A DNA stretch of 64,000 nt from Odiellus spinosus (Eukaryota; Arthropoda; Arachnida; Opiliones; Phalangiidae). The position numbers were made by a program, and so were the translations under genes. Numbering within the stretch: the first letter of the stretch is position 1; the number at the start of each line of letters is the position of its first letter. The notes beneath the pieces were generated by a model that was not told where the DNA came from, ran no database searches, and saw only the letters and a program-made list of their open reading frames with translations. Below are positions 1 to 64,000 of this stretch, piece after piece. The stretch lies in contig OY987230.1 of NCBI GenBank assembly GCA_963920705.1, positions 4,154,001 to 4,218,000 on the forward strand. The letters run 5' to 3'.

Positions 1-429
1 AAAAACCTGCACCCCCTCACTAATATATTATTGAACACGAAATGGCGTTTATTGTTTTTAAACTTTCGTGGCATCAAACATTTTTACAAACGTTCGTTTC
101 ATCGTTGATGGAAAAAATACCTTGATCCGAAACCTGTATTTTCGAAATACAAGATGCTACCAAATATCGGTCATTTGGATTTTCAGTGATACATTGAAAT
201 AACCTTGATCTTATCTAAAACATCAAACGGGAACTAGTCGTTCCCATTGTATAGATTTAACGCGAGAGAGCCATTTTGTATTCGATTATAGATGATGGTA
301 AACGTTACGGCTAAAAACTTGTCTCATTAACAAACATTGTTGGTGTAAGTTTTTATTTTCGATTATGGATCTCGCGATTATTTGTAAATACGGGGCTCTC
401 TTTCAGCGTGATGGCACCCCTTCGCCTGC

Positions 430-2710
430 TCATGTGTTAAGACTTTAAGAATAAATAATCGTTTAACAGAGATAGCAGTTTTTTTTTTTTTTTCCTATTA
501 GCTCTATTTCAATAGATAAACACTGAAATCGAACCCTGATAAGCATTTGGAACTCCAATTGCGGGGAAAATATTCGAGAAAATGTCCGTCGAAGGCAAAT
601 TAATTGCTTTAAACAAGTCACACGGGGTGTTCTGTTTATGGAAGTTGCCATTTTCTAGTGGTTCAAGCGTATGACCCGTTAATTTCGGAAACCCTTATGA
701 CTTTGATTCCATCGTCACCACCGAGAAATCTCGATAGAGGAACTGATTTCTCGAGTCCTCTCATCCAAATAATTAAAATATACAGTTTCACAACTTAAAA
801 TATTCCTCTTAATATATACCAGTTGTGTCCACACGGATTTCCGGTGTGTAAAATTTTCATTTCCCCGACGGAACGAGCGGTTTTCCCTACTCCCTATTTT
901 TCTTTCTGGGTTCCCGAAACTACTACCCCAAATCACACCACTTGGCTGGGTGCCTTTGGCATGCGTCTGCGGTAAACGGAAGTTTTTCACAAGTTGGTTA
1001 ATTCAAATAATAATAATAATAATATATCTTTATTGTCTACTCTAAAAAATTAGTACATTTTCGGGGAGGCTAAGTCGCAAGCGACTTTTATGCCTCTTAA
1101 TTGTTCAAAGTTAGTTTTTACAAGGCTTTTGGTTGATTAGTTAATAAAAAGAGTAAGTGTCATTATGCTTGACGGATTAATATTATTAAAAAGTTTAGCT
1201 CCTTTACAAAAATCGATTTGAATTTTAGTTCTGTTTTAGCCTGAGGAATTGCAACAATTTCAAGTTTACGTGTGAAATATCGAGAGAGTTTAACATCACC
1301 ACCCTCTAACACCCACGTTGGTGAATTTTAAAAGAATATTAGCCGTTAAACCTACTGTAGCCCGTCAAAGTCAAATAAACATTGTCTCCCTATAACACCC
1401 ACCCCATCTTACCTTAATTATATGTTTAATTGGAGGGCTGGTAACAATGGGTGGAAGTCGCTGGGGCGCACGATTCAAATTTATAACACGCGCGGTTAAT
1501 TTTCGACGCGTCGCGGGATGCGCGGGATGACACCCTCACCTTTTCTTCTGTTTTAAGTGTGAATAATAGAGATAACAGCCCTTCCTCCTATTAGCTCTAT
1601 TTCAAAAGATAAACGCAGAACTCGGTCTTGTCTGGCATTTGGAACCAGCGGTATGATCGATTCCTTATCAACCTGCGTGAACTCTTAAAATTCCGATGTC
1701 TTATCGGAGCCACTACCCGTCGAACCGCTCTCTGCGGTGAAAACATATTCCTATAGCCGGTGTCAAATCAGCGCTCTTACCCATCGAATTAAAATTAACA
1801 TTAGCAAAAACTAAATGGTATATTTCTTTTTATACTACCAAATGTTTTCTTTCGGGTTAACCGCTTGTTTACATTACCTCTTGAAAACATCACCCATCTC
1901 CTGTTGTATAAGCCTAAAACTTATTAACGGTTAAGCCTATTAAGATTTTCAGATTGAAATGTTTCCGTTTTCCCGTCGAAATCTACCGATTCTAATTTAT
2001 AAGGCGCGCGGTTAATTTCCAACGTGTCGCGGGATGCCACCCTTTCGCCCTCTCCTCTGTTTTAAGACTTTAAGGATAAATAATTCGTTTAATCATAGCA
2101 GCCTTCTTTCCCTATTAGCTCTATTTCAAAAGATAAACACCGAACTCGAACGCTGATAAGCATTTGGAACTAGTGATATTCCAGATTTCTTATCTGCCGT
2201 TGTAAGCTTCCGAAACTACGGCGTCTTATCACACCCTCTATACGTAGAACCAAGGGTAGCTCTCCACGGGGTGAACGCTCTTCTCTACCCGACGTTAAAT
2301 CGGCGCTCTTACCCGTCGAAGCCAAATTAGCATTGCCACTCCATAGCACCCAAAACAAAAACTACCACCCCGATATTCACGATTTCTTATCTGCCGCTGT
2401 GAGCTTCCGAAACAGCGGCGTCTTATCACACCCCTTTGCGGGGTGTCGCTGGCATAGGTCTGCGGCTATACCGCCTTTCAATTGCCGGGAGAATATCCGG
2501 GGAAATGTCCGTCGAAGGAAAATTAACATTACCACCCCATAGAACCCATGATCAAAACTGCCACCCCGTGATAGTCAACTCTCATTTTTTATTTACTGAT
2601 ATCCGCTTACACTCGAACACTGGAAGTTTTAATGGACAGTCACACAGACAGACAGATGGGCCAATGTAAAACCTCCCGCTGAACTAAAGTTTAGTCGGGG
2701 AGGTACAAAT
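430..2710. repeat. Decayed long direct repeats ending in a GTCGGGGAGGT terminus
   Basis: A segment containing TATTAGCTCTATTTCAA, followed by a GATAAAC-rich stretch and a TTTGGAAC box, recurs near 497-560, 1590-1650 and 2112-2175. A second pair (about 2174-2232 and 2371-2433) repeats a block containing TTTCTTATCTGCCG. The region ends at 2580-2705 with sequence also found at the end of the 33.3-35.0 kb repeat (GATATCCGCTTAC, a GACA-rich run, then GTCGGGGAGGTA). It looks like old copies of an interspersed element. I see no coding capacity. Confidence 0.55.
1007..1250 (-). mobile_element. Possible 3' end of a LINE or SINE
   Basis: Read on the minus strand, the segment ends in GACAATAAAGATAT followed by ATT repeats. 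A polyadenylation-like signal followed by a short tandem tail is common at the 3' ends of arthropod non-LTR elements. There is no coding part nearby, so the family is unknown and it could be a chance microsatellite. Confidence 0.25.
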
Positions 2711-2890
2711 TCTGAAAAGGTTCAGCAGGCAATATTTAATTACAAGGAAATAGGGTAAAAATTAATTTCTTTAAGTATGAAATTTTGAATACATTATTAT
2801 AATAGTATGATACAACTAAAAATACGAACATCGGTAAAAAGAAAGAATTAGACAAAATTTAGACTTATTGGATTTATTTCGCGTGTTTTT

Positions 2891-3865
2891 ACCTCCCCGA
2901 CTAAACAGGGGTAGGTTTTACACTGGTCGTATCTGTGTGTGTGTCTGTCACTTCCTGTGTAAGCGGATATCACGTGACCTAGCTCGTGGAGCCAAAAGTC
3001 TAGAGACATTATCATACCAGCTTATCGTTCAATTCCGTTTAACGGGAATTACCTCCTTTAAGCGTGGCTGCCACAATAAGTTTCAAGTGTCGTGCAATGA
3101 TATGCAACAGGACATCTCCAATTGCATATTATCACCTTCCACCATCCATTTTACGGCCGAAACTCGATGCTGGACAGTTGAAGGCGATTATACTCAATGG
3201 GACGTCTCCCACTGTTATAATCACCTCCGACCATCCCCACACCGAGGTCCAACCTCCAGTTTCCGATCTCAGCGGGCCATATTAGCGAGGCGTCCCTCAC
3301 TAATATAGTCCACATCAACCTTCCACTCAACTCCTCCCTCTACTGGTCTTTGTGGTGCAGTTACCGAATGCCTAGGGTTACGATAAACGTCTAGACGTTG
3401 AGAAGGGGGGGGGGGGTGTCCCCAACTCTTCTCGGTTACTCGCTCGATGAATTATGGTCCGCGAAAGCTATATATACCCCTTTTCCATGCCCTAACTATT
3501 TTGCCCTTATTCCGCGATATCTTTTAGTGAATTGAAGCGTATAATACATTTAAATATTAATTTAATATCATAATATTAATTTAAAACAATAACATTGTTT
3601 AACTGAGTCTAATTAATAAAGAAGCTGAAAAATAAATTTAAAATTCGAGATAGTTTAGAAGATATTTAAGAAATTGTCCAAAAATTTAAAGAAATGTGAC
3701 CGTTTAACACCAGCTTGAGTTGGCAGCACGCGCTAAGCTGTTTTCCATACATCATTTAGTCCAAAAAGCAAAGTTATAACGGGCAGTATAGGCTTAGTCC
3801 TGCTGCAAACTTGGGGTGGATTGAAGAATCTAAAAGTTCGTTTACACGGGTATCCAAGATCCCAC
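2891..3865 (+). repeat. Interspersed repeat, GTCGGGGAGGT family, copy A
   Basis: It begins with ACCTCCCCGACTAAAC and passes through a block with CTAGCTCGTGGAGCCAAAAG, a G-run at about 3406-3417, and a block ending near TTGGGGTGGATTGAAGAATC. The same blocks recur in the same order but inverted at 34990-33285, and the last block recurs at 5425-5620. The shared terminus (ACCTCCCCGAC / GTCGGGGAGGT) suggests a non-autonomous transposon. No protein is encoded. Short open frames at 2868-3308 are not conserved in the other copy. Confidence 0.7.
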
Positions 3866-3974
3866 CGTCCACTGAATTCGAATTAATACAGACAAAGGTA
3901 CTTTGACAAAATTTGATAAGACTTCTTTCGGGTTCGAGAGTATCTCTAGTTAAACTCAGATTTAAAGGTATGTA

Positions 3975-4625
3975 CCCATTTCGCCCAAATATTTCGCCCA
4001 AAATTATCTATTCCCATATCGCCCAAGGCATTTTTTGCCCAAAATAATCTATTCCCATTTCGCCCAAGGCATTTTTTGCCCAAAATTATCTATTCCCATT
4101 TCGCCCAAGGCATTTGCCGCCCAAAATAATCTATTTCCATTTCGCCCAATCCTACTTCGCCCAAACTTTTAATTTGGCCCCAAATTATTGATTCACAATT
4201 CGCCCAAACTAAATTTATTGGGTCAGGTTAGGTTAGGCTAGGTTAGGTTAGGTTAGATTAGATTAGGTTATCAAAAAAAGTAAATGGTTCTTTAGATACT
4301 CAAAAAGTGCGTGCAGAAATAATTAAACGGGCCCGAGGAAGCGATCAAAAGGAAATTGTTCCCGAAGGCTTACCTTCTCTGTATCAAGCTAAGTCAAGTC
4401 TCTACAGAAGTCGAAACACATCCAACTAATGCCGAAACCCGAGGAGACATATTAATCTTAGGAGTGGATTGGACGAAATGAGAAATATACGAAATGGGAA
4501 TTTGGTGATATGGCATTGGGCTAAATAGGATTGGGCCAAACGGGAATTCGGTGAAATGAGATTGGGCGAAACGGGAATTAGGTGAAATGAAATTGGGCGA
4601 GTTGAAATTGGGCCAAATGGGGGTA
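3975..4625. repeat. Inverted-repeat block of TTCGCCCAA units around TTAGG repeats
   Basis: The left part (about 3975-4215) is a tandem series of roughly 60-bp units containing CCCATTTCGCCCAAGGCA. The right part (about 4460-4625) carries the complementary motif (TTGGGCGAAACGGGAAT and variants), so the block can fold back on itself. The centre contains a run of TTAGG/TTAGA repeats (4222-4270). It may be a small foldback element. No gene is seen. Confidence 0.6.
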
Positions 4626-4635
4626 GACCGATTTA

Positions 4636-4970
4636 AATAATGAAATATTGATAAAGTACATGAAGTAATAGAAAGTAAGGTGCCTGAATTGGTTACAAAA
4701 GGGTGAAATCATAAGCTTAGCCGAGCTTTATTAATTGCCTCAAAATGGTAAACAAACATTTCTTGAACAGTAGAATGATAAGGAATATCCATTGAATTCT
4801 AGTTAATAGAGAGAAATTATAGTTTATTGAGTACGAGTGCTTCTCTTGATTAAACAAAGATTTCAATAATGAAAGATTGATAATGTATATGAAGTAATAG
4901 AGAGAAAGGTGGCTGAATGGGTTACGAAAAGGTTAAAACATAAACCTAGCCAAACTTTTTAAGTGGTTCT
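4636..4970. repeat. Diverged direct repeat, two copies about 226 bp apart
   Basis: 4636-4745 and 4862-4970 share an order of motifs including ATGAAGTAATAGA and GGTTACRAAARGG. A related stretch lies inverted at about 27530-27690 (GTAACCCTTTCATGTCACC...). This marks an old interspersed repeat. From 4970 to 5420 I recognise nothing. Confidence 0.5.
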
Positions 4971-5424
4971 AAATTGATGAACAAAAATTTAAATTTTATT
5001 AAACAGTAGATAAGCTATTTTTAATGGTATTTTTCATCGATAACTGAAAATTACATTCACAGGGTTCTTCTACTAGGGTAGCCCTCTTCAGCCCTTTAAT
5101 TTTGACTATCCCATTAAATTCACAGTAATTAAAAAGTAGGCACGATTTTCTTATCATTTGATTTTTTAACTATAATAAACGAGATTTACAGATTCGGTAC
5201 TCATAGATGCAATACTCCAAGGGGTGGTTTACGTTAGCGTTTAGAATTGTGGTGAACCCTTCGATTGTTTGGGCAAGCGTTTCTCGCCTATATTTCGGTG
5301 ATAAGAGCCCTCTTTCTCACGATCTTTTGGGTAGAGTATTCGAATAAACTGAGGCGATTGAATTTAAATCGCATTACTTAGAAATGTAACTAATTTATTC
5401 TATTATGTCTCTGTAAGAACATAA

Positions 5425-6085
5425 CACCTTGTCCTAAAATTTAAAGAAATATGACCGTTTAGTACCAGTTTGAGTTGGCAGCACACGCTAAGCTGTTTTC
5501 CATATATCATTTAGTCCAAAAAGCAAAGTTATAATGGGCAGTATAGGCCAATGCTTGCTGCAAACTTGGGGTGGATTGATGAATCTAAATAAAGGTACGC
5601 TTACACGGGCATCCAAGATAGAAACGACATAAGATTTAAAGCTGAGGCGGATTGATACAAAATGTTAAACCTCTTAAGAAAAATTATAGTCGTGAAAACT
5701 CTCCTTGGACAGAAGTACAATAGGTTTCCCGTGTTTAAAAAACAACAATTTTGAATAAAAAATGGACTTCTGATGTTGAAAAAAAAAGCTTCATTTTTCT
5801 CCACTATAAAACCAAGAAACATTTACGATTATTTTCATAATCAAAAGCAGCCGTGTACAGTGAACTTCGTTGGCAGACCAGGCGACAAGACAAGACAAGA
5901 CAAGACAAGACGAGACCAGACGAAAGCTATGGGGAAATAGAGAAGTGTGATTGAAATGCAAGTTGTTTCTTCTACTCTTCCAATACTCTACATTTCTTTT
6001 CATCTTTTATTTTAGGTAGGGTTAGGTTAGATTATGTTAACTTAAGGTCGGGGAGGTTACATTTTGTTTTCCCAACTTGTTTACT
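5425..6085 (+). repeat. Interspersed repeat, GTCGGGGAGGT family, copy B (right part)
   Basis: It matches the part of the inverted 34990-33285 copy that runs from the GGCAGCACRCGCTAAGC block to the far terminus. It ends in GTCGGGGAGGTTACATTTTG and then CCCAACTTG (6049-6080). Inside is a GACAA microsatellite (about 5886-5915) where the other copy has only traces. Confidence 0.65.
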
Positions 6086-6089
6086 TCCT

Positions 6090-7355
6090 ACCTTTCACTG
6101 TGTTTCAGCGAGTAGAAATGAATTTTTATTTTCTCAAGACTCAATTAGTAGTTTTCATAAAACAAAACCTTTTTCTTCACCTTTAACTGAAGCCCTCATT
6201 CATTCAAATAGCTAAAAGAAAAGGTCTACTCTCTCTTTACGAAGCGTAATATAGGAGAGAACATGCTATATCGAGCGAAAATCGGATTAGTAACGGCCAA
6301 AAGACTCCCAAATAAGTAACCAATGCGAACAGAACTTGTTGAATTATGTAAATATCCGAAGCCCTAACGCAACCGTAGGCATTATTATCTAAATAGGCAA
6401 AACGTTGGGGCGAATAAAAATCCCAACGAAATCTGCACTTGACACGATCACTGATATTCCACGGATCGAACTCGTAGAAAAACGAAGCGTTTTCAACCGT
6501 CCATGCACCTTTCTCGTTATTTGACATAGAGCGCGAGGGAATACGTACAAAAATAAATATAAACATTTTAGATTATGGCGCGTAAGAGGTTAGGAAATGC
6601 CTGTCATCGTCTCGTCACGACGGCCAGGCTTATATTATGATATATTTAATCCGTCTTTGAGCCACTCGCGGCCCCGTGATCCTCTCAGACACAAACAAGA
6701 TTTCGTCAAGGAAATATTGAATTTTTGGCAAACTCTTAATCTTCTTTCGATCGAACTTAAAGGAAAACTACAAGCTAAAAATGGAAAAGCTTTTGAATTT
6801 ATTTCAGCGCGTATATTATTTCAGCCTTTAACAGATTCATTTTCTAAAAACGTCGCCAGATGGCAAAGCGACGCCGTCAGAAATAATTTGGAAAACTTTT
6901 AACATTGAAGACTGGAGCCGTTGGGTTTTTATGATTGGTCCAATTTTGAAATCCATCGAAAATCAAACCTAACTATACTTTCATTAATTTAAAAACCTAT
7001 TAAATAATATTTCGAAACTTAATTGTCGAATAGGTTTTTTGGCATTGTGATTTCGAAAATAAACGAAAAAGGAGTTTAATTTTTAACTCAAATTTTTCCT
7101 ATTGCCAAGATGTGTCAAATTTTGGTTTTAAAATACCAATTTTATAAAAGCCACGCATCCCGAATAAAACGGCAACAAAAAAATTCTAATTTTGTAATAA
7201 GGAAAATAAAATCGATATTCGACGCAAAATTTATTCGGCAAAGAAATTATAATGACGTGGTTAGGAAAACAAAAAGCGCAAATAGGTATTCATATTTGAA
7301 AATCAAAAAAGTTTTAACTGGAAAAAGATATTGAGAAATTTATTGGAAAAAAATC
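6090..7355. other. Non-coding stretch, nothing recognised
   Basis: Two overlapping frames of about 100 codons on opposite strands (6237-6566 and 6597-6902) and one of 74 codons (7110-7334) show no domain, no plausible splice partners and no composition unlike the surroundings. I do not call them genes. Confidence 0.5.
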
Positions 7356-7359
7356 ACTC

Positions 7360-7985
7360 AAATGAAATTCGAAATCTCACGAATAAAAAAATAATACTAC
7401 AAATAATGAAATCCATGTACTAAAATTATCGAATTTTCATTAATTATCAAGAAATCATTCCAGGATTAATTTCAATTAAAAAAAAAAGTGAGAAATCTTA
7501 CCACAAATCACAATATGTCACTAAAACCTAAAAAACCTGAGCGTAAATCACAAAATTCCAATATTAAGTAACGAAGTTCAACTATGAAGCACGAAGATCA
7601 ACTATAAACCACGAAATCCCACTACCAATAATGAAATCCTGCTTCAAATTAGGAAATACTTATGTTATAATATAAATCATATAATATGAATCATGAAATT
7701 CTTCTATATATCACGAAATCTCATTAAAAATTGTGATATTCTTCAATAAATCATGAAATTCTTCTATAAAAATTAAATCCATATAGAAATCATGAAATCC
7801 TTCTAGATATCATGAAATCTCTTTAAATCAGAATTTTTTTCTAAAAATCTAAAATCGCATTATAAATCACGAAAATCCGTTAGAAATCATGAGTCCCTCT
7901 ATAAATCCCGAAATGGAACTATAAAACAAGAAATCCCTCTACTAATCAGGAAATATCCCGAGAAATTTCGAAATGCGATATTATT
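7360..7985. repeat. Degenerate minisatellite with AAATCACGAAATCC-like units
   Basis: Some twenty imperfect units of about 22-35 bp share the core ATCA(C/T)GAAAT followed by a C/T-rich trimer. The copies differ widely, which indicates an old array no longer being homogenised. Confidence 0.6.
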
Positions 7986-7989
7986 TAAT

Positions 7990-10260
7990 TTTGCATTTTT
8001 TGATTAATCTATTACTCCATCTAGAAGTTACACCGTTAAACTACTCTAGGTGGGCCAGATATAATCTCTGAATTCTAACTTTATACCAGTTTTTTCTTAA
8101 ATAAGCTTTTTTAAAAAAGGTAGAGAATAAAACTAAATTGGGTCTGTGGAATTAAAATACAATCAAAACGAAAGAAATAAATTAAAAATATTTCATCGAG
8201 ACTCAATCAGTGAGCGAGCGCACGTGTTTAATGCCATATCCCAAGTGCTAGGCAATGAAAAACATATAACACATTTGTCATTTATTTATATTAATAGACC
8301 TAACATTATCGTAACTTTCTTCAGCATTGAATTGTTTATATTCAAAATTACGTCCATACTTCATAATTCTATCCGATTCGTATTATATTCAGTTGAAGTT
8401 GAGTTGGTCTTTAATTAATCCGCATTTATATACACGAAAAAGCACCACTTGCCAACTAACATAAATTACAGGGTTAGATACTGGATTTAATAACATAAAA
8501 ACCGAATCATTATTGACAATTGGCGAGTGCCGATGCTTTAATGAAAATGGGGAAAATAGAAATAAAAAAATCTATTTTTGACGAAACAAGTGAATCTTGA
8601 CGGAAAAACCTACATTTTCTGGCGTTACTATCTCTTTAGCCGGAGTGCAATAAGGTGATATTGTACGGTCTCGCTGGTATTGAAATCATGGTCTGCGTAT
8701 GAAGGAGACGCTTATAATCCCTCGGAATTTTTCAAAAGCCGCGCGCGCAGTTCGAGAGGGAATTAAGTCCATGGGCCCTTCATATTCCTCGACAAAGTAC
8801 GTCTGGAAAAACTCTATTCATCTTGACAGCGATTTATTTCGAATATATTCAACTTACATTATTCGTCCTCTTATTACGTAAGGAGTAGTGTATAAAAGTC
8901 CCATTCCCATCACAAAAAAACGGAATACTTATTTAGCAATGCCAAAGGCGGTAGTCGGCTACGTAATCGCATAGTCAGTGTATAGATTATATGGAAGTGA
9001 TTAAACCGTCGATATGAGACGATTCTGAACGAAATAAAAGAAAACTATTGTGAAAAGGTATTATTTGAATCTCCACTTTCGCAGAAAATTTACCGCATTG
9101 AGTCCCGTTTTTTGGATGATCCACAACTCACTCACAACTCCGAAAGGAGAAAGTTTACGACCCAAATTCATTAGAGATTTTAAAGTAAATCTGACCTCTA
9201 GAACACACCCCTGAATTTGCGAAACAAACTGTGAGTTCATTTATTAATGATCTTTCGAAATTGCCTTTGTGTTGCGTGAGGAATCGGTCACAGCCTTTCG
9301 TATTTACCAGCGTAACTTACAACAGACCTTGACGTCAAATGGATTTTCCTTTGAAATATCTTCAAGAAATCGGTGGGCAAAATGGACCCAACAAGATGGT
9401 TCGTGGGACAACGCTAGTTACGTAACGCGACGGCTTGCTTCGTTGCCGAAGATAAGTTGTAATTAAAACTGAGCCCGAAGTTAAAAGATAAAAAAGGTTT
9501 ATAAAAGGTTGAATAAAGGTTGAAATATTTGAAAAACGTTTTTTGAATTAAGTGGCTTTCGCGTTTAGTTTTTGAAGTTAAATAGTTTCCGAGTAAGCAA
9601 CAAACGATAAATTATCTTGTTTATCAACTAGTTAAGCCCAGCTTTCGACAGTGGTGGCGTCAGACAGCGTCCTAATCGCAAGTTTTTTCGTAACTAAAAG
9701 GTTCAAGGTTAAGACGTGGAAAAAAGACGACCAAACTTGGAGTCAGTTTGCCATGCCTTAAAGTTTCACAGGCTGTCGTGGCAAATCAAATATATAATTT
9801 TAATGGATGGATAAAAGAGACATAGGGTGAATAGAGATCAATTTGCGAGTGCTGAAGGTTATAACTAATCTTTATATTCACCTAAAACATATTCAAATCA
9901 CGGGCTCCGCCTCTTTAATTCGTGTATCGATTATAAAATTTGAAGCTGCAAACATTAAACTGTCCCGTTTGGTAACGCTAGAGCTCAGGCTGAACGCTCT
10001 CGAATACGTAGACAGCCCCTGAAGCAGTTATCCCATTCATAGCCCTCCTCCCTTTTACTTTGACGCGCGAGGACGTAAACCTATAACGATTCAGAACCGA
10101 TCAAGTGTCCGTCACGAGACTTTATCACAATATAAGAATGATACTAATATTTTATTATTTCCCAGCTAGGTTGCGGGCAACCACGTAGGCATAGCCTATA
10201 GTGTATGGTTGCCGGGACATTACAGACAACGAAAAAAATTAAATCTAAATTGTAACATAA
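7990..10260. other. Non-coding stretch, nothing recognised
   Basis: There is no supported gene. A TATAAAA at 8891-8897 is the only promoter-like motif, and I could not tie it to a transcript. Confidence 0.4.
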
Positions 10261-10263
10261 TTG

Positions 10264-10375
10264 TTAATTAATGGTCAATTGACTTTAACTAGTTTTAATG
10301 AAAACTAAAATTTACGTACGTCGTTATGCAGCAATTTTAGTTTTCATTAAAACTATTAAAAGTCAATTTTCCACG
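10264..10375. repeat. Short hairpin repeat (MITE-like)
   Basis: The left arm around 10271-10313 (GTCAATTGACTTTAACTAG, then TTTTAATGAAAACTAAAAT) is matched by its reverse complement at about 10336-10372. About 22 bp separates the arms. No target duplication is clear. Confidence 0.6.
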
Positions 10376-10554
10376 AAGTAACTGTGTTTCATTAAAACAA
10401 GTATCTCATTATTCAACACCGTGACGAATAAATTCAACGGGATGATTATATCGATTCAACGTACAAAACACAGTGTTAAATTTTGCTAAGGAAGTCGGTG
10501 TTGAAGAGAGTTGGAACACGAAGCGTATCATTGCTTTAGCGTATTTTTCAATTA

Positions 10555-10885
10555 GCTGCAAATTCTTAGCTTAATTTTCAAATAACCACTAACATTTTTG
10601 GCCTAATTTTCAAATAACCAAAAATCATTGTAAACTTCATTTTCAAGTAACCTAAAATGTTTCCATCCTGATTTTAGAATAACTTAAAATTATATCAGCC
10701 TATTTAATTTCTGAAACAACCCAATATTCTTTTAGCCTACTTTTCACATAAAATAAAATTATTTTAGCCTAATTTTCAAATATTCTTAATCTATTTTAGA
10801 GATATTTTTAAATAATATAAAGTTATTAGCCTAACTTTCAAATAACGTAAAGCTCTTTTAGCCGGAAATAAATTACCAAGTTCTT
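10555..10885. repeat. Degenerate minisatellite, CTAATTTTCAAATAACC units
   Basis: Around eight imperfect units of roughly 35-45 bp share TTTTCAAATAA followed by CTAAAAT and TTTTAGCC. The array is old, and it lies in the presumed upstream region of the HES gene. Confidence 0.55.
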
Positions 10886-11450
10886 TTACATTAATTTCCA
10901 TTCTCACCCCAAAAATTCTAAGCCTTTGATGAAAATTTTGCAAGCTTATACTTTCCTATATTATTTGCCATTATATTCCGCGTTACCATTCGAATACTTG
11001 TCAGCTAGACTTTAGGAAGGCAGCCCGAAATGAGACGTGGCTAATAATTCGTAGAACCAACATACCTATATGCACTTTATATGAAAGGCGTATAGCCACG
11101 CCATTTCAGGCTGCAGGGGCTAAGTTAACTTTTAAAGGCGCGTGGTGGTCGCGCGAACCGAGTCATTCGCCAACTAGGTCCGCACCCGAGAGTTCACGGA
11201 CCTTAATAGGAGCGAGGAAGATAATAATACTTATAATAAGAATATCACTATTTTATTACGGGAAGTAAAAGTAGTAAAGAGAAAGCAAAAAATTGCATCA
11301 TTAAAAAAAAAGAAAAAAAAAAATCATCTTTTCTCATCATTATTTTGTTCAGTGGAAAAAGAATAAAAGACGTTTCCATGGTTACCAATTAAGAGGGAGT
11401 TGTTGCGAGAGATTGGAAAGAAAGAATCAAACAATAAAACGGAGAAATAA

Positions 11451-12356
11451 ATGGCAAATGAAAGCTCAACCGCCGCGGCTCAACGGAGAAGGGTAAATAA
11501 ATTATTTCCATTTATATTGGATTTTTTAAGGATGGTGACGTTACAGTTATTGTCTCAGGATCCGGGGCTTGAAAAATAAAGTACGGACTCAAAAAAATAT
11601 ATATAGAGCGTCTAGTTGGGTTAGTAACTTCAATAGAAACGGGAAAACCGAAACATTGATTTTAAAGTGGTACTGCAAGGTCCATGGACCTTTTTAATCT
11701 TTGACATACTATTAAAAGTTTATATTCAAAATTAGACACATTTGGGTGGCGTTCGTAGGAAATTTCCAAATTAAAAAGACAGAAATATATTTAATTATTT
11801 TCCGCTTGATGACGTAGAATGTTGCTGGAACGTGATTAACGATAACTTTATAATGAAATTTAGGTCCGTATGTAGACCGGATCTAAGAAACGCCTAAGTT
11901 GCGTCTATAGGGCCTTACCACGAAAGTCTATTGTAAAAGACGTCTCAATACGAGTTTCAAGGACTCAAATAACCTTTATATCTGAAATAAACACTGGCGA
12001 TCGACTTTGATATTTCAAATTTCTTCGCAATTCACTTTTAGATTGCAATTTTTTTCGCGGTTAAATTACAAAATAATTACCCATTTTATAGACTTAATTC
12101 TCTTTGAGGATAAAAACCGTAATTTCATTTTCATAAGCAATTTGGCCTTATTTTTCTATAAATTTTAAAATATTTTTACACCTCCACATGGGTAATTTAA
12201 AACCAATACTGTTTTTCCACGAGTCAAATTCAAGTTTACTATCCAAATTCAAGGGGGGGAGTCCATTTACTTGGTTAGCGACAGGAAGAATTTAAAACTA
12301 ATCCCCGTCAAAATAATAACGTTTATTTTTCCTTATAACCTTAATAATTTTATGGG

Positions 12357-12389
<33 letters not shown>

Positions 12390-15300
12390 GCTATCGATGG
12401 GTCAATCGCCCGTTTTTAGGATGTGGGGTTAATTTGGGAAAACTATGTTTGCAAATATTTAAATTCGCAAATTAGAACTTATTAAAACCTATTTTAGTTT
12501 AGATTTAATTTACGCGTTCTGATATCATTTTGGGAGATTAACTAACCTAAAATATTGCAAGCCCGGGTGATTATCAAGTTGAAAGAACGGGCTAGTTCGA
12601 GTCTGAGTAATTATTTAACGTCGCTTAATTTACATATTATTAGCCAAAGTGGATTTTACATTAAAAAAATTCGCCAAAGTGGTTTTCGCCAATGTGACCC
12701 GACCCCTTTTTTAGGACCTCAATAACCTTAAATCAAGCTGGATTAAATATACTTTCGCGAAAAAAAAAAAAAGAAAAAAAACACACTTTTTCTCCGGGTT
12801 ATTGACGAGCTAGGGCTTATAGCCATTCAGCCCCATTACGGTACAAAGCCAAAAACTATTCGGGATGGTTGCTAGAACAAAACAAATTTTCTAAAGATTT
12901 ACCGTGTTGAAAATTTAAATTAACCGATGCTATCTTGATTCCTCCTTATTCCCTCCACATTTTGGTAGTGTTAAGAGGATTATTTTTGATCCGAATTAAT
13001 TGACTTATTTTGGGTTTATTTGATAATTTTTCTGTACTTACGTTGTTTCGTGTAAAACGGTTATTTACGCGTTAGTGAAAATTGCTAAATTCAATTGTTT
13101 AAATTCTAATTTGGTTTTCTTTTAATACTGTATTTCGGACTGGAATGTAAATTTTGAAATCAAAATGGTTATATCCGATTTATTTTTCCTCTTTTTTGGT
13201 TTCGCCAGAAGCCGATGAAACCCTCCTTTGAAGTCTATTACTCCCGGGTCTTGTCTACCCCTCTCTGTATGGGTTAGTTTCAAAAAGCGCGATTCGTACG
13301 CCACCTAACGGTAGATATTTTCGGAGCGGGAGTTCGTCGAGCGAATATCTCTAGCAGCCTTGGAGCTAGGAAGATTAAAGAGAGGAACGGCCACTAGTAT
13401 AGCACAACCCGTCCGTGAAATGTCTGAAGATGACGTAGTTTTCCTCTCTCGCTTCTGTGTCCAAAGAAGCTAACTGCGCTTTTTTGGTGCGCACTCACGT
13501 GACATACCTACATCATCTCGCATCAAATTACAGCAGGCTATATCCTAGGCGCCTTAGCTGCACCTGAATAATTTCGGATTTCCCTGGAAGAGTGGGCTTG
13601 GGGAGTGTTTTAGTCCGCTCTCTCACGGATTGTAATGGTACAAGGTCATCCTTTTATTCGCGGGTGACAAATTTCGTACAACATGAAGTTGGGGACCCTC
13701 TTTCAATAACCCTCCTTACATTTCCAAGTAAACAATTCTTAGAAATAAAGGAAAGAGTAGGTTTATACGCGCTGCCAAATTAAGGTGAAGCACAGATAGT
13801 GAACCAGCTGCGGGCGAATGGTCACCAAACGTGATGATCAGCGCGCGTAAAGCGAGGCGCTCAATATCCCAATAAATAAACTATTCGTAAGGATAACGGA
13901 TAAGGTAAATATTTACGCGGTGCAAACTGTGGTGGAATCGAAACCTTATTGTAAATTGGCACCCCTGCTGAGAAAATCTATAGCTCGCTCCTTCTCTAGC
14001 AAGGAGTCACGAGTGTTACACGTAGCGTGCGCAAAAAAGGATGCGCATTAGAAAATACGTATCAGCAAAGGGGGGAAACAAAGGGGGAATTGAAAGCAAA
14101 AGCTGACTTTGAACGACACAAATTATAACATGAGGTGGCCGTTCCTCTCCTTTAATCTTCCTAGCTTGGAGTTCGTCAAAAAAACGTCGTCGTTTGTGGA
14201 GAGAGAGAATTTCCAATTTTCCGTAGACAGGGGGTATGAAGTAGGACCCCTCCGATCTCGTAAAATTGTGAATTTTACCCAGAGAGGAGCGCTATATCGA
14301 ACATTAGAGTAGTAGACTTCAAAGGAGGGTTTCATTTACTTCTGGTTTCGTGTAAAAAATGTTTTACGCGTTACTGGTCTATATTATCTATTGTTACAAT
14401 TACTTCGTCCCTATGAACATGCTCAATTATCAATTTAAATATATTAGGTTAGGATACGTGGTAGTCGGGGAGGTAATATTCGGGTTTTCCAACTGCTTAA
14501 TGTATAAAAGTACTCGTGATTTCTGGTACATGTTTTCGTAATAATTAAAACTCGTCGATTTTATATGTATTGAAATGAAATCTTAATTATGCGCTCAATT
14601 TGTTCTTATAACATCCTTCATAATTATATCCACCATTTTACCCCGCAGTTTGACTGCCCGTTGTTGCGAAAGTGACCTCGCGCATTTTAGGAAGTTGAAT
14701 AAATACATCTCATCCTACGCCTCAGTAGAAATGTTTCAACCGTTGAGTTTTGGTGCTTAGAGTGAAAACAACGCGCGTAGAAGCATACCATCTTTCAATA
14801 GACATCGCGTTTAATCAATTTAAACGCGATATACAAATTATTTTAAATGATACTTCATGGTTTAAACTTTAATATTTTGAGGAGCCTTTCGAGAACACAC
14901 GCTCCTTTTGACCTTTAACCAGGGTAACGCAAATTAGTAATAATATGGCAATAATATATTTTTGCGTAACTGAAAAGATAGTTCCGACAACCGGCCTTAA
15001 TTATGAGACTTGGCATTTTTTTATCACTCCACCTCAGCTCATTACGAAAATTACCTTTGATTCTTGAATTGCAATATCCCACGTAAAGTGTTATTTACTC
15101 TCCACATACTGACGAATTCGGAATGTCCATGCTCATAAACCATACTCATAAGATAGGGGCTACGCAATTTGTAGTACAAATATAGTGATGAATTATCGCA
15201 ATAGATGGCGCGCCTGCCCCTCACTATCTCTCGCTCTCGTACCTATCCACGCATTACACCCGTTGTTATGGGAAACGCGTAGAGGGGAGGAATTATCGAT

Positions 15301-18300
15301 CGCCTAGTTTGTCTCTCTCATCATAGCGTAGCCAATCAGAATAGGATCAGTATGGGAACTACAATACTGACATCTCTTACGATATCGGCGCGTAAAGAGT
15401 GTACTGCAATGGAGGCTGCCCCTGCAAGTTCCTCTTCAATTCCGAATTCGTCTATTGACTACGCGAAAAATATAAAAAAAAATTTGTGACGAGGGAAAAG
15501 TATACTGAACTTATAGTAAAGCTGAAAGCGAGCTCTATTTAAAATATCATTTCAACTAATCATGAGACTCGCTCTTTAAGTTAATTTAAATTTTTAGCCA
15601 TAATCGAAAATTTTGCAGGTTACAAAACCATTAATGGAGAGACGACGTCGGGCGCGAATCAACCGTTGTTTAGCCGAATTACAAGTGTTTCTAGGTTCGA
15701 CAATCGCCCAAAAAAATCAGGTAAAATCTAAACTTATAAATTTACATCGCGTTAAAGAAATAATGAAGTGGTCAAACAACAATTTATAATACGTTTACAT
15801 TTACGGTATCAAATGCAATACCATATAATCAAATCCAGAAGTCTGTTAACACCCCCTTTTGCCTATTCTCATTATGTTAAAGGTATGAAATATCAAAACC
15901 TCAATATTGACTAAAGAGTTCACTAACGAGCTTGTGGAAACGAGTACATCAGGCTGTCATATTTGATGAGTTAGTACACTTCAGGGCTCCCAGACCACCT
16001 ATAATACCTATAATTACCTATATTTCTGAAGTGATCCTATAAAAACCTATAATTTCATTTTTTAACCTATAATACCTATTTTTTAGGGTAAGTTGTTCAA
16101 CTTCGCTGATAAAATTAGAAATGAATGATCCATATAACTATAACAATTATTCTTTTGCTTGAAAAAGTGAAAATGTTCGCAAAAACCAATGCTGTGGCAG
16201 AAAGGTTTCCTCTCCTTGGTCACTGGTTATAATTATTATATTTTATTATAAGTTATGTAGCTTATTGCACTACGTGTCAGCGAAACCTACCTATAAAACC
16301 CCTATTTTTCGACACTAAAAACCTATAAATTGATATTTTTGGACCTATTTATAACCTATAATACCTATAATTTTTTTTGGGTTGTGCGCTGGGAGCCCAG
16401 GCACTGTGTAACATCATCATTTGACTCATTAGCCTAGCCAGACGACTGGGGGCCAATGGGAAAAAAAATTACATTTCCCAAGATAACTTTTAAAAGGTTT
16501 GCCCAGTTTAGCCCCGCACCTAATTGAAAATCCTAAGATTTGCTAGTAGACTTTTGTTTAGAATCGATATAAAACACTCGATGCACGTCCGACTTCTTTA
16601 TCCCTTCAAATATAGACACAATAGAAATCTGAGGCTAATTAAGTTATTTTGCCGGTGGCCACGTGTAGCGACATCAACGGGGATTCCAACGTCAAACGCG
16701 ATTAGAGAAAGCGGACATCCTCGAAATGACAGTCAGTTACATCCGAGAGGCTCATTACAAACAATCTCCGACAACCCCATTGCCCGCTTCTCTAATGGAC
16801 ATCGATTCTAGCGGTTCAGACACTTTCAACGACCACGTCGCAGCGGGTAAGAAAACGAAACACTATATATCTTATATCGTTCATTCTATAAGCGTAAAAC
16901 AATCCCTCTACTGAATTTTTAGACCGATTTGGGTACTACGTTAAAGGGAAACTACGAGGTAAAAATGATACTTTAGATTCTTTACACAATTTTTTACGCA
17001 ACATTTTAGTGCTCTAAAATGGAAAGTCAGAGCATTTCGTAAAGAAACCTCAGGCGACTTTAGACTTTACTGAACTTAATAAATATCTACAACGCGAATT
17101 GAATCTACTTCCTTGAGTTGATCACATTCTTGGTAGCAGTGGCGGCGATCGCAATAAATATGCCTGGGGGCCCGAGGTTCCGAGCAAAGGGCCTAGTCGG
17201 ATAAGATAGTGAAAATCGCATTTGAATAAATCGAGACGAAAAAATAGTCCTATAATCAGCATGACAAATTGTGGTTATGAGTAAAATTATTTTGTTTTTT
17301 TCGGTTTTTGACGATATCTTGGCTAAATTATCACCAAATCTAATATATATTAAATTAAAGGTCTCTAGTATGTTGTATTTAAAAAAAAATCACGCTCAAA
17401 AGCAAATTTTTACAAGCGTTTTAAAATTTGAAAATTTAATTAAAAAAAAATGGTTCTCTCGAAAAAAATATAATGCGTATTTTGGGTCAAAGTTGACCCC
17501 TGAATTTTTTCAGAATTTTAAAATTGGTGGAATGATGTCAAAAGAAGTAAAAATCTCATTTTAGGCCTTAGATTTTAAATACGACGGGCTTACATCTTTA
17601 TCATTTATTCATAGAAAGGCGAGTTTCCACGCGCCAAACTTTTTAATCGCGCAAGCCACTATATAATGCAAAAATGTACATCTTTAGAGCTGATTAGAAA
17701 AAAAGATTAGTAGAACACATCATTTTAGAATATCATAATAAACAAATAAAATAGAACTTTCCAGGCCTTTCAAGCAATTTCCAGAATTTTCTACACCACT
17801 CCAGACTTTTGCGTTACCTTCTAGAACATTCTGGAAAAGGTTATGGACGTACGCACGAACGGACATTGTGTCTTTTGATATAATGTAAACACATGACGTT
17901 TGTATTGCGTTTGCGTAAAAAATATTTTTTTAACAGCAAAATTTAAGTTATTTTACTTGTTTATTATGATATTCTAAAATTGCTCGCTTTGTTTCCTAAC
18001 TTTTTGTTTCTACCATGCTTTTTGGAAACTCTAAAATGCACATATTATACGCTATATATTTTTATATATCAACATTCTTAGTATAGTACAAGTTAAAAAT
18101 AAATTCAAAAAGTTGTTAACTTTAAAAAAAAAAAATTTTAAATAATATTTTTTAATAGTTATTATCCAGCCAAGTACCATTTCGGTACCAACGTATGGTA
18201 TTCTTGTACAATAACCTTATGTTTGTGATTTCTTTTTACTATATATGATGAACTTTATAGATTTCATATTTAATTTCGATAATTTAATCCATTTTTATTA

Positions 18301-21300
18301 AATAATAAACTTAAACACTCTAGTGAATATAAGTGGCGCGATGATATAGTTTAGCACATGAAGACTCGCCTTTCTATTAATGATAAAGATATATGCCCAT
18401 CTCATATTTAAAATATAAGGCCGAAAATGCGATTTTTAATTTTTCTGACATTGATCCACCACGTTTAAAAGTCTGAAAAAATTCAGGGGTCAACTATGAC
18501 CCAAAATACACATTATATATTTTTTGTCGAGAGAACATTTTTTTTTTAAATAAATTTTCAAATTTTAAAACGCTTGAAAAAAATTTGGTTTTGAGCGTGA
18601 TTTTTTTAAATGCCTCCTTGTAGGACTTCGAGAGACCTTTAATTTAATTTAATTTAAATTTAAATTTAAATATAAGTAGCCAAGTTGAAAATAATAAAGA
18701 TTAGATATAAAGACACGATCACACGAATATTCAAGATATGAAAAGTGGAAAAGTGAAGTCATTGGTTTCAAGTGTCATTGGTGTAGCTATCCTTATGAGC
18801 TTGACCATCTTGTTGGAATAGTTTTCACAGTTTAACTTGGCTAGAATTTTGGTCAATCACGAAGAGCCATAGTTTTCAATAGTGGAACATTATTGAAAGG
18901 GATTTTTATGCATATATTATGTTAGGAAAATCTAAGCGAACTTTTTGGATTTAAATTTATATTAGGCTTATTTCATTATGTCTTTAAAACTATTCATTTA
19001 ACATTAAGAAGAACTACAAGCATTGAAACCATCTTTTCACGCCTAATCGTCTTAAATTTTTAATCTTAGTCACGCTATCGAAGCGCTCGACCGTGGATGA
19101 CCATAATGGCGAAAATGTCCGCTTTCAAGAAGGCTACAAACTCTGCATGCTAGAAGTGGCCAAATTCGTTCGGACAACTGACTCGAGACGAGAAAATACC
19201 CATCAGACTGCTTGCCTGATGCGCGCGAGAAAAAGAGAATATCCCTACACAGAAAGGCAAGAGCTTATTCCAATCGATAAGAAGGCCGATCAAAACAAAG
19301 AGCCATCGGTCAACGTTCCGTTTAAAGTAAGAGTTTTATCTTCTTTTTTACGCATCTCTCTTATGGTTTGTCCTTTATTTAAAGAGCGAGTGTCTCCGTA
19401 ATCTCGCGCATGAAAAAAGTGTAGATTTTTCGCAAAACAAATGCTCTTCAAACTCACCTTAAAAGTTAGGGGTACATTTACATTTATACAGAAGTCCTGT
19501 GAAAGTTTAGTTTAACTTCACCAAGGGATTAATCACTCCCGTAAAATCTGCATACCGATTACGCGATTACGTATTTGGAATTGCTACATAGCAATAATAC
19601 GAAATTTACGAGCTTATATTACCCGTTCGTTTTTCTAGGATTTTCACACGAGGGCTCTGCAAGCGGTGGACGTTGGTCTCTGACAAAGGTCAAAATATTT
19701 TTAGTCAGTGAGATTGGGGATCTTCCAGAGATAAGGTATGTTTCGATAGAGTGATTTTGGCAGAACAGCATATGTGTGAAAATCCTAGAAAAACGAACGG
19801 GTAATATAAGCTCGTAAATTTCGTATTATGGCCCATTCAGACTATAGGATTTTGGCTGAAAACCCTCGCCCAACTTTTGCTGTACGATTTTAGTTGTACA
19901 ACTTCGTTTTCACACAGAAGCGCAAAAATTGCACAACTCCTAATGCAATTTTCCCGACTTCACGCCATATATGACGTCATAATTCGATTTCTAGTTATAA
20001 ATATTCAGACTAGTGGGCGCAATTTCTGAAAAATAAATAGAACCACGAGGTGGTAAAAAAGTCTGAACTGAACTGAACTTTACATTTGGTTAATTTTCTT
20101 CCTGTATGCTATAAAAATCTGACTTGTGGCGAGGCTTAATAGTTGGCTGAAATTAAGTCATTAAATTTTAGTATTTAAAATGGAAGTAACTATTCAAAAT
20201 AAAAAAAGCCTTGGCTAAAATTGCGCTATTAAGTTTTCTTAACACCAAAAATATGTCAAACAGTAAAAATAGGAGTATTTACGCGAAGCGTTAAGCCTAG
20301 GCTTGTGAAAATGGCCCTTAAACTTTATCCGCTAAATACGTCGCTTTCCTATTGGTCACTTTGAAAGTAGACAAAAATTGAACAGCAGAAATCGGTCGAT
20401 GGTGCGATAAAAATCGCAATGTTGAATCAGCAAAAGTTGTACAACTTCGGGTTTCACATTTCGCGATTAGTTGTACAACAAAAGTTGTAACCCAAGTTTT
20501 TCAGCAAAAATCCTATAGTCTGAAGAAAAAAACGAAACGTTACGCAGTTCCCTTTTTTGCGCCGTTCCCACAAGCGCATTTCCTTTTGCGCTTTTTTCCT
20601 TTTGCGCAGTGTTCATATTCAGTTTAGGATACGTAAGATTAGGTTAGGTTAGTTAATCGCTTTAAATAGCCTCTCCCTTTGATATATTATGTTAGGTTAG
20701 GTTAGGTGGCAGTTTGAAATTAGCCCGATTTTAATATTTCACGAAATAGAAATGTAAATGTAAATCGGCAATTCGCTTTATAAAGTTATTTTTCGGTAAT
20801 TTAAGAATATTTTTATCTTCTAAATTTTAAATTTTAAATTATTTTTTAAAATATGTTTTGGGTGCAGTGCTCATTTACTAACTACTAAATTATTATATGT
20901 CTCGCAAGATCTTCCGCAAGCAAAGATAAAATCTTTGCATCCCCGGGAATTTAATTTTTAAAGTCCATCGGGGAAATCGAAATTATCCGGGATTCGAGTA
21001 ATTGAAAAACGACCATATGATGCAGGAGCAAATCTATTGGGTGTATTCCTGTTGAACCGACATCCATTCGACCGACTCAATATCGATTGTATTTATCATT
21101 TATATATGTCGATATTTTCTGGGTCGAGCTACATCCCATTCGACCGATACAATATCGATTGAGGAAAATTTTAATGATAATATATTATAATAGAATGACT
21201 TTAAGTCACCGTGGCGTAGTGAAAGAAAGTCGAAGTTAGTTTACGTTAAAGGTTAGTTTATATTTTTTGACTTTGGTGGATTGTTTCTGTTATTTTATGT

Positions 21301-24300
21301 TGTCACCGTGGCGTAGTTTTACGATAATGGTTGTGTTAGGGTAGGTTAGGTTACAAAGGTACAATTACTCATGAATATGAATTAAAAATATAAATCAGCA
21401 ATTCACTTTATAAAAATAAGTTCCAGGGATCTGAAAGTATTTGGTTCTTCTAAACTAAATTTTGTGCTTAATATTTTACGAACTGTTCGAGTGTAGTGCT
21501 CATTTTACTTGGCCATTAAATTATTATAAGTGAATCAGATTTCTCGCTTTCAAAGATTGAATCTTTGCGTTCCCGGGAATTTTATTTTAAATTCCAGCGG
21601 GTATATTCAAGCAGAGATTCTGGTCCCATTTAACCGAATCCGCGAAAAGTGCGGATTATTCGGTCGAATGGGATGTCGACCCATTGGACCGACATTCTAT
21701 TCGGTCGACATGACCCGTTCGACAGAATGCCCTTCGACCAACATTCCATTCGACCGACATCCCATTCGACCAACATTCCATTCGACCGACCAAATATCGA
21801 ATGCATTATTCTTATAATTATCAATAATTTGTCGGTCGATTGGGATTTTATTTTGGTGATTTATCGTGGCTAAAAATGTGTCGGTCCAATGGGCCACAAT
21901 CATTTTATTGTATCAATTAATCGAAACCCGCGTGTGCCTCGGTCTATGGGTTGGGTTTCGTTCCAATGGGACTCGGCGCACAGAAAAACAGCAAGAATGG
22001 CAAACTGCGCATATGGCAACCACGCAAATGGAAACGCGCAAATGAAAATGCGCAAGCGGACGCAAACTGTAAAAACAATAGCACGCGTAATTCGGTTCCA
22101 CGCGTGATGAAAGTTCTCCACCCAAAGGGGGGCTAGAGATTATCCAGTAAAAAAGGAAGAATTACTACGCAACAGAGGGAAGCTATAGAGGATATTGAAA
22201 TATAGAACTTAAAAGGGACCTTTCATTTGCTTCGGGTAAATATAAAGAAACTTATAAATGTTAAAATTCCGATCCATAGTTAAGTTATAAATATTTAAAT
22301 CAATAAAAATGAGTTCCTGCTACTTCATGGAGTTAAAGTTAAAGTTTTTATTTAAAACATAATAAAATTTATGCGGGAGCTTTCGGACCGCGGTCCTTCT
22401 TCAGCCATTTACAAGGTTCAATTGTCGGTTCTACATTTGTTTTACAATAATTATTACCTTTGGTCTCTTATCTTATCTATTTTTTATATTTCTATCCTTC
22501 AATTGAAATCCTCCCCATCCCCCTATGTTTACAGTACCCATATCTAAATTTAATTTACCTCTATCTCTAATATACACTGCTTCCTTAAAACATCTCCTGT
22601 ACCAGTTTGTTTCTTCACACAAGACCCTTGTTGAATTCCAGTCTATTTTATGTTTTTTTATTTTGATATGCATCGCTAATCCGGTATTTTCGTCTTGTTT
22701 TTTTACACAATTTTTATGTTCGGTTTGTCTTGTTTTTAGCTGTCTTTTAGTCTGTCCTATGTATTTTTTGTTACATTCACATCCTATTTCATATATAACC
22801 CCTCTTTTTTTTGCATCGTCTATTTTAGGTTTATTTTTTATTAACTTTGATTTTAATGTGTTTGATGTTTTACTAATCAGTGTTACATTATGTGTTATTA
22901 ATTGTCTAATCGTTTTTTCAGTGATCCCTTTAATATATGGTAGTGTTATGACATGTTCTGGTTTTTCCTTGGGGATATTATTTTTTACATTTTGACTATT
23001 AAATATTTGGTTAACTATATGGTTTGGGTATCCGCTATTCCGAAATTGTTGTTTAAATATATTTTTGTCCTTATTAGGTTCGTCTGATAGACATTCTATT
23101 CTGTTTTTAAATGATTTTATAATGCCTAATTTTATTTTTTCACTATGTGATGATCGGAATTTCAAAAAGGATCTTGCGTGTGTGGGTTTCTGGTACATTG
23201 TGCATGTAATTACTTTATTGTCATGCTTAACTAAAACATCTAAAAAAGGTAAACATTTATCATTTTCGCCTTCATAGGTGAATTGTATATCTTTGGATGT
23301 CTTATTTACAATTTCTAACAATTTAGCCACTGTTAATGTTTTGTTTTTGATTAGGAAGACATCGTCCATGAATCGTTTCCATAATTTTATATTTGGTTTT
23401 ATAATAATTTTCTTTAAAATACTGCCTTCTATGTGTTCCATTACGAGATTTGCAATCGGGGCTGATAGTGGGTTCCCCATTGCTAATCCTTTCGTTTGAG
23501 AATAATAATTATCTTCGAATAAGAAATATGTTTCAGTTAAGCTTATTTCTGTTAATTTTAAGATCGTTTCTAGACTTAAGGTTGTTCTATTACCTAATGT
23601 TTTATCTGATTTCAGTTTTGTCTTTAATATTTTTAATGCTAGTGGTATTGGTATACTCCCATATAAATTTATGACATCTAAGCTACATATTTCCTGATCT
23701 GCATCTAATACTAGTTTTTTTATGTCAGTTACGAATTCTTGTGAGTTTTTTATGGAGCAATCGTTATTTCCTACTAATGGTGATATTATTTCTACTAATT
23801 GTTTCGCACAAGTATATGTGGGACAATTGATTGAGGATACTATTATTCTCAGTGGATTATCTTTTTTATGTATTTTTACCAATCCGTAAATATGAGGAAC
23901 TTTTATTATTGGAGGGAAGTATCTAAATTTCTTGTCTTTTTCTATTTCCTTGTTTATTATAGCGTCATTAATAATATTATGCACTTTTTTGTCTATTTTA
24001 TCTGTCGGATCTGATTTTAATTTTGTATAACCTTCAGAATGAAGGATTTTTAACATTTTAGACGAATAATCTTTAGAATCTAGAACTACTATCTTCCCTC
24101 CTTTATCTGCCTGTACAATTTTAATAGATTTATCATTTTTTAACATTTTCAGCGCGTGTTTTTCATTCTTGTTAAGATTTATTACTTTGGATGTTTTAGA
24201 ATAATTATTTTTCACTAAATTTCTGATATCTTGTTTTGTCTGATCATTTATTTCTAGTCTACGTAATTGGTCCTCTGTTTGTGCGCATACTTCTAATAAG

Positions 24301-25764
24301 TTCACATATGCCGAAGGTTAAACCTTTCGTCAATAAAATTAATTCACCTTTTGTTAGAGTTCGTTTTGATAAGTTTACTACATTATCCAATAATAAAAAC
24401 ACATAATGTAACACTGATTAGTAAAACATAAAACACATTAAAATCAAAGTTAATAAAAAATAAACCTAAAATAGACGATGCAAAAAAAGAGGGGTTATAT
24501 ATGAAATAGGATGTGAATGTAACAAAAAATACATAGGACAGACTAAAAGACAGCTAAAAACAAGACAAACCGAACATAAAAATTGTGTAAAAAAACAAGA
24601 CGAAAATACCGGATTAGCAAAGCATATCAAAATAAAAAACATAAAATAGACTGGAATTCAACAAGGGTTTTGTGTGAAGAAACAAACTGCATGGTACAGG
24701 AGATGTTTTAAGGAGCAGTGTATATTAGAGATAGAGGTAAATTAAATTTAGATATGGGTACTGTAAACATAGGGGGATGGGGAGGATTTCAATTGAAGGA
24801 TAGAAATATAAAAAATAGATAAGATAAGAGACCAAAGGTAATAATTATTGTAAAACAAATGTAGAACCGACAATTGAAACTTGTAAATGGCTGAAGAAGG
24901 ACCGCGGTCCGAAAGCTCCCGCATAAATTTTATTATGTTTTAAATAAAAACTTAAACTCCATGAAGTAGCAGGAACTCATTTTTATTGATTTAAATAAAT
25001 ATATATAAAGAAACTTGTTATGTAGAGAGACGGCTGCGGAGACATTGGAATTTGGAAATGAGTGGCCAGTCACTTAACGTAATCGGTGTACATGTGTACC
25101 TTTGACTGTACTAAAGCGATTACGAGTAATCTTTCAAATCCCTTCCTTTGACAATGCTAAATTGATTACGCCTAATCCGTAGTTGGTGTACAGGGATGGA
25201 AAACGTCAGAGGCTTCTTTTTCTCACCTCATCATCTCCCTCCTTAATGTGAAGATTACGGTATTAGGCCTAACAAGCGCTCTACCAGTAAGAGAGTTAAG
25301 TGACGCGGGGTTTTCTTAGTATTTGGCCATTTGTTATCTCATTGTAAAATAAATAACTTTCGGATCAAATTTTAACCAAAAAGTTTGAAACTACCTCTTT
25401 TAAGATACGAAGAGACAAGAACAGCAACGGTCATCTATCAGTCTCGAGCGGGGACGAGAGGGTCATGGATTTGTTAAAACATTTGCGCAATCGATTTCAA
25501 AGCATTGAAGCCCGCAACACTACGGCTAAGGAAAGTCTAACGGAAGAAGACCCCGCAGTAGGACACGAATCACCATCTCAAGATGTCCAGTTAAACGGAA
25601 GTTTATCGACAATAGACACTTTGCGTTTGTCCCCCCAACCAAGCCCCCTTGATTTTAAAAGAGAAAAGAGTCCCGCGGAAGTCAAACATAAACCAGATTC
25701 CCCCAGGGAATTTGTTAAAGAAGTCATTTGTCAAAATAATCATTTGTGGTGGCGGCCCTGGTGA
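11451..25764 (+). CDS. HES: HES / Hairy-E(spl) family bHLH-Orange transcriptional repressor, five coding exons
   Basis: Coding exons are 11451-11492, 15619-15720, 16669-16846, 19070-19326 and 25405-25764. All have GT-AG borders and phases 0, 0, 1, 0 that close exactly, giving 312 aa. Exons 2-3 encode the bHLH: basic region KPLMERRRRARIN with the family's proline, then helix 2 RLEKADILEMTV. Exon 4 carries the Orange domain (FQEGYKLCMLEVAKFV, about aa 126-141). Exon 5 ends in WRPW-stop (aa 309-312), the Groucho-recruiting tetrapeptide. Known family role: DNA-bound repressors downstream of Notch and in segmentation and neurogenesis. VTKPL and TRLEKAD favour E(spl)-like over Hairy/Deadpan, but this is not settled. 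The loop is about 7 residues longer than in fly E(spl) proteins. Introns are 4.1, 0.9, 2.2 and 6.1 kb, all repeat-filled. The first ATG of exon 1 was used. A 5' UTR exon is not placed. Confidence 0.94.
12357..12388. repeat. Poly(A) tract
   Basis: A run of about 31 A residues in HES intron 1. Similar runs occur at about 28329-28359 and 29430-29466. They could be tails of old retroposons or slippage-prone microsatellites. No adjoining element is recognised. Confidence 0.7.
13205..14346. mobile_element. Foldback / inverted-repeat element in HES intron 1
   Basis: The ends are inverted copies containing GAAACCCTCCTTTGAAGTCT (left 13217-13236, right near 14314-14333). A second inverted match further in (GGAAGATTAAAG..GAGGAACGGCCAC, about 13368-13393 against 14134-14160) shows arms of about 200 bp, diverged and partly interrupted. 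The centre has no transposase. It is a non-autonomous DNA element by structure. The target duplication was not resolved. Confidence 0.6.
14440..14500 (+). repeat. Terminal fragment of the GTCGGGGAGGT family
   Basis: Contains AGTCGGGGAGGTAATATT followed by TTTTCCAACTG, like the end of copy B at 6049-6080. The rest of 14347-15618 (HES intron 1) holds nothing I recognise. Confidence 0.45.
15983..16402. mobile_element. Small inverted-repeat element with CCTATAA microrepeats in HES intron 2
   Basis: It starts CAGGGCTCCCAG and ends CTGGGAGCCCAG, a 12-bp inverted repeat with one mismatch. The inside of both ends is built of ACCTATAATACCTATAA-type repeats. The short CAGGG-like end resembles hAT-type MITEs, but I could not find a convincing 8-bp target duplication. 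Confidence 0.55.
17180..18665. mobile_element. Foldback element in HES intron 3
   Basis: The arms are about 300 bp: 17361-17660 is matched in reverse complement by about 18655-18350. Shared blocks include TTAAAGGTCTCT, AATCACGCTCAAAA, AGTTGACCCCTGAATTTTTT and AGAAAGGCGAGT. The sequence before the left arm and the central part recur at 29385-30175, so the element is a dispersed family. No transposase is seen. A 97-codon frame at 17271-17564 lies inside the left arm and is not a gene. Confidence 0.75.
19590..19837. mobile_element. Hairpin MITE in HES intron 4
   Basis: The arms are about 60 bp and nearly perfect. The left arm (about 19593-19652) runs from ATACGAAATTTACGAGC to TAGGATTTTCACAC. 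The right arm (about 19778-19834) is its reverse complement. About 125 bp of unique sequence separates them. The high arm identity suggests a fairly recent insertion. Confidence 0.7.
19838..20522. mobile_element. Non-autonomous inverted-repeat transposon in HES intron 4
   Basis: It starts CAGACTATAGGATTTTGGC and ends with the complementary CTATAGTCTG. The inverted match continues inward (TGCTGAAAA, ACAACTTTTG, GTTGTACAACTTCG) for about 80 bp. It abuts the hairpin MITE directly. No open frame. The superfamily is not assigned because no clear target duplication is visible. Confidence 0.65.
20640..21900. repeat. Direct repeat with TTAGG motifs and CATTCGACCGACAT minisatellites
   Basis: Two direct copies of about 240 bp lie at 20740-20985 and 21370-21605. 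They share blocks such as TTTATAAA, AGTGCTCATTT and CCCGGGAATTT. Each is preceded by a short TTAGG-type run and followed by 18-19-bp repeats of the type CCATTCGACCGACAT (about 21057-21150 and 21710-21790). The arrangement suggests one tandemly duplicated module. No gene is recognised. Confidence 0.6.
22371..22404 (-). ncRNA. Hammerhead-ribozyme-like motif in the Penelope 3' region (main copy)
   Basis: The same CTGAAGA / GGACCGCGGTCC / GAAA arrangement as the + strand copy, with an identical core. The palindrome and both flanking boxes survive in both copies. Confidence 0.5.
22473..24305 (-). CDS. Penelope-like reverse transcriptase with GIY-YIG endonuclease
   Basis: The open frame is about 610 codons. 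The N-terminal part has the family's ADKGGKIVVLDSKDY stretch. Reverse transcriptase motifs follow: SLDVINLYGSIP, then GLAMGNPLSAPIANLVMEHIE-like sequence, then the catalytic FMDD in WKRFMDDVFLI. Near the C-terminus GVIYEIGC..KKYIGQT..QLKTRQTEH is a GIY-YIG nuclease, with Cys residues before the YIG half. RT plus GIY-YIG is diagnostic of endonuclease-bearing Penelope-like elements, which nick and prime at the target. The frame begins without a clear ATG and is somewhat short for the family, so the start of the protein is uncertain. It is probably not active as it stands. Confidence 0.93.
   Translation of the reverse strand: MNLLEVCAQTEDQLRRLEINDQTKQDIRNLVKNNYSKTSKVINLNKNEKHALKMLKNDKSIKIVQADKGGKIVVLDSKDYSSKMLKILHSEGYTKLKSDPTDKIDKKVHNIINDAIINKEIEKDKKFRYFPPIIKVPHIYGLVKIHKKDNPLRIIVSSINCPTYTCAKQLVEIISPLVGNNDCSIKNSQEFVTDIKKLVLDADQEICSLDVINLYGSIPIPLALKILKTKLKSDKTLGNRTTLSLETILKLTEISLTETYFLFEDNYYSQTKGLAMGNPLSAPIANLVMEHIEGSILKKIIIKPNIKLWKRFMDDVFLIKNKTLTVAKLLEIVNKTSKDIQFTYEGENDKCLPFLDVLVKHDNKVITCTMYQKPTHARSFLKFRSSHSEKIKLGIIKSFKNRIECLSDEPNKDKNIFKQQFRNSGYPNHIVNQIFNSQNVKNNIPKEKPEHVITLPYIKGITEKTIRQLITHNVTLISKTSNTLKSKLIKNKPKIDDAKKRGVIYEIGCECNKKYIGQTKRQLKTRQTEHKNCVKKQDENTGLAMHIKIKKHKIDWNSTRVLCEETNWYRRCFKEAVYIRDRGKLNLDMGTVNIGGWGGFQLKDRNIKNR
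24403..25000 (+). mobile_element. Inverted partial copy of the Penelope-like element
   Basis: The reverse complement of 22892-22296, with modest divergence. It includes the GIY-YIG region (encoding IGCECNKKYIGQTKRQ on +) and the 3' untranslated end. It is placed immediately upstream of the main copy's 5' end, in opposite orientation. Confidence 0.9.
24891..24925 (+). ncRNA. Hammerhead-ribozyme-like motif in the Penelope 3' region (copy 2)
   Basis: The sequence shows CTGAAGA (fits the conserved CUGANGA box), one A, the self-complementary stem GGACCGCGGTCC, GAAA, a short GC-TCCC-GC hairpin, and ATA. Hammerhead motifs are known in the terminal repeats of Penelope-like elements. Stem I is not obvious and stem III is minimal, so activity is uncertain. 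Confidence 0.5.
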
Positions 25765-26628
25765 ATATTGTAGTTCAATTCGCCTTTGTATAGTTTTAAA
25801 TACATTCAAGGCTTTAGTTGACATTATGGAGAAGGTAAGGCGGTTGATATAAAATGTTAAACCTACTAGGGATAAAAGGAGTCTTTGCTATTTTTTCTCT
25901 GGAACAAAGTTCAACTTGTTGCTCCGGAAACCATAAGCCAATTAATCCTTCGTAGGCCTGTTCAATACTCATTACGTATCATCTTATCGTCGCTGAACTT
26001 TTCTTTGGCGTGGTTAAGTGCCCTAAAGAGTATTTGAAACCATTTCTAAGAGTACGAGTCTCGACCATAGGTGAGATTTTTGTTTACAGAGAAAAAACAT
26101 CAACAGGCAGAGCAAAATTATTTTAAATATTTTGAGTGATCTATACGCTTCCCTTGGGTGAAAATGGAAACTAGCAATATTAGACCGAACTTCGATTGGT
26201 CCGAAGACGCCTCATTTTGTCCTTAATAGTTGGGGAGAGAAAATTTTAACTATACAAAAAAAGAGTGTTGCGCACCCTTAGATATTATTCTTTGCTTGGT
26301 TCAGGTCAAACTAGTAAAGTGAAAGAATTAGAGAAAGATCAATTTAATATTTTTAAAATTATAGTTAATTTATTATTATTATGATTAACATTTTAACAAA
26401 TCGTTAAAGGAATTTTAATGTTAAAATGGTTCAATTAAATAACTTTATAATTAATAATAAAGTTATTTAAATCAACAAATTCAACATTAAATTTATTTGT
26501 TTAATTTGTTTCTGTAGTCAACTTAAATGAATTTTTTCGAAATGTTTTAACCAGTATAAAGTCTTTGGAGTAGGAGACTAAAACCACTAACTACCATTTT
26601 AAGAATAATCAACTGCTCTTTCTATAAC
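25765..26628. other. HES 3' region, non-coding
   Basis: This follows the WRPW stop codon and should contain the 3' UTR. No clear polyadenylation signal or other gene is recognised. Confidence 0.4.
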
Positions 26629-26815
26629 TAGAGATCGGGGTTTGGACAAGAAAATTTCTGATTATTTTATCTTTATTCATAACTTAAAATTTTTCGAAAA
26701 AAGTCTATGATAAATCCAATGTAATCGCGATTAATTTTCCGATTATTTTTTTATGATTAACTGATTAACTGATTAACTGATAGTTGTGGATTATTTGTCC
26801 AAACCCCGATCTCTA
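26629..26815. mobile_element. hAT-type MITE with perfect 8-bp target duplication
   Basis: The inverted ends are TAGAGATCGGGGTTTGG and its complement, continuing as GACAA/TTGTC. The element is 187 bp. TCTATAAC flanks it exactly on both sides (26621-26628 and 26816-26823). An 8-bp duplication with short TAG/CAG-type ends is the hAT signature. It encodes nothing. Confidence 0.85.
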
Positions 26816-26823
26816 TCTATAAC

Positions 26824-28060
26824 AATTAATTTCTGCCCTTTTACTGGTTTGACTTGAAACAAGGAAAGAACATTTTTTAAGGGTGTGAAACAAACTCTTT
26901 TTTTGGATAATTTCTGTCCCTTTTGAGAAACAAATATACACTTCAATGCTTATAAATTAATGGTACATAAATAATAGTGTGTTAATTTTATACTTTAGAT
27001 TTTTCGTATTTAAGAAGCTAGTACATAATCTCGAACGTTTTAGGCCGAGATTTCGAGAAAAAGACCATTCTAGATTGTGCACTGTCGATATTGGGTCTAT
27101 TTGAGATTATGTATGCACCAAGATTAATAATTTCATAATGAGATTGTATCCCATCGAGATTAGGTCAAATCGATATTGTGTTCTTTCGTTCATTCAAGAT
27201 TCTGTCCTTTCGGATTATGTTCCGAGATTTGGCATTCTAAGATATTGTAAGGGATAACAAAGATTCAAAGACCAGATTCAAAATCAAATTTTTGGTCGCG
27301 ACTATGATCAGAAATCATCAATTTATTTAAATTCAAATGACACTTAGGCCAATCATATTCCATAACTAAATCGTAAAACAATAGCCCTTTATCTAGGATT
27401 TAGGGCGAATTGAATACTTTATAATAGTCAAAATTAATGGACCGAAGAGTACTACTCGAGTAAAATAACCCAGAGAGTGAAAATTTCCGTCACCGATAAA
27501 AACAACAAAAAATATTCCTGATCTTTCTACTGTTGAAAAATTAAATCTTTGATTAAATAAGATAAGCTACGCGTTTATTTTAATAATTTTGTAACCCTTT
27601 CATGTCACCTTTCTCTCTGTTACTTCATATACCTTAACATTCTTTCGTTATTTAAATCTTTGTTTAACCATAAGAAGCGCTACCAAACTACCTCCGGTCG
27701 GACTCCAATAATATGATGATTTCAGTTATCACTCGTACGAAAAGAGCCCCGGGTATATGTGAAATTCGAGGCCAGCAAAGATATAAGCTCATTTTAATTT
27801 CCATAAATTTTCTTGCCGCTTTGTTTTGTAACGTAAGAGAGCTAAGTAAAATAGTATGAAAAATTTCAATATGCCATCTATCGCCGAACTTAAATATACT
27901 CGTGTGTTAAATTCAATTGTTATTTAAGCCTGCTTTTGTCCCTATGAGATTTAATATAAGCCTTATCTTTCCTCATTTGCAAACATGCCTTGAACTTAAA
28001 AAGTATATCCCTTTTTGATACAATTAAATCCAAAACGCTCAAAGTACTTGGTAATTGATA
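26824..28060. other. Non-coding stretch with a decayed repeat
   Basis: About 27000-27260 has loosely repeated CGAGATT and ATTCTGTCC motifs. 27530-27690 is an inverted relative of the 4.6-5.0 kb direct repeat. No gene is seen. Confidence 0.4.
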
Positions 28061-28800
28061 AATGAGATTGAAATAGAATTTGAAAGCGAATAAAATTGAA
28101 ATGGCTCCGTCTAAACCGATTAAAAATAACTAGTTTTACTTAAAGCTTAATCGATAAAAAAGGTTAAACTCATAGATTTATGAAGATGATCAAATATTTC
28201 AGTTCTAAGATAATTGTAGCTTAATTCATAGACAAATATTTGAAACTGAAATATACGTGAAACTCAATTGATAGATGAAATTTTTTAAATTATGAACGAA
28301 AGAAGGTGACAAATATTTCAAGTTCAATTGAAAAAAAAAAAAAAAAAAAAAAAAAAAACAGAATGATTGTATGTTAATTGATAGACAAATATTTAACAAA
28401 CACCCAGGAAAGCATCAATACGACAGATCGAAAATATTTCAAATCAATATTTGATAATGCTCAAATTATTAAACATTATTTCAAATCAAAAAATTATGAA
28501 ATTAAATTGATAAAGAAATATTTGAATTCAAAAATTTATGAAGAGCATATTCATAAAAATATTCCCAATTTCCAAAATTATGAAGCTCAACTGATAGAAA
28601 AATATTTCAAAATTTAAAAAGTTATACAGCTCAAATGATCGTAAAATATTTCAAATAAAAATTTTTACAGCTCAAATGATAGTAAAATATTTCAAATCAA
28701 AAATAAAAGCTCAATTGAGAATATTTAAATTACAAAAGTAAAGCACAATTGACAAAATTTAAAATCATAATTGAGTGAAGCAAAATATCAAAATAACGAG
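28060..28800. repeat. Degenerate minisatellite, AAATATTTCAAAT units
   Basis: Roughly fifteen imperfect units of about 40 bp combine AATATTTCAAATC, AAAATTATGAA and GCTCAATTGATAG. It includes a 30-nt poly(A). A 79-codon frame at 28378-28617 is part of this array. Confidence 0.55.
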
Positions 28801-29384
28801 TTATAATCAAAATACTACACACCGTTTAAAGTATTAAGCGGAACTTTAAAAATAATGGTTAAGGGTTATTAATGTAAATAAACCATTCAGTATGTATATC
28901 GTTAAATTTAAATACTACTACAATTTAATTTTAAAATTAAAATAAGATTAAATTTCAAATGGCTTATTAAATTTCTCAAATTATATTTATGACTGTGGTC
29001 TTTAAATATAATATCGTTTCCGCCACCTTCCGGTTATAATGTATTCGTAATTTTCAAGTGTTATTTTTATACAATAAAATGTTATTTTTGATAAATGTGG
29101 CGTCTTTTTTTTTATAAAAATAGCCTAGAGTTGGACCTTGACAATTTCCGGAAAAAGATGAAAATTGGCATATGCATAGTTTTTAAGGAGAAAGAATTTA
29201 CTAAATGTCCCAGAGCCTAGAACACACTCGTTGACCACCATCTTCGAAAATGGTTCTATTTAAAAATATATCTATCGAGGTTATTTATAGAGAAAATATA
29301 CTATATTTAGTTATTGCTGCCATTTTGTAAAATGGCGAACTATTATTTCCGTTTTTAACAAATTTCCGAACGAAAAATTGTACA

Positions 29385-29431
29385 AAGGGCCAGCCGGATA
29401 AGATAGTGAAAATTGCCTTTGAACGAATCGG

Positions 29432-29469
<38 letters not shown>

Positions 29470-30175
29470 GTCCCATAATGAGCATGACTAATGGTGGTCA
29501 TCTGCAAAATTTCAGCTCAAAAGATGCACACATAACCTCAAAAACACATTTTATGTGTATTTTCGTTTTTTGGCGATATCTTGGCCAAATTTTCACCAAA
29601 TCGAATACACTTTTTTTTTAAATTAAAGGTTTCTGGAAGCGCTACAAGGTGGTATTTTTTATAAAAAATTCACGCTCAAAATTTGGTGGAACAATGTCAA
29701 AAAAAATAAAAACTGCATTTTCGGTCATATTTTAAATAAGGGACGGTCATACGTATTTATCATTTATTTATAAGAAGGCGGGTTTTCACGCCCCAAAATT
29801 TTTCATCACGCGCGCCACTTACCTTATTAATACCTTACTAAAGTGATTAATTTTATTATTTTAAAAAAATTGGATTAAATTATCGAAATTAAAAATGTAC
29901 TCAATAAAGATCATATATTCAGAACTCAAGGCGCCAATAGCCATGTCGTAACTTCACAGGGCGCGACTTATCTAATTTAATCATATGATGTAGAAAGAAA
30001 TCACAAACGTAAGCTTATTGTACAAGAATAACGTATGTTGGTATTGAAATGGTATTTGGTTGGATAATAACTATTAAAAAATATTATTTTAAAATGATCA
30101 TTTTTAAAAGTTAACAACTTTTTGAATTTATTTTTAACACGTACTATACTACGAATGTTGACATATAAAAATATA
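29385..30175 (+). mobile_element. Second copy of the HES-intron-3 foldback family
   Basis: It shares with 17180-18200 the blocks GGATAAGATAGTGAAAAT, GGCGATATCTTGGC, TTCACGCTCAAAA and AAGGCGGGTTTTCACG. It then runs through a block with AATAAATTCAAAAAGTTG (here in reverse complement) up to the edge of the gypsy fossil. It contains a 36-nt poly(A) at 29431-29466. Confidence 0.6.
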
Positions 30176-30894
30176 TAGCGTAAAAAATGTACATTTCGTT
30201 GGTTTTGCTTTCTTTGTTGACCACAACCATGGAATGAACCCACTCTGTTGGTTCAGTGACTGGCTCGATTACTCCGGTCTCTTCCATTCGTGTTAGTTCG
30301 TCTTTCACAGCTTGGCGTATAGTTGGATTGGGATACGACGTGCGGCGCATATTGAAGGTTTCGCAGATGGTTTTAGACGTAGATCGTGTCTTCCTGGTAG
30401 TTTACCAATTTTGTTGAAGACACCTTTATATGATTGGATTATTTCCTGTGGACTTCAGGCTAGTGGGTTTAGTTCTTTCCGTGTTGATGACTTGACTCCT
30501 CTTGGCATCAATGCTGGTTGTTGTGTATTTGAACCTTTTTGTTGCGTTGTTGTTGTTCTTGGGAATCGGCAGGCGAGAAATTAGTTTCAGTCCGACGGAT
30601 AGCTTTCCGCTGAGTATTGGCTTAGCGTAGTTTGATGTCACGTAGAACAACGTATATACTGTATACCATTCCGTGGACCGTGACTGCATGCCCGGAATAA
30701 GCTCGGATGCAATGTTGAGGCTTCAATAGTGGTGGAAGTGCGGGAAGTTTCTGATATAGGTCCAATGGGATTGGGATCACGTTGACTTGTGATCCTGTAT
30801 CTATCTTAAAAGTTATGTCGAGGTTGGCTACTTGCAGTGTCGCTTCCCATGATAAGTCTTCTATTGCTTGTGAGCCTTCGTCTGGTTTAGCCAA
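30150..30894 (-). mobile_element. Ty3/gypsy LTR retrotransposon fossil (protease to start of RT)
   Basis: On the minus strand, the segment near 30622-30894 encodes a retroviral-type aspartic protease region with the DTGS active-site motif. The segment near 30160-30350 encodes the opening of a Ty3/gypsy reverse transcriptase (EETGVIEP and WVHSMVVVNK). It is a short, broken internal fragment with several interruptions. No LTRs, integrase or gag were found. It abuts a copy of the foldback family at 30175, which may have inserted into it. It looks old. Confidence 0.85.
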
Positions 30895-33280
30895 ATAGAG
30901 CGTGAGGTAGCGTAATTGAAGTGGTGCGAATGGAGTGTTGTATTCTTCGTGGTGTGTGTATGAGTCTTCCGTCCAACCTTAAAAATGACTCGGGTAAATA
31001 GATTATATAAAAATGATTAATAAAATAAACTTGGGGATTAACCCTTAAAACCACTATGGGCCAAATAAATAATATCAACAATAATCTAATCAAATAACTA
31101 ATAATAAAATAATAAAGATAATAAACCAGGGTGCACTCATGTATAATAAATTAAGTATTTGAAGGCTGGCAACCCTGATAGAAAGAAAAGAGAACTCACG
31201 AATTTAACAGGAGAGTTAGAAAAAGCGCGCGAAATACTATTTCGCGCACAAAACGCGCACAGGCATTCAAACTGAAGGCGCGCTAATCGCTACTATCATT
31301 AATAGAGGGAATCATGTGAAACGTCACGGAGGCACCATCCCGCGACCAAGATAATTTTCACGACTTGTCCGAAACTTACTCGGGTCCAAACTTAAAATCG
31401 TTTTTTCAAGACGAACTTTAAAAAAGAATAGATTTTTTGGGTATTCGCCCCCCCCCCCACCCGGAGTAAAGCTTGTTAAAAGCTTGACTTCTGGGAAGCT
31501 ATCCCTTGATGAATTTCAAAAGATAGCGTCCCCGGTGTAAATTATTTAAAAATGTGTCCCTAGCGTGCGTGGCACAATGGACTTCGCGAATGAGAGCTAC
31601 ATGCAAAGGATCAGGAGATTCCAACCTTCGGGTATCAAGCCGCTGTATACGCGGGACATGGCAACTAAAAGGAATAGACAGAATTTTCCTAAAACTAAAT
31701 ACACATGGGATCGTTTTAAAAATCGAAGCCTCATGTACAAGAAAAACTGTTACACAGTTACACTCTCTGTAAAATACTCAACCAAACTCGGTAATATCTG
31801 AAACTTTCAGTTTTGGTGGAATTGTGATATTAAAATCCACTTTTCCAAAAGGCACAGTTGCCAAGATATTTGCGGGATTAAATAAACCATAAAACTTCTA
31901 GAAATTATCAATAAATTCTGATACTATTAATATAGTTAAAGGAAGACTATTAGCTGAAAATTTCACACCGAAATTAATTTTTACCCTGATTCCTTGTATT
32001 TAAATATAACCTCCTGAATTTTTTGACAATTTTTAAAAAATTATTTCGGCTAGCATTCATTTTTTAAAACTTCGTTAGGCTTAGCTGTGGGAGCTGATTT
32101 TTAAACTGTGGCCAAGAGGCCAATTAGAGCGCTTCTAAAGAGTGTCTAAGAATAGTAAGCAACGGTAAGCCAGGTTTAACATTACATATCACTACGCGTT
32201 AGGTATTACACCATTGCTTATACTAGCCTAAACCATAGCGTCCTCGATCACGCGCTTCGGCGGCGGTCGCGCTAATTTTCAAATCTCGTGAAAAATACAA
32301 CTTCAAATTACGCGGGAGATTCAGACAAGGCTTAGGTTTTCAATGGGAAAATTGAATCCGACTCAATTTCCCCGTCTTAAAATTACCCGCGTTTAAAAAT
32401 AAAAAGAATGTGAACGAGCTAACAGGTAACACATTATGAAAGTGATCTCAAAATTAATGAACAGAGCTCGTCTTCGTAAAGATCAGGTAAAACATAATAT
32501 TTATTGTCGCTAAAATGACTTAACCCTTATATTCGGTGAAACGCTCGACTAGACTATATCACAATTACGTAAAAGCTCGTGAGAGTCGCCGTCTTTTTTA
32601 CGTCCGCTGATTGGTCTCTTGGCAACAGTGAGAAATTCAAACACATGTTTACGATATAAAACTTTAAAAAATATTTTCTTATAGAATTTCTTCGTCAAAA
32701 ATTATGAAAAAAATCAGGGGGGCATAGTTTTTCATGAGGAATCAGATAAAAATACTTCATTTCAGCTAATAGTATCCCTTTAACTTAAATACTTTATCCT
32801 ACTTCTTTCGTGATACAAAACGAAATGAACCGTCAAAGTAAACCAAACGAATAATAAATGCTTGTTTAAAAAAAGATCAGAATCAGGGTCCATTAACTTG
32901 GGTTGGCACAGGAGAAGTAGAAAAATCTTATTTCTTCAGCACCAAACAGTCAAATACCCAAAATTATTTACCCATCATAAATATTGATTAAAAATATTCA
33001 ACTCACACTTTACTCATTTTCTTTATTTATTTTCTTGTATTGAAAACAATTCGTAGAATGCTATGTACTCTCTTACGAAGCCACAAACCCATGTATCTCT
33101 AATCATTGCCTTGGTTAAGATATATTATAGATAAGAGGGAATACAATCTAGGGTGGTGGCGGGTAATTCCGTTCTAAGCTAATGCCGTCCGCTTTGGTTT
33201 AAAAATGTATATCTTTAATTTGGGTTGCTCAAATTAAACGAAAAAGGACTTATTTTAAACACTGATAAACACCCCGTCAG
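30895..33280. other. Non-coding stretch, nothing recognised
   Basis: The short frames at 31554-31801 and elsewhere show no known domain. A stretch near 33090-33185 has a diverged inverted relative near 36390-36550 (GGGTAATTCCGTT and CAATCTAG boxes), indicating an old repeat pair. No gene is supported. Confidence 0.4.
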
Positions 33281-33284
33281 AAAA

Positions 33285-34990
33285 AACAAGTTGGGAAACC
33301 AAAATATAACCTCCCCGACCCCGACGTTAAGGTAACATAACCTAACCTAACCTTACCTAAAATAAAAGATGAAAAGAAATGTAGAGTATTGGAAGAATAG
33401 AAGAAACAGCGTGCGTTTCAATCACACTTCTCTATTTCCCATCTAGGTTACGGAGTATAAATATTTTACCTTAACCTCAAGGATTCAGAGAATGCAAAAG
33501 AGTGTCCTGCGTTACCCATAATTATATGCGACAGGTCGTAGACTTTTTAATATACACACCAAATGAAATGTGCTGCGTTACCCATAATTATATGCGGCAG
33601 GGCGTAGATTTCTTAATAGACACACCAAGGTTAGTAAAGAGACAGGTTAGGCAGATTCTGACGTCAGCCGGAAGTTACCTAGCGCGCAGCCATCTTCCAA
33701 ATTCCTTTGACAATTGCTAGATGGCGGTTTATATTGTAATTACGGCGGGAATTTCAAACTAATATTCAATATGTTGTTTCCAATGGTCTGGCCTCGTCTC
33801 CTCTTGTCTCGTCTCCTGGTCTCGAGTACACGGCTGATTTCGATTATGAAAGTAATCGAAAATGTTTCTTGGTTTTATAGTGGAGAAAACTGAAGCCTAT
33901 TTTTTTTTTTTTTTCCAACATCAGATGTAATTTTTTCTTCAAAATTGTTGTTTTTTTAACACGGGAAACCTACTGTACTTTTGTTCAAGGAGAGTTTTCA
34001 CCACTATCATTTTTCTTAAGAGGTTTAACATTTTGTATCAATCCACCTCAGCTTTAAATCTTATATCATTTCTATCTTGGATGCCCGTGTAAACGTACCT
34101 TTATTTAGATTCTTCAATCCACCCCAAGTTTGCAGCAAGCCTTAGCCTATACTGCCCGTTATACCTTTGCTTTTTGGACTAAATGATATATGGAAAACAG
34201 CTTAGCGCGTGTTGCCAACTCAAGCTGGTATTAAACGGTCAAATTTCACTAAATTTTTGGACAATTTCTTAAATATCTTCTAAACTATCTCGAATTTTTA
34301 ATTGATTTTTCAGCTTCGTTTTTAATTAGATTCAGTTTAACAATATTATGATATTAAATTAAAATTTAAATGCATTATACGCTTCAATTCACTAAAAGAT
34401 ATCGCGGCATAAGGCCAAAATAGTTTGGGCATGGAAAAGGGGTATATATAGCTTTCGCGAACCTTTATTCATCGAGCGAGTAGCCGAGAAGAGTTGGGGA
34501 ACCCCCCCCCCCCCTCTTCTCAACGTTAATCGTAACCCTAGGCATTCGGTAACTGCAAAGACCCGTAGAGGGAGGAGATAGTGGAGTGGAAGGTTGATGT
34601 GGACTATATTAGTGAGGGACGCCTCGCTGAGATCGGGCACTAGAGGTTGGACCTTAGTGTGGTGATGGTCACTCATAACAGTGGGAGTGCGTATAATCGC
34701 TTTCAACTGTCCAGCATCGAGGTTTGACCGTAAAGTGGATGGTGGAATGCGATAATATAAAATTGGAGACGTATTATTGTATATAATTGCACGACACCTG
34801 AAACTCAAGCCACGCTTAAAAGAGGTAATTCCCGTTAAACGGAATTGAACCTGGCATGATTACGTCTCTAGACTTTTGGCTCCACGAGCTAGGTCACGTG
34901 AATTCCGTTTTACACAGGATATCCGCTTACGCCGGAAGTGACACACAGACAGACAGACAGACCTCCCCTAAAGTTCAGTCGGGGAGGTAA
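33285..34990 (-). repeat. Interspersed repeat, GTCGGGGAGGT family, copy C (most complete)
   Basis: The inverted counterpart of 2891-3865 plus 5425-6085, so it spans both. One end has CAAGTTGGGAAACC followed by AACCTCCCCGAC; the other has GTCGGGGAGGTA. It includes a GACA microsatellite (34943-34963), a C-run (34502-34513), and a unique 62-bp tandem pair. No protein is encoded. The 138-codon frame at 34392-34808 is not conserved in copy A. Confidence 0.7.
33500..33628. repeat. Two tandem 62-bp units
   Basis: Both units contain GCGTTACCCATAATTATATG and a following CGTAGA..TTAATA..ACACACC block. They sit inside repeat copy C and are absent from copy B. Confidence 0.7.
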
Positions 34991-37050
34991 AAATATTTCA
35001 ATGCCATAGGAAAAGGTTCGGCTAAGATACGACTTTAAAAGGTTTTGTGTTTTGAGAAAAAAATCCTAGATGGCGTTGAAATTGCTCTCTTAAAAATATT
35101 TTAATTTCATTTTTTATTCGCTAAACAAATATAAAGTGGAAGATAGGGAGTAAAAAACACGCGAGATGACGTCAATAAACCTAATCACAAACAGGAAATT
35201 GATTTCGCGAAATCGCGATTTTTCGATAGGTAGCGACATCTTTGACTTTTCCTCGTAACCACCGAAAAATCCGCTTTCTTTTAATTATAAAATAGTTCAA
35301 ATAGTCCGTCATCTTTTATAAACATTCATTACGTACTTCATTCGCGTCGCTATTAATTAAAATCCAAACGATAGAAATCGGACCAGGAGTTATCGCGTAA
35401 CAAGGACAAAAAGAGTAGAACCTTTAACGATTAGTATTTTAATTTCCGTTTAGAATTTCGGTTAAATAATAATTCATCGAATAGTTCAATTATTCTATTT
35501 TTGAATAGTGTTTACCGTTTATTTTTACGGGCTTTAGTTTTTCCGTAACAAGTTCACAAAAACACCAGGATTTCAGAATTAACCGCTCACTTCCCCCTTA
35601 ACAAAGTAGCAATTTACTCCGATGAAATTAATGCCAATTTAAGGGAATGAAGCTTTTTATGACTCCGGAAATAAGGATTAAAAACAATCACAATTGTACA
35701 GATACGAACCCGATACCACTCGAAAATCAAGATCTTTAGCTACAAAATACGCGTCTACGGTCTCATCTTGACGCCGTATTTAATTATTTATCGAATATTA
35801 GAAAAAACTACCGACAGAGGCCAATTCCGTCCACTCGATTGCACATCGAGTTTAAAGTTAATTAACTTTAAAATACCTAATTAAAACGCGAGTTTGCGAG
35901 CTATAAAATCATTCACGATTGACAATTCAATGATTTCAAAGCAGAAAGCATGATTTTCCCGCTGTCTTTCAGGGCTGCAAATATTTTGAATGGGAATTCA
36001 ATATAGAGGGCGGTAGTGTTTCGTATCAATATTTAAAAAAAAAGGCTTAGAACATAATATGGCGCGGTTTTTCCTGTGTGGGTGTTTTAGTTGCCTTTGA
36101 AACTGAGTAAAATATTATGAATTTAATAAATGGATGTTGTCCGGAAATTAGACGCTACTTATTTACGGGTGGACGAGTATTACCCGCCACTGTCCGGCGA
36201 TTAGACTCAAACCGGACGGAATTGGCCGCGTCGACTGACTTTAAAAAACGTCTCGTATCTTTTAGACCAATCAAAGTTATGGAAAGCTAATTTGCTTAAA
36301 ATACGCGCAAAAGTTCAATTTATAAAAAGATATACCTAAATTGGGCACAGTTAACATTGGGAGAGTTTTCTTGGTGATTTTATAAAAGCAAACGGAATTA
36401 CCCTCCACCACCATAGTCGCCCAGTGCCTTCTTAGCTGCTTTTTAGCCTTATCAACGTTTATTACAATTGTTCAACCTTCTTTTGCACACAAACCATCTA
36501 TCTCTTATCATTGGCTTTCTTTATAGTCGGAATCCAATCTAGTCTCCCAATTGTTTGAGCGAAAACAAATATTCAACATGAAAATGTATTTGCCACGGTC
36601 TTTATTTCTCATGGCTTGTTTCTTTCCCCGCCTTTTTCTCCATTAACTCTTTTCCATGGGACAAACAGTGGTCGAACAAAGAAGATCTCAGCTATCAGCG
36701 ACAAAAAAAAAGAAAAAAAAAGCCGCCTCATATTGGGAAAATAATGTTAATTTTCTTATGAAATCGTGACTGGGTTATTTTAATTAAACTAGTATTTTCA
36801 ATACTATAACTAAGATAATTGAAATTCGATCCAATTATCATCGATCGAACGAATAGGCCAAAAGCTAAAACGAGTAATTAATTTGATCAAATTCATTCGA
36901 TCATTAAACAGTTAAAACGAGTAAAAAATAAATTTGAACAAATTCAATTCGATCATTTGAAACCAAATTTGATCGAATTCGATCAGACATTTTTCGATCT
37001 AATGGGAATAAATCGATTAGATTAACCAAAATTAAATATTAAATTAATTG
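34991..37050. other. Non-coding stretch, nothing recognised
   Basis: No gene. CCGGAAATTAGAC and TCCGGCGATTAGAC (about 36140-36205) and fragments shared with 33.1 kb suggest decayed repeats. Confidence 0.4.
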
Positions 37051-37262
37051 TTAAATTAACTTAATTTAAATACACATTAAATTAACCTTATTTAAATACA
37101 CATTAAATTAACCTTATTTAAATACACATTAAATTAACCTTATTTAAATAAACATTATCAAATTAACCTTATTTAAATAAACATTATCATATTCACCTTA
37201 TTTAAATAAACATTATCAAATTAACCTTATTTAAATAAACATTATCAAATTAACCTTATTTA
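37051..37262. repeat. Minisatellite, about eight 26-28-bp units
   Basis: Units are of the type AAATTAACCTTATTTAAATA followed by (C/A)ACATT. The first units carry TACACATT and the later ones AAACATTATC. Moderately homogeneous. Confidence 0.75.
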
Positions 37263-37620
37263 TCGTAATTATTCTTAGCTGGATTGGTAGAGTACGAATT
37301 TAACTTACCTTAAAGTTTTTCGTCTTCATATCTCCCCAAACAATGAAAGAATTACATTTCCTCCAAGAGCTCCCCCTAGTGGGAAAGGGTAAAAAGTTGA
37401 AATCATTATGCCATATTTTAAATGGAGGTAAATAGACTATCACTGTTCTCGAAGTACGCCTATGACACAACGAATGCATCATAGAATACGATTCCACAGC
37501 CACCCACTGTTAAGGGGAGAGGCACACCTAAAAATTATTACAATCATTTTTAGAAAAGAAATGAGTAAATAGAAACTTTTACTGAGTTTATTTTGGCAAA
37601 TAAAATATTAAAACTTTAAG

Positions 37621-38130
37621 TATGGAGACTTTCCATTAAGTAAAACAATAAAATGAATGTCTTAGGATATAAATAAGACTTCATATGGAAAAACGCTTTT
37701 ATAATACTAAAATGCTTTTATGTTATTATAATTCCTCTCATAAAACAACTAGTGTAGTTTTGTACATGGGTTTTAGAATACAATGAAATATAGTTTAAAA
37801 ACAAACCCTATGTACAAATACGTACAAACAACGAAAGTTAGATAAAATATACTGGAGGAATAGTTAAAAGTATGGGAACTTTACATTAAGGGACAAATAA
37901 AAATTTAAAAATAAAACAATGAAATGAATGTCTTTGTAATACTACATATGGAACAATGCTTTAACTTGTAAAACTGACTAAAATACTTTTATATATTATT
38001 ATTAATAATTCCTCTCATAAAACTACAGTAGTTTTGCACACGGGTTATTAAAATACAATTTAAAACCAACCCTATGCACAAATACGTACAATTAACGAAT
38101 GTTAGATAAAATATACACCAAGGAATCTTC
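37621..38130. repeat. Tandem duplication of the reader gene's 3' flank
   Basis: 37621-37872 and 37873-38130 share the same order of blocks: AATGAATGTCTT, CATATGGAA, ATTCCTCTCATAAAAC, GGGTT, ACAAATACGTACAA and GTTAGATAAAATATAC. The right copy ends right at the stop codon of the ZCWPW1-like gene (38129), so the duplicated unit is its 3' UTR or immediate flank. Confidence 0.7.
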
Positions 38131-41100
38131 AAGGTTCTGTTAAATCGTCCCCTGTCAGCTTTGCTATTATGGAATCAATATTGAATTCTAATTTGTTTTC
38201 GAAAACACTTTCAGAAGTGTCAAACATTAAACTAGGGTTTAATTCTTGCCAGGAAGGACGCGTTTGGTTTTCTTCAGTGGTTTTCTTCGTTGGAGTCAAA
38301 CTGCTTTTCCAAACTTTCAATTTCAGTTCCTGATAACTAGAATTCTCCAATAATTGAGAAGAGGTGCAAGCGGATTTTTCCGAATTTCTTTCTTCTTTAT
38401 CAACGGATGATAATTTTCTCTTGACCATAAAAATGGGTTTTTTCGCGTTTCTTTCACCTTGAACAAAAGTTTTCTTCATTTTCTTGAATCCGCCTCTTGC
38501 CGTGTCATTTTTTACGTCAATGTTTGGGTTTTTATCAACTGATTCGACAGAGCTGGATCTTTTACGGATCATTTCTCCATTGGATTTCTTAACAACCAAA
38601 GATTTGGATCTTTTCTTGACGATTTTTTCAGTTTCAGTTTTTGTCTGAATGTTACTATATAAACCCTGGTCTAAGGAGCTCTCTGGGGTGGCGGAATGCT
38701 CTCCTTTTTCCTCCATCTCTTGAAGTTCATCGTTTTTACCCAGAGATTGAACCAGCTCTGATAATTCTGAATTTAAAAATTGTTTAAACAAGATATAGAA
38801 TCACTAATTGGTACCTGGCTTATAGAAAATAAAGGTACAGTATATAGAAATAGGCTTATTCGATCGGATAATAGAAATAGGCTTAGATGTGGGAAAAATA
38901 TGAAAAAAACTTTGCCGAGGGGGGAAAGACTTACCGAAGGGGGAAAAAAGACTTTGCTGAGGGGGGAAAAAAGACTTTGCTGAGGGGGAAAAAAAGACTT
39001 TGCTGAGGGGGAAAAAAAGACTTTGCTGAGGGGGAAAAAAAGACTTTGCTGAGGGGGGAAAAAAGACTTTGCTGAGGGGGGAAAAAAGACTTTGCTGAGG
39101 GGGGAAAAAAGACTTTGCTGAGGGGGGAAAAAAGACTTTGCTGAGGGGGGAAAAAAGACTTTGCTGAGGGGGGAAAAAAGACTTTGCTGAGGGGGGAAAA
39201 AAGACTTTGCTGAGGGGGGAAAAAAGACTTTGCTGAGGGGGGAAAAAAGACTTTGCTGAGGGGGGAAAAAAGACTTTGCTGAGGGGGGAAAAAAGACTTT
39301 GCTGAGGGGGGAAAAAAGACTTTGCTGAGGGGGGAAAAAAGACTTTGCTGAGGGGGGAAAAAAGACTTTGCTGAGGGGGGAAAAAAGACTTTGCTGAGGG
39401 GGGAAAAAAGACTTTGCTGAGGGGGGAAAAAAGACTTTGCTGAGGGGGGAAAAAAGACTTTGCTGAGGGGGGAAAAAAGACTTTGCTGAGGGGGGAAAAA
39501 AGACTTTGCTGAGGGGGGAAAAAAGACTTTGCTGAGGGGGGAAAAAAGACTTTGCTGAGGGGGGAAAAAAGACTTTGCTGAGGGGGAAAAAAGACTTTGC
39601 TGAGGGGGGAAAAAAGACTTTGCTGAGGGGGGAAAAAAGACTTTGCTGAGGGGGGAAAAAAGACTTTGCTGAGGGGGGAAAAAAGACTTTGCTGAGGGGG
39701 GAAAAAAGACTTTGCTGAGGGGGGAAAAAAGACTTTGCTGAGGGGGGAAAAAAGACTTTGCTGAGGGGGGAAAAAAGACTTTGCTGAGGGGGGAAAAAAG
39801 ACTTTGCTGAGGGGGGAAAAAAGACTTTGCTGAGGGGGGAAAAAAGACTTTGCTGAGGGGGGAAAAAAGACTTTGCTGAGGGGGGAAAAAAGACTGCTCA
39901 GGGGGGAAAAAAGACTGCTCAGGGGGGAAAAAAGACTGCTCAGGGGGGAAAAAAGACTGCTCAGGGGGGAAAAAAGACTGCTCAGGGGGGAAAAAAGACT
40001 GCTCAGGGGGGAAAAAAGACTTTGCTGAGGGGGAAAAAAGACTTTGCTGAGGGGGGAAAAAAGACTTTGCTGAGGGGGGAAAAAAGACTTTGCTGAGGGG
40101 GGAAAAAAGACTTTGCTGAGGGGGGAAAAAAGACTTTGCTGAGGGGGGAAAAAAGACTTTGCTGAGGGGGGAAAAAAGACTTTGCTGAGGGGGGAAAAAA
40201 GACTTTGCTGAGGGGGGAAAAAAGACTGCTGAGGGGGGAAAAAAGACTTTGCTGAGGGGGGAAAAAAGACTTTGCTGAGGGGGGAAAAAGACTTTGCTGA
40301 GGGGGGAAAAAGACTTTGCTGAGGGGGGGAAAAGACTTTGCTGAGGGGGGGAAAAAGACTTTGCTGAGGGGGGGAAAAAGACTTTGCTGAGGGGGGAAAA
40401 AAGACTTTGCTGAGGGGGGAAAAAGACTTTGCTGAGGGGGGAAAAAGACTTTGCTGAGGGGGGAAAAAAGACTTTGCTGAGGGGGGAAAAAAGACTTTGC
40501 TGAGGGGGAAAAAAGACTTTGCTGAGGGGGAAAAAAGACTTTGCTGAGGGGGGAAAAAAGACTTTGCTGAGGGGGGAAAAAAGACTTTGCTGAGGGGGGA
40601 AAAAAGACTTTGCTGAGGGGGGAAAAAGACTTTGCTGAGGGGGGAAAAAAGACTTTGCTGAGGGGGGAAAAAAGACTTTGCTGAGGGGGGAAAAAAGACT
40701 TTGCTGAGGGGGGAAAAAAGACTTTGCTGAGGGGGGAAAAAAGACTTTGCTGAGGGGGGAAAAAAGACTTTGCTGAGGGGGGAAAAAAGACTTGGCTGAG
40801 GGGGGAAAAAAGACTTGGCTGAGGGGGGAAAAAAGACTTTGCTGAGGGGGGAAAAAAGACTTTGCTGAGGGGGGAAAAGACTTTGCTGAGGGGGGAAAAA
40901 AGACTTTGCTGAGGGGGAAAAAAGACTTTGCTGAGGGGGGAAAAAAGACTTTGCTGAGGGGGAAAAAAGACTGCTGAGGGCGGAAAAAATACTTTGCTGA
41001 GGGCGGAAAAAATACTTTGCTGAGGGGGGAAAAAAGACTTTGCTGAGGGGGGAAAAAAGACTTTGCTGAGGGGGGAAAAAAGACTTTGCCGAGGGAGAAA

Positions 41101-44100
41101 AAAGACTTTGCCGAGGGGGGAAAAAAGACTTTGCCGAGGGGGGAAAAAAGACTTTGCCGAGGGGGGAAAAAAGACTTTGCCGAGGGGGGAAAAAAGACTT
41201 TGCCGAGGGGGGAAAAAAGACTTTGCCGAGGGGGGAAAAAAGACTTTGCCGAGGGGGGAAAAAAGACTTTGCCAAGGGGGAAAAAAGACTTTGCCGAGGG
41301 GGAAAAAAGACTTTGCCGAGGGGGGAAAAAAAGACTTTGCTGAGGGGGGAAAAAAAGACTTTGCTGAGGGGGGAAAAAAGACTTTGCCGAGGGGGGGGAA
41401 GACTTTGCCGAGGGGGAAAAAAGACTTTGCTGAGGGGGGAAAAAAGACTTTGCCGAGGGGGAAAAAAGACTTTGCCGAGGGGGGAAAAAAGACTTTGCCG
41501 AGGGGGGAAAAAAGACTTTGCCGAGGGGGAAAAAAGACTTTGCCGAGGGGAAAAAAAGACTTTGCCGAGGGGGAAAAAAGACTTTGCCGAGGGGGGGGGA
41601 AGACTTTGCCGAGGGGGGGGAAAAGACTTTGCCGAGGGGGGGGAAAGACTTTGCCGATGGGGGGAAAAAGACTTTGCCGAGGGGGGGAAAAAGACTTTGC
41701 CGAGGGGGGGAAAAAGACTTTGCCGAGGGGGGGAAAAAGACTTTGCCGAGGGGGGGAAAAAGACTTTGCCGAGGGGGGAAAAAGACTTTGCCGAGGGGGG
41801 AAAAAGACTTTGCCGAGGGGGGAAAAAGACTTTGCCGAGGGGGGAAAAAGACTTTGCCGAGGGGGGAAAAAGACTTTGCCGAGGGGGGAAAAAGACTTTG
41901 CCGAGGGGAGAAAAAAGACTTTGCCGAGGGGGGAAAAAGACTTTGCCGAGGGGGGGGGAAAAGACTCGGCCGAGGGGGGGAAAAAGACTCGGCCGAGGGG
42001 GGAAAAAAACTCGGACGAGGGGGGGAAAAGACTCGGCCGAGGGGGGAAAAAGACTCGGCTGAGGGGGAAAAAACCTAGCAATAGGGACTCAAAAAGATTT
42101 GGAAATTATAAATTCCAAAGTCAATAAAAATCCAACTAAATCCAGTAATAACCCAATCCCTGCCAACTCCAGAGTTAAATATAAAATTTCCACTCCCTCC
42201 CGACACCCGTTTATTTCAGAGGCAATATAGTACAGGCATTCTAGCCCAAAAAAAGGGAGAACCCGGAACAAATTAGAACGGTTACGAAAATTTCCATACT
42301 TATAGAATCGAATGCGCTCTTTAACGTGGTGAGGTCTCCCAATCTCGCAGGCGTGGGGAAAATCCGCCATCTTGGAAAATGGCCGCCAAAATTACTAAAA
42401 CTATACATTACTTTAGATGTAATTATCGGATTGACTGATAGTTAGGCTCAAAATGTAGCTTAAGACACTCCGCTACTATAGCGTGCCCAATGCTGTTAAG
42501 CTTAACGTGGCTTGATCTTGAAACGTTTTTTTTCCCCGACACTTCTTTTAAAAATAGGTCCAAAGTTATTGGAATTAGTTTAGCTGAACCGTTAAAACTG
42601 GTAGCAAATGAACTTAAATAACTATACTACATTTTAAGTATACCTGGTTATGTTATGAGGTTTTTATAATTTTGGTCGCCATTTTCCAAAATGGCGGAAT
42701 ATTTTCTCTTCATTAAACGTTTTAAAGGCAAGAATACTTAGAAAAACGCGTCCTATTATTGAAACAGCGAAATTATAACAAAATCTTAAATGGTTTTCCG
42801 CGGAAACTTCATATTTCCCTAAATTTATCAATTTCACCAGTTTCAATGCATGTTTGCGAGCTTACGGTTTGATAAACGCTAAACATGTATAGAACAAATT
42901 TTGTGCGGAGTGTCTTAAGCTACATTTTGAGCCTAACTATCAGTCAATCCGATAATTACATCTAAAGTTATGTATAGTTTTAGTAATTTTGGCGGCCATT
43001 TTCCAAGATGGCGGATTTTCCCCACGCCTGCGAGATTGGGAGACCTCACCACGTTAAAGAACGCATTCGATTCTATAAGTATGGAAATTTTCGTAACCGT
43101 TTTAATTTGTTCCGGGTCAAACCTTAGAATGCCTGTACTAATATTCCCAAAGCCACCCAACACCAATTTTATTAATTAACCCAACTCCAACTCTGCCAAA
43201 AAATGAAGGAGTCCCTTGGCTTTCTGAGAGATTGGCTTTCTTCCATAGCCTTTACAGTCCTCTAAAATAGAAATAAGCAGCCTAGGTGAAAATAGAAATA
43301 GTAAATTTGTTACCATTCAGATCTTCAAATTGCTTGCGCATATGGTCAGGAATTTTCGGAGTAGATTCTATCTCTTCATTACCTAAAATGTTAAAATACT
43401 TCAAATTATTGGGCCATTTTTTTCCACTGGCACCGAAATTTTGCATTACTTAGGGAAATTTAAACCTTCAAAGATTAAATAATATCAGTTTTTTGACTCA
43501 AAATCATTTTCCTTGTAATTTTCGATTTTTGAATCAATAGTTTTCTCTGATATAGGTCTCCAAATCATTTTCCCGGAGTTTTTCTTACTATCTCCATTTT
43601 TCTCTCAAAATCATTTTCCCGGAGTTTTTCTTACTATCTCCATTTTTCTCTCAAAATCATTTTCCCGGAGTTTTTCTTACTATCTCCATTTTTCTCTCAA
43701 AATCATTTTCCCTGATATTTCCCTGTTTTTTGTCTCAAAATCATTTTCCTTGGTAATCTGTTTAGATTCTGGCCTCAAAATCCTTTTCCCTGACTTTTCA
43801 TCCTTAAAATCATTTACCCAGAGTTTTCTGCCTCAAAATCATTTTCCCAAAGTTTTCTGCCTCAAAATCATTTTCCCAAAGTTTTCGCCTCAAAATTATT
43901 TTCAGAAAGTTTTCTGCCTCAAAATCATTTTCAGAAAGTTTTCTGCCTCAAAATCATTTTCCCAAAGTTTTCTGCCTCAAAATCATTTTCCCAAAGTTTT
44001 CTGCCTCAAAATCATTTTCCCAAAGTTTTTGCCTCAAAATCATTTTCCCAAAGTTTTCTACCTCAAAAACATTTTCCCAAAGTTTTCTGCCTCAAAATCA

Positions 44101-47100
44101 TTTTCCCAAAGTTTTCTGCCTCAAAATCATTTTCCCAAAGTTTTCTGCCTCAAAATCATTTTCCCAAAGTTTTCTGCCTCAAAATCATTTTCCCAAAGTT
44201 TTCCGCCTCAAAATCATTTTCCCAAAGTTTTTGCCTCAAAATCATTTTCCCAAAGTTTTCTGCCTCAAAATCATTTTCCCAAAGTTTTCTGCCTCAAAAT
44301 CATTTTCCCAAAGTTTTTGCCTCAAAATCATTTTCCCAAAGTTTTCTACCTCAAAATCATTTTCCCAAAGTTTTCTGCCTCAAAATCATTTTCCCAAAGT
44401 TTTCTGCCTCAAAATCATTTTCCCAAAGTTTTCTGCCTCAAAATCATTTTCTCAAAGTTTTCTGCCTCAAAATCATTTTCTCAAAGTTTTCTGCCTCAAA
44501 ATCATTTTCCCAAAGTTTTCTGCCTCAAAATCATTTTCCCAAAGTTTTCTGCCTCAAAATCATTTTCCCAAAGTTTTTGCCTCAAAATCATTTTCCCAAA
44601 GTTTTTGCCTCAAAATCATTTTCCCAAAGTTTTCTGCCTCAAAATCATTTTCCCAAAGTTTTTGCCTCAAAATCATTTTCCCAAAGTTTTCTACCTCAAA
44701 ATCATTTTCCCAAAGTTTTCTGCCTCAAAATCATTTTCCCAAAGTTTTCTGCCTCAAAATCATTTTCCCAAAGTTTTCTGCCTCAAAATCATTTTCCCAA
44801 AGTTTTCTGCCTCAAAATCATTTTCCCAAAGTTTTCTGCCTCAAAATTATTTTCCCAAAGTTTTTGCCTCAAAATCATTTTCCCAAAGTTTTCTGCCTCA
44901 AAATCATTTTCCCAAAGTTTTTGCCTCAAAATCATTTTCCCAAAGTTTTCTACCTCAAAATCATTTTCCCAAAGTTTTCTGCCTCAAAATCATTTTCCCA
45001 AAGTTTTCTGCCTCAAAATCATTTTCCCAAAGTTTTCTGCCTCAAAATCATTTTCCCAAAGTTTTCTGCCTCAAAATCATTTTCCCAAAGTTTTCTGCCT
45101 CAAAATCATTTTCCCAAAGTTTTCTGCCTCAAAATTATTTTCCCAAAGTTTTTGCCTCAAAATCATTTTCCCAAAGTTTTCTGCCTCAAAATCATTTTCC
45201 CAAAGTTTTCTGCCTCAAAATCATTTTCCCAAAGTTTTCTGCCTCAAAATCATTTTCCCAAAGTTTTCTGCCTCAAAATCATTTTTCCAAAGTTTTCTGC
45301 CTCAAAATCATTTTCCCAAAGTTTTCTGCCTCAAAATCATTTTCCCAAAGTTTTCTGCCTCAAAATCATTTTCCCAAAGTTTTCTGCCTCAAAATCATTT
45401 TCCCTGAGTTTCTTGCCTCAAATTGATTTTTTCCTTAAATCCCCCTCAATTTTTCAGTCAAAATCACTTTCCCCGAGTATTTTTCAATCAAAATAATTCT
45501 TCCCTGATGTTTCCCGGTTATACTTTATAAATAAGGATTTAAATTGAATAAAAATCTAATTACCAGCATTTGAGGAGTCGGAGTCTTTATTCATCCTCTT
45601 AAATTCCCTGATAAGTTTGCGAGCTTGGTCGCGACAAGCTAAACTTTCTCGATAAACGCTTTCTGGGCTGACATTCTCACTTATCATCGATTGAAGAGAT
45701 TGACTGCTGTACGATGAAGAATATTTCTGCGTTCCAGGTGTGTATGTCATTAAATTAAACGAAGCGCTGGAAGGTAACTTCTTGGGAGTATCGCTGACCG
45801 AATCTAGGGTACTTTGATTATTATTTTTAATCGGTTTGGAATGATTTTGAATCATCTTCGGAGTATTTTCGACAGTTTTGAGTGGATTTTGAGTGATCTT
45901 AGGCGTCTGTGGGATTGCAGTAGTCTCGGAAGTATTTTCAGTAGTTTTTGATGAATTTAGGACCGCTTCGAGAGTATTTGAACTTATTTCCACGTTTATG
46001 GTTATGTTTTCAGAGTTTTTGGTAAGATTTTCAGCCTTTTTCGTCTTATTGTTAAAGTTTACCATCTTTTTGGGGTTATAAATCTTCTGGGTACCATTTT
46101 CATCCTTTTTATAATCGCATACTGTCTTTCTCGAGTTTCCAGCCTTTTGAGTGTTGTTTTCAGACTTTTTCTTAATGTTTACAGTAAGTTTGTTGTTTTC
46201 AGACTTTCCCTTAGAATTTGTCGTCATATCAGCCTTTGGGGCGATGCTTCGTTTGTTTTCTTTCTCGGAAAGTTTTTGAACATTTTTCGCAATGTTTACC
46301 GTCTTTTGGGAGATATTTTCAGGCTTTTTGGTTAATTTTTCAGCTTTTTTGGTGCTTAAACTGTTTATAGACTTTTCACTTTCGCTTACAGTCTCAGCTT
46401 TTTGGGCAATGGTTTTGGACTTTTTGGTAAAGTTTACGGTTCTTTTAGCATTCGCAGCCTTTTGGTTTGATACTTCATTATCGAAACTCTCCAAATTTTC
46501 AATTGTTTCGCTAGGTTCTTTAAACTTCCTTTTGGGTATTTCTTTGTTAGTTTCGTCATTCTTACGTATTTTTGACTTTGGATTAGCCACGTTTTTAACC
46601 TCCAGAGATTTATTACAACATCCGATGTCATCAGTCTCATCTAAAAATTATAAAATTGATTTCCACTCTCTAATAATTTTTAAATCTAACTTTATACCGT
46701 GACAAGGCAGCCACTTTCCTTTATAGTTACTGACGAAGCTATATTTCCTTAGTCGATCCTTAAAATTTATAATAACGTCATAAATTGTTTTAAACTTAAG
46801 GAAATAATTTAAAAATAATTTTAACTTACCCCTAAAGTCATCTCTAATCCCTTCAAGGCTCTTTTAAAAGCGGGCTTCATCTCATTCCGGTAATCTTTAC
46901 CGCAGCAGATAGTCTTAAAATAATCAACATGATACAATTGAACGTCAATTTACGTAATGATGGTCAAAAATGAGGGATAACTTTCCCAATGCACAATGAA
47001 CTTAACTTTAAATGAACCGAATTTTAAGAACTCAAATAAAAAAAGTGTAAATTTACCGAGAGAACTTTGTCCTTGGAGAAGGGTTTAATTTCTGAAACTG

Positions 47101-48213
47101 AAACCCAGCTTCGACTGACTTCATCGTCTAAGTAGACAACGTGGTAGTGGCTCTAAATAAGAAAAATTAAATCTTAATTTTATATATTAAATCAACATTT
47201 ACTCGTTGGTATTACCGGTTCTTCCGAAAGTTCTTCATTGATGTAGTAGAAGTTCAAGATATCTGGATCATCATCGACCATTGCTGGCCACCTAGGTTTA
47301 AAAGTACACTGGCATTATAAAACCTAAAAACTGGTACTTACAAATTGATTTTATTCACCAAGGATATCCGATAATTTTAGCCCAAACGATAGAACCAGCT
47401 GTAAACTTGTTGAAAATCATATCGGTCGATGTGTTATCCTGCTCCGGCGCCTCACAAGAATTATAGTCTAAATCTAAAATTAAATTTAATCTGCGTAAGA
47501 AATATTCTTTAAAATTAAAGTTTGAATCATTCTTTACCTTTGTTCATGCTGCAAAACCACTTTTTCGGTACTTGCCAGGGTTCTTTTATCTCGTCTAAGT
47601 AACGAAATTTGCGGCATTTTGGGTCGCAACATTCGACCCAAGTACCTTCTTGGGAATCAATGCGTTCTTTTTGAAGAGCTAAAGCTAAATCTTTCACGGT
47701 TTTCTTTTTTGAAATAACAGCTTTGCCTTTTGATTGAAATTTTATTAAATCTATAGTATTTAGGAAATTCTTACCAAGTTTATCGTACCACTTTGCTTTT
47801 TCGCATTGATGGAAGAAGAGCCTTTTTCCATTACCAACTGCTTAGGCTGCAACCGGTTTTTCCTCTGCCAGAGCTTCTTTAGTTTTTTAGGCCCTTTAGG
47901 CTCAGTAATGACTTCTCGAGGCTGAGCTTCGTCACCCGAAGCTTCGGGAGTTACAGCAGTATCTTTGCCTTCATTGGTCCTCGTAGTCAAACATTTAAAC
48001 AATTCATCAGAAGGATAAACCGGTTCTCTCGGATTTGAGAATAAGCCTTTTTAAAAAAAATAATAAAATAAAAAAATAAGGATTATCTTATCCAAATCAA
48101 TCAGAATCATTAGGCCTACTTTTTGGTTCGGAATATTCAGCATCAGTATCACAGTCACCGTTGATAACGGAGTCAAATATGGATTTGTATTTGTCATAAA
48201 TTAATCCCGCCAT
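38129..48213 (-). CDS. ZCWPW1: CW zinc finger + PWWP domain histone reader (ZCWPW1-like), ten coding exons
   Basis: Exons (5' to 3'): 48213-48120, 48046-47835, 47790-47538, 47473-47359, 47291-47216, 47152-47057, 46913-46830, 46635-45564, 43382-43314, 38766-38129; 902 aa, all phases closing. The CW finger (aa 153-197) has WVECC, Cys156, Cys161, Cys182, Cys193 and the SMN..Y..C..PE ending. The PWWP domain starts about aa 213 with YPWWPAMV. A long Lys/Asn/Thr-rich disordered tail follows. In vertebrates ZCWPW1 reads H3K4me3 with CW and H3K36me3 with PWWP and aids repair of PRDM9-made meiotic breaks; here function is inferred from domains only. The second cage-region Trp (KWR) is Phe (KFRYL). Introns 1-7 are 44-194 nt; introns 8 and 9 (2.2 and 4.5 kb) hold minisatellites. 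The 44-nt intron and the exon 8 acceptor (a competing AG lies 5 nt upstream, out of phase) are the doubtful junctions. ZCWPW2 is possible. Confidence 0.92.
38896..42078. repeat. 23-bp G-run/A-run minisatellite in reader-gene intron 9, about 138 units
   Basis: The unit on + is ACTTTGCTGAG, six G, six A, G. Units with CTGAG fill about 38950-41075. Units with CCGAG lie at both edges (about 38905-38940 and 41085-41940). CTCGGCCGAG variants lie at the far right (41965-42060). Six shortened ACTGCTCAG units are at 39890-40005. Because 23 is not a multiple of 3 and the unit has no stops, all frames stay open over hundreds of codons on both strands. These are not proteins. The G-runs give quadruplex potential, and the purine strand gives triplex potential. 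Confidence 0.97.
42230..43138. mobile_element. Foldback DNA element with ~240-bp arms in reader-gene intron 9
   Basis: The left arm, 42230-42472, begins GTACAGGCATTCTA and ends in ACACTCCGC. The right arm, 42905-43138, is its near-perfect reverse complement. TA flanks both ends (42228-42229, 43139-43140), a possible TA target duplication as in Tc1/mariner-type elements. The centre contains another short palindrome (GCCATTTTCC..AAAATGGC, 42676-42696). No transposase. The arms stay alike, so it is fairly young. Confidence 0.8.
43572..43720. repeat. 46-bp tandem repeat, three units, next to the 29-bp array
   Basis: CCCGGAGTTTTTCTTAC recurs at 43572, 43618 and 43664. Each unit ends in CTCAAAATCATTTT, the core of the 29-bp array that follows, so this is probably an ancestral or rearranged form of that array. 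Confidence 0.8.
43790..45412. repeat. 28/29-bp minisatellite in reader-gene intron 8, about 55 units
   Basis: The unit is AAAGTTTTCTGCCTCAAAAT followed by CATTTTCCC. Some units lack one C and read AAAGTTTTTGCC. The unit length is not a multiple of 3 and has no stop, so three frames of 276-558 codons stay open on +. These are artefacts of the array, which lies antisense within the gene's intron. Confidence 0.96.
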
Positions 48214-48577
48214 GTCTCTCTCGGATATCTAAATAATCGAAAATATTGCTCAAACGCGATAATTATACATTAGATTCAATTATGGTTATAATTATTTTCA
48301 ATTAAAACTTACAAGAACGCCTCTTCAATCCCTCTAAAAACTTCAAACTTACAACGAACTTTTTTCGATGTCACGTTCCAAGCGCTGATTTTCGTATATA
48401 ACGTAACTTCCGGTGGCACTTTTCTATTCCGGAAGCAAACTTACGTTTTGGCGCGAAATTCAGTTTTGAGTTTAAGTGGGCAAGCCTAATTTTTTCAAAA
48501 CGTAAAAATTTACAAACACGCGAATAATTAGGCTTTTTAAAATGGATTAATTTATCCTTTAAATGTAATTTCTAAAA
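48214..48577. promoter_or_regulatory. Shared divergent promoter region
   Basis: The ZCWPW1-like gene (-) starts at 48213 and the kelch gene (+) at 48578 or 48685. The minus strand has a good 5' UTR intron: donor GTAAGT at 48312-48307, acceptor TTTAG ending at 48229, 84 nt. That places its first exon above 48313. CCGGAAG boxes on both strands (about 48408-48436) resemble ETS sites, common in bidirectional promoters. There is no TATA box. Confidence 0.6.
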
Positions 48578-48684
48578 ATGTTGAAAGGAATTAAAGATAA
48601 GAATTCAAAACTTAGAAAAGAAATAACCATCGAAGGGGCAGATTCGGTAACTATATCAATTCTTTCTCTAGATAAAACATTGCA

Positions 48685-50277
48685 ATGGTATATTGGTATT
48701 TAAGGGATGTTAATTTTTCGAAGGTTACTGAAACAAACGATTCCATCGAGAATTGTAAAAAATCAGAAACGAGAAAATCTAACGTTTTACCGAAGATATC
48801 CGGGACTGTTTCAAAATGCAATTCTAAATCTGCTACGCAATCAGTTCGGGATAGCGTGGAAGTGGTTACTGTTTCTAAATCATCTACAGTCTTTGAAATG
48901 AAACCTAAGAAGGTCAAAATAGCCTCTGAAAAGACGAGGGAAATTCCTTATCGTCCTGTTATCCGAGTAGAAAATGAAAATGTTCGATATTTGTCCACCG
49001 ATCGAAAAAACAAAAGACGAAAATCGTCGCGAGGGTCACCGGGAGCTCAAAATGATAAAGTCAAAATACCAAACGCGGTGGAAATAATTCGAGCTTTCTT
49101 AGTGGGAGTTCAAACTCGAAAGGATCTGAAACAATGGTTGGAAAAACCGGATGTTCCTTCGAAACACGACAAAAAGCTCGAAGAGGTATCAACCGATCCG
49201 ATCTTGAGTTATCTCCTGCACCAATTCCGAGAATCGGATGTAAATCAAATTCGACCAGAACATAATTTTCCATTGAAAGAAGTTCGTCAATTTATCGGTC
49301 CTCTTCCTTCAGAGAACATTTCTATCATATTGATAATGGGCGGAATCAATCCAACGAATCATCACGAAATATTTGCAGCGGGAGGAATGATTCTGCGATA
49401 CGACCCAAACGAAAACGTCTTAAATCGATACAGTATGATGCCTGTACCTCGACACAATCATCGCGTGGTCTACCAAAATGGTTTTCTATACGTCATCGGT
49501 GGTTACGACCCCAGAGTGACCGTTAAAGGCCATCTGGTAGCTTGCAGCACTTGTTACAGATACGAACTGGTCACCAACACCTGGGAACGAATATCCGATA
49601 TGAACCACGCCAGGGTCTACCACGGGGCCGTCGTTCTTCGTAACACGATATTCGTTGTCGGTGGCAAAAATCGGGACGGACAACTTCTAAGTTCGGTAGA
49701 AAAATACAATGAGAAAGAAGACCATTGGATTTTGTTAGAAGAAGGACTTTCAATCGCTAGAATGGCCATGGGTGTAACTACCCACGAGGGAATGATATGG
49801 GTTGTTGGAGGGTTAGTCCTGCAGCCATCCGAGGATAATTTGTGCATGGTGCGAATAGTGGAACGCTACGACTACGCGAAGAACTCGTGGGCCTTATTGG
49901 AATCGAGAATTCCCATACCAGTGGCTTTCCCTAGTCTCTGTTCTACCAAATCTACCCTGTTTCTACTTGGCGGTATCGTGTTTGACAAGCGAAGCCATGC
50001 GTCCGTCAAGAGCGTTAAAAGCGTACTTCGCTACAACGAGGACAAAGATTCTTGGGAATCTGACGGCAGTCTTCGATCGGCTCGGCACGACGCGGCCACT
50101 ACGAGTATAGGAAATACCGTTTACGTTGTCGGTGGATGCGATTCAACTACAATGACCGTGGTTTATGACGTAGAAGAATACAATACGATCAAACACTCGC
50201 CCCGAAAACTTCAAGTATTGCCCTTGTCTGTGACGGGATGCGCCGTTGTTACTCTGCCAGTTGAGACTAATTTATAA
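48685..50277 (+). CDS. Six-repeat kelch propeller protein without BTB domain
   Basis: 530 aa, apparently one exon. Residues 1-125 are basic and low-complexity. From about 210 onward there are six kelch repeats, each with the Gly-Gly doublet (aa 219, 272, 326, 375, 429, 483) and a following Tyr and Trp, e.g. YRYELVTNTW. Six blades make a closed beta-propeller, usually a protein-binding or cullin-3 adaptor surface. No BTB or BACK domain is visible, and the divergent neighbour leaves little room upstream for one. The start is uncertain. ATG at 48578 opens a 35-codon frame that would run straight into this one (LQW-YLRDVN) were it not for a near-duplicated 8-nt TGGTATAT / TGGTATTT at 48686-48701. 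No orthologue is named. Confidence 0.85.
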   Translation: MVYWYLRDVNFSKVTETNDSIENCKKSETRKSNVLPKISGTVSKCNSKSATQSVRDSVEVVTVSKSSTVFEMKPKKVKIASEKTREIPYRPVIRVENENVRYLSTDRKNKRRKSSRGSPGAQNDKVKIPNAVEIIRAFLVGVQTRKDLKQWLEKPDVPSKHDKKLEEVSTDPILSYLLHQFRESDVNQIRPEHNFPLKEVRQFIGPLPSENISIILIMGGINPTNHHEIFAAGGMILRYDPNENVLNRYSMMPVPRHNHRVVYQNGFLYVIGGYDPRVTVKGHLVACSTCYRYELVTNTWERISDMNHARVYHGAVVLRNTIFVVGGKNRDGQLLSSVEKYNEKEDHWILLEEGLSIARMAMGVTTHEGMIWVVGGLVLQPSEDNLCMVRIVERYDYAKNSWALLESRIPIPVAFPSLCSTKSTLFLLGGIVFDKRSHASVKSVKSVLRYNEDKDSWESDGSLRSARHDAATTSIGNTVYVVGGCDSTTMTVVYDVEEYNTIKHSPRKLQVLPLSVTGCAVVTLPVETNL

Positions 50278-50859
50278 GCAATGTTTAAATTTAATTTTTC
50301 TCAAAATTTTTTATTCGACAATAATTATAATTAAGGCGACTATTATCCCTATAAAATTAAATTAATGTTTTCGGACGAGCGACGCAATGGAGATGTAAGC
50401 TAATATTTCACCTATAGGAGAGCACCGGAGCCTATAAGGGGATGACCATGAACGCAATGCGCCTGGTAAAAACACCTCGCCCCTAAGAGTAAGAGGACCT
50501 TTTCTATTTCCTTTTGAAAGTAAACCAGTTTCCCCGATAGCTGCGAAAACATTAGCTTAAATCCCCATTTGCCGGCATTATGTAAAATTAAACTTCATTT
50601 AATTAAAAATCTCCAAAGATGTGTGATGTTTATTGACCATTTAAATAAAAGTCTAATTTCAAATTGGAAACCAACAGGAAAACCTCGTTATAACGAAATT
50701 CAGTTGGGAGATGGGGGAATAATATATTACATTATCTATTGACGTTAAAAAGTTTCATAAAAGGGTCAATAAACGCGGACAACATCATATTGAGGAGCCT
50801 AGGAGTAATAATCTGGAGTCGGACCTCAAGCTGATCTAGTCTTCAGTCGCTCCAGGGCT
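50278..50859. other. Kelch 3' region, non-coding
   Basis: AT-rich sequence with an AATAAA at about 50644-50650. No gene or repeat is recognised. Confidence 0.4.
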
Positions 50860-50867
50860 AACACAAC

Positions 50868-52745
50868 CATAGATATGAAAAATAAGCTAGATCCACTACC
50901 CTCACGGCCAACCGGGGGGGAAAACGTCGGGAACCGAAGGCTGCCATTTGAGGGACATTATGTATTTAGCGCCATCTAGTCAAGAAGGATCAGACACTTT
51001 AAAAGGGAAAAACCGCGGGAAATTTGAAGGGATGAATTCTCGTTTATGAAAGCGCGGGAAACCTAAAGATGCTAATAGGCCATTTGAGTAAAAGCAAAAG
51101 CGCGGGAAATTACAAAATGATTAAGCAACTTTTTGAGGTTTGAGAGCTTGGGTAAAGGCGAAATAATAGAAGACTAAAAATGGTTAAAAGTTGTGCTTTT
51201 TGCAATGTAAACGCAATAAGAGAGTCGGGAAGGAACAAAAGTGTTCATTTCATAGGTATAAAAAAACATTTTAATATAATCATAATGTACAATAACCGAG
51301 GTGCATTTTTATTATTAAGATTTCTTCTGGGCAATAGTGAGTTGCATAGAAAATGGATAGCTGTGGTAGATCGAGACAATTGGAATCCATCTTCATATGA
51401 TTCAGTGCGTAGTGAACATTTCCAGGAGGAAGAAATTTATGTTCAAAACGGAAAACACTATCTTAGAGATAATATTGTTCCAACAAAGGTTAATAACTAA
51501 AATTAAGTGGTTGATTGTGCAAAAATAACGTAGGATGGTGCGGGGAATACTTCTCCGGCTTCGTTGACTATGGCATATCGGATGCTCTTGGGACCTTTTG
51601 TGTTTGCTGGGATATGGTTTCCAATAACAGCCGAGATAGCCAAACTATTGCGTCACAGGACTTTGGTATTTATGTTAGTAGCTATCAACTGTAGTTGGAA
51701 AATACCTCTTGGGTATTTCTTGCTTGATGGTACACCGGGCGGCTCTTGACGCAGCTTGTGAAAGAATGTTTAGCCAGGATCAACGCCACTGGAGTTAAGT
51801 GCGTGCCTTTGGTTAGCGACGGCTTAAGCAGCAATTTAACTATGGCCAAAACATTGGGAACAAATTTGGATACAGAATATTTGGACCCCAGTTTCTCAAA
51901 TCCTGCGAATCCAATGGGACATAGAATTTATTTAATCCTTAATGGAGGATTAAAACAGCCATCAAAAAGTGTTTTACAAATCTGCGCTTTGACAGAGTCA
52001 TACATTCGGCAAAACGTTTCTGTTGATATGAAATCAAAAAACATTTCACTATCCATTGAAATTGCTGTTATGCGAAAGTTGGTAAATGCAAATGTATTTA
52101 GCGAGCTTCAAGAGCACATGTTCGATTTTGAAGTTGGTATCGAACACCATCGTAATAGATTAATGAAAAACATTATTAATTTGTACGCAAAGGTTCGCCT
52201 TCACAAAATAGCCAAAGATAAGAACCTACAATTAAAAAAGCAAGCCATTAGACAAAACTATCAAAATTATTTTTGTTTGAAGGGAAATAAAGCCTGTTAA
52301 ATACCTTTATAATTCCGCTTCCCTGTAATTTATTTTGTGGATTCTTTTCAACGCCGGTACATAAATCTTCTTTTACTAAAACTAACAAGTAGCATCCTAA
52401 TAATATTAATTATAACAATAATAAAAGGAATCAGGAATCTAAAATAACGTTGCTTCCGTTACAACGGAGGCAAGAAATATAAAATTTTCAACAATATCTT
52501 TGCTTTCGGCTTTTATAGCAGACGAAATACGTGTTCGCCATATTTTAGTTTTTATTCGTAGCATCAGATGGCGCGAGCATACACATGAAGGGGGTTGCTC
52601 ATATGGGGGCGAAAGTGAATTAAATAATTCAGTTCTCGCCCGTCAGATGGCGCGGAAAACGGATTGTCCCTCAAATGGCAGCCACCTGGGTCTGACGTAC
52701 CCCCCCATAGGGCAGTGGGTCTAGCTTATTTTTCATATGTCTATG
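50868..52745 (+). mobile_element. P-superfamily DNA transposon with perfect 8-bp target duplication
   Basis: The ends are inverted repeats: left CATAGATATGAAAAATAAGC, right complement CATAGACATATGAAAAATAA. The match extends inward for about 110 bp, including GGCTGCCATTTGAGGGACA and GCGCCATCT. AACACAAC flanks it exactly (50860-50867, 52746-52753). Ends beginning CAT, an 8-bp duplication, and a THAP plus P-type transposase inside identify the P superfamily. At 1878 bp it is shorter than complete P elements (about 3 kb) and appears internally deleted, but the intact duplication suggests insertion was not ancient. It lies between the kelch gene and DDOST. Confidence 0.94.
51180..52300 (+). pseudogene. 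P-element-type (THAP9-like) transposase remnant
   Basis: The first frame (51180-51500, 106 aa) is a THAP DNA-binding domain: CAFC at the start, NWNP, SEHF, and the IVPT end. The third Cys of the C2CH zinc site is Arg (VRSEHF), so metal binding should be lost. A second part (51564-52300) is open only in two frames that overlap at 51746-51749. It gives the RNase H region (WKIPLGYFLLDG, ECLARINATGVKCVPLVSDG) and jumps at about 51920 to the C-terminal part (PSKSVLQICALTE, HRNRLMKNIINLYAKVRLH). The rest of the RNase H fold and the GTP-binding insertion are missing. It is non-functional. Confidence 0.9.
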
Positions 52746-52980
52746 AACACAACATCCGACGAATCAATCAAAGATACGAAGAATTTTGGCCTAGATTGAC
52801 AAAGTGATGGTAGAGTTTGTTCATGGTCTGACGTACTGAAACTCTGGTAGAAAAAAAATTACCAAATGCAGAAGTTATGACCAAAGGACTAAGGACATGA
52901 CACCCGCCCATTCGGAACTTCTAAAGATGATGGAGGAGGGAGGCAGGGAGCTGTAACTTATAGCAAACGAAGCTCCCGTG

Positions 52981-53224
52981 CAGGCTGGGAAATAAGGCAA
53001 TTTCACTGGACAAAAGTCCAGTTTAAAAATTAAATGCTTGGGGGTCTACTGGCCACAAGGCCAGTTAATTCCAAAATTTTGTTTTGTTTCTAAGCCTACG
53101 TCATAGTGACAGTTTGTCAAGCTCATGAAAATTGTAACTGGCCCATGTCCAGTTTTTTAATTAAACTGCTTGAGCTCTACTGGCCACAAGTCCAGTTCAA
53201 AAATAATCCTTATTTCCCAACTTG
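52981..53224. mobile_element. hAT-type MITE, copy 1 (244 bp)
   Basis: The ends are CAGGCTGGGAAATAAGG and, in complement, CAAGTTGGGAAATAAGG. CTCCCGTG flanks it perfectly (52973-52980, 53225-53232). The interior has repeated ACTGG..CCAGT pairs that can form nested hairpins. The same element occurs at 62814-63095. Confidence 0.9.
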
Positions 53225-53232
53225 CTCCCGTG

Positions 53233-53797
53233 CATAAAGAAAAAGTGAAGATTTATGGCAAATTTTGTTATAACCATAGTTCGTCCGCTTAAACTAGGGC
53301 CCGAATTAAGCAAAATTTTATCATAATCGAAGAAACTATTTATGGGGAATTTCAGTAAAATCATGGCATGCCTGCCAACATTATGGCAAATTTTGGTATA
53401 TAACGTAAATTTTCACTAAAATTAGGCCCGAAAATAGGCTTGATTCTACCATTGATAAAATATTTATGGCAAATTTCCTGATAGCCATAGTGTCTGCTAA
53501 AAGTAGGCCCAAAATAGGCATTAAACCATATTTTGTTTCAGCTATAATACTTCCGCAAAAACTAGGCTAAATTTTACATTGATAAGGAAAATATTTAAGG
53601 TAAATTTTAAAATTAACAAAAGTGTACTATAAAAATAATGGAATTAAACACTATCATCCTCTTTTACTTGTACAAAATTACTTCAAGAAAGTGTATAACA
53701 AAATTACAAAAGATATATTTTTATCCAATGATCGACCCAAAATGAAATGAGAAACAATTATTTGTTCTAGTGAAAAGTTATAATTTATTCTTAAACA
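53233..53797. other. DDOST 3' flank, non-coding
   Basis: Repeated loose motifs (GGCAAATTTT..ATAA, CTAAAA(C/G)TAGGC) suggest a decayed repeat related to parts of the 57.3-58.5 kb foldback. The DDOST 3' UTR should lie in its right part. Confidence 0.4.
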
Positions 53798-56700
53798 CTA
53801 CTCGGTTTTATCTTTGCCAGAGTCACGATGATGTAGAAAGACGCAACTAAACAAGAAAACACTAATCATCATGGAAAATGCGCTTAGATAATATGGATAC
53901 GCTGATTTGATGAAACGCTCGTATTGAGTATGGGTCAAAGGTCGAACCGAAACTTGAGTCGAGCTATACAAATGAGTGTAACCTAACTTGTTATAATCCA
54001 CTTTGAATTGATATACGCCGTAAACGTCCGGAACTTTAAAATTAGTCACGTATTCGTTTCCTAAACAAAAACAATTAAATATTTAATTTAAAGTTAATTA
54101 GCAATACACGTAGAACTAAACTAATACGTTATCAATACCATTTAATAAAGCGATAAGAGTATCATTTACTGATAATGTTTTACCTTAAGTATCGATCAAT
54201 ATCAGTGATAAAGGATAGAAATTACAATACCCAAAGGCCCACCCTATGAAAATTATAAGTAGGTCCAGACTAGGAGATTTTCTTCGCTTTGCTCGTTACG
54301 TAACGTTCACGCGCTTCGTATGTATTTCGCGAAAACATCATTCATACAACTGTACCCCAGGGAAAAATCTTTTCTAATTCTAATATTGTTCCTCGATTAA
54401 TATTATTTCCTTTTGGAAGACTATGGAAATCCCGTTTGGAGCCATTTCTAATTATTACCCTTCCTTTGGGAACTCCTTGCTCCAATCGCGTTACTTCAAA
54501 TTGAATAAATACAATCAATTCTAACTATTAAGTTACTCAATCGTATTTTTCTTTGAATATCTCTTTAAAGGGAGAATGAAAGGCCGAAACAACTTATTTT
54601 AAATCGATAAATAATGCTAAAATAATGAGAAAAACAATAATAGAACTCACCAAAAATATTTCATTATTTTATAATCAATTTCCGAGTACGCGTATTTAAA
54701 AATAAGCGTACTCGCTCGTGATTGGCTACTAGATATTATGCGAATTTTAAAAAAACACAGGTCGTGCTCGCCGATTTCACCGAGCTAGGCAGCCAAGGCT
54801 TAGCATCTGCAAGTTTCGGAACTTTGGAAATTGATTATAAAATAACGAAATATTTTTGGTGAGTTATATTATTGTTTTTCTCATTATTGTAGCGTTCTTT
54901 ATCGATTTAAAATAAGTTGTTTCTGCCTTTCATTCTCCCTTTAAGAATGTAGATGATCTATCAATGTTTTTTTTTTAATTTGGCTTCTCTTTTTATGAGA
55001 AAAGGGGGCCTAGCTTGCAACAGGGACTACTGCTGGAAAGGTTATGGACAGGGAAGACCGGGAAAAGTCAGGGAATTTTAAAATGAACAAAAAAGTCAGG
55101 GAATTTGAAAATGAACAAAAAAGTCAGGGAATTTAAAAATTAACAAAAAAGTCAGGGAATTTGAAAATGAACAAAAAAGTCAGGGAATTTGAAAATGAAC
55201 AAAAAAGTCAGGGAATTTAAAGATCTTTCAAGAAGCCAGAAATATAACTTTTACTATTATTAAAAGGCTTACGATCTTCATTTTATTGTAAATGGGGAAC
55301 AGCGCTTGTTTTCTAGCCTTTTCCGGGGCAAGTGAGGGAACTAGACTGTACTTCGCGTTAAAGGCAAAAGCGAAAGAGAAAAAAATATTTTTATGTGGAG
55401 TGGCAGTCGCCGTCTAGACTTGGTTATAAAGGTAACACTCTGACGCAACGCAACGGGTATCTCGAGAGCGCGAGAATCTTTAATAGCTTCAAATTCGGTT
55501 TTAATAGTTGATTGGCCTTTGAAATGCTTTTAAAATAAAGTTTTGTTTAAGTCATTTTTTTTGACTTTGATGAGTAAATTTAGCTATTTAGAACTAACAA
55601 ATATTCGAGAATTAGATTCAAATGGCCTGACCAAACCAAATGAAGAAGAATTAGACATTTTGAAAACACAGGTTTCATGGTCCCTTTAAGAATTCCCAAT
55701 GCAACTTCTATCCTATCTTGGTTTCAGTTATAAATATCGAGATTTTACCGATACAATATCAGTATTAGTATTAATAAATCATACAGAGGTTTTAACCGAT
55801 CCCATATCAGTTTCAATTATCCGATAAGGAAAATTACTCGTCGAGTTTTCGCCTCGATATTTGACACACCATAATTCTATTATTCAAAAGGTACTCGAGT
55901 AGCAAAAATTTCCCTCAAATTCCTCGTGACAAGTAGGGATGTGCGAGTACTCGTTTATCGTTGAGTACACGATCGAGTACTCGAAAGTAGAGTTCAAAGA
56001 CTCGAAAAAAAATTCGAGTATTAGGTCTAGGCTCGATGAAGGCTCGAATCTGGGATTTGGGATGGCGTCATACATTTTTTTCGCGAATTATAGCTTATAA
56101 AATTATGCAAAATGTTTTAAAATAGCTTTTTTAACACAAATTTAACCTAAAAAATTAAATAAACTTAGGTTCAAAATCAAAAGTTTATTAAATTAGTACC
56201 TAGATCTTAAGCAAACTCCATTTTCAATAATATGAGAAAAAATATTTTACAAAATTTATCACTTATTAGTCAGCAGGAGTTTTTATTGCTGAGCAGAAAC
56301 AAGAAAGAGTTATTATTGGTCAGGAGAGAAGGATGAATATAACAGGAATGGGGGAACCATGAATTAGCTATAAAACTTGCTTAAAATCAAAAGTAAAACT
56401 ATCACTGTATAGTGCAGAATTCTATTAGTATTTTGAGTTGCAAGGTCGCTGAAATGGCATCAAATGTAGAACAACTTAATACTTCTTCAAATGCAGATAA
56501 CATAAGAATATGCTCAAATCACTAATGATAGCTAGAGAGTAGAGACTACTATAACACATTAGTTCTGACTCGTTTTTAACAATAACTTATTAAGTATATT
56601 GAAATAAAGCTAAGCTTGATAATACTCGAAACGAGTATTCGAGACTCGAAACGAGTACCCGAGACTCGAAACGAGTACCCGAGACTCGAAACGAGTACCC

Positions 56701-59700
56701 GAGACTCGAAACGAGTACCCGAGACTCGAAACGAGTACCCGAGACTCGAAACGAGTACCCGAGACTCGAAACGAGTACCCGAGACTCGAAACGAGTACCC
56801 GAGACTCGAAACGAGTACCCGAGACTCGAAACGAGTACCCGAGACTCGAAACGAGTACCCGAGACTCGAAACGAGTACCCGAGACTCGAAACGAGTACCC
56901 GAGACTCGAAACGAGTACCCGAGACTCGAAACGAGTACCCGAGACTCGAAACGAGTACCCGAGACTCGAAACGAGTACCCGAGACTCGAAACGAGTACCC
57001 GAGACTCGAAACGAGTACCCGAGACTCGAAACGAGTACCCGAGACTCGAAACGAGTACCCGAGACTCGAAACGAGTACCCGAGACTCGAAACGAGTACCC
57101 GAGACTCGAAACGAGTACCCGAGACTCGAAACGAGTACTCGATAAGTAAAATTTTTCAAGACTCGGCTCGAGGCCGAAAAAAGAGGACTCGCACACCCTT
57201 GTGGCAAGGCTTAATTTTCACTCTAGTGCTCGAGTAAAAAATTAACGAGATTTTATTATTTTTATATTAATGCTTAGTGCTCATCTGTTATAGAATACGG
57301 TTTCTATTCGATTTTGGGTAGTTTAATGGGGGAAATAAAAGGTCCACTCACCAAAATATTTAATTGATTTTTCGACGGTGTGGTGCTTATTGCATCGAAA
57401 TCCGAAAGTTTACTGCGAGGCAATCATTGTACCGAATACTATTAACCTTGGAAGAAAGGCCCTCAATGTTTAAATATAGGGACGATGTCGAGTAGCAATG
57501 TTGATTTTGATAGCCTTACCCCCCACAGATCCTAATGAAACTTGGAACAAAGCTTCTTCAGGATGGCATACAAAAATGAAGAAAATTTGGTTGTGTAGAA
57601 ACAAGTACTATTTCAGTTATACGACTTAAAAGTATTATCTAAAATGAGGCTGAAAATAGGCGTTATCGCCCGATTGTGTGCTTCACTAAAAGCAGGCCTG
57701 TAAGGTAGGGAATATCTATCCAAGGGGCTTGGCAGAGTTATTAATACTACATGGAACTACCGTGTAGTATGACGTTTTTACACCTACTATAATTTCTCCT
57801 AAGGAATATGTTTCACCAGAAAAAACACGAACACAACATGGTGCACATTCCTATCTTACTAAAAAACTTCACGGCCTAAAAAAAGGCTCGTCGTAGATCA
57901 GATTGTCCACTTTTTTAGAGATAAAAAAAATGGCTCTTTTTTTAGGCTGTGAAGTTTTTCGATAAGATAGGATGTTGTGTTCGTGTTCTGTCTGGTGAAA
58001 CATATTCCTTGGGAGAAATTATAGTAGGTGTAAAAACGGCATACTACACGGTAGTTTCATGTAGTATTAATAACTCTGCCAAGCCCCTTGGATAGATATT
58101 CCCTACCTTACAGGCCCGCTATTATTGAAGCACACAATCAGGCGATAATGCCTATTTTCAGCCACATTTTAGATAATACTTTTAAGTCGTATAACTGAAA
58201 TAGTACTTGATGCTACACAACCAAATTTTCTTCATTTTTGTTTGCCACCCTGAAGAAGCTTTGTTCCAAGTTTCATTAGGATCTGTGGGGGGTAAGGCTA
58301 TCAAAATGAACATTGCTACTCGACATCTTCCCTATATTTAAACACTGAGGACCTTTCTTTCAAGGTTAATAGCATTCGGTACAATGATTGCCTTGCTGTA
58401 AACGTTCGGATTTCGATGCAATAAGCACCACGCCGTCGAAAAATCAATGAAATGTTTTGGTGAGTGGGCCTTTTTTTTCCTCCATTAAACTATCCAAAAT
58501 CGAATAGAAACCGTTCCCCCCTTCTTCGAGAGGGAAATGATATACCAGCGCAAACTTAGCCATAGTACTAGCGAAATACGGAGAAAAAAAAAACTCCCTC
58601 ACTTCTCTACCACCCTTATAATTATATTTCAAACCACCCCAGTGACCTAGAATAAGAAAGAAAACCGTTGACTATAAGAGTGAGGGAGTAGTGTGCCCAT
58701 TTTCTGGAGGGGTGGAAAATGAACCACAAATATGTCAATTACTCGTACCCGACTCCACACCCAAAATTCACTGCTCACACAGGCCTAGTTTTCACCAATA
58801 TAATATCAGTTACATAGATAAAGGTTTTTACCATCGAGAAATAACCCCCAGAAGGAGTCGTAAGGCAAGCAAAATAATTTTAGACCATTTTCCTCTTGCT
58901 TAAGAAGCCCTCCATCGTGTGTCTCTGGAGTCCTAAATCTACCACAACATGGCTGCGTCCAATAGAGTCAATGAAATTTTTCAATAGAGGCCAAGTCCCA
59001 ACCGCTGTTAATTAACCATTTCTAAACTTTATAAATTGTTTTTTTGGATTAGGAAACCTATGGTAGGTTGTTCCTTTCACTTCTCACCACGAAATTAAAA
59101 GTAAAAGTAAAAATTTTGGCCAGCCATTCGCGGGAGAGCTGAGAGACGCGACGTCATACGCTGATAAAAGCAGCCGCTACCCTAGGGAAAAAACTCGCCA
59201 CGCGCGCCGCCAAAACTCAAAATAAAAAAACAATCACGCCGCTGGATTTTTTTTCCTTGCGTCGGCGTCTAACCCGACATATATGAAAGCTGACAGTTTG
59301 CCCTAAATTATCGTTTCTTTGAGGTGTTTAACGGTGAGAGAAAAAATCATTAGAGACTTTTGTTTGCCTTACGACTCCTTCTGAGGATGATTTCTCGATG
59401 GTTTTACCAATATAATACAGGCCTGTGCGAGTACTCGACTCGAGACTCGAAAAGTAATATTTGGGACTCAAGAAACTTTTCGAGTCCGAAAAAACCAGAT
59501 ATTGGGACTCGAGAAGGACTCGTGAATGGCAGTTGCTATTGGTTGTAAGAAGCTTGACGTCACAATTGAAAGAGAGGCGAAAGAAACCAAAAGTAAAACT
59601 GAAGATTAAGCCCCACAAGCCAAAATCCTTTGTATATTGAAAAGTCATTTTAACGACTCGAATTCATGGGGAGGACTCGATTAGGACTCGAATTTATGGG

Positions 59701-62269
59701 GAGGACTTGATTAGGACTCGAATTTATGGGGAGGACTCGATTAGGACTCGAATTTATGGGGAGGACTCGATTAAGACTCGAATTTATGGGGAGGACTCGA
59801 TTAAGACTCGAATTTATGGGGAGGACTCGATTAAGACTCGAATTTATGGGGAGGACTCGATTAAGACTCGAATTTATGGGGAGGACTCGATTAAGACTCG
59901 AATTTATGGGGAGGACTCGATTAAGACTCGAATTTATGGGGAGGACTCGATTAAGACTCGAATTTATGGGGAGGACTCGATTAAGACTCGAATTTATGGG
60001 GAGGACTCGATTAAGACTCGAATTTATGGGGAGGACTCGATTAAGACTCGAATTTATGGGGAGGACTCGATTAAGACTCGAATTTATGGGGAGGACTCGA
60101 TTAAGACTCGAATTTATGGGGAGGACTCGATTAAGACTCGAATTTATGGGGAGGACTCGATTAAGACTCGAATTTATGGGGAGGACTCGATTAAGACTCG
60201 AATTTATGGGGAGGACTCGACTTGGACTCGAAACATTGTTTTTAAGCCAGTTGAAGGACTCGAGAACTCGACACTAACTTTAAATAGGACTCGAGACTCG
60301 AAAAGTCGTTTGGTTTGGACTCGAGACTCGACTCGAAACCCTAAAAATTGGACTCGCACAGGCCTGATATAATATCAGAATGAGTTATTGATATAAGGTT
60401 TGATATCTAAACTTTTAAAATTCTGAGATACGCGTTTTTAGTGTAAATATAAATCACAACAGAGGAACCTCTGTGTTGGTATCAATTTTGGTTAAACTCG
60501 GATATTATCCAACACTATTTTTAAACATAATTATTACAAAACATTGACATAATTTAGATTTACCTTTTTTCTTCAATGGGGCCCTGACAAATGGATCGAT
60601 ACGAACAAATTCAAGCTGCAAGTCCTCGCTTTCATAAGGCACCCATTTACTCTCTTTTAAGATGTGTACTTCGATAGAGTAAACCTGAAAGAAAGCAGTT
60701 AAGGAAATAAAATTCCTTTGAAATTGGCGAAACAACGTACAACATCGTCCATAATCGTATAAGCTTCGGGTGGCGTAGTTTCTCCTTTCTTATGATGCTT
60801 GATATTACCGGTCTTAAGAACGCCTTTTTCTTTAAATACCCATTGGGTCAAAGCGACTGTCAACTCAAAATTTCCTGATTTCTCAAACCTGTGACATTTA
60901 TCGAGAGAATATGTTTAGAAAAATCTGTTACCAATCAAATTTCAACAATTACTTTTTGCCTCCGATAGCTTTTTGAACCGGAGCTTGAAAGAAATGATCG
61001 CTGAAAAAGTCCAAAGACCCGGAAAATACTACTCTAGCGTTATTACGAGCTTGTAGGGCCGAGATTAACAAAGTGCTTCGGCCAACCGAATGAGGGTACT
61101 AGTTACGAAATAAAGAAATTTTACAAATTTTTACTTACTAGAGTTTTTAAGTTTTTTTTAATCTGCCGGTAAATTTATAGTAAATACTCACCTCGGTAAT
61201 TTTACTGTCTGTGTTGTAGCAATAAGCTGTCGGAGATGCTCTCAACACTTCTAATACTAATGGATTTTCACGATCCGAAATAATTCCCACACCCTTGAAC
61301 AATAGAGGATTAATATTTTTGCTTCCAACGACTGTTGGGGCATCAATTAAATCAGTAGGTTCCGCAACAATCAACGTGTGCTAATGAAATATCCCAAAAT
61401 ATTATTCAATTCACGAGGTTTTAAGTTACGGCATTAGTTTAAAAATTACTTTTCCATCATCTGAAAAGTCGTAATTTAAATGATCAATGACTGCCGATCC
61501 TTCTTCATCAATTTCAAAACCATTTTCGCTAGCTAATTCGCGTATTAGATCCCCGACTTCGGAATTAGATGCAACTAAAACATTGCCACCGTTGTCAATG
61601 AAGTCCGTGATAGCTTGGACATTTAGGCTACCACCAAATTCTAAAACAATGTAATTTTTCAGTAAAATATATTTCTTTCCAACTTCACTGTCACTCGGGT
61701 AGAATTGCAGTTTATCTAACCGATATGTGCCTTTTCCAAAAAAAAGACCTTTTTTTGTTTGGAAAAGGCGGATAGTTTTTGTTGGGTGGGTTACATAAGG
61801 CGCAATCCTACTGTAAAGTATACCTTCGACAGACGGTGAAAATAAAATTAAATGTTCGTAAAGATATTCGCCATATTTCACTAGACTTAATCCTGGGTCG
61901 TCGGCCGTCTTAAATGATAGTTTAAAGCCTCTATCTGAGGAAAACGTTTAATTTTAAAACATTAAAAACTAAATTTAAATTCAAGGTAAATAAGTGTGAG
62001 CCAATGGTGATGGCAATCCTGCTATTATGGCCCCTAATTTACGCGACATGGCCTGTACTCCAGGGAGCCTGGAATCCAGGAGGCACGCCATACACCAAGG
62101 CCTACTAAATTAAAATTTAATTACCTTGTAAAGTTTTAAAAAAGATTGAATGACTCTCCCTAATCGCTAAATTATCGAGCAAAACAAGAGTTTCGCCACC
62201 TGCATTAACTAAACTCGAACATAATATGGTTGTAATTGCCAATATTAGAATTTCCATTAGATACTTCAT
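53798..62269 (-). CDS. DDOST: OST48 / DDOST, oligosaccharyltransferase 48-kDa subunit, eight exons
   Basis: Exons (5' to 3'): 62269-62125, 61934-61824, 61640-61450, 61380-61192, 61098-60953, 60888-60741, 60684-60564, 54060-53798; all phases close, 437 aa (human about 456). DDOST is a non-catalytic subunit of the ER oligosaccharyltransferase that N-glycosylates nascent proteins. Seen: a signal peptide (aa 1-23, ending LVNA), then [78 protein letters not shown], one C-terminal membrane segment (aa 410-426) and a short polar cytosolic tail, all typical. Start: the ATG at 62269 gives the clean signal peptide; an in-frame ATG at 62323 would add 18 residues ahead of it. Introns 1-6 are 56-190 nt. 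Intron 7 is 6.5 kb and full of repeats. Intron 2 is 183 nt with no in-frame stop. Confidence 0.97.
54564..54950. mobile_element. Inverted-repeat MITE with ~125-bp arms in DDOST intron 7
   Basis: Left arm about 54566-54690 begins TTAAAGGGAGAATGAAAGGC. The right arm (about 54825-54948) is its reverse complement with few changes. The ends lie in a TTTAAA/TTTAA context, so the duplicated target could be TA or TTAA. Not coding. Confidence 0.75.
55067..55225. repeat. 28-bp minisatellite, about 5.5 units
   Basis: GTCAGGGAATTT(T/G)AAAAT followed by GAACAAAAAA, repeated at 55067, 55095, 55122, 55151, 55179 and 55207. Confidence 0.85.
55934..57200. mobile_element. Non-autonomous hAT-type element carrying a 20-bp minisatellite (DDOST intron 7)
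   Basis: The ends are TAGGGATGTGCGAGTACTCG (left) and, in complement, AAGGGTGTGCGAGTCCTC (right). The flanks GTGACAAG (55926-55933) and GTGGCAAG (57201-57208) match at 7 of 8, consistent with a hAT 8-bp duplication with one later change. The subterminal DNA is rich in ACTCG/CGAGT. The centre is the perfect 20-bp array at 56641-57120. No transposase. It is related in its ends (TGTGCGAGTACTCG) to the element at 59418-60366. Confidence 0.85.
56620..57142. repeat. 20-bp minisatellite, 24 identical units
   Basis: The unit GAGACTCGAAACGAGTACCC is repeated without any change from 56641 to 57120, with variant half-units at both edges. Each unit contains the hairpin ACTCG-AAA-CGAGT. All frames are open on both strands (177-206 codons), which are artefacts. 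Complete identity means recent expansion or homogenisation. Confidence 0.98.
57295..58516. mobile_element. Large foldback element, ~600-bp arms (DDOST intron 7)
   Basis: The left arm (57295-57895) and right arm (about 57925-58516) are reverse complements at roughly 95% by eye over the whole length. Markers include ACGGTTTCTATTCGATTTTGG at the outer ends, CCAAGGGGCTTGGCAGAG in the middle, and GGCCTAAAAAAAGG / TTTTTTTAGGC near the centre. The loop is only about 30 bp, so nearly the whole element is a hairpin. No coding frame. The target duplication was not resolved. Confidence 0.85.
58787..59417. repeat. Inverted repeat pair flanking 0.5 kb
   Basis: 58795-58877 and 59362-59417 share, in opposite orientation, ACCATCGAGAAAT, AGAAGGAGTCGTAAGGCAA and CCAATATAATA. 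The right arm is the host site into which the 59418-60366 hAT-type element inserted, so this repeat is older than that element. Confidence 0.65.
59418..60366. mobile_element. Non-autonomous hAT-type element carrying a 30-bp minisatellite (DDOST intron 7)
   Basis: The perfect 15-bp inverted ends are CAGGCCTGTGCGAGT. The perfect 8-bp target duplication is ATATAATA (59410-59417 and 60367-60374). The subterminal DNA has many GACTCGA motifs, and the centre is an array of 30-bp units built from two GACTCGA boxes. No transposase. The 949-bp structure looks young. Confidence 0.92.
59655..60225. repeat. 30-bp minisatellite, about 19 units, 15 of them identical
   Basis: The unit is GAGGACTCGATTAAGACTCG followed by AATTTATGGG. 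From 59761 to 60210 all units are identical. The first three carry TTAGG instead of TTAAG. Because 30 is a multiple of 3, a ten-residue peptide repeat ([10 protein letters not shown]) appears in one frame. It is not a gene. Confidence 0.97.
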
Positions 62270-62555
62270 TTTTAGAAAACGTCGTTGTATCATGTATGGT
62301 TGACGTGTACTTTTTTCAAACAATAAGCCGGCACCCGGTGAAAAGCGCTAAATATGCCGGTGGCCCGGTAAGGCGGAAACAGTCTGCGAAATAAGACTAG
62401 TCCCCCAAGTAAATTATTAATTACATGGACCACTTTTTTATTTATTTTTATTTTTTGCTCCAGTAATTTGACGAGTTAGGGGCCGAGTCCGAGTGGCCTT
62501 ACAGCTCCAGGCTAGGAATAGTAACACAATAATAATGTGACTAGACTAAAATTAT

Positions 62556-62680
62556 TAACGTACAAATTAATTAATACTAACGAGACAAATTAATTATAAT
62601 AACACGACAAATTAATTATAATAACGCGACAAGTAAGTTATAATAACGCGACAAGTAAGTTATAATAACGCGACAAAGAA
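62556..62680. repeat. 24-bp minisatellite, about five units, upstream of DDOST
   Basis: Units are of the type TAATAACGCGACAAGTAAG followed by TTATA, with AATTAATTA variants at the left edge. Confidence 0.75.
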
Positions 62681-62813
62681 ATTTGGTTATGATATATTAT
62701 ATCAAGAATCCATTCAGGTTCCATAAGAATATGGGAGCATAGCTTTAGCCTCTGGTACCATCCTCCCAAACTTCGTAACAAAAGTTCGTCTGCAATTTTC
62801 GCAACATTTGTAC

Positions 62814-63095
62814 CAGGCTGGGAAATAAGGCAGTTTCACTGGACAAAAGTCCAGTTTAAAAATTAGCTTGGCCAGTTTAAAAATTAAATGCTTGGGGGTC
62901 TACTGGCCACAAGGCCAGTTAATTAATTCCAAAATTGTGTCTCTTTTCTAAGCCTACGTCAAAGTCCTACGTCATAGTGACAGTTTGTCAAGCACATGAA
63001 AATTGTAACTGGCCCATGTCCAGTTTTTTAATTAAACTACTTGGGCTCTACTGGCCACAAGTCCAGTTCAAAAATAATCCTTATTTCCCAGCCTG
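62814..63095. mobile_element. hAT-type MITE, copy 2 (282 bp)
   Basis: Perfect inverted ends CAGGCTGGGAAATAAGG, with perfect 8-bp duplication ATTTGTAC (62806-62813, 63096-63103). It is largely identical to 52981-53224, with a short internal duplication around 62864-62885. Both copies sit next to DDOST, one on each side. Confidence 0.92.
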
Positions 63096-63173
63096 ATTTG
63101 TACGCTTAGATCTTTTTTCGGTCGGCTCCATTTTTATTACCTAAAATATTATGTCAAGGTCGTTAGTGTCCGG

Positions 63174-63420
63174 AGCGACATAGAGACTTTTAATATAGGG
63201 AGTAGAAACTCCTGCCTTTGGCAAGGCAAAACGAGATGTAGCTCCCCAAGCAACCTTTGCCAATGCTAATAACTGGCCGGGCCAACTTTCGGTCACATGA
63301 CATCACCCCGCGTTAGAGGAAAGCTATACCGGAAATCGACCCGGCCTTTTACAACGGTTTTTTTGAGCTACATCTTCTCCTCAACTTTCCACTCCCTACA
63401 TTAAAAGTCTCTATGGGAGC
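63174..63420. mobile_element. Small nested inverted-repeat element
   Basis: CATAGAGACTTTTAATATAG and GAGATGTAGCTC on the left match CTACATTAAAAGTCTCTATG and GAGCTACATCTTC on the right in reverse complement. About 245 bp, not coding. Confidence 0.6.
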
Positions 63421-63534
63421 GCTTTACTTGAAAAATCGATTCGAAGCAGACGAACTAGAAAGTTTGGGAGGATGGTTATTGAATCGCGGCCCTCCCATAT
63501 TCTTATGGAACCTGAATGGATTCTTGATTATATA

Positions 63535-64000
63535 AATAAAAAACCTCCCGAGAGCTATGAATTTATTATCACATAAGTTCAAAATCTGAGGGTCACTGGT
63601 CCCTGGGACTAGTTTATTAATTATAACCATTCATAAAAAATTTAGACGGGAACAGTTTAATATATCCATTTTTAAATTAAAAACTAGGGGTAACTGGCCC
63701 GTAGGACCAGTTTAATAATTAAGTTTTTTTACGGAATTGAGGCAGGACCAGTTTAAAAATTCAAGCTTTCTTCCAATTTCAATTTCAAGACTTTTTCTTT
63801 CAAAAACAATAAACGTCGATATCGATCCTAGACTTAGATAAAGGGCTTACCAAGTTACCAGCGGGCTTCTAAATAAGGATATTTTATTTAGTAGTAGACT
63901 AGTGAGCTCCCTCTCCTTATTTATTTTAGTAGTCACTGACTACTGAGGGTAAAAATAGGGGTATGAACAAGAAGGAAAGACCGTATTAATCGGTATTAAT
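63535..64000. other. Non-coding right edge
   Basis: 63590-63760 has three loose ACTGG..(GG)ACCAGTTTAATAATT units that resemble the interior of the hAT-type MITE, probably decayed relatives. Nothing else is recognised. Confidence 0.4.

Follow-up and report, generated by a model that had tools for sequence, protein, structure and literature searches.

The window analysed here, a stretch of 64,000 bp (C6:4154001-4218000) in the 443-Mb genome of Odiellus spinosus, carries on its minus strand, at 60.56-61.88 kb, exons of the oligosaccharyltransferase subunit OST48, of which the segment at 61429-61881 matches PF03345 (5.2e-22) and a further exon, recognised by motif at ~60.6 kb, ends by eye at ~60.56 kb beside a GT donor. 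Downstream of these exons, adjoining the donor, lie two related DNA transposons, each with its own tandem array. The first-pass annotation had placed both in one intron, which the OST48 exon and the GT donor make plausible, although a downstream exon was not found. Elsewhere in the window, a 610-aa open reading frame on the minus strand (22473-24305) has a reverse transcriptase match of 28.6 bits, under the Pfam cut-off of 29.6, and by eye it resembles a Penelope-type element.

Element 1 is a non-autonomous hAT element of 1,267 bp on the forward strand (55934-57200), with the termini TAGGGATGTGCGAGTACTCG and AAGGGTGTGCGAGTCC and the palindromic end on its left. Its left subterminal zone (55934-56019, forward strand) holds CGAGT/ACTCG boxes and the palindrome CGAGTACTCG, and its right tip is AAGGG. 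The flanking target site duplication (TSD), read from the sequence, is GTGACAAG on the left (55926-55933) and GTGGCAAG on the right (57201-57208), the two agreeing at 7 of 8 positions. A 20-bp tandem array on the forward strand (56624-57142) comprises 26.0 copies with a 99% match of the unit ACTCGAAACGAGTACCCGAG, in which boxes occur in both orientations; the array proposed earlier is thus real, but the 24 copies then counted correspond approximately to the perfect ones only. The array is private to this copy: all 25 genome matches to its dimer (32-base pattern, up to 2 mismatches) fall within the window array. The body of the element has 38 genome matches (its own included), and three relatives with bodies 81-84% identical show, by eye, a single unit-like stretch at the position of the array.

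Element 2, also non-autonomous, is a 949-bp hAT element of the CAGGCCTG tip type (59418-60366, forward strand). Its terminal inverted repeats (TIRs) are perfect 15-bp partners, the left one reading CAGGCCTGTGCGAGT (59418-59432, forward strand) and the right one lying at 60352-60366 on the minus strand, and the duplication ATATAATA is preserved at 8 of 8 positions on both sides (59410-59417 and 60367-60374). Its 30-bp array (59650-60232, forward strand) was estimated earlier at about 19 units and measures 19.4 copies with a 98% match; all boxes in it share one orientation. Three units of an older type are followed by 15 private units of an -AAG variant and by one terminal variant, and all 15 genome matches to a dimer of the -AAG variant lie in the window. 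The right subterminal zone (60215-60366, forward strand), which alignment shows to be common to a transposase-bearing copy on C18, has 40 scored genome matches, its own included. The array keeps at least 134 bp from either tip, and the right outer 134 bp are intact. In each element the array is single, with no mirrored copy in the TIRs, and the TIRs of element 2, at 15 bp, are not the long, tandem-repeat-holding TIRs of a foldback element.

The two elements share the end TGTGCGAGTACTCG, present exactly at 55940 and 59424; three matches to it with up to 2 mismatches occur in the window, against 0.07 expected. The hAT identity and the kinship of both elements, as proposed in the first-pass annotation, are supported, and the 8-bp duplications it described are confirmed. 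It had given 55934-60366 as one range, which we separate into two elements, as other repeats fill 57209-59409. A composite element over the whole interval is ruled out by the two TSD-bounded insertions and the other repeats between them, and common descent of the two arrays from one is rejected as well, since their units differ and a lone unit-like stretch stands at the same position in relatives of element 1. Extension of the arrays beyond the element borders, named at the outset as a finding that would speak against the idea, did not occur: both lie inside. Five open reading frames of at least 120 aa overlap the elements, and because all of them are read-through of the arrays, we regard both elements as non-autonomous. 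Between them lies a palindrome (57297-58514) with two 543-bp arms, 94% complementary and 132 nt apart, probably another foldback-type repeat, and directly to the left of the element 2 target site an element with 45-bp inverted ends (91%) occupies 58830-59402.

A genome-wide search for these ends, as had been proposed, returned 74 exact matches to the element 2 tip CAGGCCTGTGCGAGT (its own two included), 6 to the element 1 tip TAGGGATGTGCGAGT, 59 to TAGGCCTGTGCGAGTACTCG and 224 to the shared 14-base end TGTGCGAGTACTCG, while reversed-pattern controls for the end motifs gave 0 genome matches each time. From 66 end-centred loci, many of them overlapping, we extracted 28 distinct copies, admitting only end pairs with an 8-bp TSD of at most 2 mismatches and collapsing identical sequences, so that L071 and L082 stand outside the 28; L078 and L095 are paired but were excluded by a tip-length rule, and 21 of the 66 loci had no TSD-bounded end pair. 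The 8-bp TSD typical of hAT elements, which the entry rule required within these 2 mismatches, is perfect in 22 of the 28 copies and shows 1-2 differences in the other 6. Short hAT TIRs follow a YAGNG rule, and the ends found here (CAGGCCTG, TAGGCCTG, TAGGGGTG and TAGGGATG) are short TIRs of this type, with CAGGCC, TAGGCC, TAGGGG, TAGTGG and TAGGGA tips among the 28. The family has moved recently: L073 and L082, which carry TAGGCC tips, are identical over their 636 bp but sit at different loci, with different flanks and with different, perfect TSDs.

The pentamer ACTCG occurs 197 times in the window, against 62 expected, and is strongly concentrated at the ends of these elements. After masking of the five main arrays, the 28 copies carry 500 boxes in 7,764 bp of ends (64.4/kb), 59 in 9,184 bp of middles (6.4/kb) and 67 in 64,763 bp of flanks (1.03/kb). 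The motif is therefore subterminal throughout the family, transposase-bearing relatives included, as the first-pass annotation had supposed; members lacking box clusters near their ends, which would have told against it, were not met with, as 27 of the 28 copies have at least 7 non-array boxes and the exception, L032, with 1, has a doubtful end pairing. The two ends also differ in layout. In 25 of the 28 copies one tip carries the palindrome CGAGTACTCG and the opposite tip CGAGTCC, and in the 26 orientable copies, read inward, the right end holds 214 CGAGT versus 21 ACTCG and the left end 140 versus 170 (counts to which the arrays close to the left tips of L001 and L005 contribute), with 70 palindromes on the left versus 2 on the right. 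Some copies were found via the palindromic end, but among the 11 retrieved by the CAGGCC tip alone, without such selection, 10 have the palindrome. The same asymmetry holds for the different tip types and for copies with a transposase. Among 30 loci centred on hAT domains (some of them duplicates), more than 3 boxes per 300 bp occur only in L037, L051 and L066. In the last of these, on C33, a dense CGAGT/ACTCG cluster near the hAT domain (positions 354-540 of the locus) ends in CGAGTACTCGCCCAGCCCTA, and the locus perhaps represents a sister group with the tip TAGGGCTGGGCGAGTACTCG. As a putative transposase box, ACTCG is well supported by this distribution.

The strongest of 150 scored hAT-domain matches in the genome, on C7, lies between ends of this type, the upstream one reading TAGGGGTGTGCGAGTACTCG and the downstream one TGTGCGAGTCC. 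The encoded transposase combines a BED finger (PF02892, 1.6e-10) with a hAT dimerisation domain (PF05699, 3.2e-22), and in alignment with Hermes both aspartate regions and the SSAASER glutamate correspond, with the D, D and E positions matched; we take these to be the catalytic residues of Hermes. This copy sits inside a pol gene that we call gypsy-like from reading its translation; its frame is interrupted by a stop codon, and one of its tips is damaged. C18 carries a second transposase, 52% identical to that of C7 over 407 residues and split between two pieces that lie in different frames. The flank on its 3' side terminates in the right end of element 2, including one 30-bp-like unit (ATTAGGACTCGAAATCATAGGGAGGACTCGG), and its left end was not found in the 841 bp upstream. 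Adjoining this copy is a DNA-polymerase-like frame with, by eye, a DTDS motif (positions 2240-2730 of L051, C18), perhaps a Maverick/Polinton. A third transposase, 45% identical, on L052 (C17:11.53 Mb), lies in an open frame of 955 aa, and downstream of its gene we found a 32-bp x 5.2 array containing CGAGTCC (positions 83-247 of the locus). Sequence related to element 1 also accompanies transposase remnants: the first ~167 bases of its body recur at five places on C2 (83-84% identical), four of which are 228-241 bp, by subtraction, from a fragment with a 42-43% match to the transposase.

Array length varies widely within the element 2 type, which we sized by the body-to-right-end distance of the 28 measurable among 40 body matches (its own included). 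At most 3.0 unit-equivalents were found in 21 of these copies and 5.0-5.2 in two, whereas the other five have 19.0, 19.4 (the window copy), 27.8, 35.7 and 37.8. With 10-100-bp units and 1.3 to 37.8 unit-equivalents among the 28, these are minisatellites. The distance is exactly 20 bp in four copies and exactly 50 bp in nine, that is, one unit apart, and the 560 bp of the window copy equal 20 + 18 x 30. The array of C11:3386005 (27.8 unit-equivalents) is putative: its 814 bp of additional sequence gave no exact match to the unit among the matches listed. Genome-wide, the common variant of the 30-bp unit has 159 exact matches; those listed include at least 33 on C7, at least 26 on C11 and at least 11 on C6:6834, and since 59 of the 159, all on the reverse strand, fall outside those listed, there are further arrays elsewhere in the genome. 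At C18:9678997 the right-end distance fits 13 units, and by our own count none of all 97 forward matches is an exact unit there.

Among the copies read, those closest in body to element 2 are C7 (100% over 125 bp, 37.8 unit-equivalents of the common variant), C4:6817 (99.2%, 1.6 unit-equivalents) and C6:6834 (98.1% over 105 bp, 19.0 unit-equivalents), all three with more internal sequence than element 2 between left end and body; one unit of the C7 array is cut at 19 bp. Copy number in this type has thus turned over fast, but part of the element 2 array may be inherited, because C7, the closest body relative read, has a long array. Other box-bearing units have been amplified elsewhere in the family, as in L005 (24 bp x 9.2), L018 (24 bp x 5.6), L001 (18 bp x 5.6) and L095 (41 bp x 4.2). 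Arrays of at least 8 copies are absent from the 14 copies read with TAGGGG, TAGTGG or TAGGCC tips, though these are box-rich, so that box-richness alone does not suffice.

Tandem arrays are common in this genome irrespective of these elements. In 183 kb of flanks and control loci, a non-random sample after removal of duplicates that consists of flanks and the 30 loci of mostly unrelated hAT genes, we counted nine distinct unrelated arrays of at least 8 copies (periods 10-60). The window itself holds two very long ones, 23 bp x 140 (38902-42073) and 29 bp x 58 (43767-45430), each readable as a long repetitive open reading frame; their consensus units lack ACTCG, and five ACTCG occur at one edge of the former. 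Assuming 0.46 kb per copy and the background array rate, four of the 27 measured copies outside the window have at least 8 unit-equivalents against 0.61 expected (Poisson P 0.004), or three against the same expectation when the C11:3386 copy is dropped (P 0.024), values that are optimistic because the copies are related by descent. The element 2 type is thus modestly enriched for arrays above background, so that some feature of the family must favour them, perhaps no more than its seeds; ready-made tandem seeds suffice to explain the enrichment. The earlier suggestion that two arrays from one motif reflect a recurring process and not an accident stands as to recurrence in the family, but its second half is weakened by the frequency of unrelated arrays. 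Hairpin formation was considered and rejected as a general cause. Although folding is stronger than in shuffled controls for dimers of three units (20 bp, z -2.7; 24 bp, z -2.8; 18 bp, z -5.2), this is not so for the 32-bp unit (z -0.6) or for the 30-bp unit (z +1.2), which has given rise to most of the large arrays.

We consider it likely that the arrays arose by local tandem amplification of subterminal boxes in BED-finger hAT elements, and that they are probably neutral. Both elements are non-autonomous members of one BED-finger hAT group whose subterminal repeat, ACTCG/CGAGT, is most likely bound by the BED finger of the transposase; it forms a palindromic pair, CGAGTACTCG, on the left and successive direct CGAGTCC boxes on the right. 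One or two box-bearing units pre-existing in the subterminal zone may then have been amplified in tandem, by replication slippage or unequal exchange, leaving the outer ends intact. The array of element 1 would have been amplified wholly at this copy, and that of element 2 with respect to at least its 15 private units. On this account the arrays would be neutral side products of sequence rich in boxes and seeds, in a genome prone to minisatellites.

Neutrality has to be weighed against selection on the arrays, the extra boxes raising an element's own mobilisation or acting as a sponge that lowers transposase for the family. Such selection would explain why the amplified sequence contains the likely binding box, why the family has amplified different box-bearing units of 18, 20, 24, 30 and 32 bp, and why, of the three copies read whose partial bodies are nearest to that of element 2, two (C7 and C6:6834) have long arrays, and the same idea has been proposed for Tetris (PMC4079207) and touched on for Galileo (PMC3688188) in the portions of those papers at hand. 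Yet neither the 20-bp array nor the private -AAG units recur anywhere else in the assembly, 21 of the 28 measured copies have at most 3 units, and the clearest recent transposition (L073, L082) is in a type without any array above 4 units. Box phase and position moreover matter in Hermes, according to the accessible part of PMC10368747, whereas the element 2 array lies at least 134 bp from the tips, and unrelated arrays are common in the genome. We therefore judge selected arrays unlikely and, on sequence grounds, do not favour a role in mobilisation or titration; that non-autonomous hAT elements repeatedly convert their own transposase boxes into high-copy arrays, and that a few such copies limit the whole family by soaking up transposase, seems very unlikely.

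Transposition itself might instead drive array growth, if repair of the gap left by excision copies the sister element, slips among its boxes and adds units. Seeds of at least two box repeats are common in the family, copies 98-100% identical to the partial body of element 2 differ between 1.6, 5.2, 19.0 and 37.8 unit-equivalents, and one C7 unit is truncated, all of which would speak for this route. Ordinary slippage or unequal exchange, however, yields the same patterns, and some non-transposon arrays are equally perfect (L031, 22 bp x 43, 99%), and we judge this route rather unlikely. It is improbable, at the other extreme, that ACTCG has no recognition role and that the ends are merely repetitive, giving rise to generic minisatellites. 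The nine unrelated arrays in 183 kb and the two very long ones in the window would agree with this, but it leaves unexplained the fall in box density from 64 per kb in the ends to 6 in the middles and 1 in the flanks, the left/right asymmetry kept across tip types and transposase-bearing copies, and the lack of box clusters in most unrelated hAT loci. Local amplification of pre-existing boxes, probably without consequence for the element, thus remains our preferred reading.

Several known systems resemble parts of this picture. Non-autonomous DNA transposons are recognised seeds of satellites and minisatellites, as summarised in the consulted part of a review on MITE-derived arrays (PMC9659126), in which the amplified unit is not tied to a transposase box, unlike here. 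The portions available of two further reports describe tandem arrays of whole MITEs in corals (PMC2872659) and, in cod, hAT-MITEs inserted in tandem where inversions have their breakpoints (PMC12368964). For perfect arrays of subterminal boxes in hAT elements, we found no report among the matches listed in a search of open-access titles and abstract beginnings.

Within the hAT superfamily, Herves of Anopheles gambiae has a short motif repeated in both ends, as here, and four direct repeats of it suffice for transposase binding; its motif, CG/AATTCAT, is different, and the sections seen describe no long arrays (PMC3143072). Hermes shares with our elements and their relatives a BED-finger transposase with matching catalytic and dimerisation regions and short subterminal boxes. 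As far as the accessible text goes, two BED domains of Hermes cooperatively bind a quasi-palindromic pair at the left end only, the high-affinity palindromic pair being found near the left tip alone and boxes 1-5 of the right end having one orientation (PMC10368747). The boxes of our elements are likewise concentrated near both ends, with a palindromic pair at the left tip, and CGAGT is probably bound by the transposase BED finger in a similar way; the box sequence differs, and the same text describes no long perfect arrays for Hermes (PMC10368747). From the left-palindrome, right-direct layout we predict that ends in this BED group are recognised in the Hermes mode as well.

Expanded tandem repeats in transposon ends are, on the other hand, known from outside this superfamily. 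In Galileo, of the P superfamily, tandem repeats in the TIRs contain identified THAP binding sites, and one copy in D. willistoni has expanded repeats, according to the parts seen of PMC3688188 and PMC4168063; tandem repeats in a transposon end are common to both systems, but Galileo has a THAP finger, long TIRs and tested binding, whereas here a hAT transposase with a BED finger is the presumptive binder. In Tetris (TIR-220) of Drosophila virilis, likewise a non-autonomous DNA transposon, internal tandem repeats have expanded into longer arrays and satellites, which its authors propose to provide extra transposase sites and, at first, a higher transposition efficiency (PMC4079207, in the portion available). 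Tetris is, by that portion, a foldback element with 220-bp repeats within long TIRs, as opposed to the 15-bp TIRs of element 2 and units of 20-30 bp that hold a 5-bp subterminal box in hAT elements with transposase-bearing relatives in the same genome. Tandem repeats of transposase sites are thus known in foldback elements, and a similar outcome is seen here in hAT elements, of which relatives with one or two units, intermediates and transposase-bearing copies coexist in one genome, so that natural copies differing in array length could be used to test whether extra transposase sites help, hurt or have no effect.
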